Source: Saccharothrix obliqua (lineage in GTDB: Bacteria; Actinomycetota; Actinomycetes; Mycobacteriales; Pseudonocardiaceae). From it: a stretch of DNA of 64,000 nt. Shown one piece after another: positions 1 to 64,000 of this stretch. Positions within the stretch are counted from its first letter, which is position 1, and every line of letters begins with the position of its first letter. The DNA is taken from assembly GCF_019375475.1 (NCBI RefSeq), contig NZ_JAHXGQ010000012.1, positions 124,001 to 188,000 of the forward strand. The letters are read 5' to 3'. The position numbers were made by a program, and so were the translations under genes. Under the pieces are notes generated by a model. It did no database searches. It was not told the origin of the DNA and saw nothing but the letters and a program-made list of their open reading frames with translations.

Positions 1-36
1 GCGGGTCGCGGGCACGAGGTGGCGTTGTGGTCCTGA
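1..36 (+). CDS. possible 3' end of an upstream gene
   Basis: The first 12 codons in frame 1 are open and end with TGA at 34-36, overlapping the GTG start of the next gene. This would fit a translationally coupled upstream gene that is cut off by the window edge. Only 11 residues are visible, so nothing can be said about its product, and the reading frame itself is uncertain. Confidence 0.25.
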   Translation, partial: AGRGHEVALWS

Positions 37-1391
37 CCGATGCGACCCTGTCCACGCCGCTGCCCGCGACCGAGCGGCCCTGGGCGCCGGAGCTGCGGGA
101 CAGCGGGATGTTGTGGGAGATCGCCCGCGCCCTCGGCGGCGGCCCGTTCCACGTGATCCACCCGGAGACGTTCGCGGAGAACCTGGACGACCTGATCGGC
201 GCGCTCGCCGCCGAACGCACCCCCGGCCGGGTGTACTACGGCAAGAAGGCGAACAAGGCGTCGGCGTGGTTGCGCGAGTGCATCCGCCCCGGCGCCGGAG
301 TCGACGTGGCCAGCGTGCCGGAGCTGGCGCACGCCCTCGGCAACGGGCTGCGCGGCGAGGCGATCGGCGTGACGGGCGCGGCCAAGTCCGACGGCCTGCT
401 GTGGTTGTCGCTGCGCCACCGCTGCCTGATCGCGGTGGACGCCGCGGACGAACTGGAGCGCGTCGCCCGGCTGGCGGCCGAACTGGGCGAGACCGCGGAG
501 GTGTTGTTGCGCGTCCTGCCCCCGATGGCGACGACCAGCCGGTTCGGCTTCGCGCCCGACGACCTCGCCGCGGCCGTCCGCCGCTGCGCGGACCTCGGCG
601 GTTCCGTCGTGCTGCGTGGCTTCTCCTTCCACCTGGACGGGTACGACCCCGTGCCCCGCGCGCGGCTCGCGGCACACCTCGTCGACCTGTGCCGGGACGC
701 CCGCGCGCTCGGGCACCCCGCCACGAAGATCAGCATCGGCGGCGGTGTCGCCGTGGCCTACGTGGCGGAGGAGGACTGGCGGCGGTTCGAGGAAGGCCGG
801 CACGACGGGTGGTTCCACAGTGGACGGAACCCCGCCCGGACCTACCCGTACCACCAGGCGCCGACCGGCGCGGCGATGGTGACCGCCATCCTGCGGCACG
901 ACACCGGCGGCGTGCCGCTGGCGGACCGGCTGCGTGACGCCGGGGTGGAGCTGCTGCTCGAACCCGGCCGGGCGCTGGTCGACGGCGCCGGGTTCTCGGT
1001 CTTCCCGGTCCTGGGCCGCAAACCCAGCGGCGACCACCTGATCACCACCGTGGCGGGGCTCAGCATGAGCCTGTCCGAGCAGTGGAAGGGCAGCGAGTTC
1101 CTGCCCGACCCGGTCCTGGTGCGCGCGGGCGGGTCGCCGGAGGCCGGTGAGCCGGTGCGCACCGCGGTCGTCGGGTCCAGTTGCATGGAGTACGACGTGT
1201 TCACCTGGCGGACGGTGCGGCTGCCCGCCGAACCGCGGCCGGGCGACCTGCTCGTCTACCCCAACACCGCCGGCTACCAGATGGACAAGAACGAGAGCGG
1301 CTTCCACCAGCTGCCACTTCCCCCGAAGGTCGTGGTCGGCGACGGGAGCTGGCACGTCGACACCGACTACCCCGTCCAGGAGTTCCGATGA
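27..1391 (+). CDS. fold-type III PLP-dependent decarboxylase (DAP/ornithine decarboxylase-like, SbnH-like)
   Basis: This 454-residue protein has the alanine-racemase-fold barrel followed by the beta-sandwich domain of the diaminopimelate/ornithine decarboxylase family. The PLP lysine lies in YYGKKAN (K74), and the active-site cysteine of the C-terminal domain is seen in GSSCMEYD (C386). A glycine-rich phosphate-binding segment (KISIGGG) is present near residue 240. It should decarboxylate a basic or substituted amino acid in the cytoplasm. The next gene, an SbnA-like enzyme, overlaps it by four bases (ATGA). The pairing of this decarboxylase type with an SbnA homologue is known from diaminopropionate-containing siderophore pathways (SbnH/SbnA in staphyloferrin B), so a role in such a pathway is inferred. 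A primary LysA is less likely because of the partners. The GTG start at 27 overlaps a possible upstream gene. Confidence 0.8.
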   Translation: MVLTDATLSTPLPATERPWAPELRDSGMLWEIARALGGGPFHVIHPETFAENLDDLIGALAAERTPGRVYYGKKANKASAWLRECIRPGAGVDVASVPELAHALGNGLRGEAIGVTGAAKSDGLLWLSLRHRCLIAVDAADELERVARLAAELGETAEVLLRVLPPMATTSRFGFAPDDLAAAVRRCADLGGSVVLRGFSFHLDGYDPVPRARLAAHLVDLCRDARALGHPATKISIGGGVAVAYVAEEDWRRFEEGRHDGWFHSGRNPARTYPYHQAPTGAAMVTAILRHDTGGVPLADRLRDAGVELLLEPGRALVDGAGFSVFPVLGRKPSGDHLITTVAGLSMSLSEQWKGSEFLPDPVLVRAGGSPEAGEPVRTAVVGSSCMEYDVFTWRTVRLPAEPRPGDLLVYPNTAGYQMDKNESGFHQLPLPPKVVVGDGSWHVDTDYPVQEFR

Positions 1392-2440
1392 CCATCGTCC
1401 GGCGCGCCTCCGACCTGATCGGGGACACACCGCTGCTCGAACTCGCCCGCACCGGCACCGGCACCCGGTTGCTGCTCAAACTCGAACAGCTCAACCCCAC
1501 GGGCTCCTGCAAAGTGCGCATGGCCAAGCAGATGGTCGTCGAGGCGGAACGCGACGGCCGGCTGAAGCCGGGCGGCCACATCGTCGAGCCGACCTCCGGC
1601 AACACCGGTTGCGGGCTGGCGTTGTTCGCGCTGGAGCGCGGTTACCGGTTCACCGCGGTGGTGGACCGGCACGCGGCCCGCGAGAAGCTGCGGATGCTGT
1701 CGGCGATGGGCGCGGAGCTGGTGTTCGTCGACACCCCGTCGACCGGCGGTCCCAGCTCGGTGCGGCGGAGGGAGGTCGCCGCCCGGCTCGCCGCCGAACT
1801 GGGGGCCTACCACCCGGACCAGCACAACAACCCCGGCAACGCCAACGGCTACACCGACCTCGCGGCGGAGCTGCTGCGCCAGCTCGGCGCGGTCGACGTC
1901 CTCGTGGCCGCGATCGGCACCGGCGGCTCGCTGTGCGGCACGGTCCGGGAGTTGCGCGCGCGGGGTGCGCGGACGCTGTCGGTCGCGGTGGAGCCGATGG
2001 GTTCGATCATCTTCGGCGGTCGGCCCGGCGTCTACCACCAGACCGGCGCGGGCAGCCCGGAGGGCTTCCCCGTCGGGTCCAACGTGGACTACTCCCTGGT
2101 GGACCGGTCGCACCGGGTGTCCGACGGCGACGCGTTCGCCGGGGCCCGCGTCGTGGCACGCCGCACCGGCCTGCTCCTGGGCGGCACCACCGGCGGAGCG
2201 ATCCACGTGGCCCTGCGCCGCCTGCTGGAGCACCCGCCCGGGAGCACCGTCGTGGTCCTGGCCAACGACGCCGGGGAGAAGTACCTGGACTCGGTGTACG
2301 ACGACGACTGGCTGCGGGCGCGCGGGGTGCTCGACGAACTCGCCCACCGCCGCGTCGAGCGCTGGTTCACCACCTACGCGGCGTCGGTCCGCGTCGCCGC
2401 GCGCGAGGCGTGGCCGACGCCGGTGGCGGTGGGCGCGTGA
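1388..2440 (+). CDS. PLP-dependent cysteine-synthase-family enzyme (SbnA-like)
   Basis: A 350-residue fold-II PLP enzyme. IGDTPL opens the fold, the Schiff-base lysine is in PTGSCKVR (K42), the phosphate-binding TSGNTG loop follows at about residue 72, and a GTGGS loop lies near 178. The usual PGGSVKDR context of O-acetylserine sulfhydrylases is altered to TGSCKVR, and the substrate-loop region differs. This resembles SbnA-type enzymes, which join an activated serine to glutamate on the way to 2,3-diaminopropionate, more than plain CysK. The assignment to SbnA is an inference. The ATG start overlaps the decarboxylase stop, and its own stop overlaps the GTG of the MATE gene, so the three genes form one coupled operon. 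Confidence 0.72.
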   Translation: MTIVRRASDLIGDTPLLELARTGTGTRLLLKLEQLNPTGSCKVRMAKQMVVEAERDGRLKPGGHIVEPTSGNTGCGLALFALERGYRFTAVVDRHAAREKLRMLSAMGAELVFVDTPSTGGPSSVRRREVAARLAAELGAYHPDQHNNPGNANGYTDLAAELLRQLGAVDVLVAAIGTGGSLCGTVRELRARGARTLSVAVEPMGSIIFGGRPGVYHQTGAGSPEGFPVGSNVDYSLVDRSHRVSDGDAFAGARVVARRTGLLLGGTTGGAIHVALRRLLEHPPGSTVVVLANDAGEKYLDSVYDDDWLRARGVLDELAHRRVERWFTTYAASVRVAAREAWPTPVAVGA

Positions 2441-3852
2441 CGCAGGTCGCGACGGCGGCGCGGGACGGGTACCGCGCGCTCGTGGCGCTGGCCGCCCCGA
2501 TCGCGGGTATCCAGCTCGCGCAGGTCGCCCTCACTAGCGTCGACCTGGCCATGCTCGGCCTGCTGGGCGTGTCGGCGGTCGCGGCGGGCGGGCTGGCGAT
2601 CCTGCTCTACAACCAGATCCGCACCATGTGCGTGGGCATGGTCACCGGCACCGGCAACCTGGTCGCGGCGGCGGCCGGTGCGGCGGAGCGCCGCACCGGC
2701 ACCGACGAGCTGGACGACCGGGCGCGGGACGAGATCCGGTCGTTGCTGCGCTCCGCGTTGCTGGTCGCCACCGTGACGGCGGCGGTGGGCGCGGCCGTGC
2801 TCTGCGGCCTCGCCTCGGCCCTCCCGCTGCTGGGCCAGCAGCCCGAGGTGGTGTCGCTCGCCCGCGCGATGATGTTCGCGTTGGCGGGCGGGCTGTTCCC
2901 GATGGTGTGGCTGAACGTCCTGCGCCAGTTCGCGGTCGGGTTGCGCAGGCCCGGCTCGCTGCTGGCGGTGACGCTGGTGTCGATCGCGGTCAACGCGGGC
3001 TGCAACGCGGTGTTCATCTACGGCTGGCTCGGTCTGCCGCGGTTGGGCGTCGCGGGTGTCGGCCTGGCGACGACGGTGGTCCAGTTCTGCACGCTCGCCG
3101 CGTTCGCCTCGACCATCGCCCGGGATCCCCGGCTCAGCTCGATGGTGTCCCTGGCGGCGTGGCGGGCGGACCCGGCGGCGGTGCGGCGGATCGTCCGGCA
3201 CGGCACGCCGATCTGCTTCACGTACGGGTCGGAGGCGGCGCTCACGTCGATCGCGACCCTGCTGATGGGTGCGTTCGGGCCGGCGGTGCTGGCGGCGTCG
3301 AACGTGGCCAACCAGCTCGCGTACATCGTCTACCAGTGCAACATCGGTCTGTCGCAGGGTTCGTCGATCCTGGTGAGCCGCGCGGTCGGCCGGGGTGAGG
3401 TCGGTCTGGCGCCGGTGATCGCGCGGCGGGCGTTCACCCTGTCCTGGACGTTCATGGCGGTCGTGAGCCTGGCGTACGTGCTGGTGCCGGGTGCGGTGTT
3501 GTGGCCGTTCCTCCAGGACGAGGCGGACGGGGCGGTGCTCGCGACCGCGTCGGCGCTGCTGTTGTTCGCGGTGGCGCAGCAGTACAGCAAGGGGACGCAG
3601 AACATCATGGTCGGCCTGCTGCGCGGCCTCGGTGACACCGTGTCGGGCCTGCGGAGCACGCTCGTGGGGTACTGGGCGATCGGTGTGCCGAGCATGGTGT
3701 TGTGCGCGTACGTGTTCGACTGGCGCGGCAACGGCGTGTGGACCGGGTTGTGCGTCGGCTTCGCGGCGACCGCGGTCCTGCTCGCCCGCCGCTTCCGCGC
3801 CGGCACGTCAAGCGGTTCCACCCGCGGACCGGTGGGAAACTCCGGGGTATAA
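2437..3852 (+). CDS. MATE-family efflux transporter
   Basis: A 471-residue integral membrane protein with about 12 hydrophobic segments arranged as two similar halves, as in MATE (multidrug and toxin extrusion) transporters. A charged cytoplasmic loop (ERRTGTDELDDRARDE) follows the third helix. It probably exports a small product using a cation gradient. The start is GTG at 2437, fused to the previous stop as GTGA; a longer in-frame extension runs back through the SbnA-like gene and is not coding. Its position as the last gene of the decarboxylase/SbnA-like operon suggests it exports what those enzymes make. A strong stem-loop follows it. Confidence 0.85.
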   Translation: MTQVATAARDGYRALVALAAPIAGIQLAQVALTSVDLAMLGLLGVSAVAAGGLAILLYNQIRTMCVGMVTGTGNLVAAAAGAAERRTGTDELDDRARDEIRSLLRSALLVATVTAAVGAAVLCGLASALPLLGQQPEVVSLARAMMFALAGGLFPMVWLNVLRQFAVGLRRPGSLLAVTLVSIAVNAGCNAVFIYGWLGLPRLGVAGVGLATTVVQFCTLAAFASTIARDPRLSSMVSLAAWRADPAAVRRIVRHGTPICFTYGSEAALTSIATLLMGAFGPAVLAASNVANQLAYIVYQCNIGLSQGSSILVSRAVGRGEVGLAPVIARRAFTLSWTFMAVVSLAYVLVPGAVLWPFLQDEADGAVLATASALLLFAVAQQYSKGTQNIMVGLLRGLGDTVSGLRSTLVGYWAIGVPSMVLCAYVFDWRGNGVWTGLCVGFAATAVLLARRFRAGTSSGSTRGPVGNSGV

Positions 3853-3870
3853 CGCCCCCCCGCACCCGAG

Positions 3871-3898
3871 CCCGGTCGCCGGCTTCCCGGCGGCCGGG
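3871..3898. terminator. stem-loop between convergent genes
   Basis: CCCGGTCGCCGG and CCGGCGGCCGGG pair over 12 positions, with one G-T wobble, around a CTTC loop. The element lies 19 bases after the MATE stop and 25 bases before the end of the convergent small-protein gene. There is no U-tract, as is usual for actinomycete terminators. Confidence 0.6.
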
Positions 3899-3922
3899 CG
3901 TGCCGCGTTCACGCGGTGTGGG

Positions 3923-4261
3923 TCAGTCGCGGCCCATGTAGACCTTGGCCGTGGTGGCTCCGCGGGGCGACTGCGGAGAGGTGAAGTTCTTCACGTCGCC
4001 CTTCGGGCACGCACGGGGTGACCGCCAGCGGCCCAACTCTCGACGGCCCTGGTACCAACGGGTTTCGGTGAAGACGCACTTGCCGTCGGCCTTGGTGTCC
4101 TTGACCCATCCGGTGTTCTTGCCCGGCGTGCAGACCCGGCCGGCGGCCGAACCGTAGCTTTCGGAGTGGGACCAGGGCACGCAGGCCAGGGTGGTGCTGT
4201 CGGTGGAGACGATCTCCACCAGGTCCAGTCCCCCCGGGTGGGCCTGGACGGGTGCCGCCAC
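3923..4261 (-). CDS. small secreted cysteine-containing protein, unknown function
   Basis: This is a 112-residue reading frame with four cysteines (ACVPW, RVCTPG, KCVF, RACPKG) and many aromatic residues, and I do not recognise the family. Upstream of the GTG at 4261 the frame stays open for about 15 codons and reads VALAALLSAGGALSVAA, an excellent signal-peptide core ending near APVQA. That segment has no ATG, GTG or TTG before an in-frame TGA. The only ATG there (just after AAAGGA, near 4305) is one base out of frame. Either a single-base error hides the true start near 4305, or the gene has lost its start. The product is inferred to be secreted. Confidence 0.5.
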   Translation of the reverse strand: MAAPVQAHPGGLDLVEIVSTDSTTLACVPWSHSESYGSAAGRVCTPGKNTGWVKDTKADGKCVFTETRWYQGRRELGRWRSPRACPKGDVKNFTSPQSPRGATTAKVYMGRD

Positions 4262-4394
4262 CGACAGGGCGCCTCCCGCCGACAGGAGCGCGGCCAGTGC
4301 GACATTCCTTTGTCACGTGCCGCTGCCCCAACGACGACCTGGAGGACGCTTTACGGGCCGGGCAACCTCCGCACCGCTCGGACGTCCCGTCAAC

Positions 4395-5117
4395 ATGACT
4401 TCGGCTCGGGTGAACGACTACGACGACATCGCCGAGGGGTACGCGGCCGAGAACGAGACCAGCCTCGTGAACGCGTACTACGAACGGCCGGCGATGCTGG
4501 AACTCGCCGGGGACGTGGCCGGACGGCGGATCCTCGACGCCGGCTGCGGCTCGGGGCCCCTGTTCGCCGCGCTGCGTGATCGGGGTGCGGTGGTGACCGG
4601 CGTCGACGCGAGCGCCGGGATGCTGGAGCTGGCCCGGCGGCGGTTGGGCGCCGACGCGGACCTGCGGGTCGCCGACCTGGCCGAACCGTTGCCGTTCCCC
4701 GACAACGCGTTCGACGACGTCGTCGCCTCCCTGGTGCTGCACTACCTGCGGGACTGGGGGCCGACGCTGGCCGAGCTGCGTCGCGTGCTGGCACCCGGCG
4801 GGCGGCTCATCGTCTCGGTCGAGCACCCGTTCGTCATCACCATGATGCAACGCATGGCCGGGGAGAAGCCCGACTACTTCCAGACCCGCAACCGGGTCGA
4901 GGAGTGGACCATGGGCGGGCAGACCGCCCGGTTGAGCTTCTGGGACCGCCCGCTGCACGCGATGACCGACGCCTTCACCGCGGCCGGTTTCCACATCGAC
5001 GTCATCAGCGAGCCGCCGCCCGCACCCGGCGCCCGCGAGCTGTTCCCCGAGGAGTTCAAGGAGTTCGCGGGCACCAGTTTCCTGGCGTTCCTGTTCTTCG
5101 TCCTGCGGGTCGACTGA
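4395..5117 (+). CDS. SAM-dependent class I methyltransferase
   Basis: A 240-residue class I methyltransferase. Motif I is ILDAGCGSGP, followed by the acidic strand end GVDAS, DLAEPLPFPDNAFD (motif post II), and LRRVLAPGGRLIVSVEHP (motif III). It should transfer a methyl group from S-adenosylmethionine to a small molecule in the cytoplasm, and the acceptor cannot be predicted. The ATG at 4395 is chosen because it starts just before the conserved YDDIAEGY segment. A longer in-frame GTG start at 4191 would read through the divergent secreted-protein promoter. The gene stands alone and ends five bases before the convergent adenosine deaminase remnant. Confidence 0.82.
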   Translation: MTSARVNDYDDIAEGYAAENETSLVNAYYERPAMLELAGDVAGRRILDAGCGSGPLFAALRDRGAVVTGVDASAGMLELARRRLGADADLRVADLAEPLPFPDNAFDDVVASLVLHYLRDWGPTLAELRRVLAPGGRLIVSVEHPFVITMMQRMAGEKPDYFQTRNRVEEWTMGGQTARLSFWDRPLHAMTDAFTAAGFHIDVISEPPPAPGARELFPEEFKEFAGTSFLAFLFFVLRVD

Positions 5118-5122
5118 CCGGG

Positions 5123-6099
5123 TCAGCCGAGCCACGTGGTGATCGAGCCCAGCGCGGCGGCCTTCAGCTCGTCCGGTGCGCCGGAGCCGTTGACGGAGGC
5201 CGCCGCCACCGCCGCGAGTTGTTCGTCGCTCAACCCGAGCACGGAGCGGGCGATCTCGTACTCGTGGAGGAGGTCGGTGTCGAACAGCAGTGAGTCGTCG
5301 GTGTTGAGGGAGCAACGGACACCCGCGTCGAGCAACGTCGGCAGCGGGTTGGTCCCCACCGGGTGGTACACGCCGAGCAGGGCGTTGCTCGTCGGGCAGA
5401 TGTCGAGCGTCGTGCCGCGCGTTCCTCGACCAGAGCGGGGTCTTCGACGGCACGCACCCCGTGCATCACGCGGTCGGCACCGAGGACGCCGAGCGCGGCC
5501 CGGACCGACTCCGGGCCCGCCGGCTCGCCGGCGTGCGGGACCGACAGCAGACCGGCCTCACGCGCGATGGCGAACGGTCGCCCGAACCACGCCGCCGGCG
5601 CGGATGCCTCGTCACCGTCGAGTCCGAACCCGACAACGCCGTCGCCGGCGAACCCGGCGGCGGTGGTGGCCACGGTGAGCGCGTCGTCGACGCCGGCCCC
5701 GCGGTTGGCGGCGAGGACGAGCCCGAAGCCGACCTCACCGGCAGCGTCGCGACCCGCCTCCAGGACCGCGGTGACCGCGGCCCGGTAGTCACCCAGCCGA
5801 CCCCGGAACAGCCCCGGCCACACGGAGAGTTCGAGCCAGACCACACCGGCGGCCCTGGCGTCCTCGACGATCTCGCGGACGGCCCGCCGGACATCGGCCT
5901 CGTCGCGCAGGCAGGCCGCGGCGGCGGTGATCGTCGCCGTGAAGTGGGCGAACGAGCCGTACCCCGTGGGGCGCGGGATCTCCCGACCTTCCCGCCGGGC
6001 GATTTCCTCGACGGTCGAGCGGCGCAGCGAGCCGTCGAGGTGCAGGTGCAGGTGGGCCTTGGGCAGTTCCAGCAGCGAGCGCGTGCCGACCCCCGTCAC
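5123..6099 (-). pseudogene. add: adenosine deaminase, interrupted by a one-base frameshift
   Basis: From the GTG at 6099 (preceded by a strong AAGGAGG) one frame gives the N-terminal three quarters of an adenosine/adenine deaminase: the zinc-binding HLHLHLDGS, VPHAGE and MHGVRAVED. After VEER the frame degenerates. The next frame continues correctly with TLDICPTSNALLGVYHP and the metal-ligand segment LNTDDS to the stop at 5123. The break lies at about 5414-5417, where one G appears to be missing from a G run (a GCGGGC reading would restore VEERAGTTLDICP). All catalytic motifs are otherwise intact over roughly 325 residues. So this is either a very recent pseudogene or a sequence error. An intact enzyme would deaminate adenosine to inosine in purine salvage. 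Confidence 0.85.
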
Positions 6100-6195
6100 G
6101 TGGTCCTCCTTCCCTTGTCATGGATCTTCAAGCTCAAGCCACCTCAGGGTCGTTCCCGGATCCGCGGTGGCTCCTCGTGGGGCGATGATCGGGCT

Positions 6196-6690
6196 GTGGG
6201 GTCGTTACGTGAAACCGTGGTGCGTCCGGGCCGTTGGACCAAGGTGCTGCTCGTCGTGACCGGGTGGGCGTCGGTGGTGTTCGCGGTCGGGACGGCCGTG
6301 CACGCGTTCGTCGTCGTGGACGAGCAGACGCTGACGCGGATGATGGTCCTGGCCGGGGCCGATCCCGGGCAGGCGCCGGGGTTCCTGGTGGGGTTCCGCG
6401 TGGTCGGGTGCCTGTACGTGGTGGGCAACGCGCTGGGCGTGCTCGCGCTGCGCGGGCCGAGCCGGTGGCTGTTCTGGGTCGTGCTGGCGGTCAACGCCAC
6501 CCAGGCGGCGGGTGTGAAACTGGTGCCGCCGGAGGTCTTCACCGCGGCTCGGGAGCGGTTCGGTGTCGTCGGGGTGTTGCCGTCGCTGGTCACCGACGTC
6601 GGCGCGCTGGTCCTGGTCGTCGTGCTCGTCACCGCGTCGGCGGTCACCCGGGCGACCTGGGGCCAGGTCCGCGTGCTCGACCCGGGGTAG
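6196..6690 (+). CDS. small four-helix membrane protein, unknown function
   Basis: A 164-residue protein with four hydrophobic segments (about residues 12-35, 58-75, 80-98 and 130-150) separated by short basic or acidic loops. No catalytic motif is visible and I do not recognise a named family. It resembles DoxX-like or other small actinobacterial membrane proteins in size and layout, but that is not an assignment. The GTG at 6196 is taken as start; GTG codons slightly downstream (near 6217-6220) are alternatives. It is transcribed divergently from the adenosine deaminase remnant and converges with the AfsR-like regulator. Confidence 0.6.
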   Translation: MGSLRETVVRPGRWTKVLLVVTGWASVVFAVGTAVHAFVVVDEQTLTRMMVLAGADPGQAPGFLVGFRVVGCLYVVGNALGVLALRGPSRWLFWVVLAVNATQAAGVKLVPPEVFTAARERFGVVGVLPSLVTDVGALVLVVVLVTASAVTRATWGQVRVLDPG

Positions 6691-6816
6691 CCGTCCACCA
6701 CCGAACCGACGACGCTCACCGCTGCCCTCGCTTGGTCCTTGAGCCGGCAGGCGCTCGGGACGACGAGCGGCTGACGACTCCGTCCACAGTGTCCGGTGGT
6801 CCGCACCGGGAACGGC

Positions 6817-9585
6817 TCAGGTGGTCGGGGCGGTGACGGCATCGAGTTGCTGTTGGACGCGGTCGGCGTCGGTGCCGCGGCCCTGGCGCCGGTACAGCTC
6901 CAGGGCTTCCCGCCACACCTCGACGGCTTGCTCCCGTTGCCCGAGCGCGAGGTGGGGGTGGCCGAGGCGGTCGAGGGTGTCGGAGATCTGGTTGTCGGAA
7001 CCGATGGCCCGGTAGTTGGCCAGGGCTTCGTGGTAGTGGTCGACGGCCTGCCGGTGGCGGCCGGTGTGGTGGTCGATGTAGCCGAGGCTGTCCAGGGTGG
7101 TGGCCTGGCCCTGGGTGTTGCCGTGTTGGCGGTGCAGCACGAGGGCGGCGCGGCAGTGGTCGCGCGCGGTGTCGTACTGGCCGACCCGGGCGGCGGACCA
7201 GCCCACCGCGTTCAGCATGTCGGCCTTCCAGTGGGGGTTGCCGAGGGTTTCCTGGAGTTCCAACGCGCGTCGGCAGTGGTCGAGGGCCTGGTGGTCGTCA
7301 CCGCGGTGTTCCATGACGCGGGCGAGTTCCAGGTGGGTGGAGACCTGGTTCAGGACGTCGTCGTGTTGTTCGGCCAGGGCGAGGGCCCGGCCGAGGTGGT
7401 CGGTGGCGTCCTCGTACTGGTCCAGGCCGGCTTGGGCGCGGCCGAGGTAGCGGTGCGCCCGGATGCGTGGCGCGGGGTCGGGCAGGTGCTCGGCGGCGTT
7501 CAACGCCGCCTGCCACATGACCACGTCGCTGTGGAACCGCCCCAACCGCCAGTGGAAGTCGGTCAGTGCCCAGGCGAGGTGCCAGACGACGTGGTGCCTG
7601 CCCTGCTCCGCGGCGCTGTGCTGGGCGGCCGGCAGGTTCGACTGCTCGGCGTCCAGCCAGGCCAGCGCGGCGGGTACGTCGGACAGCGGCTGCGGGTGCG
7701 TGCCGGGCACGGGCGGGTCCGGGCGGATCGACCCGTCCGAGGGGGTCAGCAACTGGTCGGCGGCGTGGGCGGTGTGCAGGTAGAAGTCCACCACCCGGTC
7801 CAGTGCGGCTCGCCGCACGGGTTCGGGCAGGTCGCGTGCCGTGGTGGTGGCGTAGGCCCGAACCAGGTCGTGCAGGGCGTACCGGCCGCCGGCGGTGCGG
7901 TCGAGCAGGGAGGCGTCGACCAGGGCGTGCAACGCGGCGCGTGCCTCCCGTTCCGGCAGGCCGAGGAGGTCGGCCGCGGCGGGCAGGGCGATGTCGGGGC
8001 CGGGTGCGATCCCGAGCAGGGCGAACGCGGTGCGCTGGGCGTCGGTGAGGCGGCGCAGGGACCACGAGAGCACGGCGGGCAGGCTGGCGGTGGGGTCGGT
8101 GTCGTCGAGCGCGTCCAGGCCGTACTCGCGCAGTTCGGCGACGGTGTCGGCCAGCGGCAGGTGGTGGTCGGTCGCGGCGCGGGCGGCGATGACGCCCAGC
8201 GCCAGCGGGAAACCGCCGCACAGGCCGATCAGGTCGGTCACCGCCTGCTCCTCTGCCGTCACCCGTGCCGCACCCAGCCACGCCGTGAGCAGGTTCCGGG
8301 ATTCGGTGTCGGACAGGACGTCCAGCGGCAGCGGGCGGGCGCCGTGCCGCGCGATCAGGCCGGGCAGCCGGTGGCGGCTGGTGACCAGGACGGTGCAGGA
8401 GTCCGTGCCGGGCAGCAGGGGACCGACCTGTTCCGCGTTGGCGGCGTTGTCCAGCACGACCAGCATCCGCCGGTCGGCGACCAGGCTCCGGTAACGCGCG
8501 GCCCGCGCGTCCGGGTCGGCGGGCAGCTGGTCGGGGTCCGCGCCGAGCGCGTCGAGGAAACCACGCACCGCCTCGTCCGGCGACATCGGCTCACCCGCGG
8601 GGCTGAAACCACGCAGGTCCACGAACAGCTGCCCGTCCGGGAACCGGTCGAGGTGGCGGTGCCCCCAGGCCAGGGCGAGCCAGGTCTTGCCGATGCCGCC
8701 CGCCCCGCCGATCGCCGAGATCACCACCGCCCGGTCCCGTCCCGCGGCGCGGGTCAGGGTGCGGTCGAGGGCGTCCAACTCGACCACGCGCCCGGTGAAC
8801 AGCCTGGGCGCTGCCGGCAGTTGGCGGGGGACACCCGCTTTCGCGGTGATCCGGCCCGGGTCGGCGGACAGGGTCGGGTCGGCGGCCAGGATCCGTCGGT
8901 GCAGGTCCTGGAGGGCGGGGCCGGGGTCGGTGCCCAGTTCGTCGACGAACCGCTCGCGGACGCGTCGGTAGTGCTCCAGGGCGTCGGCCTGCCGACCGCC
9001 GCGGTACAGGGCCAGCAGGTACTGGCCGATGACCCGCTCGTCCCACGGGTGCTCGGCGACTCGCGCGGCCAGTTCCGCCACCAGTTCACCGCCCTGGCCG
9101 GCGCGGAGCAGGGCGTCGGTCAGGGCGTGCTGCGCGGACAGCCGCTCCTGGTGCAGCCGCTCGCGTTCGGCTTCCGCCCACGGTCCGGTCAGGCCGGTCA
9201 ACGCCTCGCCGCGCCACAACGCCAACGCCTCGGTCAGCACCGCCACGTCGTCACCACGACCGCTCAGCTCCCGGAACCGGTGCAGGTCCACGACCGGGTC
9301 GGCCTGGTCCACCACCAGCGCGTAGCCGCCCGAGCGGAGCACGATGTCGCCCGCACCCGCCAGGGCGCGGCGGAGCCGGGACAGGTAGCTGTGCAACGTC
9401 GTCCGCTCCCGCCGCGGCGAATCCGGTCCCCACACCCGTTCCACCAGCAGCTCCGCCGGCACGGCGCGTCCGATGTCGACCGCCAGCGCCGCCAGCACGC
9501 ACCGCTGCCTGGCCGGACCGAGGTCCACCGCCCGCCCGTCGACGTGGGCGGTCACCTCGCCCAGCAGCCCCAACTCCACCGCCAT
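6817..9585 (-). CDS. AfsR/SARP-type transcriptional regulator (wHTH-BTAD-NB-ARC-TPR)
   Basis: A 922-residue regulator. Residues 1-90 form an OmpR-like winged helix (ARQRCVLAALAV, TTLHSYLSRLRRAL) and residues 95-245 the bacterial transcriptional activator domain (DELGTDPGPALQDLH). An NB-ARC ATPase follows, with P-loop GGAGGIGKTW near residue 300, Walker B MLVVLDNAAN and CGGFPLALGV. About seven tetratricopeptide repeats fill residues 650-910. The domain order matches AfsR and other large SARPs, which activate secondary-metabolite or developmental genes. It is far from the PKS cluster (22 kb), and its target is unknown; the divergent ABC transporter pair starting at 9818 is the nearest candidate. 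The ATG at 9585 begins directly before the winged-helix strand. Confidence 0.9.
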   Translation of the reverse strand: MAVELGLLGEVTAHVDGRAVDLGPARQRCVLAALAVDIGRAVPAELLVERVWGPDSPRRERTTLHSYLSRLRRALAGAGDIVLRSGGYALVVDQADPVVDLHRFRELSGRGDDVAVLTEALALWRGEALTGLTGPWAEAERERLHQERLSAQHALTDALLRAGQGGELVAELAARVAEHPWDERVIGQYLLALYRGGRQADALEHYRRVRERFVDELGTDPGPALQDLHRRILAADPTLSADPGRITAKAGVPRQLPAAPRLFTGRVVELDALDRTLTRAAGRDRAVVISAIGGAGGIGKTWLALAWGHRHLDRFPDGQLFVDLRGFSPAGEPMSPDEAVRGFLDALGADPDQLPADPDARAARYRSLVADRRMLVVLDNAANAEQVGPLLPGTDSCTVLVTSRHRLPGLIARHGARPLPLDVLSDTESRNLLTAWLGAARVTAEEQAVTDLIGLCGGFPLALGVIAARAATDHHLPLADTVAELREYGLDALDDTDPTASLPAVLSWSLRRLTDAQRTAFALLGIAPGPDIALPAAADLLGLPEREARAALHALVDASLLDRTAGGRYALHDLVRAYATTTARDLPEPVRRAALDRVVDFYLHTAHAADQLLTPSDGSIRPDPPVPGTHPQPLSDVPAALAWLDAEQSNLPAAQHSAAEQGRHHVVWHLAWALTDFHWRLGRFHSDVVMWQAALNAAEHLPDPAPRIRAHRYLGRAQAGLDQYEDATDHLGRALALAEQHDDVLNQVSTHLELARVMEHRGDDHQALDHCRRALELQETLGNPHWKADMLNAVGWSAARVGQYDTARDHCRAALVLHRQHGNTQGQATTLDSLGYIDHHTGRHRQAVDHYHEALANYRAIGSDNQISDTLDRLGHPHLALGQREQAVEVWREALELYRRQGRGTDADRVQQQLDAVTAPTT

Positions 9586-9817
9586 GCCGTTGCCCCTCCA
9601 TCACCGATTTCCCGTTGAGCAGCAGGGATAGCGCGCAGGTCCAAGCGCCGGATCGCACGAACGGCCGCCTTCCCGGGTTCCATGATGTACCGACCGGACG
9701 TGCGGGGTGCGGCCAGGCGACGTGGGTGGCATCGGCGAACGCTGGACAATGGGTGTGGAAAAGGCCGTGGCGGACGTATTCACCGCCACGCGTCGCAGAC
9801 ACGACGTCAGGAGCGCG

Positions 9818-10471
9818 ATGCCCGGCGATGTTGGCCACTCCGCCACCGGTGAACTGCTCGCCGTTCGAGGGCTGACGAAGGCGTACGGTGACTTCCTCGT
9901 GCTGGACGATGTCGGTTTCTCGCTGCCGGCGGGTGCGGCGGCCGGCGTGGTCGGTCCGAACGGTTCCGGGAAGTCCACCCTGCTCCGCTGCGTGGTCGGC
10001 ACCGAGTCAGCGGATTCCGGCACCGTGCTGCTGGACGGCGTGGTCTTGGACGAGACCGCGTCCGAGGTCCGGGCGGCGCTCGCCGGTGTGCTGGACGACG
10101 TCGATTTCTTCACCGACCTCTCGGTGGTCGACCACCTTCGCCTCTACGCGTGGGCGCACGGCGCGACCGATCCCGATGACGTGGTCGACGGGGTGCTCGC
10201 GGAACTGGGCCTGGCAGCGGCGGCCGACCAGTTGCCGAGCACGCTGTCCAGCGGTCAACGCCGGAGGTTGGCGCTGGCCGCGTGCTTCGTCCGCCCGCGC
10301 CGGCTGCTGGTGCTCGACGAGCCGGAGCAACGGCTCGACGCGGCCGGCCGGGTGTGGCTGGCCGAGCGGTTGCGTGGGGAGAAGGCCGCCGGGACCGCGG
10401 TCCTGATCGCGTCGCACGATGACGACCTTCTCGACGCGGTGGTCGACATGCGCGTCCACGTCGGCGCATGA
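9818..10471 (+). CDS. ABC transporter ATP-binding protein
   Basis: A 217-residue ABC ATPase: Walker A GPNGSGKST (residues 46-54), signature LSSGQRRRLALA, Walker B RLLVLDEPEQ and switch histidine in LIASHDDD. The ATG at 9818 has AGGAG six bases upstream and is preferred over in-frame ATGs further upstream. It overlaps the start of the downstream membrane gene by ATGA, so the two make one transporter. The single-domain ATPase with a separate permease-like partner suggests an ABC-2 type exporter. Substrate unknown. Confidence 0.85.
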   Translation: MPGDVGHSATGELLAVRGLTKAYGDFLVLDDVGFSLPAGAAAGVVGPNGSGKSTLLRCVVGTESADSGTVLLDGVVLDETASEVRAALAGVLDDVDFFTDLSVVDHLRLYAWAHGATDPDDVVDGVLAELGLAAAADQLPSTLSSGQRRRLALAACFVRPRRLLVLDEPEQRLDAAGRVWLAERLRGEKAAGTAVLIASHDDDLLDAVVDMRVHVGA

Positions 10472-11873
10472 CACACCAACGTGCGGACCGCTTCGGTGGC
10501 GTCGTCCCTCCGGCGGGCGCGGTGCGGGACCGGTTGCGTGCGCACCGGGCCAAGCCGCGTTCCCTGACCGCACGGCTGGCCGACGCCTACGGCAGGTCGT
10601 TCAACGTGGCCGTGATCGGCGGCATCGTGATCTCCGCGGCCAATTCGGGCTTGGAGACGGCCGTGTCGCCCGACTACGCGATCCCCGCGGAGCGGGTCGA
10701 GTTGCTGCGGTGGTTCGTCGCGCTGGCTGTGTCCCTGCTGCTGGCCCTGCTGGGCAGGCTGGCGTTGGCGGTCGGCCCGGTGCTGGTCGGGGCGACCTGG
10801 CAGACGTGGTTGTTGAGCACACCGGTGTCCCGAAGGGAACTGCTGACCGCGCGGTTCCTCGCCGTCCTGGGTGTCGGGGGTGTTGCCGCCCTGGCCGTGG
10901 CCGTGCTCGCGGTGGTGGCGGTCAGGCCGTCGGACGTCCTGACCCCGCTCGGCCCGGCGGTGCCGGTCGGGGTGGTGCTCGCGGCGTTGGCGGTCGGTGT
11001 CCAGTCGAACCCGGCCGGGGCGCGGCTCGTCCGGCGGGTGCTCGACGGGTTCGCTGTTCTGTGCGCGGTGGGGTTCGGCGTGCTGGCGTTGGCCGGCCCG
11101 GCGGTCCCCGCGTTCCCCTTCGCGCCCGAACCGCTGACGACCTCGCTGATCGCGCTCGTCGCCGCGGCGCTCGCGGGCTGGTGGGCGTACACCGCTCTCG
11201 GCCGGTTGAGCCGCGCGTCGCTCGCCGCCGGGACGGAGTTCGCCGACGCCACCGTCACCGCCGTCAACTGGCTGGACCCGGCGTTGCTGTCCTCGACGTT
11301 GGCCGTGCGCCGCGCGCGTGCCGTCGGCCGGGTGCGCCCGGCACGACTGCGCGGTGGTCGGACGGGGGGCTGCTGCGCGCGGAACTCGTCCGCCACCGGC
11401 GCAACCCGCTGGGCCTGCTGCTGTACGCCGGGCTGGTGCCGCTGCCGTACCTCACGGCGGCGACGTTGCCCGCGCACCTGATCGCGGCGGTGCACCTGGT
11501 TTGCGCGTTCCTCGCGACCGACCGGCTGGCCACGGGTCTGCGTGCGGTCTGCCGATCGCCCGCGCTGCGGCGCGCGATCGGCGGCCGGGACCGGCAACTG
11601 CGCCTGGTCCACCTCGTCCTGCCGTCATCCGGCGCGCTGCTCTGGGTGGCCGCCACCGCGCCCGCGCTGCCGGACCCGTCGGTCTTCCCGGTGGCCGTTT
11701 CGATCCTCGGTGCCGTCGCGGTCACCTACCGGATCGCGAACCGGCCGCCCGTGGAGTACACGTCGGCCGCGGTGGACACGCCCATGGGGATGATGCCGAT
11801 CGGGCTGATCGCACAGGTCCTGCGTGGCCCCGCGCTGCTGTTGGCGCTGACCGCGGTGCAACTGCTGTGGTGA
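10468..11873 (+). pseudogene. polytopic ABC-2-like permease (DUF6297-like), frameshifted
   Basis: The ATG at 10468 overlaps the ATPase stop. The first frame encodes about 295 residues with some six membrane segments and ends in sense-less basic sequence after GRVRPARLRGGR. The next frame then continues a clean membrane protein (LLRAELVRHRRNPLGLLLYAG through PMGMMPIGLIAQVLRG) to the TGA at 11873. The switch lies in the run of six G at about 11364-11369, where one extra G would rejoin the frames as T-G-G-L-L-R. Total length would be about 468 residues, consistent with the DUF6297 membrane proteins that pair with ABC ATPases in actinomycetes (family call tentative). It is either a fresh frameshift or a homopolymer sequence error. 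Confidence 0.7.
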
Positions 11874-12151
11874 CGGACGAAGGAGCCCACGCCCCCGACC
11901 CCCACCCGCCACGTCTTCGCGCCCGACGCGGTGATCCGCGAAGAACCGCACGACATCACGGCGAAAGGCGACGACCGGCTCGGGAATTGCCGGAGTGCCA
12001 CTCGCCTATGGCCCTGGAGCACTACTGACGGTGGGTTTTCTCGTCACCGCTTCGAGTGAAGCGGCGAACCCGTTTTCCCGATGTCCGCTCACCACGCCTT
12101 CGCTACTGTTCGGCCTACTTCAGGGTCGATGCCGAAGGCGAGGAAATTCAC

Positions 12152-12700
12152 ATGTCCGAGCAGTTGTTGACCGCGAACATAGAGCGCGTTTTCGCGGTTC
12201 TCGACCTGAATGGCGACGGCCGGGTGGAATGGGCCGACTTCAAGACCATCACGGAAGCGGTCAGCCGGGAGTTCGCGGTCCCCGCGGACGCGGCCGAGCC
12301 CGCGAACCTGCTGGCGGCGTACCGGGAGGTGTGGGACTACGTCCGGGACGTGGCGGACGCCGACAGCGACGGGGCGGTGACGAAGCAGGAGTTCGAACAC
12401 GCCCACCTGTCCGGGGAGCTGTCGCTCGACGCGGTGGCCGACCTGTGGGCCGCCGTGTCGGACCGGTGCTTCGAGTTGATCGACCGGGACGGTGACGGTC
12501 ACGTCGACCAGGCCGCGTTGGCGGCGTTGTACCGGGCCGCGGAGGTCGCCGACGCGGAACTGGTCGCCGCGACGGCGTTCGCCGCGATGGACGCCAACAG
12601 CGACGGCCACGTCGACAAGGCCGAGTTCACCGCCAACGTGCGTGGCGTCTTCACCGCCACCAGCGAGTCGATGAAGGGCGCCCACATGCTCGGTGGCTGA
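12152..12700 (+). CDS. EF-hand calcium-binding protein (calerythrin-like)
   Basis: A 182-residue protein with four EF-hand loops: DLNGDGRVEWADF, DADSDGAVTKQEF, DRDGDGHVDQAAL and DANSDGHVDKAEF. Each carries acidic residues at positions 1, 3, 5 and usually 12; the third ends in Ala-Leu and may bind calcium weakly. Size and spacing match the sarcoplasmic calcium-binding/calerythrin group known from Saccharopolyspora and Streptomyces, thought to buffer cytoplasmic calcium. The ATG at 12152 follows a GAGGAAATT site; a longer upstream start lacks a good site and adds unrelated sequence. It stands alone, convergent with a TetR gene. Confidence 0.9.
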   Translation: MSEQLLTANIERVFAVLDLNGDGRVEWADFKTITEAVSREFAVPADAAEPANLLAAYREVWDYVRDVADADSDGAVTKQEFEHAHLSGELSLDAVADLWAAVSDRCFELIDRDGDGHVDQAALAALYRAAEVADAELVAATAFAAMDANSDGHVDKAEFTANVRGVFTATSESMKGAHMLGG

Positions 12701-12708
12701 CCCCGCGG

Positions 12709-13257
12709 TCAGCCGAAGTGGTGCCGGACCATCTCGACCAGCGCGGTGACGTCGGCGTCGACCATCGGCTCGCCGGTCATGCCCAGCCGGTGGAGCAGGG
12801 TGCCGACGACGATGTCGATGAAGAGCAGGACCCGGTTCTCCGGCTCGCCGAGGGCGTCCTGGAGCGCGATCCGGTACGGGTCCTGCAACCGCGTGGACAG
12901 GATCGCGCGCAGGGCCGGATCGTTGACGGCGTCGACGAACACCCCCGCGAACGCCGCCCCGACGCCGGGTTTGCCGATCTCCGCCGCGACCCAGCGGATG
13001 GCCGTGGCCATGACCTCCTCCCGACCGACCCCCTCCAGCGGCGCGGGGCCCAACGCGTCGAGGAGGCAGTCGGTGATCAACGCCCCCTTCGACGGCCAGC
13101 GGCGGTAGAGCGTCGTCTTCGCCACGCCCGCCGCCGCCGCGATGCGGTCCATCGTCGCGCCCGCGTAGCCCAGTTCGTGGACCGTGCTCAAGGTCGCGGC
13201 GAAGACCGCGGCGTCGATGCCTGCACGCGGGCGGCCGGGCTGCTTCGCGGGGGTCAT
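12709..13257 (-). CDS. TetR-family transcriptional regulator
   Basis: A 182-residue TetR regulator. The N-terminal helix-turn-helix reads GATMDRIAAAAGVAKTTLYRRWPSKGAL (given here as segments of one motif near residues 35-60), followed by an all-helical ligand domain. The ATG at 13257 is preferred; in-frame ATG and TTG starts 12-18 bases upstream are possible. It is divergent from an alpha/beta hydrolase gene, and a perfect 15-bp inverted repeat occupies the space between them. It very likely represses both itself and the hydrolase and responds to a small ester-type or hydrophobic ligand (inferred). Confidence 0.88.
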   Translation of the reverse strand: MTPAKQPGRPRAGIDAAVFAATLSTVHELGYAGATMDRIAAAAGVAKTTLYRRWPSKGALITDCLLDALGPAPLEGVGREEVMATAIRWVAAEIGKPGVGAAFAGVFVDAVNDPALRAILSTRLQDPYRIALQDALGEPENRVLLFIDIVVGTLLHRLGMTGEPMVDADVTALVEMVRHHFG

Positions 13258-13270
13258 GCCCCTCAGCATA

Positions 13271-13318
13271 GCCAATTACGCTACCGTCGGTATCGCTACC
13301 GGTGGTAGCGTAATTGGC
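13271..13318. promoter_or_regulatory. 15-bp perfect inverted repeat, probable TetR operator
   Basis: GCCAATTACGCTACC (13271-13285) is matched exactly by its reverse complement at 13304-13318. The 18-bp spacer itself contains more GCTACC/GGTAGC half-sites. The AT-rich ends stand out in this GC-rich DNA and may carry the -10 regions of both divergent promoters. The size is unusually large and could hold two TetR dimers. Confidence 0.8.
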
Positions 13319-13335
13319 ATGATCGAGGAGGAGAC

Positions 13336-14349
13336 GTGAGCGACGGCACCGACCGACCGCCGTTGGGCATCCGGCTGCTGCACGCCATCGGGAAGGAACC
13401 GGACTGGTCGACGATGACGGCCGAGGAGCTGGCGACCCTGAGCAAGGCGGTGAACCGCAAGCGACAGGCCCCACTGGCCCGGCTGATCACCGGGTTCCCC
13501 GATCGCGGCGCGACGATCCGGTGGCAGGACGTGACGCTGCCCGACCGCGTGCTCCCGGTCCGGGTGCACCGGCCCAAATCCGGCGTCGTGGACCTGCCAC
13601 TCGTGCTGCACGTGCACGGCGGCGGGTTCGTCGGCACGGCGGTGCAGAGCGACTGGGTGAACAGCCACCTCGCCGCACGGCTCCCGGCGGTCGTCGTCTC
13701 GGTCGAGCACCGCCTGCTCCGGCCGGGCAGCCCGCTGCTCGCGGCCGTCGACGACGGCTGGGACGTGCTGCGGCACCTGGTCCGGCACGCCGCGGAATGG
13801 GGCGTCGACCCGGCGCGGGTCGCGGTCTTCGGTGAGAGCACCGGTGGCGCGATCACCGCGCTGAACACGTTCCGGGCCAGGGAGTCCGGCCCGCGCCTGC
13901 GGGCGCAGGTGTTGGTCAACCCCGCTCTCGACGTGACCGACGCGGGGTACGACCACGCCTCGATGGTCCGGCACGCGGACAGCCCGACGTTGAACCTGGC
14001 GCAGATGCGGTTGTTCCAGCGGCTGTCCGCTCCGCCGGGGACGGATGCCCGTGCCCTGTCACCGTTGCAGGCCGACGACCTGAGCGGGCTGCCCCCGGCG
14101 CTCCTGGTGGTGCCGACCATCGACCCCGTCGCCGACCACGCCCGCCGTTACGCCGAACGGCTACGTGCGTCCGGCACGCCCGCCCAGCTCGCCGAACACC
14201 CCGGGGCCACGCACGCGTTCCTCAGCATGCCGGGCGTGGTGCCGCGGGCCAAGGCGGCGCGGGCGGAGATCATCGGCTTCCTCCGGAGCCACCTGTGCGT
14301 GACGGAGAGACCGGGAGCACCGAGGGCGGCAAGCGATGACCGGCGTTGA
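13336..14349 (+). CDS. alpha/beta hydrolase (hormone-sensitive lipase family esterase)
   Basis: A 337-residue hydrolase of the HSL/acetyl-hydrolase family. The oxyanion-hole motif is HVHGGGF, the nucleophile elbow GESTGG, and the acid/histidine part lies in PTIDPVADHA and GATHAFL. It should hydrolyse short-chain esters in the cytoplasm. The GTG at 13336 follows GAGGAGGAG. It is divergent from the TetR regulator, and its last 14 bases overlap the first ABC half-transporter, so the hydrolase and the two ABC genes probably form one TetR-controlled operon that handles a toxic ester or lactone (inferred). Confidence 0.88.
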   Translation: MSDGTDRPPLGIRLLHAIGKEPDWSTMTAEELATLSKAVNRKRQAPLARLITGFPDRGATIRWQDVTLPDRVLPVRVHRPKSGVVDLPLVLHVHGGGFVGTAVQSDWVNSHLAARLPAVVVSVEHRLLRPGSPLLAAVDDGWDVLRHLVRHAAEWGVDPARVAVFGESTGGAITALNTFRARESGPRLRAQVLVNPALDVTDAGYDHASMVRHADSPTLNLAQMRLFQRLSAPPGTDARALSPLQADDLSGLPPALLVVPTIDPVADHARRYAERLRASGTPAQLAEHPGATHAFLSMPGVVPRAKAARAEIIGFLRSHLCVTERPGAPRAASDDRR

Positions 14350-16111
14350 ACCCGCTGTGGCGGAAGGGAAATCGCCGACGCGCCCTTACTGGTGGACCTT
14401 CGCCGTTGTCGTGCTCTTGCAGTTGGTCGGTGCGGTGGCGGGTCTGGCGCCGTTGTTGGCGGTGGTCGAACTGGGGCGTGTGCTGTTGTCGGCCGGACCG
14501 GTCGACCACGACCACGTCCGGCTCGTGGTGATCGCGGGCGCGGCGGGCCTGTTCGCCCGGCTGGTGCTCACCGCCGCGTCCTCCGGGATCGGGCACGTCC
14601 TGGACGACCGGGTGCAGCTGTCGTTCCGACGCCGGCTGGCCGCGCGGCTGGGGCGCGTGCCGATCGGCTGGTTCTCCCGACGCCGGACCGGTGAGCTGGC
14701 GAAGGTGGTGGGGGAGGACATCAGCGCCGTGCACCCGTTCATCGCCCACGCGCCCGGCGAGCTGGTGGCCGCGTTCGCGGTGCCGCTGGTGTCGCTGGTC
14801 TACCTGTTCGGCATCGACTGGCGGCTCACGCTGATCACGTTGATCCCGGTCGTGCTGGCCGTGGCGCTGGTCCCGCTGATGATGACCCCGGCCCGGCTGC
14901 GCGAGCAGCGCGAGTTCGACGCGGGGATGGGCCGGATCGCGAGTTCCGTCGTCGAGTTCGTCCAGGGCATCGCGGTGGTGAAGGCGTTCGGCGGCACCGG
15001 GCGCGCCCACCGCGAGTTCCGCGTGGCCGCGGATGACTTCGTCGGGACGTTCAACCGGTGGGCACGCGGCATGTCGGGGCCCGCCGCCGCGATGCAGTTG
15101 GCCCTGTCGCCGCCGTTCGTGCTCCTGGTGGTGTTGAGCGGCGGTGCGCTCCTGATCGGAGGTGGCGGCCTGGCACCGGCCGACCTGCTGCCCTTCCTGC
15201 TGCTCGGCCTGGGTCTGACCGCGCCGGTGGCGGCGCTCGGTCACGGCTTCGACGACATGCGGGCCGCCCGGCGCGCGGTCGGCCGGATTCGGGAAGTCCT
15301 GGACGTGCGGCCACTCCCGCGACCCGCGAACCCGGTCACGCCACAGGGGCACCGCGTGGAACTGCGTGACGTCCGCTTCGGCTACGAGGCCGATCACGAG
15401 GTGCTGCGCGGGATCGACCTGGTGCTGGAGCCGGGGACGGTCACCGCGGTCGTCGGGCCGTCGGGCAGCGGGAAGTCCACATTGGTCCAACTGCTGCCGC
15501 GCTTCTTCGACCCGACCGGCGGTTCGGTCACGATCGGCGGTGTCGACCTGCGTGAGCTGGACAGCCGTGACCTCTACCGGACGGTGTCCTTCGTCTTCCA
15601 GAGCACGTCCCTGTTGCGTGCCACGGTCGCGGAGAACATCGCGCTGGCCGTGCCGGAGGCCGACTTCGCGGACGTGGTGCGTGCCGCCCGGCTGGCCGAC
15701 ATCCACGATCGCGTCCTCGCCCTGCCGCACGGGTACGACACGGTCCTCGGCGAGCAGGCGCGGCTGTCGGGTGGTGAGGCACAACGGATCTCGCTCGCCC
15801 GGGCATTGCTGGCCGACACGCCCGTCCTGGTGCTGGACGAGGCGACCGCGTTCGCGGACCCGCGGACCGAGCAGGCGGTGCGCCGCGCGCTGGCGGCGGT
15901 GAAGGGCGACCGGACGGTCCTGGTGATCGCCCACCGCCTGGAGACGATCAGCGACGCCGACACCGTCGTGGTGCTGGAGGAGGGGTCGGTGGTCGAGCGC
16001 GGCAGCCCGGCCGAGTTGTTGGCACACGACGGGAAGTTCGCGGCGTTCTGGGAGTCCCACCGATCGGCGGTGGCCGAGGAGATCGAACGGCGAGGAGACG
16101 CGGCCCGATGA
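14336..16111 (+). CDS. ABC transporter half-unit, TMD-NBD fusion (first of pair)
   Basis: A 591-residue type IV (exporter-fold) ABC half-transporter. Six membrane helices span about residues 20-300, and the nucleotide-binding domain carries Walker A GPSGSGKST (about 377-385), signature LSGGEAQR, Walker B LVLDEATA and the H-loop IAHRLE. The catalytic glutamate after Walker B is present. It overlaps the esterase gene before it and the second half-transporter after it (ATGA), so the two halves should form a heterodimer. Such pairs export drugs or lipids, or import siderophores in the IrtAB type; no siderophore-interaction domain is fused here, so the direction is undecided. Confidence 0.88.
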   Translation: MTGVEPAVAEGKSPTRPYWWTFAVVVLLQLVGAVAGLAPLLAVVELGRVLLSAGPVDHDHVRLVVIAGAAGLFARLVLTAASSGIGHVLDDRVQLSFRRRLAARLGRVPIGWFSRRRTGELAKVVGEDISAVHPFIAHAPGELVAAFAVPLVSLVYLFGIDWRLTLITLIPVVLAVALVPLMMTPARLREQREFDAGMGRIASSVVEFVQGIAVVKAFGGTGRAHREFRVAADDFVGTFNRWARGMSGPAAAMQLALSPPFVLLVVLSGGALLIGGGGLAPADLLPFLLLGLGLTAPVAALGHGFDDMRAARRAVGRIREVLDVRPLPRPANPVTPQGHRVELRDVRFGYEADHEVLRGIDLVLEPGTVTAVVGPSGSGKSTLVQLLPRFFDPTGGSVTIGGVDLRELDSRDLYRTVSFVFQSTSLLRATVAENIALAVPEADFADVVRAARLADIHDRVLALPHGYDTVLGEQARLSGGEAQRISLARALLADTPVLVLDEATAFADPRTEQAVRRALAAVKGDRTVLVIAHRLETISDADTVVVLEEGSVVERGSPAELLAHDGKFAAFWESHRSAVAEEIERRGDAAR

Positions 16112-17823
16112 TTCGAATGCTGCTGCGCGTACTGGGGCACCGGTACGCACGGCCGGTGCGCCGCACCGTGGCGTTGATGACGGCGACCGCGGTGGCCGAA
16201 GGATTGTCCTACGCGTTGCTGGTTCCCGTGCTGCGGGCGTTGCTCGGCAGCGCACCCGCGGACGCCTGGCCCTGGCTGGGCGCGTTCGGCGCCGCGGTCG
16301 CGGTGTACGCGGTGCTGCGTTACCGCAGCGACCTGTCCGGTTTCCGGGTCGGCACCACGATGTTGCGCGGCATGTACCACCGGCTGGGCGACCACCTGGC
16401 CCGGCTGCCCCTCGGCTGGTACGACGCGGGTCGGGTGGGCGAGGTCTCCGTGCTGGCCAGTCGTGGTGTCCTGCAAGCGATGAGCGTGATCGCGCACCTG
16501 CTGGCACCGTTCATCTTCGCGTCGGTGACCCCGTTGACGATCGTCGCCGTGCTGCTCGTCGTCTCCTGGCAGTTGGGGCTTGCCGCCCTGGTCGCCGTGC
16601 CGGTGGTGGCGGTGATCCAGGTCTGGACGGGACGCCGGATGGCCGCCACCGACGCGCAGCGCCACGAACGCGACCGCGAGGCCACGGAGCGGGTCGTCGA
16701 GTACCTCCAGGCCCAGCCGGTGCTGCGGGCGGGTGGCCGGACCGAGGAACGCTTCCGGTTGCTGGACGACTCGTTGCGGGAGGTGCAGCGCGTGTCCCGC
16801 CGCGGCACGCTGTCGACGTTGCCCGCGGTGGTGGGTGTGACGCTCGTGGTGCAGGCGGTGTTCACCGCGTTGTCGGCCCTGGGTGTTTCCCTGGCGCTGA
16901 GCGGGAGCATTGGCGTGGCGGAGCTGCTGACGGCCCTGGTGCTGGCCACCCGCTGCGCGGATCCGCTGCTGTCGTTGTCGGACATCGGCGGCAAGCTGCG
17001 TGGCGCTCGTTCCGTGTTGGCGAGGCTGGACGCGGTGTTGCGCACCGAGCCGCTGCCGCGACCCCGCGAACCTGTCGAACCGGCGGGGCACGACCTCGCG
17101 TTCGAGTCGGTCACGTTCCGGCACGGCGACCGCGCGGTGGTCGATGACCTGTCGTTGTCCGTCCCGGCCGGACAGCGGCTCGCCGTCGTCGGACCGTCCG
17201 GTGCCGGGAAGAGCACGCTGTTGCAGCTGATCGCGCGGTTCTACGACGTGGACGCCGGTGTGGTGCGCGTGGGAGGCACGGACGTGCGCGCGGTCGACCC
17301 GGAGGCGTTGATGGCTCGGATCGCCATCGTCTTCCAGGACGTCTACCTCTTCGACGGCACGATCGAGGAGAACGTGCGCCTGGGCCGTCCCGACGCCGAC
17401 GAGGCCGAGGTGCGGGTGGCGGCGAGCGCGGCGCGGCTGGACGAGGTGGTCGAGCGGCTGCCCGGCGGGTGGGCGGCGGAGGTCGGCGAGGGCGGCGCGC
17501 TGCTGTCGGGTGGTGAGCGCCAACGCGTCTCGATCGCGCGGGCGTTGCTGAAGAACGCCCCTGTCGTGTTGCTGGACGAGGTGACCTCCGCGCTGGACCC
17601 GATCAACGAGGCAGCCGTCCACGAGGGTGTCGAGCGCCTGATGGCGGGGCGGACGGTGGTGATGGTGGCGCACCGGTTGCGGACCGTCCGACGTGCCGAC
17701 CGGGTCGTGTTCCTGGACGGTGGCCGGATCGTGGAGGACGGCGGTCACGACGAGCTGCTGCGGCAGGGCGGCCGTTACGCCGAGTTCTGGCATCTCTCCA
17801 CGGCGCCGGTGACGAGCGGATGA
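16108..17823 (+). CDS. ABC transporter half-unit, TMD-NBD fusion (second of pair)
   Basis: A 571-residue exporter-fold ABC half-transporter with six membrane helices followed by an NBD: Walker A GPSGAGKST, signature LSGGERQR, Walker B VVLLDEVTSALD and H-loop VAHRLR. Both this NBD and its partner's look catalytically complete. The ATG is coupled to the previous stop. The gene ends three bases before the convergent TetR gene at 17827. It probably forms a heterodimer with the preceding half-unit; the substrate is unknown. Confidence 0.88.
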   Translation: MIRMLLRVLGHRYARPVRRTVALMTATAVAEGLSYALLVPVLRALLGSAPADAWPWLGAFGAAVAVYAVLRYRSDLSGFRVGTTMLRGMYHRLGDHLARLPLGWYDAGRVGEVSVLASRGVLQAMSVIAHLLAPFIFASVTPLTIVAVLLVVSWQLGLAALVAVPVVAVIQVWTGRRMAATDAQRHERDREATERVVEYLQAQPVLRAGGRTEERFRLLDDSLREVQRVSRRGTLSTLPAVVGVTLVVQAVFTALSALGVSLALSGSIGVAELLTALVLATRCADPLLSLSDIGGKLRGARSVLARLDAVLRTEPLPRPREPVEPAGHDLAFESVTFRHGDRAVVDDLSLSVPAGQRLAVVGPSGAGKSTLLQLIARFYDVDAGVVRVGGTDVRAVDPEALMARIAIVFQDVYLFDGTIEENVRLGRPDADEAEVRVAASAARLDEVVERLPGGWAAEVGEGGALLSGGERQRVSIARALLKNAPVVLLDEVTSALDPINEAAVHEGVERLMAGRTVVMVAHRLRTVRRADRVVFLDGGRIVEDGGHDELLRQGGRYAEFWHLSTAPVTSG

Positions 17824-17826
17824 GGG

Positions 17827-18414
17827 TCAGGCCCGCACGAGGGGGAGGTAGACCGCGTCGACGATCTCGATGACGGTGTTGTCGGTGATGGTGGTGACGC
17901 CGCGGACCAGGTACTCGTGCCGCAGCAGGTCGACCGCGACGGTGGCGATGCGGGGCGACAGCGCTTCGGGGCGGGCCTGCCCGCGGGCGACCGCGCGGCC
18001 GAGCACGGTCAGCCACCGGGTGAGGCCGGTGTCGATCACCTGATCGCGGATCGTGCGGACGAGGTCGGGTTCGTTGCCCATCTCGGCGGCGAGGACGTGC
18101 AGGATGCCGCCCTGCGGTGAGCCGATCCGCTGGGCCGCGCCACGCAGCAGGGCGAGGACGTCGGTGCGGAGGTCGCCGGTGTCGGGCAGCTCTTCGTCCG
18201 TCGCGACGTGCAGGTACGCGGCCACGGCCAGCGCGGCGCGGCTGGGCCAGCGGCGGTAGACCGCGGTCTTGTTGGTGTGGGCGCGGGCGGCGACCCGGTC
18301 GATGGTCAGGCCGTGGTAGCCGACCTCCGCCAGCTCGTCCAGCGCGGCACGCAGGATCGCCTGTTCCAGCACCTGCCCCCGTCGCCGCGGCCCCTTCCGG
18401 GGATCGTCCGCCAT
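17827..18414 (-). CDS. TetR-family transcriptional regulator
   Basis: A 195-residue TetR regulator with an N-terminal helix-turn-helix (LTIDRVAARAHTNKTAVYRR, about residues 40-59) and a C-terminal TetR_C ligand domain. It lies convergent to the ABC pair and divergent from a broken glycoside-hydrolase remnant. Two GGAC/GTCC palindromes lie in the upstream 110 bases, so autorepression is likely. Its original partner gene was probably the now-decayed hydrolase. Confidence 0.87.
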   Translation of the reverse strand: MADDPRKGPRRRGQVLEQAILRAALDELAEVGYHGLTIDRVAARAHTNKTAVYRRWPSRAALAVAAYLHVATDEELPDTGDLRTDVLALLRGAAQRIGSPQGGILHVLAAEMGNEPDLVRTIRDQVIDTGLTRWLTVLGRAVARGQARPEALSPRIATVAVDLLRHEYLVRGVTTITDNTVIEIVDAVYLPLVRA

Positions 18415-18434
18415 GCGCGCTCCTCACCGGTAGA

Positions 18435-18503
18435 GGACTAGTAGTCCCCTAACTTGCCTTCTTGGCGTTACCGTTGCCGCGAGCGTAGGGGACGTTCAGT
18501 CCT
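18435..18503. promoter_or_regulatory. two related GGAC...GTCC palindromes, probable TetR operators
   Basis: GGACTA-G-TAGTCC (18435-18447) is a perfect 6-bp inverted repeat, and GGGGAC-GTTCA-GTCC (near 18488-18502) repeats the same half-sites with a 5-bp spacer. They lie 20 and 75 bases upstream of the TetR start, and the second is just before the ribosome binding site of the remnant at 18524. The inner AT-rich TTTAATAG may be a -10 region. Confidence 0.6.
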
Positions 18504-18523
18504 TTAATAGGGAGGAGAACGCT

Positions 18524-18924
18524 ATGGCGGAGGACGTGTTGCCCGGCATCCGTGTCGGCGTGGTCCGTGCCACGACCTACGGCATGTTCGGCCCGCCGGA
18601 GCGGTTCGTCCCGCAGGCCCGCGCGTTGGGGGCGGGCACGGCCGAGGAGTACGTGGCTCGACCTGATGACGCGGCACCTCGACGTGGTCGAGCAGGTCGA
18701 CCGGATCCCGGGTCCGGCGGACCAACCGCACACCACTGCTGATCGCCTGGCGGCGGCCCCGCACCGCGCACCGCGAAGACCTCATCGCCCTCACCCGGGA
18801 ATGGCCCTACCCCGACGCGCACGCGGTGGACGCCTTCGGTGTCGACGCACCCGTACGGCTCCTCGACGGAACTCTTCGGGTCGCGGTCTCGGAAACACCC
18901 GTCTTCATCGACACCACCCGGTAG
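18524..18924 (+). pseudogene. deleted and frameshifted glycoside-hydrolase-like remnant
   Basis: A good start (GGAGGAGAACGCT before the ATG at 18524) opens about 45 residues that look like the N-terminus of a sugar hydrolase (RVGVVRATTYGMFGPPERF, ARALGAGTA). The frame is then lost. A second piece in another frame reads LDLMTRHLDVVEQVDRIPG. A third frame gives a typical C-terminal end (LIAWRRPRTAHREDLIAL, then LLDGTLRVAVSETPVFID) up to TAG at 18922-18924. With only about 130 codons left, most of the catalytic domain is deleted. The family call rests on the two ends only. Its promoter and operator are still intact. Confidence 0.6.
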
Positions 18925-19101
18925 CCCGCGACCGCAGTCCTGCGGAAACTGGGCCGGTCGGGCACCCGTGCTCACCCGGTCGCCCACCTCCCGGCACGCG
19001 TGGTGCCGGTCGCGGGCCGCGGTTCCCGCGATCGGCGGTGAACGCGTTCACCTCGCCGGCGTATTAACGATCACCCGCCCACCGCCGGAAGATCATCAAC
19101 C

Positions 19102-19962
19102 ATGAGTCAAGCCACGACTTCCGGTACCTGGCCCACCATCAGCGTCACCCCGCCGAACCTCTCCGGTCTGGGCACGGACCACGTCACCTGGGGCGTCCCG
19201 GCCGGTGGCGGCAAGAGCGGTTACATCTTCCGCGGCGGTGCGGTGGACGTGCGGTTGGACGGGACGGAGTTCACGCTCGGCACGTTCACCCACGAGAACT
19301 TCCCGATCCAGGCGATGCCCCAGCCGCAGTTCGACGTCGACCTCACCGCGCGGGTCGTGTTCGAGGACGGCACCCAGGCCGACTTCAGCTTCCGCTTCCA
19401 CCACAACGAAACGCCCAACACCGGCCCCAACCCGGAGGACGAGGTCGACCTGCCCTCGTTCGTCTCGCCGCAGACCGTCACCGTCGACGGTGAGGAGTAC
19501 GCGGTCGTCATCAGCGGCTTCAAGCAGGGCGGGCAGGTCGTCCGCAAGTTCATCAGCCCGGAGAACGGCGCGAACAGCGCCGACGTGGTGGCGATCTTCG
19601 CCAAGGCGGGCCGGCCCGAGATCGCGATCACGCAGGTCCGGCACAAGGGCGAGGTCAAGGGCAGCCAGGCCGACGAGTACGTCGAGATCGTCAACCGGGG
19701 CAGCGCGCCCGGCGACATCTCGAACTGGGTGCTCGGCGCGGACGACGCGGGCCAGGACTTCACCTTCCCGCCCGGCACGGTCCTCCAGCCCGGTCAGCGC
19801 ATCCGCATCTACACCAACCAGGTCCACCCGGAGTGGGGCGGGTTCTCCTACGGGAAGGGTCGCCCGATCTGGAACGACCAGGGCGACACCGCGAAGCTGC
19901 GTGACACGAACGGCAACCTGGTCTCGCACCTCGGCTACGGCAAGGCCGCTCCCACGCCGTGA
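19102..19962 (+). CDS. choice-of-anchor K / lamin-tail domain protein
   Basis: A 286-residue protein without a signal peptide or membrane segment. Residues 8-185 resemble the beta-rich choice-of-anchor K domain (PPNLSGLGTDHVTWGVP, SGYIFRGGAVDV). Residues 190-280 form a lamin-tail domain (DEYVEIVNRGSAPGDISNW, FPPGTVLQPGQRIRIYTN, LRDTNGNLVSHLGYG). Both are immunoglobulin-like folds used in extracellular or scaffold proteins. The lack of a visible export signal is odd for these domains. No specific role can be given. A strong terminator follows. Confidence 0.78.
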   Translation: MSQATTSGTWPTISVTPPNLSGLGTDHVTWGVPAGGGKSGYIFRGGAVDVRLDGTEFTLGTFTHENFPIQAMPQPQFDVDLTARVVFEDGTQADFSFRFHHNETPNTGPNPEDEVDLPSFVSPQTVTVDGEEYAVVISGFKQGGQVVRKFISPENGANSADVVAIFAKAGRPEIAITQVRHKGEVKGSQADEYVEIVNRGSAPGDISNWVLGADDAGQDFTFPPGTVLQPGQRIRIYTNQVHPEWGGFSYGKGRPIWNDQGDTAKLRDTNGNLVSHLGYGKAAPTP

Positions 19963-19973
19963 CGCCCGAGTGT

Positions 19974-20002
19974 GGTGCCCCCGTCGAATCGGCGGGGGCA
20001 CC
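19974..20002 (+). terminator. stem-loop terminator after lamin-tail gene
   Basis: GGTGCCCCCG (19974-19983) pairs with CGGGGGCACC (19993-20002) around a short loop, 12 bases after the TGA at 19962. It separates this gene from the sigK promoter that follows. Confidence 0.75.
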
Positions 20003-20014
20003 CGTGCGTGTCGA

Positions 20015-20042
20015 CCAATCCGACCCGCGCCCGGCACCGAAC
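20015..20042 (+). promoter_or_regulatory. putative SigK promoter upstream of sigK
   Basis: CCAATCC (20015-20021), 15 bases, then CCGAAC (20037-20042). The same arrangement, with CCGAAT and the same flanking TCGA, occurs at 23102-23129 before the fasciclin lipoprotein gene. In mycobacteria SigK promoters are described with a CCATCC-type -35 and a CCGAAT-type -10, so autoregulation of sigK is inferred. Confidence 0.7.
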
Positions 20043-20076
20043 AGGAGGTGACGACCCGACTGATCGAGGAGGATTC

Positions 20077-20133
20077 ATGTTCCGTGCCGCCACGTCCTCT
20101 GTTCGGCCGCCCCGGCTGCGGACGAGCCGATGA
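20077..20133 (+). CDS. possible 18-residue leader peptide upstream of sigK
   Basis: An ATG at 20077 sits behind one of the best ribosome binding sites in the region (GAGGAGG, six bases upstream). The 18-residue frame is rich in Arg, Pro and Ser, and its TGA overlaps another short ATG frame at 20130. It lies in the 5' leader between the putative SigK promoter and sigK. It may be a translated leader, or the site may be a relic. No function is claimed. Confidence 0.3.
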   Translation: MFRAATSSVRPPRLRTSR

Positions 20134-20172
20134 CGCGCGATCGTCGTGGGGGACCCGATCAGAGGGGGCGCG

Positions 20173-20769
20173 ATGGCAGGGCGTGAGCGCAAGCTGCAAG
20201 CCGTACCCGACGACGACGCGGGCGACGTCACGGCGGAGCAGTTGCTGGTCCTCGTGGCACGTGGTGACGACAAAGCGTTCGCCCGGCTGTACGACGTGGT
20301 GGCGGCCAGGGTGTTCGGCCTGGTGCGTCACGTGGTGCGTGATCACGCGCAGTCGGAGGAGGTCACCCAGGAGGTCCTGGTCGAGGTGTGGCGCACGGCC
20401 GCCCGCTACGACCCGGGGCGAGGTAGCGCGGTGGCGTGGGTGATGACGATGGCGCACCGCCGCGCCGTGGACCGGGTCCGCTCCGCGCAGGCCGCGACCC
20501 GCCGGGAAGACCTCGCCGCCCGCCGGGACGCCGAGACGCCGTTCGACGCGGTCAGCGAGCAGGTGGCCGCGCGCATCGAGCAACGGCAGGTGCGGCGGTG
20601 CCTGGCCACGTTGACCGACCTCCAGCGGGAGTCCATCCTGCTGGGCTACTTCCGCGGCTACAGCTACCCGGAGACGGCCGCCGTCCTCGGCGTCCCGCTG
20701 GGCACGGTCAAGACCAGGATGCGGGACGGCTTGATCAGGCTCCGAGACTGCCTGGGGGTGGCCCGATGA
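20173..20769 (+). CDS. sigK: ECF RNA polymerase sigma factor, SigK type
   Basis: A 198-residue ECF sigma factor. Region 2 spans about residues 25-95 (LYDVVAARVFGLVRHVV, EEVTQEVLVEVWRTA, GSAVAWVMTMAHRRAVDRVR) and region 4 residues 130-190 (LTDLQRESILLGYFRGYSY, AAVLGVPLGTVKTRMRDGL). The SWV/AWVMTMAHR segment and the following anti-sigma gene match the SigK group of actinobacteria. The ATG at 20173 follows an AGAGGGGG site and is preferred over the in-frame ATG at 20146. Its stop overlaps the RskA-like gene (ATGA). It should direct transcription of the downstream extracytoplasmic-oxidation and surface-lipoprotein genes. Confidence 0.9.
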   Translation: MAGRERKLQAVPDDDAGDVTAEQLLVLVARGDDKAFARLYDVVAARVFGLVRHVVRDHAQSEEVTQEVLVEVWRTAARYDPGRGSAVAWVMTMAHRRAVDRVRSAQAATRREDLAARRDAETPFDAVSEQVAARIEQRQVRRCLATLTDLQRESILLGYFRGYSYPETAAVLGVPLGTVKTRMRDGLIRLRDCLGVAR

Positions 20770-21512
20770 CCGACAACGCCCAAGCGCACACGCTGATCGG
20801 CGCTTACGTGCTCGACGCCGTCTCCGACACCGAGCGCCGCGCCTTCGAGGAGCACATCGCGGGTTGTCCGAGCTGCGCGCGGGAGACCGCCGAACTGCTG
20901 GAAACGACCGCGCTGCTGGCCGGCGGGACGACGGCCGAGCCGCCCGCCCACCTGCGTGACCGGGTGCTGGCCGCCGCGGCACGCACTCGTCAACCGCCGC
21001 CGCGGACCGACGACCCACCGCCCCGCCGGAACTCCGGGGGCCGGTGGCCGCGGGTGGCGATCCCGGTCGCCGCGGCGGGCATCGCGGTCGCCGTGACGCT
21101 GGGCGTCCAGGCCGTGCACACCAACGATCGGCTGGAGCGCGACCTGCAAGCCCTGGAGCAGGTCAACTCCCGCAATGGCCAGGTCGCCCGGCTGCTGGCC
21201 GCGCCGGACGCCAAGCTCGTCCGCGGTGAGGTCACCGGTGGTGGCACGGGGACGGTCGTGGCCTCGCGGATGAAGGGAGAGGTGGTGTTCCTCGCCGATG
21301 GGCTGGCGCGGTTGCCGGAGGACCGCACGTACCAGATGTGGTTGATCGGTGCCGACGGGCCGCGGTCGGCCGGTCTGCTCGCGTCGTCCGAGGGGCCGCC
21401 CCTGCTGGCGAGCGGTTTCACCGGCACGGAGGCCGTGGGGCTGACCGTGGAACCACGAGGGGGATCACCTCGACCCACGACCCCGACCGTGGTGGTGCTT
21501 CCGCTGGTCTGA
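20766..21512 (+). CDS. rskA: anti-sigma-K factor, RskA type
   Basis: A 248-residue single-pass membrane anti-sigma factor. The N-terminal zinc-binding anti-sigma motif is HIAGCPSCA (H-x3-C-x2-C, about residues 36-44), one transmembrane helix lies near residues 95-115 (VAIPVAAAGIAVAVTLGVQ), and an RskA C-terminal domain lies outside the membrane (VFLADGLARLPEDRTYQMWL). It should hold SigK inactive until the extracytoplasmic part is cleaved. Translation is coupled to sigK. Confidence 0.92.
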   Translation: MTDNAQAHTLIGAYVLDAVSDTERRAFEEHIAGCPSCARETAELLETTALLAGGTTAEPPAHLRDRVLAAAARTRQPPPRTDDPPPRRNSGGRWPRVAIPVAAAGIAVAVTLGVQAVHTNDRLERDLQALEQVNSRNGQVARLLAAPDAKLVRGEVTGGGTGTVVASRMKGEVVFLADGLARLPEDRTYQMWLIGADGPRSAGLLASSEGPPLLASGFTGTEAVGLTVEPRGGSPRPTTPTVVVLPLV

Positions 21513-21547
21513 GCAATCCACGGGGGCGTCGGCTGCGAACACCTCGT

Positions 21548-23083
21548 ATGAACCCATCCACGCGCACGTGGGCGGCCACCGCGGTGGGCCTGATCGCCGT
21601 GGCCGCCGCGTTGGCCGCGGGACACCTGGTGGCGGCCCTGATCGACCCGTTGGCCTCGCCGTTCCTGGCCGTGGGCAACGCCGCGATCGACCTGACACCG
21701 CACCCGGTCAAGGACTTCGCGATCCGCGCGTTCGGCTCGAACGACAAAGTCGTGCTGCTGACGGGGATGGCGGTCGTCATCGCCGCCGCGGCGGCACTCG
21801 CCGGAGTGCTGTCCCGGCGCGGCCCGCTCCCCGGGACGCTCCTGGCCACCGCCCTCGGCCTGGTCGGGGTCGCGGCGGTGCTCACCCGTCCCGCGTTGGG
21901 ACCGGCCGCTGTGTCGGCACCGCTGACCAGTCTGGTCGTGGGTGTGGTGGTCTTCCGCCGGCTGCACGGATTCGCGCGCCGCGCTTTTCCGTCGCACGTG
22001 GACGGTGAGCTGCATGGGTCGGGCCTGGACCGCCGTCGCTTCCTGTTCACCTCGGCCGCCGTCGTCGCCACGGCGTGCGTGGCCGGTGTGACGGGCCGGT
22101 TCCTCGGCGGCCGGGTCGACGTGGAGGCGTCCCGCCGCGCCATCCGGCTCACCCCGGACGTGGCCGCGCCGCCGATCCCGGCGGGCGCGGACTTCGCCGG
22201 AGCCGGAACACCCGCCTTCATCACCTCCAACGCCGACTTCTACCGGGTGGACACCGCGTTGTCGGTGCCCAGGCTGCGTGCGGAGGACTGGCGGCTGCGC
22301 GTGCACGGCATGGTCGATCGCGAACTCGTGCTCACCTACGAGGACCTGCTGAGCAGACCGCTGGTGGAGAGGACGATCAGCCTCTGCTGCGTGTCCAACG
22401 AGGTCGGCGGACGCTACATCTCGACCGCGAACTTCATCGGTGTGTCCCTGCGTGACCTCCTCACCGAGGCCGGCGTGCGACCGGGCGCGGACCAGCTCGT
22501 GACGCGCAGCGCGGACGGCTGGACCTGCGGCACTCCGGTCGAGGACGTCGGCGGTGACGCGTTGTTGGCCATCGGCATGAACGGCGAACCGCTTCCCGCC
22601 GAGCACGGGTTCCCGGTGCGGATGGTCGTGCCGGGCCTGTACGGGTTCGTCTCGGCGACCAAGTGGTTGGTCGACGCGGAACTCACCACGTTCGCCGACT
22701 TCGACGCCTACTGGGTCAAGCGCGACTGGGCACGACGCGCGCCGATCAAGACCATGTCCCGCATCGACCGGCCCAAAGCCTTCGAACAGGTGCCCGCGGG
22801 GAGGTTCGTCGCCGCCGGGGTCGCGTGGGCACAGCACAAAGGCGTCGACAAGGTCGAAGTCCGCATCGACGGCGGTGCTTGGCGGACCACGACGCTCAGC
22901 ACGGAGGTCAACGTCGACACGTGGCGGATGTGGCGCGTGGAACTCGACCTCCCGGCGGGCGCGCACACCCTCGAAGTCCGAGCCACCGACCGAACCGGCT
23001 ACACCCAGACCGGGGACCGGGCCGAGCCGATCCCGGACGGCGCCGCCGGGTGGCACGCGATCGCGTTCACCGCGCGTTCCTGA
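21548..23083 (+). CDS. membrane-anchored molybdopterin-dependent oxidoreductase (SuoX/YedY family)
   Basis: A 511-residue protein. Residues 1-145 contain four or five membrane helices. A twin-arginine-like DRRRFLFTSA follows at about 160-169 before another hydrophobic stretch. The extracytoplasmic part is a sulfite-oxidase-type molybdopterin domain with the molybdenum cysteine in SLCCVSNEVGGRY, then the dimerisation domain (KVEVRIDGGAWR, RATDRTGYTQTG). It should oxidise or reduce a small substrate outside the membrane. It follows rskA by 35 bases and precedes the fasciclin gene, the same neighbourhood as in mycobacterial SigK loci, so it probably belongs to the SigK regulon and may repair or sense oxidised surface proteins (inferred). 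Confidence 0.88.
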   Translation: MNPSTRTWAATAVGLIAVAAALAAGHLVAALIDPLASPFLAVGNAAIDLTPHPVKDFAIRAFGSNDKVVLLTGMAVVIAAAAALAGVLSRRGPLPGTLLATALGLVGVAAVLTRPALGPAAVSAPLTSLVVGVVVFRRLHGFARRAFPSHVDGELHGSGLDRRRFLFTSAAVVATACVAGVTGRFLGGRVDVEASRRAIRLTPDVAAPPIPAGADFAGAGTPAFITSNADFYRVDTALSVPRLRAEDWRLRVHGMVDRELVLTYEDLLSRPLVERTISLCCVSNEVGGRYISTANFIGVSLRDLLTEAGVRPGADQLVTRSADGWTCGTPVEDVGGDALLAIGMNGEPLPAEHGFPVRMVVPGLYGFVSATKWLVDAELTTFADFDAYWVKRDWARRAPIKTMSRIDRPKAFEQVPAGRFVAAGVAWAQHKGVDKVEVRIDGGAWRTTTLSTEVNVDTWRMWRVELDLPAGAHTLEVRATDRTGYTQTGDRAEPIPDGAAGWHAIAFTARS

Positions 23084-23101
23084 CGAATTCCGCGTCTTCG
23101 A

Positions 23102-23129
23102 CCAATCCGGTGGCCGACCGGTGCCGAAT
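23102..23129 (+). promoter_or_regulatory. putative SigK promoter upstream of the fasciclin lipoprotein gene
   Basis: CCAATCC (23102-23108), 15 bases, CCGAAT (23124-23129), preceded by TTCGA. Spacer length and both boxes match the site upstream of sigK (20015-20042). The gene start is 46 bases downstream of the -10 box. Confidence 0.75.
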
Positions 23130-23174
23130 CACCCGTGACCGTTCGACCACAGTCCTCATAGGAGTGATCTCCCC

Positions 23175-23798
23175 ATGCGCAGCACCCGCTTGGCGATCGG
23201 TGTTCTGGCCTCGGTCCTGGTATCCGTCGCAGCGTGCGGCAGCAGCGAGTCCGCTTCGAACACCGCGGCCACCACCACCACCAGCAGCGCGGCGATGAGC
23301 GACGGCGTCACCAGGACCGGCGACGTCTTCGGCGCCGGTTGCGCCAGTCTCCCCAAGGAATCCGGCAACGAGGGTTCCCTCGACGGCATGGTCGACGACC
23401 CGGTCGCCACCGCCGCCGGCAACAACCCGTTGCTCACCAAGCTCGTCACCGCCGTGAAGGCCGCCGGTCTGGTGGACACGCTCAACAAGACCGACGCCAA
23501 GTACACCGTCTTCGCGCCCTACGACCCCGCTTTCGAAGCCCTCGGCCAGGACGCGCTCAACGCCGTGCTGTCCGACAAGCCCAAGCTCACCACCATCCTG
23601 ACCTACCACGTCGTGCCGCAGCGGATGGACCGGGACGACATCCTGGCCACCGCCACCCTGCCCACCGCCCAGGGCGGCACCCTCAAGGTCGCGGGCTCCG
23701 GCGACAACGTCACCGTCAACGGCAGCAAGGTGTTGTGCGGCAACATCCCGACCGCCAACGCCACCGTTTTCGTCATCGACAAGGTCCTGATGCCCTAG
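23175..23798 (+). CDS. fasciclin (FAS1) domain surface lipoprotein, MPT83-like
   Basis: A 207-residue lipoprotein. The signal peptide ends in the lipobox LVSVAAC-GSS, followed by a Ser/Thr/Ala-rich linker. One FAS1 domain fills about residues 60-205 (NNPLLTKLVTAVKAAGLVDTL, YTVFAPYDPAFEAL, LTYHVVPQRMD, KVLCGNIPTANATVFVIDKVL). It matches MPT83/MPT70, the classical SigK-controlled proteins of mycobacteria. It should sit on the outer face of the membrane and mediate adhesion or cell-surface contacts. AGGAG lies ten bases before the ATG, and a putative SigK promoter is upstream. Confidence 0.9.
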   Translation: MRSTRLAIGVLASVLVSVAACGSSESASNTAATTTTSSAAMSDGVTRTGDVFGAGCASLPKESGNEGSLDGMVDDPVATAAGNNPLLTKLVTAVKAAGLVDTLNKTDAKYTVFAPYDPAFEALGQDALNAVLSDKPKLTTILTYHVVPQRMDRDDILATATLPTAQGGTLKVAGSGDNVTVNGSKVLCGNIPTANATVFVIDKVLMP

Positions 23799-23831
23799 CT
23801 CGGCCTTGCCCCGTGAGGAGAGGAATGAACG

Positions 23832-24461
23832 ATGACCGGTTTCACGAGCAAAGCGACCCGCGCATCGGTTCCGGTGATGGCACTGGGGCTGGTGCTGACC
23901 GCGCCCGCGGTGGCTTCCGCGGGCGACCGCGCTACCACGGTCGCCACCGTGCACCTCAGGCAGCTCAACGACAGCGGTGCCTCCGGGCGTGGCGCCCTGG
24001 TCCTGCGCGGCAACCAGGTCGAGATCAGCTTCCGGGTGCGCGGTGTGCTGGCCCGCGCACCGCACGCGCAGCACATCCACATCGGCGCACAGGGCCGTTG
24101 TCCCTCGCAGGACGCCGACACCAGCGGTGACGGCATCGTCAACACCACCGAGGGCCACCCGTTCTACGGCCACATCGGCACTTCGCTGACCACGAGCGGG
24201 GACACCAGCCCGGCCAGCGGCCTGGCCGTCGACCGCTTCCCGACACCGGACGGCTCGACCTACGAGTACCGCCGGAGCATCGCGGTGACCGCCGACGTCG
24301 CGACCGACATCCGCAACGGCAAGGCGGTGCTGGTCGTGCACGGCATCGACCCCAACCACAGCGGCACCTACGACGGCAGCGCCCCCAGCGACCTGGACCC
24401 CTCCCTGCCCCTGGAAGCAACCTCACCCGCCGCCTGCGGCCCCTTCCGCCTCGTGAGGTGA
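23832..24461 (+). CDS. secreted CHRD-domain protein
   Basis: A 209-residue exported protein: a signal peptide of about 30 residues ends in APAVASA-GD, followed by a CHRD domain (VATVHLRQLNDSG, RVRGVLARAPHAQHIHIG, LVVHGIDPNHSGTYDG). In bacteria these domains occur in secreted proteins of unknown role. GAGGAGAGGAATG precedes the ATG. It follows the fasciclin gene by 33 bases, so it probably shares its promoter and SigK control. A 24-base palindrome terminates the unit. Confidence 0.85.
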   Translation: MTGFTSKATRASVPVMALGLVLTAPAVASAGDRATTVATVHLRQLNDSGASGRGALVLRGNQVEISFRVRGVLARAPHAQHIHIGAQGRCPSQDADTSGDGIVNTTEGHPFYGHIGTSLTTSGDTSPASGLAVDRFPTPDGSTYEYRRSIAVTADVATDIRNGKAVLVVHGIDPNHSGTYDGSAPSDLDPSLPLEATSPAACGPFRLVR

Positions 24462-24474
24462 GCCGACCGGCCCG

Positions 24475-24498
24475 ACCCGCTCACGCGCGTGAGCGGGT
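24475..24498. terminator. 12-bp perfect inverted repeat terminator
   Basis: ACCCGCTCACGC is followed directly by its exact reverse complement. It lies 14 bases after the CHRD stop and closes the SigK-related gene group; read from the other strand it closes the decayed minus-strand region. Confidence 0.75.
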
Positions 24499-24499
24499 T

Positions 24500-25345
24500 C
24501 CGGGCGCTTTCGTCGCGCGGGACCGGGGAGGCGTCCGGGTCGACCGGTTGTCGTCCCGCCGGGGGCGTCGGCTCGTGTCCGCCGGTGCGCAGCCCGAAGT
24601 CGATCACGTCCACCGCGCCGTCCTCGACCTCGGGCGGCACCTCGGCGTACTGCTCCAGGTGGGCCACCACCTCGCCGGGCGCCCTGGACACCTTGCGCAG
24701 CGCCTCGGCCGGCGGCGCGCATGTGTTGCGCCACAGGAGGAAGTCGGTGCGCGCCGGCAACGCGGCCTCACCGGCGCCCGCGTTCAGCCCGACCCGGGCG
24801 ATGAACTCGGCGAACCGCTTCACCGGGGGCGCGATCGGGGCCTCCCGCATCTCGTCGGCCGACAGGCCGACCGTCCGCGCCACGTCCTGCGCCAGGAAGC
24901 GGCGCGCCCTCATCAGGGCGTCGGCGACGCAGTCGGGCCGCCCAGTTCCGGCTGGCCCAGCAGGCCCGCAGCGCGCGCGGCGGGGGAATGCCCACCGCGA
25001 CCATGTCCACGAACTCCCGCCAGTTGTCGGTGTGCGGGAACACGCTGGCGTTAGTGCCGAAAGCCAGGGTGACGGGGCTGGCGGCCAGGCACCGGGCGGA
25101 TGTGCGGAGCCGGTCGAGGAAGTGGATGCATGGCGTGCAAGGTCGGCACGAGGTACACGGCGTGTTCCACGGACCGCACCCCGGCGCGCACCGCCGCGTC
25201 GTTGAAGGCGTGCACCGCGCAGGGCAGCCCGAGGTCCCGGCCGCGCCACCAACGCGTCCATCTCGTGCTGTTGGTAGGTGACCGCGTCCGGATCGTCCAC
25301 CGGCGAGGTGAACCCGCCACTGGCCGCGAACACGCCCATTGCGCC
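24500..25345 (-). pseudogene. decayed amidohydrolase plus unidentified fragment
   Basis: Three short pieces in three frames can be ordered into the C-terminal half of an imidazolonepropionase-like amidohydrolase. They are MGVFAASGGFTSPVDDPDAV (near 25345-25240), GLPCAVHAFNDAAVRAGVRS followed by VEHAVYLVPTLHA (near 25250-25120), and VTLAFGTNASVFPHTDNWRE followed by FVDMVAVGIPPPRALRA (near 25120-24945). The metal-ligand Asp of GTDA is Asn here (GTNA). A fourth stretch from about 24950 to 24500 (RRFLAQDVARTVGLSADEMR, then DFLLWRNTCAPPAEALRKVS) stays open but fits no family I recognise. Its downstream part runs antisense into the CHRD gene. At least two frameshifts and the lost ligand mark this as genuine decay. 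Confidence 0.65.
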
Positions 25346-25660
25346 CCGGGCGGGAACTGGTTGCTCGGAGCTGGGCTCTGCCGCCCGATCGGGTTCGCCA
25401 CCCTGCCGCTCGCTCTGTCGACCGGTGGTTCGTGCCGGTCGGTCGACGCGCGGTCCCACGTGAGTCGGCCCCGTCAGGCGTCCCGGTATGTCGTGAGTCC
25501 TGTTTGGACAGTCCTCGAAGGAGGCCGGTGGTGCGACAGCCCCACTCGGATTCCACGTCACCGGTCCCGTTCGCCCCGGCGGTGCGACCGTCCGGACGCC
25601 ACCGCATGACGGCATGTGGTTGCTGTCGGGGTTCGCGTGCCGCGGTTAGCGTTGGGTGCC

Positions 25661-26842
25661 ATGCATCGACAGTTCAGCGTTCTCGCCGCCGTCGTGCTTG
25701 TCCTGACGGCGGCGCCCACCGGTGCCCTCGCGGCCGGCTCGGTCGCCGGTGTCGACCTCGGCGTGCTGCCCGGGGGCTCGTCCAGCCAGGCCGTCGCCGT
25801 CAACGACAACGGGGTCGTGGTCGGCTTCTCCAACACCGAACCCCGGTCACCGAAGCACCGGGCCGTGAAGTGGGGCGCGGACGGCAAGCCCGTCGCCCTC
25901 GACCTGCTGCCCGGCGAGTCGCAGAGCCGCGCGAGCCAGATCAACGACGACGAGGTGGTGGCCGGGGTCTCCTACGACGATCAGGGTTACCCCACGCCGG
26001 TCCGCTGGGACCGTGCCGGGCGGGTCACCGAACTACCCCTGTTGCCGGGCCACACGTCGGGCGTCGTCACCGCGCTCACCCGGTCGGGCACCGTGCTGGG
26101 CCGCTCGTACAGCGACGACGTCCCGCACCTGCACCGCGCCGTGACGTGGAGCCCGTTCACCGAGCTGGCGCCGCTGCCCGGCGACACCGAGACGTGGGCG
26201 GAGGCGATCAACGACAGCGGTCAGGTGGTCGGGCGCTCGACCGGCGGTCCGCTGGGCGACCGCCCGGTGGTCTGGGCCGCGGACGGCACGCCGCGGCTCC
26301 TCACCTCCGCGCTGGGCGACCGGGGCATCGCGTCCGGCATCAACAACGCGGGCCACATCGCGGCGACGTTCTACGGCGCCGACGGGCTCTCGCACCCGTT
26401 CGTGCTCGTCCCGGGCGGGACCCCGTTCTCCTGGCGGGGCACCCCGCTGCCCGAGCCCGGCCGGGGCACCCGCACGTACGACATCGGCGAGGACGGCACG
26501 GTCATCGGCGAGTTCTGGCCGGGTTCGTTCTCGGAAGGCGGGCGGTGGGCGGCGGGCAGCCACCGGTGGGACAGCCTGACGTCCCGCACCCACCCGCTGT
26601 CGGTCAACCGCGCCGGCATCGTCGTCGGCCCCACCAAGTCCGGGCCGTACTACCGGGCCCGCGCGTGGGCCCCGGGTGACACCGCGGGCGTCGACCTGAG
26701 CCCGGTGTGGCGGGACTGGGCCGGCGCCTCCCGGATCAACAACCACAACCTGGTGGTCGGCCACTCCTACGCGGACGAGGACCGCAACACCCACGCGACG
26801 AAGTGGCAACTGCCGCTACCGGCGACTGACCGGTTCCGGTGA
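25661..26842 (+). CDS. secreted HAF-repeat beta-propeller-like protein
   Basis: A 393-residue exported protein with a signal peptide cut near GALAA-GS. The mature part is a series of about seven repeats of the HAF type (AVAVNDNGVVVGFSNT, ASQINDDEVVAGVSYDD, AEAINDSGQVVGRS, ASGINNAGHIAATFYG), each with the IN(D/N)xGxVVG core that forms beta-propeller blades. No catalytic residues can be named. The ATG at 25661 begins the signal peptide. It is monocistronic and ends at a strong terminator. Confidence 0.8.
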   Translation: MHRQFSVLAAVVLVLTAAPTGALAAGSVAGVDLGVLPGGSSSQAVAVNDNGVVVGFSNTEPRSPKHRAVKWGADGKPVALDLLPGESQSRASQINDDEVVAGVSYDDQGYPTPVRWDRAGRVTELPLLPGHTSGVVTALTRSGTVLGRSYSDDVPHLHRAVTWSPFTELAPLPGDTETWAEAINDSGQVVGRSTGGPLGDRPVVWAADGTPRLLTSALGDRGIASGINNAGHIAATFYGADGLSHPFVLVPGGTPFSWRGTPLPEPGRGTRTYDIGEDGTVIGEFWPGSFSEGGRWAAGSHRWDSLTSRTHPLSVNRAGIVVGPTKSGPYYRARAWAPGDTAGVDLSPVWRDWAGASRINNHNLVVGHSYADEDRNTHATKWQLPLPATDRFR

Positions 26843-26847
26843 CGCAA

Positions 26848-26879
26848 GAGCGGGGTGGGCGTGATCGCCCACCCCGCTC
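26848..26879. terminator. 14-bp perfect stem-loop between convergent genes
   Basis: GAGCGGGGTGGGCG (26848-26861) and its exact reverse complement (26866-26879) flank a TGAT loop. It lies between the HAF-repeat gene and the convergent MFS gene and can serve both. Confidence 0.85.
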
Positions 26880-26901
26880 CACCGTGGTGCGTGGGGCGCG
26901 T

Positions 26902-28341
26902 CTACTCGGCGGTCCGCTGCGTGGGGGTGCGCAGGAAAACCGCGATCAGGAGCGCCGCGACCACGCACAGGACGGCATCGACGCCGATCGCTGTGCTCAC
27001 GCCGCGCAACACGGTGTCCGGGGTCTCGGCGCCGAGCGACGTCACCGTCGCGGTGAACACGGCGCTGAGGATCGGGATCCCGAGGGTGATGCCGACCTGC
27101 TGGGTCATCGTGGTCAGGCCGGTCGCCAGGCCCTGCTCCCGGTCGGGCAGCCCCGAGGTGCCGCTGACCATGAACCCGACGATGGGCAGCAGGTTCGCCC
27201 AGCCGCCGACCAGCGTGGCGACCATCAGCAGCACGACCCACGACGACGCCGTGCCCAGCAGGACCAGCACGCCGGTGGCCGCGGCCTGGACCACGAAGCC
27301 CACCACGATGAGCTTCTTCACCCCCAGCCTGCCGAGGATCTTCGCCGCCGTCACGCCGCCGATGAACGCGCCGGCACCGAGCACGACGAACGTCAGACCG
27401 GCCTGGAGCGGGTTGTAGCCGAGCACCTTCTGGAGGTACAGGGTGAGCAGGAAGATCAACCCGGTCTGCGTGACGAACGCGAGCAGGCCGGCCGCGTTGC
27501 CCCAGCCGATGTTGTTGCGCCGCAGGATCGCCACCGGCACCAGCGGCTCGGCGACCTTGCGCTCCACCACCCAGAAGACCGCCAGCAGCACGACGCCCGC
27601 GACGAGGCTGAGCAGGGCGCCCGAGTCGCCCCACCCCTTGACGGCCGCCTCGGTCAGGCCGTAGATGATCGCCAGCAGGCCACCGGTGACCAGGACCGCG
27701 CCGGGCACGTCGAGCGAACGCCGCTCCTCACGGGTGTCCTTGGCCAGCACCGTGGGTGCGAGCACGAGCACGAGCACCGCGACCGGCACGTTGATGAAGA
27801 ACGCCCACCGCCAGCTGAGCAGGTCGGTCAGGACGCCGCCGAGGATGGCGCCGGTGGTGAACCCCGCGGCGGCCAGGGAACCGTTGAGCCCCAACGCCTT
27901 CGCGCGCAGCGGGCCTTCCGGGAACGAGGTGGTGAGCAGCGAGAGGGCCGCCGGCGTCACGGCCGCGGTCGCCAGGCCCTGGGCCACGCGGGCGATCAGC
28001 AGCATGGTCGGGGACGTCGCCACGCCGCCGACCAGCGAGGAGACGCCCAGCAGCAGCATCCCGGCGAGGAAGAGGCGACGACGCCCGAACAGGTCGGCGA
28101 TGCGGCCGAACAGCAGGGTGAACCCGGCCGCCGCCAGGGCGAAGCCGGTGGCGATCCACTGGAGGTTCTCCAGGGCGAACCCGACCTGCTGCCCGATCGT
28201 CGGCAGCGCGACGTTGAGCACCGAGAAGTCGACGGCAAGGGTGAAGTTGGCGGTGAGGAGCAGGATCAGCGTGAGACGTTGCCGCCGCGTCATCCGCGTC
28301 GCCGACTGCTCACCGCCGATCGCCTGATCGACGCTGGACAT
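26902..28341 (-). CDS. MFS drug exporter, DHA2 (14-helix, EmrB/QacA) type
   Basis: A 479-residue transporter with 14 predicted helices. The MFS loop motif GRIADLFGRRRLFLAG (between helices 2 and 3) and the antiporter motif C region (GFTTGAILGGVLTD) mark a proton-driven drug exporter. The start at 28341 follows GGAAGGAAGACC. It is divergent from an XRE regulator; that arrangement indicates local control of drug export. Confidence 0.9.
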   Translation of the reverse strand: MSSVDQAIGGEQSATRMTRRQRLTLILLLTANFTLAVDFSVLNVALPTIGQQVGFALENLQWIATGFALAAAGFTLLFGRIADLFGRRRLFLAGMLLLGVSSLVGGVATSPTMLLIARVAQGLATAAVTPAALSLLTTSFPEGPLRAKALGLNGSLAAAGFTTGAILGGVLTDLLSWRWAFFINVPVAVLVLVLAPTVLAKDTREERRSLDVPGAVLVTGGLLAIIYGLTEAAVKGWGDSGALLSLVAGVVLLAVFWVVERKVAEPLVPVAILRRNNIGWGNAAGLLAFVTQTGLIFLLTLYLQKVLGYNPLQAGLTFVVLGAGAFIGGVTAAKILGRLGVKKLIVVGFVVQAAATGVLVLLGTASSWVVLLMVATLVGGWANLLPIVGFMVSGTSGLPDREQGLATGLTTMTQQVGITLGIPILSAVFTATVTSLGAETPDTVLRGVSTAIGVDAVLCVVAALLIAVFLRTPTQRTAE

Positions 28342-28444
28342 GCTGTGGTCTTCCTTCCGGACGCGGAACCCCTGGTGTGATCACTCTTGGGGTGGCGCGC
28401 CCGGACAGCCAGCACCCGGGTCAGGGTAGTCACCGGCTGCCTAG

Positions 28445-28465
28445 CACTGGCAGGGATAGCCAGTG
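28445..28465. promoter_or_regulatory. inverted repeat in the MFS/XRE divergent promoter
   Basis: CACTGGC (28445-28451) and GCCAGTG (28459-28465) form a perfect 7-bp inverted repeat with a 7-bp spacer, 29 bases upstream of the XRE start. It is the best candidate operator for that regulator. Confidence 0.55.
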
Positions 28466-28493
28466 GAGAGCCACCAAGGGGAGGATGGGGCCC

Positions 28494-29399
28494 ATGGAGG
28501 ACAACACACCACTCGGCGAGTTCCTGCGCAGCAGGCGCAGTCGGATCAAGCCCGAGGACGTGGGGGTCACTTCGTACGGGCAGCGCCGGGTGTCGGGCTT
28601 GCGGCGCGAGGAACTGGCCCAGTTGGCCGGGGTCAGCGTCACCTACTACACCCGGCTCGAACAGGGCCAGAGCACCCGCGCGTCGGAGTCCGTGATCGAG
28701 GGGCTGGCCCGCGCGCTGAACCTCACCGACGACGAGCGCGCGCACCTGCACAACCTGGCCCGTCCCGCGCCGGAGCAGCCGCGGCGGCCCGCGCGCCCGG
28801 CGATGGCGTCCAAGGGCGTCAAGGCGCTGCTGGCCGCGCTGGGCGACGTGCCCGCGCTGGTCATCGGCGTGCGGCACGAGGTGCTGGCCTGGAACCGGCT
28901 GGGCCACCTGCTGCTGGCCGGGCACCTGGACTTCGCCGCGCCGGACCGGCCGAGCGACCGGCCCAACCTGACCAGGATGTTGTTCCTCGACCCGCACCAG
29001 CGCGAGCTGTACGCCCGGTGGGAGCAGGAGGCCAAGTGCTCGGTGGCGGCGCTGCGGCTGGTCGTCGGCGCGCACAAGGACGACCGGGAGCTGGCCGACC
29101 TGATCGGCGAGCTGTGCGTGAAGAGCCAGGAGTTCGCGACCTGGTGGTCCAAGCACCCGGTGGCCAGCCACGTCTCCGGCAGCAAGCGCTTCCAGCACCC
29201 GGAGGTGGGCGAGCTGGAGCTGCGGTTCGAGACGCTGCTCATGCCCGACGGCTCCGACCAGCGCGTGCTGATGTACCACGCGGAGCCGGGCAGCTCCGCC
29301 GAAGCGGGCATCCGGTTGCTGCGCGACAGCGCCGACTTCGTCAAGCGGGCGGAGCGGGTGGTCGAACGCGCCGCGGGTCGGCGTGACTCCGGTGCGTAG
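28494..29399 (+). CDS. XRE-family regulator with MmyB-like ligand domain
   Basis: A 301-residue regulator. The N-terminal helix-turn-helix (RREELAQLAGVSVTYYTRLE) lies at about residues 35-55, and the MmyB-like ligand-binding domain fills residues 105-285 (ALLAALGDVPALVIGVRHEV, LAWNRLGHLLLAG, TWWSKHPV, GSKRFQHPEVGELELRFE). The ATG at 28494 is preferred over that at 28485 because AAGGGGAGG is then nine bases away rather than adjacent. It should control the divergent MFS exporter in response to a small molecule or lipid (family knowledge plus inference). Confidence 0.9.
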   Translation: MEDNTPLGEFLRSRRSRIKPEDVGVTSYGQRRVSGLRREELAQLAGVSVTYYTRLEQGQSTRASESVIEGLARALNLTDDERAHLHNLARPAPEQPRRPARPAMASKGVKALLAALGDVPALVIGVRHEVLAWNRLGHLLLAGHLDFAAPDRPSDRPNLTRMLFLDPHQRELYARWEQEAKCSVAALRLVVGAHKDDRELADLIGELCVKSQEFATWWSKHPVASHVSGSKRFQHPEVGELELRFETLLMPDGSDQRVLMYHAEPGSSAEAGIRLLRDSADFVKRAERVVERAAGRRDSGA

Positions 29400-29586
29400 T
29401 CGCGGAGACCCGGCGCGTCGTCAACCCCCAATGGACCCCGCAATCACACCCCGAAAATAGGGGTATCCGCCGACCAGGTCGCCCGAGTTAGGCTCGGCGC
29501 GCCCCGATACGAGTTGGCCGGGTGATCATTCCCGCTCATCTTCGGGCGCTCCGACCATTCCTTCCGAGCCTGAGGCGGGGAACGAC

Positions 29587-31182
29587 ATGGTATTCAAACG
29601 GCTGTTGGCCGCGGTCTGCGCCGCAGCGGTGACAGCGGCGACCGCGGCGGCGCCGGTGTCCGCCGAACCGGCCGCCGGCAGTGTGGCCGCGACGACGGGA
29701 CATCGCGGACGAATCACCCCCGGCAGCGTTTCGAGACTCAAACCGAAATGGGTTTTCACTGCCACCGGAGACGTGGCGGTGACGCCCGCCGTACGTGACG
29801 GGATCGCCTACTTCACCGACTACGGCGGCTACGTGTACGCGGTCGCGGTGGCGACCGGGAAGCAGCTCTGGAAGGGCTTCGTCCCGGATTACACGGGATC
29901 GCCGAACGCGATCGGGCGCACCAACCCGGTCATCGCCGGCGACCTGCTCGTCCTGGGCGACAACCACAGCAAGTGGCAGCCGCACCGGGGCGCGCACCTG
30001 TTCGCAGTCAACCGCTGGACCGGCCGGCTCGTCTGGAACACGCAGGTGGAGTCGCACGGCGCCGCCGTCATCACCGCCGACCCGGTCGTGCACGGCGGCG
30101 CGGTCTACGCCGGGGTGTCCTCGATCGAGGAGGGCTACGCCGCCAACGCCGGCTACGCGTGCTGCACGTTCCGCGGCAGCGTCGTGTCGGTCGACCTGAA
30201 GACCGGCCGGAAGAACTGGCAGACGTACACGCTGCCGGAGGACCTGGTCGCGGCGTGCGGCGAGGACGACTGCGGCTACAGCGGCAACGCGGTGTGGTCC
30301 AAGCCGGTGGTCGACCCGGCGACGGGCTCGCTCTACACCGCGACCGGCAACAACTACACCGTGCCCGACGCGGTGGAGGACTGCGTCAAGGAGGCGCTGG
30401 CGAAGAAGGAGTCGTTCGACCATTGCAGCGACCCGCGCGACCTCCAGGAGACGGTCCTGTCGCTCGACCTGCGCACCGGGCGGATCAAGTGGACCCACCG
30501 GGTGTCGGGCTACGACGCGTGGATCGTGACGTGCCCCGGCAAGCCGGTGCCGTGGTGCCCGGACCCCGGCGGCGAGGACTTCGACTTCGGGTCCGGGCCG
30601 GACCTGTTCCGGGTCGACGTCGGCGGCAGGCCGACGACTGTGGTCGGGGTCGGCCAGAAGAGCGGCGTCTACTGGGCGCTCAACGCCGCTGACGGCTCGC
30701 TGGTGTGGAAGACGCTGGTCGGACCGGGTTCGATCCTCGGCGGGATCATGTACGGCACGGCCGTCGACGACCGGCGGATCTACGTGCCGATCGGCAACGT
30801 CGACCGCAAGCCCCACGTGCTGGAACCGTCCGGGGTCACCACCACCGGCGGGTCGTGGAGCGCGCTGGACAAGCGGACCGGCCGCATCCTCTGGCAGACC
30901 GCCGACCCCGGTCCGCGGGTGCCGTTCGTCATGGGCGAGCCGACCCTGCACAACGGGATCGTGTTCACCGGGTCGCTCGACCCCGACAAGGACAACATGT
31001 ACGCGCTGGACGCCCGCACGGGCCGAATCCTCTGGGCCTTCCCCAGCGGCGGCTCGGTCGGGCGCGGACCCGCCGTCGCCGACGGCGTGGTCCTGTGGGG
31101 CTCCGGCTACACGCTCGCGCAGGTGCTCTTCGGCGGCAGGTCCAACAACAAGCTGTTCGCCTTCACGGTGGACGGCCGCTGA
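29587..31182 (+). CDS. secreted PQQ-type beta-propeller protein
   Basis: A 531-residue exported protein: a signal peptide ends near PVSAE, followed by seven or so PQQ-enzyme repeats (YVYAVAVATGKQLWKGF, HLFAVNRWTGRLVWNTQV, VVSVDLKTGRKNWQTY, VLSLDLRTGRIKWTHRV, YALDARTGRILWAF). Vicinal and paired cysteines (YACCTF, ACGEDDCGY) recall quinoprotein alcohol or polyvinyl-alcohol dehydrogenases. No haem-binding CxxCH is present. An oxidoreductase using PQQ outside the cell is possible, but a cofactor-free binding propeller cannot be excluded. It is monocistronic. Confidence 0.8.
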   Translation: MVFKRLLAAVCAAAVTAATAAAPVSAEPAAGSVAATTGHRGRITPGSVSRLKPKWVFTATGDVAVTPAVRDGIAYFTDYGGYVYAVAVATGKQLWKGFVPDYTGSPNAIGRTNPVIAGDLLVLGDNHSKWQPHRGAHLFAVNRWTGRLVWNTQVESHGAAVITADPVVHGGAVYAGVSSIEEGYAANAGYACCTFRGSVVSVDLKTGRKNWQTYTLPEDLVAACGEDDCGYSGNAVWSKPVVDPATGSLYTATGNNYTVPDAVEDCVKEALAKKESFDHCSDPRDLQETVLSLDLRTGRIKWTHRVSGYDAWIVTCPGKPVPWCPDPGGEDFDFGSGPDLFRVDVGGRPTTVVGVGQKSGVYWALNAADGSLVWKTLVGPGSILGGIMYGTAVDDRRIYVPIGNVDRKPHVLEPSGVTTTGGSWSALDKRTGRILWQTADPGPRVPFVMGEPTLHNGIVFTGSLDPDKDNMYALDARTGRILWAFPSGGSVGRGPAVADGVVLWGSGYTLAQVLFGGRSNNKLFAFTVDGR

Positions 31183-31194
31183 CCGCACACCCCA

Positions 31195-31249
31195 CGCCGG
31201 CCCGGTGCACCCGCATCCGATCGACCCGGATCCGGACACCGGGCCGGCG
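31195..31249 (+). terminator. 13-bp perfect stem with long loop after the propeller gene
   Basis: CGCCGGCCCGGTG (31195-31207) and its exact complement (31237-31249) enclose a 29-base loop, 13 bases after the stop. It marks the left border of the polyketide cluster's regulatory region. Confidence 0.65.
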
Positions 31250-31830
31250 GTCGTGGTACCAGTCCCATTCGGTGTCTATGTGATTGTCGTCACACTACGG
31301 GTCGGGCGGTCACCCCGCGGTCACCCGTGGAATCGCTTGTCACCGCGTTTCACGGGTGTAACGCGGGTTCGCTCTCCGTGTTCAGCGACGCCGATCCGGT
31401 GAATTGTTGTGCCACCTCGCGTGAAATTCCGCGGTCACCCGGACGGTCGAGTGGGGGAACGGCTTGCCAGGTCGCGCGCGGCAGATCGCCCGGGGAGTGT
31501 TCCCCGGGCCCGTCCCGGATCATGATCGAATCGACTGGCCGGATCTTTTTTGTAGTTCTTCAAGTTTATCGCATCACGTATTCCGGCGCTTTTGTGCGGA
31601 ATCGCGAAGTGCTTGTCCGGCGACCACTCGGGTCCCTCCTGAGGTGGGTCGACGGCGTTGCGTGCCCGCCGGAGTCCGTGTCACGATCGACCTGGGTGGC
31701 ATTCGGGACTTGTACGAATGGGTTCACCCTACTGGGGAGTACCGAGCCGTCACGCGTCCCCACGTTCATCGGGAGGGGTGCGCGTACCGAGTACGAGCGG
31801 CCGGTGCATTGTTACGGGGGGTAACGACGA
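31250..31830. other. non-coding leader of the LAL regulator gene, with AT-rich island
   Basis: No convincing gene is seen. The stretch 31540-31600 is the most AT-rich in the neighbourhood (it contains a run of six T and TTTATCGCATCACG) and probably holds promoter or bending elements. GTTACGGGGGGTAAC, a small inverted repeat, lies just before the regulator start. The long leader suggests complex control of the cluster activator. Confidence 0.5.
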
Positions 31831-34572
31831 ATGCTGGTCGAAAGAGGCGGTCAGTTAGCGGCGCTGGAGCGCATGTTCGCCGAGACCGTCGAGGGCAGGG
31901 GCCGCGTCGCGGTCGTCCGCGGCCCGGTGGCGAGCGGCAAGACGGAACTCGTCCACGCGTTCGCCGAGCGGGCCACCGCCGCCGGCGCGTTGTTCGTCGA
32001 AGCGGTGGCCTCCCGCAGTGAGCAGGCGGTGCCCTTCGGGGTGCTCGGCCAGCTGTTCCACGGCCTGTCGGTCTCCTGCCCCGATGTGGGCGGGGTCGGC
32101 GACCCGCTCGACCGGGACCTGGTGCGGGCCGTGGTGAACGGCGGCCCGCACGCCGCCGACCAGGTCTACCCGAACACGATCCACAAGCTCGGCATGGTCC
32201 TGCTGGCCGCGGTCGAGCACAGCGCCCGGCCGCTCGTGATCGCCGTCGACGACCTGCACCACGCCGACCCGCCGTCGCTGCTGTGCCTGTCGTCGCTCAT
32301 CCGCAGGCTGCGGTACGCGCGGGTCCTGTTCGTGCTCACCCAGTCCGTGCACCCGCTGTCGATAACGTTGTCGTCCTTCGAAGCCGAGCTGCCGTCCGAG
32401 CCCTGCTGCGTGCGCGTCCCGTTGGAGCCGCTGTCCCGCGAGGGCGTCCGCGCCCTGCTCGGCGAGCGGTTCGACGCGGCCACGGCGAGCCGGCTCACGC
32501 CGGCGTTCCACGAGATCACCGACGGCAACCCGCTGCTGCTCCGCGCGCTGGCCGACGACCACGAGGCCGGTACCACCGAGGCGTTCGGCCGCGGCCTGCT
32601 CAGCTGCCTGTACCGGTACGGGCCGCCCGTGGTCCGGCTCGCCCGCACGGCGGCGGTGCTGGACCGCCCGGTCGACTCCGTGCTGGTGCGCGAGGTGGCC
32701 GGCCTGGACGCGGAAACCCTGACCAGGGCCGCCGCCGCGCTGGAGGCCGCGGGCCTGCTCGTGGGCCGGCGGCTGCGGCACCAGTCGGTGCGCACCGCGG
32801 TCCTGGGCACGACGCCGCCCGGCGAGGTCGCGGACCTGCACTGGGCGGCGGCCGAGGCGCTTTACAAGGAGGGCGCGCCCGTCGTCGAGGTGGCCGAGCA
32901 GATGCTGGCGGCGCAGCGGTCCAACGCCTACGCGATCCCGGTGCTGCACGAGGCCGCCGAGCAGGCGATCGCGGCGGGCCGGGTCGAGCGGGCACGCGAC
33001 TACCTGCGGCTCGCGCGGCAGGGCGACGCGGTGGCCGACGAGCGGCAGCGCGCCACGACCACGGCGCTGCTGGCGCGGGCGGGGTGGCAGGTCGACCCCC
33101 TGGTGGGCATCCGGCACGCGCGCGCGTTGGACTGCGAGGTGCGTGCCGGGCACCTCACCGGCAGGCACGCGCTGGTCTCGGTCGGCGCCCGGTTGTGGTT
33201 CGGCCAGTTCACCGAGGCGCGGACGGCCCTGCACCGGACGGCGGCCACGGCCGGACCGACCGACGAGACCTACGCGCACCTGCGTGCGTACCGGCTGTGG
33301 GCGCGGTCGCTGCACCCGGAGGGCGACTGGGCGGCGGCCGGCGAGTCACCCCTCGCCGCGGTCGAGGCGGCCCGCAACCTCGGTCTCGACGCCGCGGCCA
33401 TGGCCTACGACCTGCTCGTGCGGGGGCACGCCGACCCGGAGTCGGTCGCCGCGGCCGAGCGGGCGCTGCGCACCGGGCGGCTGGACGAGCAGACCGTGGC
33501 GTTGCTGCTGACCGCGCTCGTGGTGTTGCTGTCGGCCGACCGGCTGGCCGCGGCCGAGCGGTGGTGCGACCCGCTGCTGGCCGACGCGGAGGCCCGCGGG
33601 TTGACCTGCTGGCACGCGTTGTTCTGCGCGGTGCGGGCGGACATCGCGCTGCGCCGGGGTGACCTGCCGCTCGGCGAGGTGTACGCGCGCACCGCGCTGG
33701 AGGTGATGTCGCCACGCAGCTGGGGTGTCCTCCTGGGTTACCCGGTGGGGGTGTTCCTCCAGGTGAGCCTGGCGCTGGGGAAGTGGGAGCAGGCCGCGGC
33801 GCAACTCGACGTCGTCGTGCCCGACGGGATGTTCGAGACACCCATCGGCGTGCACTACCTGCGGGCGCGCGGTCGCTTCCACCTGGCCACGGGCAGCCTG
33901 AAACAGGCGGTCGACGACCTCACGGCCGTCGGTGAGCTGATGCGGCGGTGGGACGTGGAACTCCCCGCCCTGGTGCCGTGGCGCACCGACTTGGCGATGG
34001 CGCACCTGCGACTGGGCGACCGGGAGCGGGCGACCGCGCTCGTCCACGAGCACCTGGGCCGGTGCCGGGCGGAGGACGCCCGGCAGCGCGGGGTGGCGTT
34101 GCGGGTGCTCGCGCTGTGCCTGGAGCCGGGCGCCCGGCTGGAGCCGCTGACCAGGGCGGTGGACGACCTGCGCGCGGCCGGCGCGCGGCTCGAACTGGCC
34201 TACGCCTTGCGCGACCTGGGCGCCGAGTACGAGGCGCACGGCCGGTCCGCGGACGCCCGGAGGGTCCGCGACCACGCGCAGGTGCTGGCCGAGGAGTGCG
34301 GCATCGCGGAATCGGTGCGGTCGCCGCAGTGGGCCGTCGCCGTGCCGCAGGTGCGCGAGGCGGTCCAGCCGCGGCCGGCGCGGCTGAGCGAGGCGGAGTC
34401 GCGGGTCGCCGTGCTCGCGGCCGACGGGTACAGCAACCGGCAGATCGCGCAGAAGCTGTTCGTGACGGTCAGCACCGTCGAGCAACACCTCACCCGGGTG
34501 TACCGCAAGCTGCGGGTCACCCGTCGCACCGAGCTGGCACGTCGCCTGCCCGTCGACTCCGGACTGCGCTGA
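31831..34572 (+). CDS. LAL-type (large ATP-binding LuxR) transcriptional activator
   Basis: A 913-residue LuxR-family regulator. The N-terminal AAA ATPase domain has Walker A GPVASGKTE (about residues 31-39) and Walker B LVIAVDDLHHAD (about 132-143). A long helical repeat region follows. The C-terminal LuxR helix-turn-helix (LSEAESRVAVLAADGYSNRQ, then IAQKLFVTVSTVEQHLTRVY) lies at about 850-895. LAL proteins are pathway-specific activators in many type I PKS clusters. It lies immediately upstream of the biosynthetic genes and is the obvious candidate to bind the TAGGGG-N8-GGGTTGG elements at 34686, 55814 and 57147. Confidence 0.93.
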   Translation: MLVERGGQLAALERMFAETVEGRGRVAVVRGPVASGKTELVHAFAERATAAGALFVEAVASRSEQAVPFGVLGQLFHGLSVSCPDVGGVGDPLDRDLVRAVVNGGPHAADQVYPNTIHKLGMVLLAAVEHSARPLVIAVDDLHHADPPSLLCLSSLIRRLRYARVLFVLTQSVHPLSITLSSFEAELPSEPCCVRVPLEPLSREGVRALLGERFDAATASRLTPAFHEITDGNPLLLRALADDHEAGTTEAFGRGLLSCLYRYGPPVVRLARTAAVLDRPVDSVLVREVAGLDAETLTRAAAALEAAGLLVGRRLRHQSVRTAVLGTTPPGEVADLHWAAAEALYKEGAPVVEVAEQMLAAQRSNAYAIPVLHEAAEQAIAAGRVERARDYLRLARQGDAVADERQRATTTALLARAGWQVDPLVGIRHARALDCEVRAGHLTGRHALVSVGARLWFGQFTEARTALHRTAATAGPTDETYAHLRAYRLWARSLHPEGDWAAAGESPLAAVEAARNLGLDAAAMAYDLLVRGHADPESVAAAERALRTGRLDEQTVALLLTALVVLLSADRLAAAERWCDPLLADAEARGLTCWHALFCAVRADIALRRGDLPLGEVYARTALEVMSPRSWGVLLGYPVGVFLQVSLALGKWEQAAAQLDVVVPDGMFETPIGVHYLRARGRFHLATGSLKQAVDDLTAVGELMRRWDVELPALVPWRTDLAMAHLRLGDRERATALVHEHLGRCRAEDARQRGVALRVLALCLEPGARLEPLTRAVDDLRAAGARLELAYALRDLGAEYEAHGRSADARRVRDHAQVLAEECGIAESVRSPQWAVAVPQVREAVQPRPARLSEAESRVAVLAADGYSNRQIAQKLFVTVSTVEQHLTRVYRKLRVTRRTELARRLPVDSGLR

Positions 34573-34685
34573 GCCCGTCCTCCCCTCCACCACCCGGGGC
34601 CTGGCCGCCGCCCTCGGTGGTGCGCACGGCTGCCGCCGAGCCGTGTGTCCATTCAGGACTGGAGCGTGCGCCCGATCGCGGGGTT

Positions 34686-34731
34686 TAGGGGTCCGGCTGG
34701 GGTTGGCCCCCGCCGGGGTTGGCCGTAGCTT
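34686..34731 (+). promoter_or_regulatory. putative LAL activator site and promoter of the CCR-PKS operon
   Basis: TAGGGG (34686-34691), 8 bases, GGGTTGG (34700-34706), 19 bases, TAGCTT (34726-34731). The same layout recurs at 55814 and 57147. GGGGTTGGCC is repeated once more just downstream, giving three G-rich direct half-sites. The CCR start lies about 95 bases from the TAGCTT box. Confidence 0.7.
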
Positions 34732-34824
34732 CGTTGGCAGGCAAGCACTTCCGCGCGGCGTCGAGCAGATCCCCACCTTCCGCGACCGCCGCTGCCGCGC
34801 GTGCATCCCAGGGGGAGATCACAC

Positions 34825-36156
34825 ATGGGTTCGTTGGCTGAAGTCGTTGTCTCGGGTGGCTCCCCGGAGGAGCTGGAACGCGCCGCGCCGCCGGTCGACT
34901 ACCTCGCGGCCCACACCCGCGTCGAGGACGTGGACATGTTCCGCGGCGTGGCGGACAAGGACGTCCGCAAGTCGCTGCGCGTGGGCCGGGTGCCGATGCC
35001 CGAGTTGGCGCCGGACGAGGTGCTGGTCGCGGTGATGGCCGCGGCCATCAACTACAACACCGTGTGGTCGGCGACGTTCGAGCCGGTGCCCACGTTCGGC
35101 TTCCTCAAGAAGTTCGGTGCGCAGGGCGGCTGGGACGCCCGCCACGACCTGCCCCACCACGTGCTCGGTTCCGACGCCGCCGGCGTGGTGGTGTGGGTCG
35201 GCGCGGGCGTGCGGCGGTGGCGGGTCGGCGACCACGTGGTGGTGAGCTGCGTCCAGGTCGACGACCAGGAGCCGGCGACCCACGCGGACGGGATGCTCGG
35301 CTCGGGTCAGCGGATCTGGGGCTATGAAACGAACTTCGGCGGGTTGGCGCACTACGCCGTGGTGCGCGCGAGCCAGCTGCTGACCAAGCCCGCGCACCTG
35401 ACGTGGGAGGAGTCGGCGTCGACCATGCTGACCGCGTCCACGTCGTACCGGATGCTCGTCGGTGACAAGGGCGCCCGGATCAAGCTCGGCGACGTGGTGC
35501 TCATCTGGGGCGCCACGGGCGGGCTGGGCGCGTTCGCCGTGCAACTGGTGAAGAACGCCGGTGGTATCCCGGTCGGCGTGGTCGGCTCCGCGGACAAGGT
35601 CGCGGCGGCCCGCCGGCTCGGCTGCGACGTGGTGGTCAACCGGGCGGAGCTGGGCCTCGGCGGCTCCGCCGAGCCCGCGCCGGAACGCGCCGTCGAGCTG
35701 GGCAAGGCGCTGGGCCGGGTCATCCGACGCGAGGTCGGCGAGGACCCGCACGTGGTGTTCGACTTCATCGGCCGCGCCACCTTCGGCATCTCGGTGTTCG
35801 TCGTCCGGCGCGGCGGCGTGGTGGTCACCTGCGGCTCCAGTTCCGGCTACCAGCACCGGTACGACAACCGCTACCTGTGGATGAACCTCAAGCGGATCAT
35901 CGGCAGCCACGCGGCCAACTACCAGGAGCAGTGGGAGTGCAACCGCCTGTTCCGGCTGGGGAAGCTCGTCCCCGCGCTGTCCGCGGTGTACCCGCTGGAG
36001 GAGGTCGGCGAAGCCGCGCGCGTCGTGCAGACCAACCAGCACTCCGGCAAGGTCGGCGTGCTCTGCCTGGCACCCGGTGAGGGCCTGGGCGTCACGGATC
36101 CCGCGCTGCGCGAGGCGATCGGCGCGGATCACCTGAACCCGTTGCGCACCAACTGA
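34825..36156 (+). CDS. ccr: crotonyl-CoA carboxylase/reductase
   Basis: A 443-residue medium-chain reductase of the enoyl-CoA carboxylase/reductase type. The long N-terminal part (VADKDVRKSLRVGRVPMPEL, AAAINYNTVWSATFEP) is specific to the family. The NADPH fold has IWGATGGLGAFAVQL, and FDFIGRATF and the CO2-pocket region WECNRLFRLGKLVP follow. It converts crotonyl-CoA or a longer 2-enoyl-CoA, with NADPH and CO2, to ethylmalonyl- or alkylmalonyl-CoA, an extender unit for the PKS. It heads the operon with KASIII and the 3-hydroxyacyl-CoA dehydrogenase, which can supply its substrate. The ATG follows an AGGGGGAG site. Which chain length it prefers cannot be read from the sequence here. Confidence 0.93.
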   Translation: MGSLAEVVVSGGSPEELERAAPPVDYLAAHTRVEDVDMFRGVADKDVRKSLRVGRVPMPELAPDEVLVAVMAAAINYNTVWSATFEPVPTFGFLKKFGAQGGWDARHDLPHHVLGSDAAGVVVWVGAGVRRWRVGDHVVVSCVQVDDQEPATHADGMLGSGQRIWGYETNFGGLAHYAVVRASQLLTKPAHLTWEESASTMLTASTSYRMLVGDKGARIKLGDVVLIWGATGGLGAFAVQLVKNAGGIPVGVVGSADKVAAARRLGCDVVVNRAELGLGGSAEPAPERAVELGKALGRVIRREVGEDPHVVFDFIGRATFGISVFVVRRGGVVVTCGSSSGYQHRYDNRYLWMNLKRIIGSHAANYQEQWECNRLFRLGKLVPALSAVYPLEEVGEAARVVQTNQHSGKVGVLCLAPGEGLGVTDPALREAIGADHLNPLRTN

Positions 36157-36172
36157 AAGGGGGAGCGGAGCA

Positions 36173-37162
36173 GTGGCAACGCATTCCGTCGGCATCCTGG
36201 CGACCGGGTCGTACCTGCCCAAGGACGAGGTGACCAACGACGAGGTCGCCGCCCGCGCGGGCACCACGGCCGAGTGGATCGAGCGCAAGACCCGGATCCG
36301 CACCCGTCGGTACGCCGCACCGCACGAGGCGACCTCGGACCTGGCGGCCCGCGCCGCCACCGAGGCCCTGGACTCGGCACGCGTCCCGGCCGAGCGGATC
36401 GACTACCTGATCGTGTCCACGTCCACCGGCGACTCACCGCAGCCGCCGACCTCCTACCTGGTGCAGGACCTGCTGGGCGCGCACAACGCGGCCTGCTTCG
36501 ACGTCAACGTCGTCTGTAGCGGTTTCGTCTACGCGCTGGAACTGGCGCGGGGACTGGTCTCGCTGCGCCCGGACGCGCTGGCGCTCGTGGTCGCGGCGGA
36601 CGTCTACTCGCGCATCCTCGACCGCACCGACCGGCGCACGGCGGCGTTGTTCGCCGACGGCGCGGGCGCGGCGCTGGTCGGCGGGGTCGCCCACCCGTAC
36701 GGGATCATCGACGTCGACCTGTCCAGCCTGGGCGTGGCGAGCAACCTGATCCGCGTGGAGGCGGGCGGCAGCAGGCGGCCCGCGTCGCACGAGACCGTGG
36801 ACGACGGCGGTCACCACTTCAAGATGGACGGTCGCGGTGTCCGCGACTTCGTGGCGCGGCACGTGCCCGGCGCGTTGCGCAGGCTCGTGGACCGCGCCGG
36901 CGCCGACGTCGACCACTTCGTGCCGCACCAGGCGAACGGCGTGATGCTGACCGATCTGGTGGAACAGGCGGGTCTCACCTCCGCGCACACGCACCGCACG
37001 GTGGAGAAGTACGGCAACGTGGGCAGCGCCTCCGTGCCGGTGACGCTGGACGACGCCAACCGCGCCGGGTTGCTCAAGGACGGCGACCTCGTGCTCCTGG
37101 CCGGGTTCGGCGGCGGGATGGCGATCGGATCGGCCCTGCTGCGCTGGGCGGGTGCGGCGTGA
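36173..37162 (+). CDS. 3-oxoacyl-ACP synthase III (KASIII/FabH-like)
   Basis: A 329-residue thiolase-fold condensing enzyme with the complete FabH triad: Cys in NVVCSGFVYAL (about residue 114), His in VPHQANG (about 248) and Asn in YGNVGSAS (about 284). It should join an acyl-CoA to malonyl-ACP or malonyl-CoA to give a 3-oxoacyl product. Between CCR and a 3-hydroxyacyl-CoA dehydrogenase, its likely job is making the acetoacetyl (or longer 3-oxoacyl) thioester that becomes the CCR substrate, rather than priming the PKS, which has its own KSQ loader. The GTG at 36173 follows AAAGGGGG; the stop overlaps the next start. Confidence 0.9.
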   Translation: MATHSVGILATGSYLPKDEVTNDEVAARAGTTAEWIERKTRIRTRRYAAPHEATSDLAARAATEALDSARVPAERIDYLIVSTSTGDSPQPPTSYLVQDLLGAHNAACFDVNVVCSGFVYALELARGLVSLRPDALALVVAADVYSRILDRTDRRTAALFADGAGAALVGGVAHPYGIIDVDLSSLGVASNLIRVEAGGSRRPASHETVDDGGHHFKMDGRGVRDFVARHVPGALRRLVDRAGADVDHFVPHQANGVMLTDLVEQAGLTSAHTHRTVEKYGNVGSASVPVTLDDANRAGLLKDGDLVLLAGFGGGMAIGSALLRWAGAA

Positions 37163-38022
37163 GCGCCCGGATCGAGCGGGTGGGCGTCGTCGGGTGCGGC
37201 CTGATGGGCGCGGGCGTGGCGGAGGTCTCCGCCAAGGCGGGCCTGGACGTGGTCGTCGCGGTCACCGGACCTCCCGCCGCGGACCGCGGTCGTGCGCGGA
37301 TCACCGCGTCCCTGGACAAGGCGGTGGCCAAGGGCAGGCTCACCGCGTCCGCGCGGGACGACGCGCTGGGCCGGGTGCGGTTCGCCATCGGGTTGGAGGA
37401 GCTGGCGGACCGGCAGCTCGTGGTCGAGGCGGTGCGCGAGGACGAGCCGCTGAAGCTCGACGTGTTCGCCATGCTGGACAAGGTGGTCGAGGACGCCGAC
37501 GCGATCCTGGCCACCAACACGTCCTCGCTGCCGATCTCCCGGTTGGCGGGCGCGACCCTGCGGCCGAGCCACGTGGTCGGCGTCCATTTCTTCAACCCCG
37601 TGCCGGTGCTGCCGCTGGTGGAACTGGTCGGTTCGGTGCTGACCGGACCGGACACCCTCGACCGCGCGGAGGCGTTCCTCACCGGCACCCTGGGCAAGAC
37701 CGCCATCCGCACCCCGGACCGCGCCGGGTTCGTGGTCAACGCGCTGCTGTTCCCCTATTTGCTCTCGGCGGTCCGCATGGTCGAGTCCGGGGTGGCCACC
37801 GCCGAGGTGGTGGACCGCGGCATGGAGCTGGGGTGCGCGCACCCGCTGGGCCCGTTGCGCCTGGCCGACCTGATCGGCCTGGACACCACGGTGTCGATCG
37901 CGCGGGCGATGCACGCCGAGTTCAAGGAACCCCTGTACGCCCCGCCGCCCCTGCTGCTGCGCATGGTCGAGAGCGGGTTGCTCGGCCGGAAGTCCGGCCG
38001 CGGGTTCTACGAGTACGCATAG
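37159..38022 (+). CDS. 3-hydroxyacyl-CoA dehydrogenase (3-hydroxybutyryl-CoA dehydrogenase-like)
   Basis: A 287-residue protein of the HBDH family: NAD(P)-binding [11 protein letters not shown] (residues 8-18), NTSSLPIS, the catalytic-histidine segment [10 protein letters not shown] and the C-terminal helical domain with [13 protein letters not shown]. It reduces 3-oxoacyl- to 3-hydroxyacyl-CoA. With KASIII before it (GTGA overlap) and CCR at the head of the operon, it fits a dedicated route to alkylmalonyl-CoA; only the dehydratase (crotonase) step is missing here and must come from elsewhere. The TAG stop lies inside the AGGAG of the first PKS gene. Confidence 0.9.
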
Positions 38023-38032
38023 GAGACCACCG

Positions 38033-41000
38033 ATGAACCTGGACCAGGCCGTGGCGGTGGTGGGGCTGTCCTGCCGGTTGCCCGGCGCTCCCGACCCGGA
38101 GGCTTTCTGGCGGCTGCTGGCCGACGGCGTGGACGCGGTCGGCGAGGTGCCGCCCGGCCGCCCGGAGTACCCGGACCGGTCACCGCGTGGCGGGTTCCTG
38201 TCCGAAGTGGACTCTTTCGACGCGGGCTTCTTCGGCATCTCGCCGCGGGAGGCGGCCGGGGTGGACCCGCAGCAGCGGCTCGCGCTGGAGCTGTCCTGGG
38301 AGGCGCTGGAGGACGCCGGCATCGTGCCGTCCCGGCTCGGCGGCGTCCGGACCGGGGTGTTCCTCGGCGCGATCTGGGACGACTACGCGCGCCTGGTCCA
38401 GGCGGCCGGACCAGAGGCCGTCACCCACACCACGATCACCGGCCTGAGCCGCGGCGTGCTGGCCAACCGGGTGTCCTACACCCTCGGCCTCACCGGTCCG
38501 AGCATGGTGGTCGACACGGCGCAGTCGTCGTCCCTGGTCGCCGTGCGGCTGGCGTGCGAGAGCCTGCGTGGTGGCGGGTCCGACGTGGCGCTGGCGGGCG
38601 GGGTCAGCCTGAACCTGACCCCCGACGGGTTCACCCTCGCCCGCCGGTTCGGCGCGCTGTCCCCAGACGGCCGCTCCTACACGTTCGACGCGCGCGCCAA
38701 CGGGTACGTGCGTGGCGAGGGCGGCGGCGTCGTCGTGCTCAAGACGCTGCGCCGGGCCCTGGCCGACGGCGACCGGGTCCACGCGGTGATCCGCGGCGGC
38801 GCGGTGAACAACGACGGCGGCGGCGAGACGTTGACCGCGCCGCGCCAGGCCGCGCAGGAGGAGGTGTTGCGGCTGGCGTACGCCGACGCCGGGGTCGACC
38901 CGGCCCTCGTGCGGTTCGTCGAGCTGCACGGCACCGGCACGCCGGTGGGTGACCCGGTCGAGGCGGCGGCGCTCGGCGCGGTGCTGGGCGCGGGCCGGAC
39001 CGAGCCGCTGCTGGTCGGCTCGGTGAAGACCAACATCGGCCACCTGGAGGGCGCGGCGGGCATCGCCGGGCTGCTCAAGGCCGTGCTCTGCCTGCGTGAG
39101 CGGCAGGTGGCGCCCAGCCTGAACTTCCGCACGCCCAATCCCGCGATCCCGTTGGCGGAACTGGGGTTGCGGGTCAACGACGAGCTGTCGCCGATCTCCG
39201 CCGATCCGCTGTTCGCGGGCGTCAGCTCGTTCGGCATGGGCGGCACCAACTGCCACCTCGTGCTCTCGCCGCCGCCCACCACCACGCGGACGACCGCGGG
39301 CGAACCGGTCGCCGCGGTGCCGGTCCTGCTGTCCGGCCGCACCCCGGCCGCCCTGCGGGACCAGGCGGCGCGCCTGGACCGGTGGCTGGGGGAGAACCCG
39401 TCGACGGGACTGCCCGACCTCGCCCACGCGCTGGCCACCCGGCGCACGTCGTTCGAGCACCGCGCGGTCGTGCTCGCCGAGGACCACGCCTCGTTGCACG
39501 CGGCGTTGGGCGCGGTCACCGGCTCCGCGCCGCGACCCGGCGGGACGGCGTTCCTGTTCACCGGCCAGGGCAGCCAGCGCACCGGCATGGGGCTCGAACT
39601 GCACTCGACCTTCGGCGTGTTCGCCGACGCCTTCGACGAGGTGTGCGCCGCGCTCGACCCGCACCTGGACCGGGACCTGCGCGAGGTGGTGGCCACCGGC
39701 GACGGCCTGGACGTCACCGCCTACACCCAGCCCGCGTTGTTCGCGTTCGAGGTCGCCCTGCACCGGCTGGTCGAGCACTGGGGCGTGCGGCCGGACTTCC
39801 TGCTCGGCCACTCGATCGGCGAGATCGCCGCCGCGCACGTCGCGGGCGTGCTGTCCCTGCCCGACGCGGCGACCCTGGTCGCGGCGCGCGGGCGGCTGAT
39901 GCGGGAACTGCCGGCGGGCGGCGCGATGGTGTCGCTCCAGGCCGGCGTCGAGGAGGTCGCGCCCACCCTGGTCGCCGGCACCGCCGTCGCCGGTGTCAAC
40001 GGCCCGGCGGCCACGGTGGTCGCCGGTGACGAGGACGCCGTGGCGTCGGTCGCGGCGCTGTGGCGGGAGAAGGGGCGCAAGACCAAGCGGTTGCGGGTGA
40101 GCCACGCCTTCCACTCGCCCCGGATGGACCCGATGCTGGCGGCGTTCCGCGAGGTCGCCGAGAGCCTGACCTACCACCGGCCACGCGTCCCGGTCGTGTC
40201 GGCGGGCGACGTGACCTCGCCGGACCACTGGGTGCGTCACGTGCGGGACGCGGTGCTCTTCCTCGACGGCATGCGGCGGCTGGAAGCCGAGGGCGTCACC
40301 AGGTTCCTGGAGATCGGGCCGGACGCCGTGCTCAGCGCCCTGGGCCGTGACTGCCTGACCGCGCCCGCGGTGTTCGCGCCCGGCGCGCGGTCGGGCAGGC
40401 CCGAGGCGAGGACGTTGCTCGGCGCGGTCGCGACCCTGCACACCGCCGGGGTGGAGGTGGACTGGGCACGCGTGCTCACCGACGTCGGCGGCGGGACCGG
40501 GCAGCACGTCGCGCTGCCGACCTACGCCTTCCAACGCGAGCGCCACTGGCTCTCGCCACGCGTCGCCAGGCCCGCCGCGCCCGGAGGGGGCGAGGTGCCG
40601 GCCGAGCGCGACGGCCACGAGCCGGCGGACTCCGCCGCGACGGTGGCCGGGCTCGCCGGTGTGCCCGACGCCGAGCGCGGTGGCGGGGAGCCCGCCGCGG
40701 GGGCACCCGCGCTCGTCGGGGTGCCCGACGCCGAGCGTGGTGGTCGGGAGCCGGCGGAACCCGCCGCGGGGGTGCTGGCGCTCGCCGGTGTGCCCGACGC
40801 CGAGCGCGGTGGTCGGGAGCCGGCGGAACCCGCCACCGGTGTGCCCGGTGCCCAGCGCGGTGGCCGCGAGCCCGCGGAGTCCGCCGCGGGGGTGCTGGCG
40901 CTCGCCGGTGTGCCCGACGCCGAGCGCGACCACGTGCTGGACGAACTGGTCCGCACCGAGGTCGCCGCCGTCCTGGAGCACCCCGCGCCCGCGGAACTGG

Positions 41001-44000
41001 ACCTCGACCGGCCCTTCAAGGAACTCGGGTTCGACTCGTTCCTCACCGTGGAGCTGCGGGAGCGGCTGGCCGCGCGGACCGGGCTGCCGCTGCCGTCGAG
41101 CTTCGTGTTCGACCACCCCTCCGGTGCGGCGGTCATCCGCTACCTGCGGGGCGCGGGTGACGCCGAGCCGACCACCGCGCCCGCGGTCGTGCCGGACGGC
41201 GATCCGATCGCCATCGTGGGCATGGGCTGCCGGTTCCCCGGCGACATCGACTCGCCCGAGCAGCTGTGGCAGGCCCTGGTCGAGGGGCGCGACGTGATCG
41301 GCCCGTTCCCCACCGACCGCGGCTGGCCCACCGACCTGTACGACCCCGACGGCACCACGCCGGGCAAGCACCACGTCCGCGCGGGCGGGTTCCTGCGCGG
41401 CGCCGCGGAGTTCGACAACGACTTCTTCGGCATCTCGCCCCGCGAGGCCCTGGCGATGGACCCGCAGCAGCGGCTCCTCCTGGAAACCGGCTGGGAGGCG
41501 CTGGAGAACGCGGGCATCGCGCCCACCACCCTGCGCGGCACGCCGACCGGCGTCTTCGTCGGCACGACGTTCCAGGACTACGGGCCGCGGCTGGGCGAGG
41601 GCGCCGCGAACACGGAGGGCTACCTGATGACGGGCAGCACGCCCAGCATCGCCTCCGGTCGGATCGCCTACGCCCTGGGCCTGGAGGGACCCGCGCTCAC
41701 CGTGGACACGGCGTGCTCGGCGTCGCTGGTCGCGCTGCACCTGGCGTGCCAGTCGCTGCGTCGCGGCGAGTCCACCCTGGCGCTGGCGGGCGGCGTCACC
41801 GTCATGTCGACACCCGGCATCTTCGTCGAACTCACCCGGCAGCGGGCGTTGTCCGCGGACGGGCGCTGCAAGTCCTTCTCCGACGACGCCGACGGCACCG
41901 GCTGGTCCGAGGGCGTCGGGGTGCTCGTGTTGGAACGGCTGTCCGACGCACGCCGCAACGGCCACCCGGTGCTCGCGCTGGTGCGCGGGTCGGCGGTGAA
42001 CCAGGACGGCGCCTCCAACGGCCTCACCGCGCCCAACGGCACGCAGCAGCAGCGGGTGATCCGCCGGGCGCTGGCCGACGGCGGACTCACCGCCGCGGAC
42101 GTGGACGTGGTGGAGGCGCACGGCACCGGCACCCGGCTGGGCGACCCCGTCGAAGCACATGCCCTGCTCGCCACCTACGGCCAGGACCGCGACCGGCCGC
42201 TGTGGCTCGGCTCGGTCAAGTCCAACATCGGCCACACCCAGGCCGCGGCCGGTGTCGCGGGCGTGATCAAGGTGGTGCAGGCGCTGCGCCACGGCCTGCT
42301 CCCGCGCACCCTGCACGCCGACCGGCCGTCCGAGCGGATCGACTGGTCCGCCGGCGCGGTGTCGTTGCTCACCGAGGCCCGGCCGTGGCCGCGGACCGAC
42401 CGGCCGCGCCGCGCCGGCGTGTCGTCGTTCGGCATCAGCGGCACCAACGCGCACGTCGTCCTGGAGGAGGTCGACGAGCCCGACGCGGACCCCGAGCCGG
42501 CACACGTGTTGCCGCTCGTCCTCTCGGCCAAGGACCCGGTGGCGCTGGCCGAGCAGGTCCAGCGGCTGCGTGACCGGCCGGTCACGACCGGCGTCGCGCG
42601 GACGCTCGCGGTCGGGCGTTCGGTGTTCGAGCACCGCGCGGTGCTCGTCGGCGACACGGAGGTCACAGGCACCGCGCGGCAGCACGGCCGGACGGTGTTC
42701 GTCTTCCCCGGCCAGGGCTCGCAGTGGGCGGGCATGGCGGTCGGGTTGCTCGACGCCTCCCCGCCGTTCCGCGAGCGGTTCGCCGAAGCGGCCGAAGCGA
42801 TCGAGCGGCACGTGGACTGGTCCGTCGAGGACGTGGTGCGCGACGGGCGGTGGCTGGACCGGATCGAAGTCCTCCAGCCGGTGTTGTTCGCGGTGAACGT
42901 GGCGCTCGCCGCGCTGTGGCGCTCGTGCGGTGTCGAGCCGGACCTGGTCGTGGGGCACTCCCAGGGCGAGATCGCGGCGGCCTGCGTCGCGGGCGCGCTG
43001 GACCTGGCCGACGCGGCCCGGCTGGTCGTGCTGCGGTCCCGCCTGTTCGCCGACGAACTCGTCGGGCGCGGCGCGGTGGCCTCGGTGGCGTTGTCCCGCG
43101 CGGAGGTGGCGGAGCGGCTGCCGGACGGGCTGACCGTCGCCGGCGTGAACGGCCCGCGCTCGGTGACCGTCGCCGGTCCCGTCGCGGAGCTGGAGGGGTT
43201 CGTCGCGTCCTGCGTCGCCGACGGCGTCCGCGCCCGGGTCGTCGCCGCCACGGTCGCCTCCCACTCGCCGCAGGTGGAGCCGTTGCGCGAGCGGCTGCTC
43301 GACCTGCTGTCGTTCGTGTCGCCGCGAGTGGGCGCGGTGCCGGTGCTGTCGACGGTGACCGGCGAGGTGCTGGACGGTTCCGAGCTGACCGCCGACTACT
43401 GGTACGAGAACTGCCGCCGCCCGGTCGGGTTCGCCGAGGCGGTGCGCACCCTGCTGGACTCCGGTCACGACGTCTTCGTGGAGGTCAGTCCCCACCCCGT
43501 GCTGGTGATGGGCATCGAGGAGACGGCCGGGGGTACACCGGTCCTCGCGGTCGGCACGACCCGCCGCGACGACGGCGGCCCGGCGCGGTTCTGGGAGTCG
43601 GCGGCGCGGCTGTGGGTCGACGGCGTCCCGGTGGACTGGGGGCGCGCCCTGCCGCCCGCCCCGATCGTGCCCGCGCCGACCTACCCGTTCCGGCGCGAGC
43701 GGTTCTGGCTCGCACCCCCGCGCGGCGGCGTCGAGCCGGCAGCCTCCGGCCTGCACGCGACGGGGCACCCCTTTCTCGGCGTCGAGGTACCGCTGGCCGA
43801 CGACGACCGGACCGTGTTCACCGGACGGCTCTCGTCCGCCGTGCACCCCTGGCTCCTCGACCACGCGGCCCTGGCCACGGTCCTCCTCCCGGGCACCGGG
43901 CTCGTCGAGACCGCCCTCGCGGCGGGTCGGCGGGTCGGCGCCCCGGCGCTGGAGGAGCTGACCCTGGAGACGCCGCTGCTGCTGCCCGAGGGCGGTGTGG

Positions 44001-46144
44001 CGATCCAGGTGGTCGTGGAGCCGCCCGACGACACCGGTCGGCGAGGGGTGTCGGTGCACTCCAGGCCGGACGGCCAGTGGGTGCGGCACGCGACCGGAAC
44101 GCTCGCACCGCACGGCCCCGGCGAGCCGCCGACGCCGGCGGAGTGGCCGCCGCCCGGTGCGGAACCGGTCGACCTGACCGGGTGGTACGACCGCCTGGCC
44201 GACAGCGGTTACGACTACGGCCCGGCGTTCCGGGGCCTGCGTGCCGCCTGGCGCAGGGGCGACGAGGTGTTCGCCGAACTGGCTCCCGCGCCCGACACCG
44301 GGTTCGCGCTCCACCCCGCCGTGCTCGACGCCGCGCTGCACGCGGTCGAACTGGGCGTGCTGCCCCGCTCCGACCGGACGTGGCTGCCGTTCTCCTGGAC
44401 CGGTGTGCGGTTGTGGCGCGACGCCGCGGCGGCGAAGGTCCGGTTGTCACCCGCGGGGCAGGACGCGGTGGCGTTGCAGGTGTTCGACCGGGACGGCCTG
44501 CCGGTCGCGTCGATCGGCTCGCTGGTGCGGCGGCCGGTGTCGCCGGGACAGCTCGCGCCCGCACCGCTGCTGCGCCTGGAGTGGCAGCCCGTGCCGGTCG
44601 GCGCGGAGCCGTCGTTCACGGTGCTCGGCCTGGACGGCCTCCCCGGCGTGGTCGACGTGCCGGAGTTCGTGGTGGCGCCGGTGCGGCCGGAACCGGGCGA
44701 GGTGCCCGAGGCGGCGCGTGCGACCGCGCACCGCGCCCTCGGCCTGGCTCGCGCGTGGCTGGCCGACGACCGGTTCGCCCGCGCCAAGCTGGTCCTGCTG
44801 ACCTCCGGCGCGGTCGCGACCGGGCCGGACGACGACGTGCCCGACCTCGCCGCCGCCGCGGTGTGGGGCCTGATCCGCTCCGCCGAGGCCGAGCACCCGG
44901 GCCGGTTCGTGCTGGTGGACGCCGACGACCCGGCCCGGCTCGGCGTGGCGCTGGGCACCGGCGAGCCGCAGCTCGCGATCCGTGCCGGCGAGGTCCGCGT
45001 GCCCCGGCTGACGCGGGGCGTGCACGCCGCCCGCGCGGTCGAGTGGGGCCCCGACGACACGGTGCTGATCACCGGCGGCACCGGCGCGCTCGGCCGGCTG
45101 GTCGCCGGGCACCTGGTCGACCGGCACGGCGTCGGGCGGGTGCTGCTGGCCGGTCGCCGCGGTGGTCCGTCGGGCGGCGCGCTCACCGCGGTGGCGTGCG
45201 ACGTGACCAACCGCGAGGAGGTCCGTGATCTCCTCGTAGAGCACGCGGTGACCGGTGTGGTGCACATGGCCGGCGTGCTGGCCGACGGGCTGCTGGAGTC
45301 CCTGACACCGGACCAGGTGGACGCGGTGCTGCGGCCCAAGGTGGACGGCGCGTGGCACCTGCACGAGCTGACCAAGGACCTCAAGGCGTTCGTGTTGTTC
45401 TCCTCGGTCCAGGGCGTGGTCGGCGGCGCGGGGCAGGCGAACTACGCGGCGGCGAACGTCTTCCTCGACGCGCTCGCCCAGCACCGCCGGGCCAACGGGC
45501 TGCCCGCGACCTCGATGGCGTGGGGCCTGTGGGCCGAGGGCGGCATGGAGGCGGCGCTGGACGACGGCGACCGCGATCGGCTGCTCCGCACGATCGGCAT
45601 GACACCGCTGTCCGCCGACGAAGGCGTGGCGTTGTTCGACGACGCGCTGGCCGCCGACCACGCGGTGGTGGTGCCCGCGAAGCTCGACCCGCGTGGTGAC
45701 GTGCCCGCACCGCTGCGCGGCCTGGTGCGCCGTGCCGCGCGTGCCGAGGCGACCGACGTGTCCTTCGCCGACCGCTTGGCGGCCACGCCGGAGCAAGAAC
45801 GCGAGCGCGCGCTGGTCGACCTGGTCCGGGCGCTGGTCGGCGAGACGTTGGGGCACAACGGGTCGGTGGACGCCCGCCGGGGCTTCAAGGAACTCGGGTT
45901 CGACTCGCTGACCGCGGTGGACCTGCGCAACCGGCTCAACCGGGCGACCGGTCTGCGGCTGCCCGCCACGGTGGTCTTCGACCACCCGACACCGGCCGAG
46001 CTGGTGGGCCGGCTGCGGACCGAGCTGTTCGGCGTGCCCGAACCGGTGGCGGAGGAGGAGCCCGCGGTCGTCGTCGGCGACGAGGACCTGATCGACGCGA
46101 TGGACGTGGACGACCTGATCCGCCTGGCGCGGGACGGGACCTGA
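38033..46144 (+). CDS. type I modular PKS: loading module plus module 1 (KSQ-AT-ACP-KS-AT-DH-KR-ACP)
   Basis: A 2703-residue protein. The first KS has Gln at the active site (DTAQSSS, Q164), marking a decarboxylating KSQ loader. Its AT (GHSIGE, S594) has HAFH and [12 protein letters not shown], typical for malonyl, so it should give an acetyl starter. ACP1 (GFDSF) follows a repetitive linker at about 873-966. Module 1 has an intact KS (C1228) and an AT (S1643) with IEVLQP and VASH, the methylmalonyl/alkylmalonyl group. Its DH has H1944 in [10 protein letters not shown] (Gly of HxxxG changed to Ala), YGPAF and LDAALH. The KR is complete (TGGTGALG, Y2471 in NYAAAN, LAD in place of LDD, so probably B-type), and the ACP is GFDSL (S2625). 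The C-terminus is an acidic docking helix. There is no ER. Confidence 0.95.
40651..40930 (+). repeat. in-frame tandem repeat in the loading-module AT-ACP linker
   Basis: GVPDAERGG(R)EPAEPAAG-type units begin near 40651, 40711, 40780, 40831 and 40900, with periods of 60, 69, 51 and 69 bases, all multiples of three. They encode residues 873-966. The last GVPDAER is the natural start of ACP1 (compare its partner sequence DRVLLDLV in the second PKS), so the array seems to have grown by duplicating the ACP leader. The repeats are Pro/Ala/Glu/Arg-rich and probably flexible. Confidence 0.9.
43358..43419 (+). repeat. 62-bp identity between AT domains of modules 1 and 3 (copy 1)
   Basis: Identical over 62 bases to 51554-51615. 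It encodes the segment [20 protein letters not shown] of the two alkylmalonyl-type ATs. Identity over silent positions indicates recent duplication or gene conversion between the modules. Confidence 0.85.
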
Positions 46145-46157
46145 AGGGGGACGAGGC

Positions 46158-49100
46158 ATGGCCGGCACACCGGAGGCGGTGGTGGACGCGCTGCGCGACG
46201 CGCTCAAGGAGGTCGCGCGGTTGCGCCGGCGCACCGCCGAACTCGAAGCGGGCCGGGGCGAGCCGATCGCGATCATCGGGATGAGCTGCCGCTACCCGGG
46301 CGGCGTGGACTCGCCCGACGACCTGTGGCGGCTGGTGGCCGAGGGTCGTGACGCGATCTCGGACTTCCCGACCGACCGCGGCTGGGACCTGGCGCACCTG
46401 TTCGACCCGGACCCCGAGCGGCCCGGCACCTCCTACACCCGGCAGGGCGGTTTCCTGCACGGGGCGGCCGAGTTCGACGCCGCGTTCTTCGGTATCTCGC
46501 CGAACGAGGCGTTGGCCATGGACCCGCAGCACCGGCTGGTCCTGGAGCACGCGTGGGAGGTCGTGGAACGCGCGGGCATCGACCCGACGTCGTTGCGCGG
46601 CACCGCCACCGGTGTGTTCGTCGGTGCGATGTACCACGACTACGGCCCACCGCTGCACGTGCCGCAGTCCGGTGTGGACGGTTACCGGCTCACCGGCAGC
46701 CAGGCGAGCGTGCTGTCCGGTCGGGTCGCCTACACCCTCGGGCTGACCGGCCCGGCGATCACCGTGGACACCGCGTGCTCGTCGTCGCTGGTGGCGTTGC
46801 ACCTGGCGGTCCAGTCGCTGCGGCGCGGTGAGTGCTCGCTGGCCCTGGCGGGCGGTGTCGCGCTGATGGCGACGCCGGGCACGTTCGTGGAGTTCAGCCG
46901 TCAGCGGGGCTTGGCCCGTGACGGCCGGTGCAAGTCCTTCGCCGCCGCCGCGGACGGCACGGGCTGGTCCGAGGGCGTCGGCGTGCTTCTGGTGGAACGG
47001 CTGTCGGACGCTGTACGCAACGGGCGCCGCGTGCTGGGCGTGATCCGGGGCAGCGCCGTCAACCAGGACGGCGCGTCCACCGGCCTGACCGCGCCCAGCG
47101 GTCCGGCGCAGCAGCGCGTCATCCGGGCCGCGATCGCCGACGCGGGGCTCACCGCGGCCGATGTCGACCTCGTCGAGGCGCACGGCACCGGCACCCGGCT
47201 GGGCGACCCGATCGAGGCGCAGGCCCTGCTGGCCACCTACGGGCAGCACCGGGAGCGGCCGTTGCTGCTCGGCTCGGCCAAGTCCAACCTCGGGCACGCG
47301 CAGGCCGCGTCCGGGGTGGCCGGGGTGATCAAGGTGGTGGAGGCCATGCGGCACGGATTGGCGCCGCGCACCCTGCACGTGGACGCGCCGTCGCCGTACG
47401 TCGACTGGGAGTCCGGCTCGGTGGAGCTGCTGACCGAGGCCCGGCCGTGGCCGCGGACCGGGCGTCCGCGCCGGGCGGCGGTGTCGTCGTTCGGCATCAG
47501 CGGCACCAACGCGCACGTCGTGCTGGAGCAGGCGCCGCCGGTCGCCGACCAGACCGCGGCCGACCCGCCCCCGGTGCTCCCGGTCGTGCTGTCGGCCCGG
47601 TCGCCGGCCGCGCTGCGGGCGGTGGCCGGGCGGCTGCGCGAGGCGGCGGCGACGCTGGAGCCGTTCGACGTGGCGCACACCCTGGCCACCACGCGTGCCG
47701 CCCTGGACCACCGCGCGGTGCTCTTCCCGACCGACCGCGACTCGCTGGCCTCCCAGCTGGGGGTGTTGGCGGACAAGGGCTCCGCCCCGGTGCTCGGCAC
47801 GCGGGCGGACGGCGGCCTCGCGCTGCTGTTCACCGGCCAGGGCAGCCAGCGGCCCGGGATGGGCCGCGACCTGCACGCCGCCCACCCGGTCTTCGCCGAG
47901 GCGTTCGACGCCGCGTGCGCCCACCTGGACCCGCACCTGGACCGGTCGCTGCGCGACGTGGTGTTCGGCGACGACCCCGACCTGCTCGACCGCACCGGCT
48001 ACACCCAGGCCGCGTTGTTCGCGTTCGAGGTCGCGTCGTTCCGGCTCGCCGAGTCCTGGGGCGTGCGGCCGGACTACCTGATCGGCCACTCGGTCGGCGA
48101 GATCGTCGCCGCGCACGTGGCCGGGGTGCTGTCCCTGCCGGACGCGTGCGAGCTGGTCGCGGCCCGCGGCACGCTGATGGGCGCGCTCCCGGCGGGCGGG
48201 GCGATGGTGTCGGTGCTCGCGCCCGAGGACGAGGTGGCCGAACTGGTGGCGGGCACGCCGCTGGTGTCGATCGCGGCGGTGAACGGGCCGACCTCGGTGG
48301 TGTTCTCCGGCGCCGCCGGCGAGGTGGACCGGATCGCCGCCGAACTGGCCGCGCGCGGACGCCGGACCAGGCGCCTGCGGGTCAGCCACGCGTTCCACTC
48401 GCCGCTGGTCGAGCCGGTGCTCGCCGAGTTCGGCCGGGTCGCGGCGAAGCAGGCGTTCGCGCCGCCGCGGTTGCCCGTGGTGTCCGCGGTGACCGGCCGC
48501 CTGGCCACGGCCGCGGAACTGACCTCGCCCGACTACTGGGTGCGGCACGCCCGCGAGGCGGTGCGGTTCCACGACGGCGTCCGGCTGCTGCTCGACGAGG
48601 GCGTGGTCACCTTCCTGGAACTGGGCCCGGACGCGGTGCTCGCCGCGATGGCCCAGGACGGGCTGGGGCGCACCGACGTCGTGGCGACCTCGGTGCGCCG
48701 CCGGGGCCACGACGAGGTGAGGTCGTTCGCGCTCGGCGTGGCCGAGGCGTACGCGAACGGCGTCGACGTGCGGTGGGCGGACCTGCTGGCCGGTGGCCGG
48801 AAGGTCGACCTGCCGACGTACCCGTTCCAGCGGCGGCGGTACTGGCTGGGCGCGCCGGAGGTCGTGGTCGAACGGGAGGAGCCGGAGGCCGTGGTCGAGC
48901 CGGCGGAGGCGGCGGCACTGCGCGGGCCGGACCGCGACCGCGTCCTGCTGGACCTCGTGCGCGACGAGGTCGCGGCGGTCCTCGGCCACCCCGACCGGTC
49001 CGCCGTCCGGGCGCGCGACACGCTCAAGGACCTCGGCTTCGACTCGCTGGCGGCGGTGAAGCTGGGCAACCGCCTCGCCGCCGCCACCGGCCTGGCGGTG

Positions 49101-49280
49101 CCCGCGACCCTCGTGTTCGACCACCCGACCCCGGCCGCCATCGCCGGGTTCCTGCGCGACGAACTCGACGGGTCGGTCGACGTGGCAGCGGTGCGGGCGC
49201 CGGTCGTGGCCGACGGGCTGGACGACACGTCCGACGACGACCTGTTCCGGTTGATCGACAACGAGCTGGGGGCGCTGTGA
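46158..49280 (+). CDS. type I modular PKS module 2 (KS-AT-ACP)
   Basis: A 1040-residue single-module PKS without reducing domains. An N-terminal coiled-coil docking helix (residues 6-33) precedes the KS with C207 in DTACSSS. The AT (GHSVGE, S645) carries [12 protein letters not shown] and HAFH, the malonyl signature. The ACP has GFDSL (S963), and the C-terminus ends in a docking motif ([13 protein letters not shown]). It should add one malonyl unit and leave the beta-keto group unreduced. It starts 13 bases after the first PKS and overlaps the third by GTGA, so all three are made in order. Confidence 0.95.
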
Positions 49281-52200
49281 CGTCGGACGAGCGGAAGCTG
49301 CGGGACTACCTCAAGCGGGTCACCGCGGAGTTGCGCAGGCGGACCGGCGAGCCGATCGCGATCGTCGGCATGGCCTGCCGGTTCCCCGGCGGCGTCCGCA
49401 CGCCGGACGAGCTGTGGGAGCTGGTCGACGCGGGCCGGGACGCGATCACGTCGTTCCCCGACGACCGCGGCTGGGACGTCGACGCCCTGTACGACCCCGA
49501 ACCCGGGAAGCCGGGCGCGAGCTTCACCCGCGAAGGCGGCTTCCTGCACGACGTCGCCGACTTCGACGCGGGGTTCTTCGGCATCTCACCGCGCGAGGCG
49601 CTGGCCATGGACCCGCAGCAGCGCCTGTTCCTGGAAACCGCCTGGGAGGCGCTGGAGGACGCCGGCATCGACCCCCTGTCGCTGCGCGGCACCGACACCG
49701 GCGTCTACGCGGGCTGCGCGTCGGAGGACTACGCCGCGCTCTTGGCCACGCCGCCGCCGGACGTCGAGCCGTACCGGCTCACCGGCACGGCGGGCAGCGT
49801 GCTGTCCGGTCGGGTCGCCTACACCTTCGGCCTGGAGGGTCCCGCGATCACCGTCGACACGGCGTGCTCGTCGTCGTTGACCGCGCTGCACCTGGCCGGG
49901 CAGGCGCTGCGGGCCGGTGAGACGTCGCTCGCGCTCGTCGGCGGGGTCACCGTGCTCAACACCCCAGACCCGTTCGTGGACTTCAGCCGCCAGCGCGGGC
50001 TCGCCGCGGACGGGCGCTGCAAGGCGTTCTCGGCGCGGGCCGACGGCACCGGGTTCGGCGAGGGCGTCGGCGTGCTGGTCGTGGAACGGCTGTCCGACGC
50101 GCGGCGCAACGGCCACCCGGTGCTCGCCGTCGTCCGCGGCAGCGCGGTCAACCAGGACGGCGCGTCCAACGGGCTGACCGCGCCGAGCGGACCCGCGCAG
50201 CGCCGGGTGATCCGCGCGGCGCTGGAGCAGGCCCGGCTGACGCCCGCCGACGTGGACGTCGTGGAGGCGCACGGCACCGGCACCAGCCTGGGTGACCCGA
50301 TCGAGGCACGGGCGCTGATCGCCACCTACGGTCAGGACCGCGACCGGCCGCTGTGGCTGGGGTCGGTGAAGTCCAACCTCGGGCACACCCTCGCGGCCGC
50401 CGGGGTGGCGGGCGTGATCAAGGTCGTGCAGGCGATGCGGCACGGCAGGCTGCCGCGCACGCTGCACGTCGACGAGCCGTCGCCCCACGTGGACTGGAGT
50501 GCCGGCGCGGTGGCGCTGTTGACCGAACCGGTGGCGTGGCCGCGCGGCGATCGCCCGCGGCGCGCGGCCGTGTCCGCGTTCGGGATGAGCGGCACCAACG
50601 CGCACGTCATCCTCGAAGAGTCCGACGTGGACACTGTCGATCCGATGGAAGCGTCCGAAGTGGACGGTTCGACGCCCCTGCTGTTGTCGGCGCGTGGCGA
50701 GGCGGCGCTCCGCGAGCAGGCGGCCCGGTTGCGCGGCCGGGGTACCACGCCGGCCGTCGCCCGCACCCTGGCCGTGCACCGCGCGGCGTTGGAGCAGCGC
50801 GCCGTCGTCCGCGGCGAGGCGGGGCTGGCGGCGCTGGCCGCGGGCGAGCCGTCGGCGGACGTGGTCCGCGGCACGGCCCGCGACCGCGACCGGGCGGTGT
50901 TCGTGTTCCCCGGCCAGGGTTCCCAGTGGGCGGGCATGGCGCTGGACCTGCTGGCGTCCTCCCCGGTGTTCCGCGAGCGGTTCGCCGAGGTGGCCAAAGC
51001 CGTCGAGGAGCACGTGGACTGGTCGGTCGAGGGCGCGTTGCGCGGCGAGGTGTCGCTGGAGCGGATCGAAGTCGTCCAGCCGGTGCTGTTCACGGTGCAC
51101 GTGGCGCTGGCCGAGCTGTGGCGCGCGCACGGCGTCGTGCCGGACGCGGTCGTGGGCCACTCCCAGGGCGAGGTGGCCGCGGCGTGCTTCGCGGGCGCCC
51201 TCTCCGTGGCGGACGCCGCGCGGCTGATTGTGACGCGGTCCCGGCTGTTCGCCGAGGAGCTGGTCGGCCGGGGCGCGGTGGCGTCGGTGGCGTCGCCGGT
51301 CGACGAACTGGACCTGCCCGAGGGGTTGGCGGTGGCCGGTGTCAACGGGCCGCGCTCGGTGACGGTCGCCGGTCCGCCGGCCGAACTGGAGCGGTTCGTC
51401 GCGGACCGCGTCGCCGCCGGTGTGCGCGCGCGGGTCGTCGCCGCCACCGTCGCCTCGCACTCGCCCCAGGTGGAACCGCTGCGGGAACGGCTGATCGAGC
51501 TGCTGTCGTTCGTCTCCCCGGTGCGCGGCGCCGTGCCGCTGTACTCCACGGTCACCGGCGAGGTGCTGGACGGTTCCGAGCTGACCGCCGACTACTGGTA
51601 CGAGAACTGCCGCCGGCCGGTCGGCTTCGAGCCGGTGGTGCGCGCGCTGCTCGACCACGGCCACGACGTGTTCATCGAGGCCAGCGCCCACCCCGTGCTC
51701 ACCGCGCCGGTCGTGGAGATCGCCGAGGAGGTCGGGGCCGACCCCGTCGTGGTCGGGTCGCTGCGCCGCGGCGAGGGCGGTCTGGAGCGGTTCCGGCTGT
51801 CGGCGGGCGAGCTGTGGGCGCACGGCGTGCCGGTGGACTGGGCGACCGCGCTGCCCGCGGTCGGTCCCGCGCCGCTGCCGACGTACCCCTTCCAGCGCGT
51901 GCGCTTCTGGCCGGACCACGAGCGGAGCGCACCCGAACCCGCGGACGGCTTCTGGACGGCCGTGGAGCGGCAGGACGTGGCGGGCCTGGCCGACATGCTC
52001 GGCGTCGACGCGTTCGTGGTCGGGGAGCTGGTGCCCGCGCTGGCCGCGTGGCGGCGTGAGCGGTCGGCCGCCGACGAGCGCCGTTACCGGGTGCGGTGGC
52101 GTCCCGTCGCCGACGGGCCGGTGCCCGCGTTGACCGGGACGTGGCTCGTGGTGGGGGAGGACACGGCGGACGTCGTGCCCGCGCTGGAGGCGCACGGCGC

Positions 52201-54136
52201 GACCGTCGTCCGCGACATCGGACCGGGCATCTCCGGTGTGGTCGCCCGCGCCGACGTCGGCGCGACGCTCGCCCTGGTCCGGGACCTCCTCGACGCGGGC
52301 GTGAGCGCGCCGATCTGGTCGATCACCCGCGGCGCGGTGTCCACGAGCGGCGCCGACCCGCTGCACGACCCGGAGCAGGCGCAGGTCTGGGGGCTGGGCC
52401 ACGCCGTGGCCGTCGAGCACCCGCACCTGTGGGGCGGCGTGGTGGACCTGCCGCGAAGGGTGGACGACCGCGTGCTCACCCGCCTCGTCCGCGTGTTGAC
52501 CGGCGACGAGGACCAGGTGGCGATCCGCGAGAGCGGCACGTACGTCAAGCGGCTGGCGCGTGGTGGCCGCCCGGCGCACCGGCCCTGGACACCGCGCGGC
52601 ACGGTCCTCGTGACCGGCGGCGAGCACGGCGACCACGTCGTGCGCTGGCTGGCCGACCGGGGCGTCCGGGCGGTGGTCTGCGACGCGACCGACCGCGACG
52701 AGCTGGCGGAGGTGCTCGCCCGCACCCGGCCCACCGCCGTCGTGCACACCGCCGAGGTGCGTGGCGAAGGGCCGGTGGAGGACGTCACCGGGGAACGGCT
52801 CGCCGAGATCCTGCGCGCCAAGGTCGTCGCGGCGCGCAACCTGCACGACCTGGCCCCGGACACCGAACTCGTGTTCTTCTCGTCGGTGGCCGCCGTGCTG
52901 CCTGCGGGGCCGGGGCTCGGCGGCTTCGCGGCGGCCAACGCCTACCTCGACGCGCTGGCGCAGCACCGCATCGGCCTGGGCCTGCCCGCCAGGTCGATCG
53001 CCTGGGGCGTGTGGGACGACGGCGACGAGGACCGCCGCGCCCGCCTGGCCCGCCGCGGCCTCGGCACGATCCCGCCGAGCGCCGCGCTCAAGGCGTTGCC
53101 GGAGGTGACCGGCGGGCTGGTAGCCGACGTCGACTGGCCCGCGTACACCAGGGCGTTCGGGGCCCGCCCGCTGGTGCGCGACCTCGTCGCGCCGCACCGG
53201 GAAGCCGAGGAGGCCGACCCGTTCGCCGGCCTCGCCGACCTGCCCGAGGCCGAGCGCGGCCGGCGGGTGCTGGACGTCGTGCGGCGACGGGTCGCGGCCG
53301 TGCTCGGCCACTCCGGGATCGACGCCGTGCCGCCGGGAAGCGGTTTCCTGGAGCTGGGCATGGACTCGTTGACCGTGGTGGAGCTGCGCAACCAACTCGC
53401 CGCGACCACCGGCATCCGCCTGCCCGCGCGGATCGTGCTGGACACCCGGACACCCGAGGGGCTGGCGGACTGGCTGCTGGCGGTGGCGCTGGGCTCGACG
53501 CCGCCGCCTCCCGAGCGCTCGGACGCACCGCGGCTCGTCCCGCTCGCGACGGGACCGGCGACGCCCGCCCTGATCTGCCTGCCCACGGTGCTCGCCACGT
53601 CCGCGCCGCACCAGTTCGCCCGGTTCGCCGCGTGGTTCGCGGGCACGCGGACCGTCTCGGCGGTCGCCCTGCCCGGCTACCTGGCCGGCGAGCGACTGCC
53701 GCCCGACCTCGGGTCGCTGGTCGCCGACATCGCGCGCATCGTGCGTGGTGCCGGGCCGGTCGCGCTCGTCGGCTACTCCTCGGGCGGCCTGCTCGCCCAC
53801 GCCGTGGCCCGCGAGCTGGCGGCGGGCGGCGCACCGCCGCACGCCGTCGTCCTGCTCGACACCCACCGGTCCGGCCCGCCGCCGGAGCGGGTGCCGTTCG
53901 GCGAGCTGACGCCACCCGACCGGCGGCGGACCGCAGCCGCCGACCACTACCTGCGGCTGCTGGCGGACTGGTCGCCCGGCGGGGACGCGCCGCCGACCCT
54001 GCTGGTGCGCTCGACCGACGGTGCGCGGTGGGACCTGCCCCACGTGTCGGTCGAGGTGCCGAGCACCCACCTCTCCCTGATCGAACAGCACGCCGACGAC
54101 GCCGCCCGCGCGGTGGAGCGGTGGCTCGAACCCTGA
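49277..54136 (+). CDS. type I modular PKS module 3 with thioesterase (KS-AT-KR0-ACP-TE)
   Basis: A 1619-residue protein starting at GTG 49277, inside the stop of the preceding gene; the frame also stays open upstream, but that part lies in the second PKS and is not used. The N-terminal docking helix is typical ([15 protein letters not shown]). The KS has C197 and the AT (GHSQGE, S629) has IEVVQP and VASH, like module 1. The KR looks dead: the NADPH motif is TGGEHGDH (residues 1113-1120) instead of TGGTGxLG, and the catalytic Tyr is Phe1217 (GGFAAAN). The ACP is GMDSL (S1364). A type I thioesterase fills residues 1415-1619 with nucleophile GYSSGG (S1501), Asp in LLDTH and His in STHLSLI. It should add an (alkyl)malonyl unit, leave the ketone and release the chain. 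Confidence 0.94.
51554..51615 (+). repeat. 62-bp identity between AT domains of modules 1 and 3 (copy 2)
   Basis: Second copy of the 62-base segment at 43358-43419, within the AT of module 3. Confidence 0.85.
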
Positions 54137-54148
54137 ACGGAGGCAGCA

Positions 54149-55579
54149 GTGCGACAGGTGCTGGTGGTCGGAGCGGGTCCGTGCGGTCTCGCCGCGGCGT
54201 GCGCGCTGCGGCGGCACGGCGTCTCGGTGCGGGTCGTGGAGTCCGCGCTCGAACCACGCAAGGGGAGCCGGGCGGTCCAGCTGTGGCCGCCCGCGCTGGA
54301 AGTGCTCGACGACCTCGGCGTGCTCGACGAAGCGTTGGCCGCCGGGCAGCGGGTGCACGCCATGAGCTACCACCTGGCCGGCGGGCCGACGCTGCGCGTC
54401 GCGGTCGGTGCCGAGAACGAACCGCTGCTGCTGCCCCAGGAGACCACCGACGGGCTGCTGGAAGGCGCGCTGGCGGAGCTGGGCGTCCGGGTCGAACGCG
54501 GCACCGCGGTCACCGACGTGGTGGCCGGGGACGGGTTCGTCAAGGTCGAGGTGACCGGTCCGGACGGGCCGGAGGTGATCGAGGCGGACTGGCTGCTCGG
54601 CGCGGACGGCGTGCACAGCACCGTGCGCGAGCGGCTCGGTGTGGAGTTCCCGGGTGCGCAGGTGCCGATGCCGTTCCTCATCGCCGAAGGCGAGGTCGAC
54701 GGCGAGTACGAGCAGGGCGCCGTGCACTACTTCCTCGGTCGCACGGGTTCCCTGGTGTTCGCGCCGATGCGGCACGACGTGGTCCGCATCGGTGCCATCG
54801 TCGCCGCCGCCACCCCGGAGACGCCGGAAGGCGTTCAAGCGCTGCTGGACGAACGCGGTCCCGGTGGGCTGCGGTTGACCGGCGTCGACCGGATAGCCAA
54901 GTTCACCAGTCACGAGCGCATCGCCACCGCGTTCCAGGGCAAGCGCTGGTTCCTCCTGGGCGACGCCGCGCACACCCACTCGGCGGTCGGCGGCCAGGGG
55001 CTCAACCTGGGCCTCCAGGACGTGCGCAACCTGGTGTGGCGGCTCGCCGGCGTCATCCACGGCCGGTTCGACCCGGCCGTCCTCGACTCCTACGACGCCG
55101 AGCGCCGGACGGCGGCGGAGCAGGTCGTCGGCATCACCCGCCGGTTCGTCCGGATGTTCACCCTCGGCCCGTTCGGGGCCAAGGTCCGCAACGCGTCGTG
55201 GAGCGCCCTGGAGTCGTCGGGGCTGCTGCGCCGCTGGTTCGCGCCACTGGTCGCGGGCAGGCGCGTCCACTACCCGGACGTGCTGCTGGGCACCGGCCGC
55301 CGCCGGAGCACGCGGGCGCCGGCCCGGGTGGTGGCCGCGGCCGGGCGCGACCCGGCGCGGCTGCGGCTGGTGACCACCGGTCCCGCCGCCGGCGCGGTCG
55401 CCCGGCTGGCCGCCGCGATCGCCGACCGCGCGCCCGACCGCGTGGCGCACCACCACCTGGCCCGCGGCCGTGCCGGTTTCCTGGTGCTGCGGCCGGACGA
55501 CTACGTCGCGGCCCGCGGTACCCGGCCCGCCGAGCTGGCCGACGTCGAGGAGTCGCTGAACGCCCTGGCAGCACGATGA
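54149..55579 (+). CDS. FAD-dependent monooxygenase (aromatic/phenol hydroxylase family)
   Basis: A 476-residue flavoprotein monooxygenase. The N-terminal dinucleotide fold has VVGAGPCGLAAACAL (GxGxxG at residues 7-12). The DG motif lies in LLGADGVHSTVRE and the second FAD motif is FLLGDAAHTHSAVGGQGLN. The C-terminal third resembles the thioredoxin-like domain of phenol-hydroxylase-type enzymes, without known catalytic cysteines. It should hydroxylate or oxidatively rearrange the released polyketide using NAD(P)H and O2; an enolised pyrone or cyclic diketone is a plausible substrate (inferred). The GTG start has ACGGAGG nine bases upstream and follows the TE by 12 bases, so it belongs to the PKS operon. 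Confidence 0.9.
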   Translation: MRQVLVVGAGPCGLAAACALRRHGVSVRVVESALEPRKGSRAVQLWPPALEVLDDLGVLDEALAAGQRVHAMSYHLAGGPTLRVAVGAENEPLLLPQETTDGLLEGALAELGVRVERGTAVTDVVAGDGFVKVEVTGPDGPEVIEADWLLGADGVHSTVRERLGVEFPGAQVPMPFLIAEGEVDGEYEQGAVHYFLGRTGSLVFAPMRHDVVRIGAIVAAATPETPEGVQALLDERGPGGLRLTGVDRIAKFTSHERIATAFQGKRWFLLGDAAHTHSAVGGQGLNLGLQDVRNLVWRLAGVIHGRFDPAVLDSYDAERRTAAEQVVGITRRFVRMFTLGPFGAKVRNASWSALESSGLLRRWFAPLVAGRRVHYPDVLLGTGRRRSTRAPARVVAAAGRDPARLRLVTTGPAAGAVARLAAAIADRAPDRVAHHHLARGRAGFLVLRPDDYVAARGTRPAELADVEESLNALAAR

Positions 55580-55816
55580 CCGGGGTCCACGTACGGCCGA
55601 CCGAGCCGGCCGCGTTGAAGATCGCGGCACGCCAAGGGGAAGCCCACCCCGCACGAGCGCATCGGGCTGGTGCTGGACGAGGGGTCGTCCACCGGGATCA
55701 AGGCGTTGCGCCGGCACCGCGCGACCGGCTTCGGCCCGGAGCACCGCCGTCCGACAGCGCGGTCACCGGCTGGGGCCGGCACACCGGCGGTCCTGGCGGT
55801 CGGGCTGACGGAATAG
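55576..55816 (+). pseudogene. N-terminal remnant of an acyl-CoA carboxylase beta subunit (PccB/AccD-like)
   Basis: An ATG overlaps the monooxygenase stop (ATGA). Read over three frames the segment gives MTGVHVRPTEPAALKIAARQ, then GKPTPHERIGLVLDEGSSTG and IKALRRHRATGFGPEHRRP, then DSAVTGWGRHTGG. This follows the conserved start of propionyl/acyl-CoA carboxylase carboxyltransferase subunits (K-TxxERIxLLLDEGSF, RHRxTxFGxE, RPxGDGVVTGxG). Two frameshifts and loss of everything after about 80 residues mark it as dead. It ends exactly where the promoter of the next P450 begins. A complete gene would have made methylmalonyl- or alkylmalonyl-CoA. Confidence 0.75.
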
Positions 55817-55860
55817 GGGATGGTTCCGGGTTGGCGTTAGGGGTTGCCGCTCAATAGCGT
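55814..55860 (+). promoter_or_regulatory. putative LAL activator site and promoter of the first P450 gene
   Basis: TAGGGG (55814-55819), 8 bases, GGGTTGG (55828-55834), 20 bases, TAGCGT (55855-55860). A second TTAGGGGTTG lies between the two boxes. The GTG start is only 26 bases after the TAGCGT box. Confidence 0.7.
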
Positions 55861-55886
55861 TCGAGTACGAACCGGGAGGGGGCGGT

Positions 55887-57149
55887 GTGAACGCCAGGGA
55901 AATCGTCGACGGATTACCGCCGGTGCTCGGCGGGTTCGACCTGACCGACCAGACGAGATTCGCGGAGGGGACGCCCTACGAGCTTTTCGCGCGATTGCGC
56001 GTGGCCGCGCCGGTGCTGTGGCACCCGCCCGGCCGCAGCGCGGACGGCGAGAGCTTCTGGGTGCTCACCAGGCACGAGGACATCGCGGCGGTGGCCGCCG
56101 ACCCGGTGTTCTCCGCCGAGGGCGGCGGGGGCCGGGCGGGCGGTGGCAACCACCTGGACGACCTGCCGATGGGCGTCATCCCCGGCGTGATGATCGCGAT
56201 GATGGACGACCCGCGGCACGACGTGATCCGCCGGCTGCTCGCCCCGTCGGTCACCGGCCGCGCCGTGACCGCCCTGCGCGGTGACCTGCGTGCCATGGCC
56301 AATGAGCTGGTCGCGCCGTTCGTCGGCGCGGGCCCGGTGAACTTCGTCGACGACGTGTCGCACCCGTTCGCGGTGCAGGCGATGGCCGTGCTCCTGGGCG
56401 TTCCGGAGGCCGACTGGGGCCGGTTGCGGGACTGGTCGCACCACGCGCTGGGGTTCCTCAACCGCCGCACGGGCGAGGCGGACGCGAAGTCGGCGGAGAT
56501 CTTCGGCGCCATGCGGGAGTATTTCGGCGGGCTGCTCGCGGCCAAGCGCGCGGCGCCCGGTCCCGACCTGGGCAGCGTCCTGGCCGCGGGCGACCCGCCA
56601 CCGGGGCAGCCGCCGCTGTCCGACGCCGAGCGCGAGGTCAACGCGAACGTCCTGATGGTCACCGGGCTGGAACAGCCCCGGAACACGATCGCGGGCGCGG
56701 TGCGGGCGTTCGCCGAGCACCCCGACCAGTGGCGGCTGCTGCGCGAGCACCGCGAGCTGCTGCCGTCGGCGATCGAGGAAGTCCTGCGGTGGAACCCGCC
56801 CAACCCCTACAACCGGCGCACCGCCACCCGCGACGTCGTGTTGCGGGGCAACCTCATCCGGGCGGGGCAGAAGGTCACGCTGTGGTGGCCCTCGGCCAAC
56901 CGCGACGAGGCGGTCTTCACCGACCCCGACACCTTCGACATCCGCCGCGACCCCAACCCGCACCTGTCGTTCGGCCACGGCGCGCACTTCTGCCTGGGCG
57001 ACGAGGTCGGGAAGCTGGAGATCGCGCTGGTGCTGGAAGCGCTGCTGGACCGGGTGCGGGAGATCCGGCCCGCGGGCCCGGTGGTCTGGGGAGCGAGCAA
57101 CAAGCACACCATCCCCCTGGACGTCCCGGTGGAGCTGCTGCCGGAATAG
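55887..57149 (+). CDS. cytochrome P450 with atypical I-helix
   Basis: A 420-residue cytosolic P450. The haem loop is FGHGAHFCLG with the thiolate C369, and the ExxR motif is EEVLR. The I-helix site reads VTGLEQPRNTI (residues 258-268). The acid E262 is followed by Gln and Pro where nearly all P450s have Thr, so the usual proton-delivery threonine is missing. It should oxidise the polyketide with external ferredoxin partners, but by an unusual route, or it may not be a normal hydroxylase. The GTG at 55887 follows GGGAGGGGGC. It has its own putative activator site, and its TAG stop is part of the next activator site. Confidence 0.9.
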   Translation: MNAREIVDGLPPVLGGFDLTDQTRFAEGTPYELFARLRVAAPVLWHPPGRSADGESFWVLTRHEDIAAVAADPVFSAEGGGGRAGGGNHLDDLPMGVIPGVMIAMMDDPRHDVIRRLLAPSVTGRAVTALRGDLRAMANELVAPFVGAGPVNFVDDVSHPFAVQAMAVLLGVPEADWGRLRDWSHHALGFLNRRTGEADAKSAEIFGAMREYFGGLLAAKRAAPGPDLGSVLAAGDPPPGQPPLSDAEREVNANVLMVTGLEQPRNTIAGAVRAFAEHPDQWRLLREHRELLPSAIEEVLRWNPPNPYNRRTATRDVVLRGNLIRAGQKVTLWWPSANRDEAVFTDPDTFDIRRDPNPHLSFGHGAHFCLGDEVGKLEIALVLEALLDRVREIRPAGPVVWGASNKHTIPLDVPVELLPE

Positions 57150-57192
57150 GGGTCGACTCGGGGTTGGAACACCCCTGGTGCGGCCGTAGCCT
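57147..57192 (+). promoter_or_regulatory. putative LAL activator site and promoter of the ACAD-P450 operon
   Basis: TAGGGG (57147-57152) begins with the stop codon of the preceding P450. Eight bases later comes GGGTTGG (57161-57167), then 19 bases and TAGCCT (57187-57192). The CCG before the last box is shared with the CCR promoter. The leader to the next start is about 145 bases. Confidence 0.7.
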
Positions 57193-57337
57193 GAAATCAG
57201 TCCCGAACACCGGCGCGTAGTCCGGTGAACACGGGCTTTTGCGGCCGTCTTCTCTCCCGTTGGGCACCGCGGTCCGATTGTTTCCGACCGCGTGGTCCGG
57301 CGTGGCTTCCGCACGTGTGAAATCCGGGGGAATCGTG

Positions 57338-58987
57338 GTGAGCAGCGAACGGAGTGGGCCGGGCCTTCGGGCCGGTTTCGCCTCGGGTCGGGTGGACTGG
57401 GCGGGGTTGCTGGACTTCCCCGTCCACGACCCGGTCGACCGCAAGTCGGGCGACGAGGCGTTGGAGGCGCTGGGAGAAGTGCTCGCGACGGCGTCGCCGG
57501 AGGAGGTCGACGAGACCGGCGAGGTGCCCGCGGACCTCGTCACGCGGTTGCGCGAGGGCGGGTTCCTGGCCCTGCGCAACGATTCCGCGCTCGGTGGCCG
57601 GGAGCTGTCGGCCTACGACGCCTTCCGGGTGGTCGAGCGGGCGTGTCGCGACTCGGTCGCGATCGGGCAGCTCCTCGCCGTGCAGTCCGGCGTGGGCGTC
57701 CCGGCGCTGCTGCCCGCCCTGCCCGCCGGTCCGCTGGCCGACCACCTGGCCGAGCGGGTGCGGGCGGGTGCGTTGTCCGGGTTCGCGGTCACCGAACCGG
57801 CCGGCCGCAACAACACCTGGCCCGAGCTGACCGCGACCTCGACCGAGGGCGGTTTCCTGCTGCACGGCGAGAAGCTGTTCACCGGCAACGGAACCGTCGC
57901 CGAAGTCCTCGCGGTCACCGCGGTGCACGGCGAGGGCGACCGGCGGCGGCTGTGCGTGTGCTTCGTCGACACCGCGGCCCCCGGCTTCGAGGTGACCTCG
58001 CGGCTGGAGTTCGCCGGCAGCAGGGGGTTGCCCAACGGCGCGCTGCGGTTCGACGGCGTGCACGTGCCGGCGGACCGCGTGCTCATCGGCGCCGAGGGCG
58101 ACCCGCGGATGCCGGTGGCCGGGTTCGGCCCGGTCGTCCTGCTCGGGATGCTGTACTTCACCGCCGCGCCGGCCGTCGCGATCGCCCGCGACTGCCTGGA
58201 GTGGAGCCGGTCGTTCGTGACGCGCCGCCGCGTCGACGGCCGCGAACTCCTCGACTACGAACAGGTCCAGCAGATCCTGGCGCTCAACGCCGCGGACGTG
58301 GCGGCGCTGGACAGCGCGGCGCGGTGGAGCCTGCTGGCCGAGGGCCGTGACTTCGAGCGCACCCTGCTCAAGAACCTGTGCGCCCGCACCGCCTGGCGCG
58401 TCGTCGACCGCACCGTCTCCCTGTTCGGCGGCGAGGGCGTCGAGACGGTGCGCAGCAAGCGGCGGCGCGGCGTGGACCCGGTCCCGACCGAACGCGCCCT
58501 GCGGGACGCGCGCGGGCTGCGGATCGCGGGCAACGTCGACTTCCGGCTCGACCACACGGCCATGGCGGCGTTCCTGGCCGACGGGCACGCGTTCGCCACC
58601 GCGGCGATGGCGGCCGAGGACGTCCGGGGAGGGGACCTGTCCGCGGCCAACCGGGTGCACCTGCGGATCGCGGCCGGCCACGTGCGCCGGTTCGCCGAGG
58701 CGTGCGCCGACCTGTCCGGATCCCCTGACGCGCGCCAGCACCCGGTCGCCCTGCTCGGCGAGATCGCGGGCGAGCTGCTGGGCGTGCTGACCCTGCTCGC
58801 CACGACCGCCGGACCGTCCTCTTCGGACAGCGGCCCGAGCCAGGACGTGGCCGACATCCACTGCTCCGACGCCGAGCACCGCATCGCCGACCTGTGGCGG
58901 CGGTTCGACACCGGCCACCAACCCGAGTTCGCCGCGCTCGCCCGGTCCGTCGCGGCCCGGCGCGCGGAGGAGGGAACCCACCGATGA
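57338..58987 (+). CDS. acyl-CoA-dehydrogenase-fold flavoprotein lacking the canonical catalytic Glu
   Basis: A 549-residue protein of the acyl-CoA dehydrogenase family: an N-terminal helical domain, the middle beta domain with FAVTEPAGRNN and LLHGEKLFTGNG, and the C-terminal helical domain (SLFGGEGV, RALRDARGLRIAG). A roughly 130-residue C-terminal extension makes it longer than usual. Where dehydrogenases have the catalytic Glu (RIYEGT), this protein has RIAGNVDF (395-402). It may instead act as a flavin oxidase or hydroxylase on a carrier-bound or free intermediate, or use a base elsewhere. The GTG at 57338 follows GGGGGAA; longer in-frame starts upstream lie in the leader. It overlaps the second P450 by ATGA. 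Confidence 0.85.
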   Translation: MSSERSGPGLRAGFASGRVDWAGLLDFPVHDPVDRKSGDEALEALGEVLATASPEEVDETGEVPADLVTRLREGGFLALRNDSALGGRELSAYDAFRVVERACRDSVAIGQLLAVQSGVGVPALLPALPAGPLADHLAERVRAGALSGFAVTEPAGRNNTWPELTATSTEGGFLLHGEKLFTGNGTVAEVLAVTAVHGEGDRRRLCVCFVDTAAPGFEVTSRLEFAGSRGLPNGALRFDGVHVPADRVLIGAEGDPRMPVAGFGPVVLLGMLYFTAAPAVAIARDCLEWSRSFVTRRRVDGRELLDYEQVQQILALNAADVAALDSAARWSLLAEGRDFERTLLKNLCARTAWRVVDRTVSLFGGEGVETVRSKRRRGVDPVPTERALRDARGLRIAGNVDFRLDHTAMAAFLADGHAFATAAMAAEDVRGGDLSAANRVHLRIAAGHVRRFAEACADLSGSPDARQHPVALLGEIAGELLGVLTLLATTAGPSSSDSGPSQDVADIHCSDAEHRIADLWRRFDTGHQPEFAALARSVAARRAEEGTHR

Positions 58988-60225
58988 CCAGCACCGCCGT
59001 CGACCTGGACACCGTCCGGCGACTCCTGCCGTTCGACCCCTTCGACCCCGGCTACCAGGCCGACCCCTACCCGGTGTACCAACGCATCCGCGCGGAGCGC
59101 GGTCAGCTCTTCCGGATGCCCGGCGGCATGATCTCCGTGCTGGGCCACCGGCACTGCTCGCAGCTGCTCAGCGACCCCCGCTTCGGGTGGGGCGACGACC
59201 CGGCCATCTCCGACCAGTTCGTGCCCGACCCCGACGGCGGCGCGCCGCACCGGCCGCTGCTGTTCATGGACCCGCCCGACCACACCCGCGTGCGCCGCCT
59301 GGTGTCCAAGGCGTTCACGCCGCGCACGGTGGAACGCCTGCGGGTCAAGACCGAGCTGTTCGCCGCCGAACTCGTGGCCGCCGCGCGCGAGAAAACCGTG
59401 GACGGCGTGGTCGACCTGATGGACGCCGTCCTGCGCCCGCTTCCCGGCATGGTGCTCAGCGAGCTGATGGACATCCCGGTGGAGTACCACTCGATGTTCA
59501 TCGCGCTGGCCAAGGAGAGCGGTCGCGGCCTGGACCCCGGCTTCACCCTCTCCGCCGAGGAGAAGAAGCTGCGTGACGACGCCCGCGACCAGATCACCGC
59601 CGCCGGCGCGGGGCTGGCCGCCGCCCGTCGGGAGAAGCCCGGCGACGACCTGGTCAGCCTGCTCGCCCTGGCCGAGTCCGAAGGGGACCGGCTGACCCGG
59701 ATGGAGCTGGAGCTGACGTTGATGAACCTGCTCGCGGCGGGCTTCAACGCCTCCGCCGCGATGATGGGCAACGTCATCCTGGCGATCCTGCGGCACCCCG
59801 ACGAACTCGCGTGGCTGCGTGCCCACCCCGAGCAGCTGGCCGGCGCCACCGAGGAGCTGGTGCGGTACGACGCGCCGATGCAGCTCGTCGTGCGCTCGGC
59901 GTTGGAGGAGGCGGAGATCGGCGACGTGGCGGTCGGTCCCGGCGACCAGTTCGCCCTCCTCCTCGGCGCGGGCAACCGCGACCCCGAGGAGCACACCGAC
60001 CCGGACCGCCTGGACCTGACCCGGCCGCCCAAGCGCAACCTCGGCTTCGGCCACGGCATCCACTTCTGCGTAGCCGCGCCGATCGGCCGGATGACCGCCC
60101 AGGTGACCCTCGCGGCGCTGATCCGGCACGACGTCGAGCTGGCGGTGCCCGAACCCCTTCGGGCGCCCGGCATCTCGATGCGCACGCTGGCCGAACTGCC
60201 GGTCGCCCTGGGCGGCGTGCGCTGA
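58984..60225 (+). CDS. cytochrome P450 (CYP105/107-like), atypical I-helix
   Basis: A 413-residue P450 with haem loop FGHGIHFCVA (C362), ExxR as EELVR, and MDPPDHTRVRRLVSKAFTPR, typical of Streptomyces-type class I enzymes. The I-helix reads LLAAGFNASAAMM: the normal AGHETT/AGxDTT is AGFNAS (252-257), with Asn for the acid and Ala for the threonine. It is translationally coupled to the ACAD-like protein, so the two probably act on the same intermediate. A 13-bp stem-loop just after its stop ends the operon. Confidence 0.9.
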   Translation: MTSTAVDLDTVRRLLPFDPFDPGYQADPYPVYQRIRAERGQLFRMPGGMISVLGHRHCSQLLSDPRFGWGDDPAISDQFVPDPDGGAPHRPLLFMDPPDHTRVRRLVSKAFTPRTVERLRVKTELFAAELVAAAREKTVDGVVDLMDAVLRPLPGMVLSELMDIPVEYHSMFIALAKESGRGLDPGFTLSAEEKKLRDDARDQITAAGAGLAAARREKPGDDLVSLLALAESEGDRLTRMELELTLMNLLAAGFNASAAMMGNVILAILRHPDELAWLRAHPEQLAGATEELVRYDAPMQLVVRSALEEAEIGDVAVGPGDQFALLLGAGNRDPEEHTDPDRLDLTRPPKRNLGFGHGIHFCVAAPIGRMTAQVTLAALIRHDVELAVPEPLRAPGISMRTLAELPVALGGVR

Positions 60226-60232
60226 CGGGGCA

Positions 60233-60267
60233 CCCGGCCGAGCGCCACCCGCGTGCGCTCGGCCGGG
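60233..60267 (+). terminator. 13-bp perfect stem-loop after the second P450
   Basis: CCCGGCCGAGCGC (60233-60245) and its exact reverse complement (60255-60267) flank a 9-base loop, eight bases after the P450 stop. It separates the LAL-type operons from the exporter unit. Confidence 0.85.
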
Positions 60268-60291
60268 CACGTGCTCGCTGACCTGCGCTGA

Positions 60292-60314
60292 CACACCGGT
60301 GTTCCCCTGGGACA
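60292..60314. repeat. 23-bp copy of the HxlR gene start, upstream of the MFS gene
   Basis: These 23 bases are identical to 63228-63250, which encode the first eight codons of the HxlR regulator. Similarity continues about 25 bases further on the 5' side (GGGTGGGGG and an AAGNAGG site). In this copy the ATG is CTG and the frame is lost downstream. It is either a remnant of a second HxlR gene or a shared regulator-binding sequence. Confidence 0.7.
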
Positions 60315-60392
60315 GCGAAGTGCCTTCTTCCCCCACCCGGGGGAACTCGCTGTGATTGCCCCATCCCGCACCGTCGAAAGAGGGTCCACACC

Positions 60393-61787
60393 GTGGCTGC
60401 ACCCACCACAACCCGCCCGCCGTCGGCCTACGGCCTGCGGCTCGGTCTGCTGGCGCTGGCCCAGTTCATCGTCGCCCTGGACTTCAACATCGTGTACGTG
60501 GCGCTGCCGGACATCGGCCGCCACGTCGGCTTCAGCATCCAGTCGCTGCAATGGGTCGTGAGCGCGTACGTGGTGGTGCTGGGCGGTTTCCTGCTGTTCG
60601 GCGGCCGGGCCGCGGACCGGTTGGGCACCCGTCGGATGTTCGTCATCGGCGCGGCGCTGTACGCGATCGCCTCACTGGTGGGCGGTCTGGCCACCGATCC
60701 CGGGGTGCTCATCGCGGGCCGGGCGGTGCAGGGCGTCGGTGGCGCGTTGCTCACCCCCGCCACGCTGCGGTTGATCTTCACCAACTTCACCGAGGGTCCC
60801 GAGCGCAACCGCGCGTTCGCCACGTGGGGCGCGGCGGGCAGCGCGGGGCTCTCGGCGGGCGCGTTGCTGGGTGGCGTGCTCACGAACTACCTGGGCTGGG
60901 AGTGGGTGTTCTTCGTCAACGTCCCGCTGGGCCTGTTCGCCGCCTTCGCCGCGCCCTCGGTGTTCGCGCCCGACCAGCCGCGTCCGGGCGACCAGGGCGG
61001 TTTCGACCTGCCGGGCGCGATCATCGCCACGCTCGGCGCGTCCGCCGTGGTGTTCGGTCTGGTCAACGGCCCCGAGGCGGGCTGGCTCTCGGTGCAGGGC
61101 GTCTGGGCCCTCGCGGCGGGCCTGGCGCTGCTGGCCGCGTTCCTGGTCGTCGAGTCGCGCACCGGCACGCCGCTGATGCCGCTGCGGTTGTTCCGGGTGC
61201 GGGGGCTCGGCGTGTCCATGGGCGTGGCGTTCACCTTCCAAGGCGCCACCGCCGCCGTGTACTACCTGCTGACCACCTACTTCCAGGACGTCCTCGGCTA
61301 CTCGCCGCTGGCCGCGGGCCTGGCGTTCCTGCCGCCCACGCTGGTGTCGATGGTGGTCGCGTTGAGCCTCACCGCCCGGCTGCTCACCAGGTGGGGCATC
61401 CGCCGCACGCTCGCGGTCGGCCTGCTGATCACCGCGATCGGCACGCTCGGCGCGGTCGCGGCGTTCAGCGCCACCGGCTCGTACTGGGCGTTGCTGCCCG
61501 GCCTGGTGCTGTGGGGCTTCGGCGGCGGACTGGCGTTCTCGCCGATGTTCGCCGCGGCGGGCGTCGGCGTGGCGCCGCTGGAGCAGGGCGTCGCCTCCGC
61601 GATGGCCAACACCAGCAGGCAGATCGGCGGCTCGGTCGGTCTCGCGCTCCTCGTCGCGCTGGTCAACGCCGGCATCCCGGGCGGCGTCGCCGGCCTGCGG
61701 GTCGGCGGCTGGTTCGCCGTCGCCACCACCCTCGTCAGCGCCGCCATCGCGTTGGTGCTCCGGAAACCCGAGCGCGCCACCGCCTGA
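60393..61787 (+). CDS. MFS exporter, DHA2 type, of the polyketide cluster
   Basis: A 464-residue transporter with about 14 helices. The loop motif is GGRAADRLGTRRMFVIG, and the motif-C-like region is GSAGLSAGALLGGVLTN. It should export the cluster product or confer self-resistance using the proton gradient. The GTG at 60393 follows AAAGAGGG. It has a promoter separate from the PKS operons and is followed after 28 bases by the KASIII-like gene. Confidence 0.9.
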   Translation: MAAPTTTRPPSAYGLRLGLLALAQFIVALDFNIVYVALPDIGRHVGFSIQSLQWVVSAYVVVLGGFLLFGGRAADRLGTRRMFVIGAALYAIASLVGGLATDPGVLIAGRAVQGVGGALLTPATLRLIFTNFTEGPERNRAFATWGAAGSAGLSAGALLGGVLTNYLGWEWVFFVNVPLGLFAAFAAPSVFAPDQPRPGDQGGFDLPGAIIATLGASAVVFGLVNGPEAGWLSVQGVWALAAGLALLAAFLVVESRTGTPLMPLRLFRVRGLGVSMGVAFTFQGATAAVYYLLTTYFQDVLGYSPLAAGLAFLPPTLVSMVVALSLTARLLTRWGIRRTLAVGLLITAIGTLGAVAAFSATGSYWALLPGLVLWGFGGGLAFSPMFAAAGVGVAPLEQGVASAMANTSRQIGGSVGLALLVALVNAGIPGGVAGLRVGGWFAVATTLVSAAIALVLRKPERATA

Positions 61788-61815
61788 TCCGCCTTCCGGC
61801 TAAGGAGAAACCCGA

Positions 61816-62862
61816 ATGCAGTGGGACGAGGTATACGTCAGCTCGGCCGCCGTGTGGCTGGGGGAGAAGGAAGACGTGCGGGACGCCGTCGCCGCCGGTC
61901 GGTACGACGCCGAGGAGGCGGCCGAGGACGACTTCGCCTCGGTCCGCGTCGCGGGCGACATCTCCGCCGCGGACATGGCCGTGACGGCGGCCGAGCGCGC
62001 CCTCGCGCGGTCCGGTGTGGACCCCGTGCACTTCGACCTGATCGTGCACGCCAGCGTCGGCTTCCAGGGCCTGGACCACTGGTCCCCGGCCCAGTACATC
62101 CAGGCCCGCACGGTCGGCGGCTCCGCCTCGGCGGTGGAGGTCAAGCAGGCGTCCAACGGCGGGCTGGCCGCGCTGGAGCTGACCGCGGCGTTCCTGTCCG
62201 CGCGCAAGGCGCCCAGCGCGGCGCTGCTCACCACCGCCGACAAGTACGACCTGCCCGCGTTCGACCGCTACCGGTCCGATAAGGGCCTCACCCGCGGCGA
62301 CGGCGCGACGGCCCTGGTGCTCAGCCGGGCGGGCGGCACGGCGCGCCTGCTGTCCACCGCGGTGCTCAGCGACACCACGCACGAAGCCCTCTACCGCGGC
62401 GACCGGCCGTGGGGTGACGCGTACGGGCACGACGGGCACCCGGTGGACATGCGCCGCCGCCGCGCCGAGTACCTGGCGAACGGCGTCGACATCTGGAAGC
62501 TCATCGAGTCGGCCAACCTCAAGCAGCAGGAGGCGATCCAGACGGCGTTGAAGGACGCCCGGATCGACAGCGGCGACGTCGCGTGGTGGGTGTTCCCCAA
62601 CGCCGGCCGCGGCGTGGTCGACTGGGACCTGCGGCGGCGCGACTTCGGCGTCGAGGAGTCGCGCTCGCTCTGGTCGTGGGGCCGGACCGTCGGCCACATC
62701 GGCGCGGGCGACCAGGCGGCCGGCCTGACGCGGCTGCTGGAGACGGGTGCGGCCAGGAAGGGCGACCACGTCGTGCTCGCCGGCATCGGCGCGGGCTTCA
62801 CGTTCGGCTGCGCCGTCGTGCGGGTGCTCGACGAGCCGACCTGGTCCACGACGGCCGACTAG
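61816..62862 (+). CDS. KASIII-like acyltransferase with altered catalytic residues (CerJ/DpsC-type)
   Basis: A 348-residue thiolase-fold protein related to FabH and to the acyl-transferring KASIII-like enzymes of antibiotic clusters. At the catalytic-cysteine position it has Ser (VKQASNGGL, S113). The usual VPHQAN histidine position reads FPNAGRG (N262), and the YGN segment reads WGRTVGHIGAG. So none of the three classical triad residues is in its normal form. Ser in place of Cys is known from DpsC-type enzymes. A condensing role is unlikely. Ester- or amide-forming transfer of an acyl group to the polyketide, or a non-catalytic partner, is more plausible. AAGGAG precedes the ATG by nine bases. 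Its stop overlaps the convergent HxlR gene. Confidence 0.8.
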   Translation: MQWDEVYVSSAAVWLGEKEDVRDAVAAGRYDAEEAAEDDFASVRVAGDISAADMAVTAAERALARSGVDPVHFDLIVHASVGFQGLDHWSPAQYIQARTVGGSASAVEVKQASNGGLAALELTAAFLSARKAPSAALLTTADKYDLPAFDRYRSDKGLTRGDGATALVLSRAGGTARLLSTAVLSDTTHEALYRGDRPWGDAYGHDGHPVDMRRRRAEYLANGVDIWKLIESANLKQQEAIQTALKDARIDSGDVAWWVFPNAGRGVVDWDLRRRDFGVEESRSLWSWGRTVGHIGAGDQAAGLTRLLETGAARKGDHVVLAGIGAGFTFGCAVVRVLDEPTWSTTAD

Positions 62863-63251
62863 TCGTCGCGGCTGTTGGCCTGGTCGTACTCGGCACGGGC
62901 GGCGGAGATGTTGCCCCGGTTGCGCCGCGCCCAGTCGGCCAGCCGCTCCAGCGGGTCGTGCAACTCGCGCGACATCTCCGTGCCGGTGTACTCGACCTTG
63001 GGCGGGACGGTGGCGTACACCTTGCGCACGATCAGGCCGTCCCGTTCGAGGTTGCGCAGGGTCAGCGTGAGCATCCGCCTGCTGATCCCCTCGATCCGGC
63101 GCTCCAGGTCGGTGAACCGCACCGGCCCCTGCGCGGTCGCCAGGATGATCTGCACGCTCCACTTGCCGCCCACGCGGTCGATCACCTCGCGGATCGGGCA
63201 CGCCACGTCGTGAATGGCCTCGTCGGTCACACCGGTGTTCCCCTGGGACAT
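62859..63251 (-). CDS. HxlR-family (winged-helix) transcriptional regulator
   Basis: A 130-residue MarR-like winged-helix regulator of the HxlR type: ACPIREVIDRVGGKWSVQII near residues 17-36 and the recognition region RFTDLERRIEGISRRMLTLT at about 44-63. The cysteine in ACPI can be a redox or aldehyde sensor in this family. ATG at 63251, with GGAAGGAGG upstream. It is divergent from the DUF427 gene and convergent with the KASIII-like gene. The first codons are duplicated upstream of the MFS gene, which hints that it controls that promoter or once had a twin there. Confidence 0.9.
   Translation of the reverse strand: MSQGNTGVTDEAIHDVACPIREVIDRVGGKWSVQIILATAQGPVRFTDLERRIEGISRRMLTLTLRNLERDGLIVRKVYATVPPKVEYTGTEMSRELHDPLERLADWARRNRGNISAARAEYDQANSRDD
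63228..63250. repeat. 23-bp segment of the HxlR start duplicated at 60292-60314
   Basis: Intact copy of the repeat described upstream of the MFS gene; here it is coding sequence for the N-terminus of the regulator. Confidence 0.75.
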
Positions 63252-63360
63252 GGATGTCCCTCCTTCCCCAGCCCCCACCCATCGCAGAAAATGCGGTCGG
63301 TAACAGAACGTTTCCCAAGGGTAGCGGTTGTGCCCCAAGGCGTGTCGAAGAGGAATAACC

Positions 63361-64000
63361 TTGCCGAAGTACACCGAGCTGAGCTGGGAGCCCACCGAGC
63401 GCTGGGTTCGCGGTACGAAGGGCGACGTCACCGTCGTCGACAGCACGCACGCGGTCCTGGTCCGCGACCCGGACCGCTACACGCCGCTGTACGCGTTCCC
63501 CAAGGACGAGGTCCGGGCGGACCTGCTGCGCCCCGCCGCCGATCCGCCTCCCGGCGCGCACGCGTTCTACGACCTCGTGGTGGGTGACGTGGTGGTGCCG
63601 AACGCCGCGTGGACCTACGCCGAAGACGAGTTGGCCGACTACGTGGCCTTCGAGTGGTTCCGCCGCGACGACGTCCTGGACCACTGGTACGAGGAGGACG
63701 AGGAGGTCTTCACGACCGCGCGCGACCCCCTCCACCGGGTCGACGCGATCCGCAGCACGCGGCACGTCAGGGTCACCATCGACGGCCGGGTGGTCGCCGA
63801 GTCCAGCCGTCCCGTGCTGGTGTTCGAAACCGGCATCCCGGCGCGCTACTACCTGCCGCCGGAGGACGTGCGCCTGGACCTGTTCTCGCGCACCGGGTCG
63901 CGCACCGGCTGCCCGTACAAGGGATTCGCCTCGTACTGGACCTACATCGGCGGCGACGAGCCGCGGGTGGACGTGGCGTGGGCCTACCTCGACCCGACAC
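63361..64000 (+). CDS. DUF427-domain protein (partial, runs off the window)
   Basis: From a TTG at 63361 (GAGGAATAACC upstream) the frame stays open to the window end, 213 residues. It contains a DUF427-type beta-barrel repeated twice: WVRGTKGDVTVVDSTHAVLV with YAFPKDEV, and VRVTIDGRVVAESSRPVLVF with RYYLPPEDVRLDL. Conserved segments are TGCPYKGFASYW and VAWAYLDP. The family is widespread in actinobacteria and its biochemical role is not established. It is divergent from the HxlR regulator, which may control it. The TTG start is the only in-frame candidate near the ribosome binding site. Confidence 0.82.
   Translation, partial: MPKYTELSWEPTERWVRGTKGDVTVVDSTHAVLVRDPDRYTPLYAFPKDEVRADLLRPAADPPPGAHAFYDLVVGDVVVPNAAWTYAEDELADYVAFEWFRRDDVLDHWYEEDEEVFTTARDPLHRVDAIRSTRHVRVTIDGRVVAESSRPVLVFETGIPARYYLPPEDVRLDLFSRTGSRTGCPYKGFASYWTYIGGDEPRVDVAWAYLDPT

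Follow-up and report, generated by a model that had tools for sequence, protein, structure and literature searches.

A modular polyketide synthase locus with an EpxF-family flavoenzyme in Saccharothrix obliqua and its predicted ethyl-branched tetraketide

Genes of the locus and domains of the synthase

The window, the 64,000-nucleotide stretch of Saccharothrix obliqua DNA analysed here, harbors the genes listed in Table 1. Three collinear ORFs encode a polyketide synthase (PKS), in which the GTG start of PKS3 overlaps the stop codon of PKS2 by four bases. Pfam detected two KS, two AT, one DH, one KR and two ACP domains in PKS1, a docking domain, KS, AT and ACP in PKS2, and a docking domain, KS, AT, partial KR, ACP and TE in PKS3. 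Every module holds KS, AT and ACP, the active-site residues are kept and docking joins the subunits, as in modular cis-AT type I PKSs. The originally predicted order on three proteins over 38033-54136, namely KSQ-AT-ACP, KS-AT-DH-KR-ACP, KS-AT-ACP and KS-AT-KR0-ACP-TE, is borne out by ORFs, Pfam and motifs, and the two P450s, FAD monooxygenase, ACAD-like protein and KASIII-like protein that were named with it are all encoded.

Table 1. Features of the locus; PKS domain boundaries were chosen by us and are approximate.
Feature	Position	Strand	Details
LuxR-type large ATP-binding regulator	31873..34572	+	AAA_16 and GerE
Crotonyl-CoA carboxylase/reductase (CCR)	34834..36156	+	TIGR01751 553.7 bits (cut-off 378.55); start codon uncertain
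KASIII, ordinary type	36173..37162	+	NF006829 303.5 bits (cut-off 249); Cys, His, Asn motifs kept
3-Hydroxybutyryl-CoA dehydrogenase	37159..38022	+	NF005875 447.4 bits (cut-off 319)
PKS1	38033..46144	+	2703 aa; KSQ-AT-ACP loading module and module 1 KS-AT-DH-KR-ACP
PKS1 loading module			KSQ 38042-39292, AT (HAFH) 39548-40462, ACP 40898-41122
PKS1 module 1			KS 41198-42472, AT (VASH) 42692-43630, DH 43748-44572, KR 44633-45712, ACP 45803-46036
PKS2	46158..49280	+	1040 aa; docking; module 2 KS 46257-47531, AT (HAFH) 47820-48770, ACP 48936-49172; without KR
PKS3	49277..54136	+	1619 aa; docking; module 3 KS 49346-50620, AT (VASH) 50897-51832, degenerate KR 52067-53236, ACP 53252-53491, TE 53552-54133
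Class A FAD monooxygenase	54149..55579	+	PF01494; best PDB match 4k2x (polyketide oxygenase/hydroxylase), E 1.9e-42
Cytochrome P450 'a'	55887..57149	+	nearest solved: CYP126, 5li6
EpxF-family flavoenzyme ('ACAD')	57392..58987	+	9gn5 (EpxF), E 5.6e-104
Cytochrome P450 'b'	58984..60225	+	
MFS exporter, DHA2 kind	60393..61787	+	TIGR00711 219.8 bits, just below cut-off 230.2
DpsC/ChlB3/CerJ-like KASIII-type protein	61816..62862	+	4xs7 (DpsC) E 1.1e-68, ChlB3 1.3e-59, CerJ 9.4e-56
HxlR-like regulator	62859..63251	-	label from sequence
Presumed DUF427-like protein	63361..64000	+	runs beyond window end

The motifs were read from the sequence. The loading KS carries VDTAQSSSL, the motif of a KSQ, and the AT motifs follow the assembly line as HAFH, VASH, HAFH and VASH. 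The DH of module 1 keeps both His and Asp, and its KR is intact (TGGTGALG, Ser, ANYAAAN). In the module-3 KR the NADPH motif is broken (TGGEHGDH) and Phe replaces the Tyr (GFAAAN); the TE contains GYSSGG together with an Asp and a His that are conserved in relatives; the TE region alone found no PDB match at E 0.1. The FAD monooxygenase is read from a start 12 bases downstream of PKS3, which is needed to include its FAD motif. On the window's contig (C4, 245,631 bases), the only four KS matches are the KSs of PKS1-3, so extra modules beside the cluster were rejected; other PKS loci lie on other contigs of the genome, and a trans-acting module is possible.

Ethylmalonyl supply and related clusters

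Directly upstream of PKS1 lies a cassette of CCR, KASIII and 3-hydroxybutyryl-CoA dehydrogenase (34834-38022), which was absent from the original prediction. Its KASIII, scoring 273.3 bits against TIGR00747 (below the cut-off of 292.1), probably serves the C4 unit; the cassette showed no crotonase, and a second CCR above the TIGR01751 cut-off is present on contig C1 of the same genome. The VASH motif of both alkyl-type ATs occurs within some published methylmalonyl patterns. In excerpts of the literature it is termed an ethylmalonyl motif (PMC6090053, PMC10646177), divergolide AT4 has VASH yet takes isobutyrylmalonyl-CoA (PMC6490886), and VASH inserted into an FK506 AT brought no change (PMC6090053). 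The motif is not proof of an ethyl branch. In the AT tree, the VASH and VPSH ATs form one group, separate from the YASH ATs of the same genome, and because both alkyl ATs carry VASH, the cassette lies upstream and the ATs fall in a group of their own, the ethyl branch is favoured. The alkylmalonyl units of the original prediction can be sharpened to probably ethylmalonyl, the locus having, as judged by sequence, both the dedicated CCR and the ethyl-type AT of an ethylmalonyl-CoA-fed PKS.

Among 394 genomes sampled from the taxonomic family of Streptomyces sp. DvalAA-14, eight have related clusters, which with the window make up a cluster family of nine. A degenerate module-3 KR was found in every one of the seven clusters where this domain was seen, the window included, which agrees with the earlier call of a dead domain. 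The module-2 KR, counted without G415, G649, G421 and DvalAA-14, is absent in the window and G461, degenerate in G691 and G531, and uncertain in G593. The seven module-3 ATs that were seen are all alkyl-type (six VASH, one VPSH), so the alpha group available for oxidation by the flavoenzyme is conserved. The G421 locus, in which the first AT of the PKS groups with loading ATs, looks collapsed or broken, with a split CCR and a short ACAD ORF; it was kept for module 3. PKS3 gave two matches in the DvalAA-14 genome, neither reaching KR or TE, and the cluster contig there ends inside PKS1. A search with the KR-ACP-TE region over the order matched 76 of 397 genomes, its own included; among the matches listed, none outside the window's gene extended into the TE, the best (49%) covering residues 3-512 of 707.

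The EpxF-family flavoenzyme

The protein first described as an ACAD-like flavoprotein is indeed ACAD-like, but it groups with EpxF rather than with ordinary ACADs: in the PDB search 9gn5 matched at E 5.6e-104 and the next entry at E 1.6e-18. The likeness to EpxF, the epoxyketone synthase of epoxomicin with the kin EpnF and TmcF, extends over nearly the full length and the fold (TM 0.86 for the model against 9gn5), the comparison being with EpxF itself. The Phe227 position is Phe in both, whereas Arg273, Ser406 and Gly408 of EpxF are replaced by Met253, Ala379 and Asn381. Homology and fold are those of an EpxF-type enzyme; Arg273 and Ser406 are lost. In the excerpted account of EpxF, which acts on a free beta-keto acid, Arg273 serves substrate binding and decarboxylation, its Ala mutant is inactive, and Ser406 has a role in epoxidation (PMC12624316).

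Arg273 is kept in 35 of 35 other EpxF-type rows and lost in seven of nine rows of the cluster family, the exceptions being G531 and G461; since it is kept there, decarboxylation may be ancestral or may persist in these two. Gly408 is likewise invariant in the other 35 rows, whilst all nine family rows carry Asn. The loss of Ser406 says little, because Ser occurs in only 11 of the 35 rows outside the family. Across the nine clusters the Arg273 position varies naturally (Arg, Gln, Ala or Met) and position 408 is always Asn, so that the chemistry of the EpxF fold once its decarboxylation arginine is gone becomes a testable question. A plasmid search with the flavoenzyme gave 393 matching records, four of which cover 80% of it, at identities of 40% or less.

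Predicted chain, its release and alternative readings

The PKS would be primed by decarboxylated malonyl and extended with ethylmalonyl (reduced and dehydrated by KR and DH), malonyl and ethylmalonyl, and the observed domains and motifs point to the ACP-bound chain CH3-CH=C(Et)-CO-CH2-CO-CH(Et)-CO-S-ACP. The predicted tetraketide with an alkenyl end and both late ketones is supported by the domains of the window and the KRs of its relatives; at the level of sequence, neither of the last two modules has an active KR, as a 3,5-diketo chain demands. Against it counts the Ala in the module-1 DH, at a position that is Gly in the DHs of G691 and G593 and Asp in those of G461. A macrolactone, as had been foreseen, or a delta-lactone formed through a hydroxyl was rejected, since there is no active KR after module 1; a thiotetronate-type ring was rejected because neither a sulphur-transfer gene nor an NRPS cyclisation domain was seen in the cluster.

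Enol lactonisation, spontaneous or TE-driven, would give 3-ethyl-4-hydroxy-6-(pent-2-en-3-yl)-2-pyrone (C12H16O3, [M+H]+ 209.117), of which nectriapyrone is presumably the O-methylated methyl analogue. The FAD monooxygenase, the flavoenzyme and the two P450s may then oxidise the pyrone, and the final compound probably carries additional oxidation. Of the EpxF reactions, the relative would carry out dehydrogenation alone, removing hydride from the alpha-ethyl substituent of the enolised 4-hydroxypyrone to yield an electrophilic 3-ethylidene-2,4-dione (C12H14O3), with no decarboxylation, Arg273 being lost, and probably no epoxidation, given Ala for Ser406. Loss of the carboxylate-binding Arg makes a ring-closed substrate more attractive, though it proves nothing. 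This combination of ethyl tetraketide, pyrone release and non-decarboxylating oxidation is our best explanation, held tentatively and with a little less than even confidence. It is rather unlikely that the cluster family has recruited an epoxyketone-warhead flavoenzyme as a non-decarboxylating dehydrogenase acting on a small 3-ethyl-4-hydroxy-2-pyrone, giving a reactive 3-ethylidene-dione warhead on a purely polyketide line; if true, this would be a second, NRPS-free route from the EpxF fold to an electrophilic natural product.

Small 2-pyrones of the predicted class include the fungal nectriapyrone, gibepyrone and fumigermin and the type III PKS germicidins (PMC8788799, PMC7034978, in excerpt), which differ in being made by iterative fungal type I or type III PKSs, not modular ones, and in bearing methyl where ethyl is predicted here. 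No match to the window's gene set was found in open-access full-text literature, and the excerpts of PMC9228677 and PMC13136089 have no bearing on it. A concrete small product class can be named for searches by exact mass, for instance in Streptomyces sp. DvalAA-14.

Pyrone release is only plausible, and the TE could equally hydrolyse the chain, because the piericidin chain is released as a free acid; the TE motifs cannot separate lactonisation from hydrolysis. Piericidin, as excerpted, shares with the locus a modular PKS with a C-terminal TE, an offloaded beta,delta-diketo acyl chain and an FAD hydroxylase; its TE releases the free acid, a pyrone being reported in vitro with the TE inactivated, and it differs in an amidotransferase that leads to a pyridone (PMC9112059), none being seen in the window's cluster. 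Hydrolysis would give the alpha-ethyl-beta,delta-diketo acid C12H18O4, from which the EpxF relative, or spontaneous CO2 loss followed by the EpxF relative, would form an alpha,beta-unsaturated 1,3-diketone, C11H16O2, and the monooxygenases a furanone, 4-pyranone or epoxyketone, with no 2-pyrone. This course, rather unlikely but the likeliest of the alternatives, is favoured by the piericidin precedent, by the free beta-keto acid used by EpxF (PMC12624316), by EpnF, for which excerpts of PMC5719088 cite an alpha-dimethyl beta-keto acid as substrate, and by Arg273 in two family rows. The matlystatin cluster, compared by description, likewise combines the EpnF homologue MatG with a discrete TE and ethylmalonyl-type supply; it differs in making a hybrid NRPS/PKS peptide, MatG being a decarboxylase-dehydrogenase with an alpha-methyl beta-keto acid as its proposed substrate (PMC5719088). 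Enone formation of the MatG type from an alpha-alkyl beta-keto acid would fit by substrate, but Arg273 is lost from the window's enzyme and six relatives, and the Ala mutant of EpxF is inactive (PMC12624316), which speaks against the hydrolytic course. Against it, too, Pfam found in module 3 no C-methyltransferase domain of the kind that a gem-dimethyl group would require, and in contrast to the EpxF system neither an NRPS nor such a domain was seen in the window's cluster.

With the pyrone as main product, the flavoenzyme might instead lie off its path or act on the extender pool, where it would dehydrogenate an acyl-CoA to provide an unsaturated alkylmalonyl unit. In some clusters, such as that of FK506 with TcsD, unusual extender units come from ACADs, and the CCR cassette is present, but the grouping with EpxF and the flavoenzyme gene adjoining the P450 'a' gene in nine of nine clusters make this improbable.

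In the DpsC-like protein the catalytic Cys is replaced by Ser (EVKQASNGG), a nucleophile shared with DpsC, so that family similarity and Ser/Cys nucleophile are those of the DpsC/CerJ acyltransferases; the protein differs in the Asn aligned with the His of VLPHMGW, which has a catalytic role in DpsC, and in the alignments ChlB3 and CerJ likewise have no His there. That it offloads the chain from the ACP or adds a second acyl group, giving an ester or C-acylated skeleton, is very improbable: its nearest solved relatives DpsC, ChlB3 and CerJ are acyl-transferring or starter-selecting KASIII relatives, but it has this Asn and was seen in only four of the nine clusters (window, DvalAA-14, G421 and G461), some clusters of the family being cut by contig ends.

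Relatives of the LuxR-type regulator (36-42%) occur in seven of the eight related cluster stretches, the exception being G531 (21.9 kb contig). The HxlR-like regulator had no NCBIfam match at E 1e-20, and its relatives adjoin three of the eight related clusters. Relatives of the DUF427-like protein (~60%) adjoin the G691 and G593 clusters, and this gene possibly marks the cluster edge.

A family of related clusters

The window lies at positions 124001-188000 of contig C4 in an assembly of 8.04 Mb and 49 contigs. With its ACAD-like flavoenzyme as bait, matches at E 1e-60 were obtained in three of 397 genomes of the order, the window's own genome included; the two other loci adjoin genes whose sequences suggest NRPS adenylation proteins and KS proteins, and the remainder of the window gene set is absent there. 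A scan of the species-genome collection revealed 16 loci, 13 at 39-53% and three distant ones at 25-28%, and the top match (53%), Streptomyces sp. DvalAA-14, carries the same gene set as far as its contig end. Matching genomes number 4 of 35 in the genus of DvalAA-14 and 29 of 394 in its family. For all 29, the DNA surrounding the hits was compared in stretches of 14 to 77 kb, and the gene set is present in eight of them, namely G397 (DvalAA-14), G691, G593, G461, G649, G531, G415 and G421.

Features of the window and the number of clusters sharing them (n = 9 including the window; some stretches are cut by contig ends)
Positions	Feature	Clusters	Remark
27-3852	PLP-dependent decarboxylase, SbnA/cysteine-synthase-like protein, MATE-like membrane protein		in a row
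14411-17823	two ABC-exporter-like half-transporters		neighboring
20146-20769	sigma-factor-like gene		label from sequence
21584-23083	membrane-anchored protein		sulfite dehydrogenase-related, under family cut-offs
31873-34572	LAL (LuxR-type large regulator)	8/9	
34834-38022	CCR (crotonyl-CoA carboxylase/reductase), KASIII, HBD (3-hydroxybutyryl-CoA dehydrogenase)	7/9	
38033-54136	PKS1-3		
53552-54133	TE of PKS3		
54149-55579	FMO (class A FAD monooxygenase)	7/9	directly beside the terminal PKS gene each time
55887-57149	P450a	9/9	adjoins the flavoenzyme in every case
57392-58987	ACAD-like flavoenzyme		
58984-60225	P450b	9/9	
60393-61787	MFS exporter	7/9	identity >50%
61816-62862	DpsC-like KASIII-type protein	4/9	
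62859-63251 (-)	HxlR-like regulator	4/9	

The three PKS genes are almost contiguous and collinear, and intergene spacings across 34834-62862 are 16, -4, 10, 13, -4, 12, 307, 242, -4, 167 and 28 bases. The FMO start should be 54149, because the GxGxxG motif sits upstream of the alternative start 54227. The G461 PKS has one extra KS-AT-DH-KR-ACP module, from which its chain would be longer and doubly unsaturated. Genes labeled from sequence as aldo/keto-reductase-like and TetR-like, absent from the window, occur inside or beside the cluster in G415, G691 and G593 (L061, L085, L086, L089). In G421 (L062, L063), the PKS reads as a loading module joined to a KS that shares the CSASL motif of the window module-1 KS, plus an AT-KR-ACP-TE of the module-3 type; with several of its ORFs disrupted, this locus has probably either decayed or been collapsed in assembly.

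Late ketones and the alkyl extender

Pfam domains and motifs read from the translations bore out the predicted domain order, KSQ-AT(HAFH)-ACP, KS-AT(VASH)-DH-KR-ACP / KS-AT(HAFH)-ACP / KS-AT(VASH)-KR0-ACP-TE. The DH retains His and Asp and has Ala at a position occupied by Gly in the G691 and G593 DHs and by Asp in those of G461, a substitution that casts a small doubt on its activity. The module-1 KR is intact in all four clusters aligned (window, G691, G593 and G461, in the last twice), and the module-3 KR, predicted to be dead, is degenerate in all seven aligned, window included: the Tyr is replaced by Phe in the window and G531 and by His in G691, G593 and G461, and is kept in G415 with an altered NADPH motif and in G421 with loss of the Asn and the NADPH motif. 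Module 2 was compared in five clusters: the window and G461 have no KR there, the KRs of G691 and G531 are degenerate, and that of G593, with its catalytic letters retained and its NADPH motif altered, is uncertain. Judging from this survey, the family appears to conserve an ethyl-beta,delta-diketo end, G593 being the one uncertain case. The TE motif is GYSSGG in six of seven clusters, G421 having GHSSGG instead, and an Asp and a His are conserved in all seven; the window TE is devoid of two stretches of ~11 and ~12 residues found in all six aligned relatives.

The CCR, an ordinary KASIII and the HBD lie upstream of the PKS on the same strand, the CCR scoring above its curated cut-off; a crotonase was not found in the cluster, and a second CCR over the cut-off is located elsewhere in the genome. 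The VASH motif is named as an ethylmalonyl motif in PMC6090053 and PMC10646177, though it is not proof of ethylmalonyl, since nothing changed in the FK506 AT given VASH, as described in PMC6090053, and an AT accepting isobutyrylmalonyl-CoA carries it according to PMC6490886. In a quick tree, 49 AT domains were compared; it placed all 28 HAFH ATs on one side of a branch and the alkyl ATs of the cluster family (seven VASH, one VPSH) in one group (SH-aLRT 99), separate from the YASH (seven) and YAAH (six) ATs, which were all taken from other PKS loci of the window's genome. The nearest neighbor of each window VASH AT is the other one (73%; SH-aLRT 88). The module-1 AT is HAFH in G593, G461 and G691, and in G649 its sequence ends after GHSQG, the alkyl-type serine motif. 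The simplest account would be that the ethyl-type AT of window module 1 was acquired from module 3. The chain logic of the original prediction, a 3,5-diketo chain with an alpha-alkyl enoyl end reaching the TE, is supported, with the late ketones backed by the KR survey of relatives, and is sharpened from alkyl to probably ethyl.

The flavoenzyme and the predicted pyrone

The best PDB match of the flavoenzyme is EpxF (9gn5, E 5.6e-104; next match 1.6e-18), and 9gn5 is also the top hit of its AlphaFold2 model (mean pLDDT 81 with 13 sequences; TM 0.86, E 2.4e-36; next 1.5e-19). In EpxF, Arg273 is reported to act in substrate binding and decarboxylation, and the S406A variant to halt at the unsaturated ketone (PMC12624316). 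We aligned 44 rows, comprising nine from the cluster family, assigned from gene neighbors and not from active-site residues, and 35 others, EpxF among them; a single branch sets the family rows apart from all the others (ultrafast bootstrap 99, SH-aLRT 96). Only two columns held one residue in ≥95% of the others and in ≤3 family rows, Arg273 and Gly408 (EpxF numbering). Gly408 is Gly in 35/35 others and Asn in 9/9 family rows, while Arg273 is Arg in 35/35 others and Met (one), Ala (three), Gln (three) or Arg (two) in the family. The Ser406 position (family Ala six, Ser three) tells little, because Ser occurs in only 11 of the 35 others. At the Arg273 position, Met, Ala and Gln each mark a separate sub-lineage of the tree, and the sister of the Gln lineage (90/97) consists of G461 and G531, which retain Arg. 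Two histories would fit this pattern: Arg was lost repeatedly, implying that the requirement for a carboxylate anchor has relaxed, or there was a single loss and a single regain. The sister lineage of the family flavoenzyme (L101, L103; G724, G499) adjoins a KS-AT-ACP protein whose later stretch resembles, by sequence, PLP-dependent alpha-oxoamine synthases.

EpxF itself, once it has decarboxylated its substrate, holds an enolate and abstracts a hydride from the neighboring alkyl carbon; an enolised 3-ethyl-4-hydroxy-2-pyrone would offer a like arrangement in which the carboxylate is not free but locked in the ring. If such a pyrone is the substrate of the family flavoenzyme, loss of Arg273 would be expected, and this loss may tie the predicted pyrone to the flavoenzyme. 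A rival is that the chain is hydrolysed off the PKS in a piericidin-like manner: according to PMC9112059, a beta,delta-diketo acid is what leaves the piericidin PKS, and the same source reports the pyrone in vitro from a last module whose TE had been inactivated. In matlystatin biosynthesis, PMC5719088 describes MatG as an EpnF homologue and proposed vinyl ketone maker, encoded in one cluster with an ethylmalonyl-type pathway. The tetraketide 6-alkenyl-4-hydroxy-2-pyrone originally predicted is plausible, yet unproven, as the PKS product, and the end product is probably a further oxidised derivative. Full-text searches of an open-access library brought up no paper that could be tied to this gene set.

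Other tailoring enzymes and the rest of the window

The nearest PDB relatives of the FMO are polyketide oxygenases and rifampin monooxygenases (4k2x, 5vqb, PgaE), those of P450a are CYP126 and CYP125-type chains, and those of P450b are 8yhn and other P450s. Among solved structures, DpsC is the closest relative of the KASIII-like protein, which has a Ser nucleophile and carries Asn at the DpsC His position. The I-helix region of P450a reads TGLEQPRN, in which Gln sits where many P450s have Thr; EQPRN is also found in five of the eight relatives, a pattern search giving no match in the other three.

At the window start, the decarboxylase is diaminopimelate decarboxylase-related, the SbnA/cysteine-synthase-like protein scores 232 bits with TIGR03945, below the cut-off, and the MATE-like label comes from sequence; together these genes may form the tail of a separate biosynthetic locus. 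The half-transporters reach no family cut-off and have TetR-like genes (so labeled from sequence) nearby, and the sigma-factor-like gene lies near the sulfite dehydrogenase-related protein.
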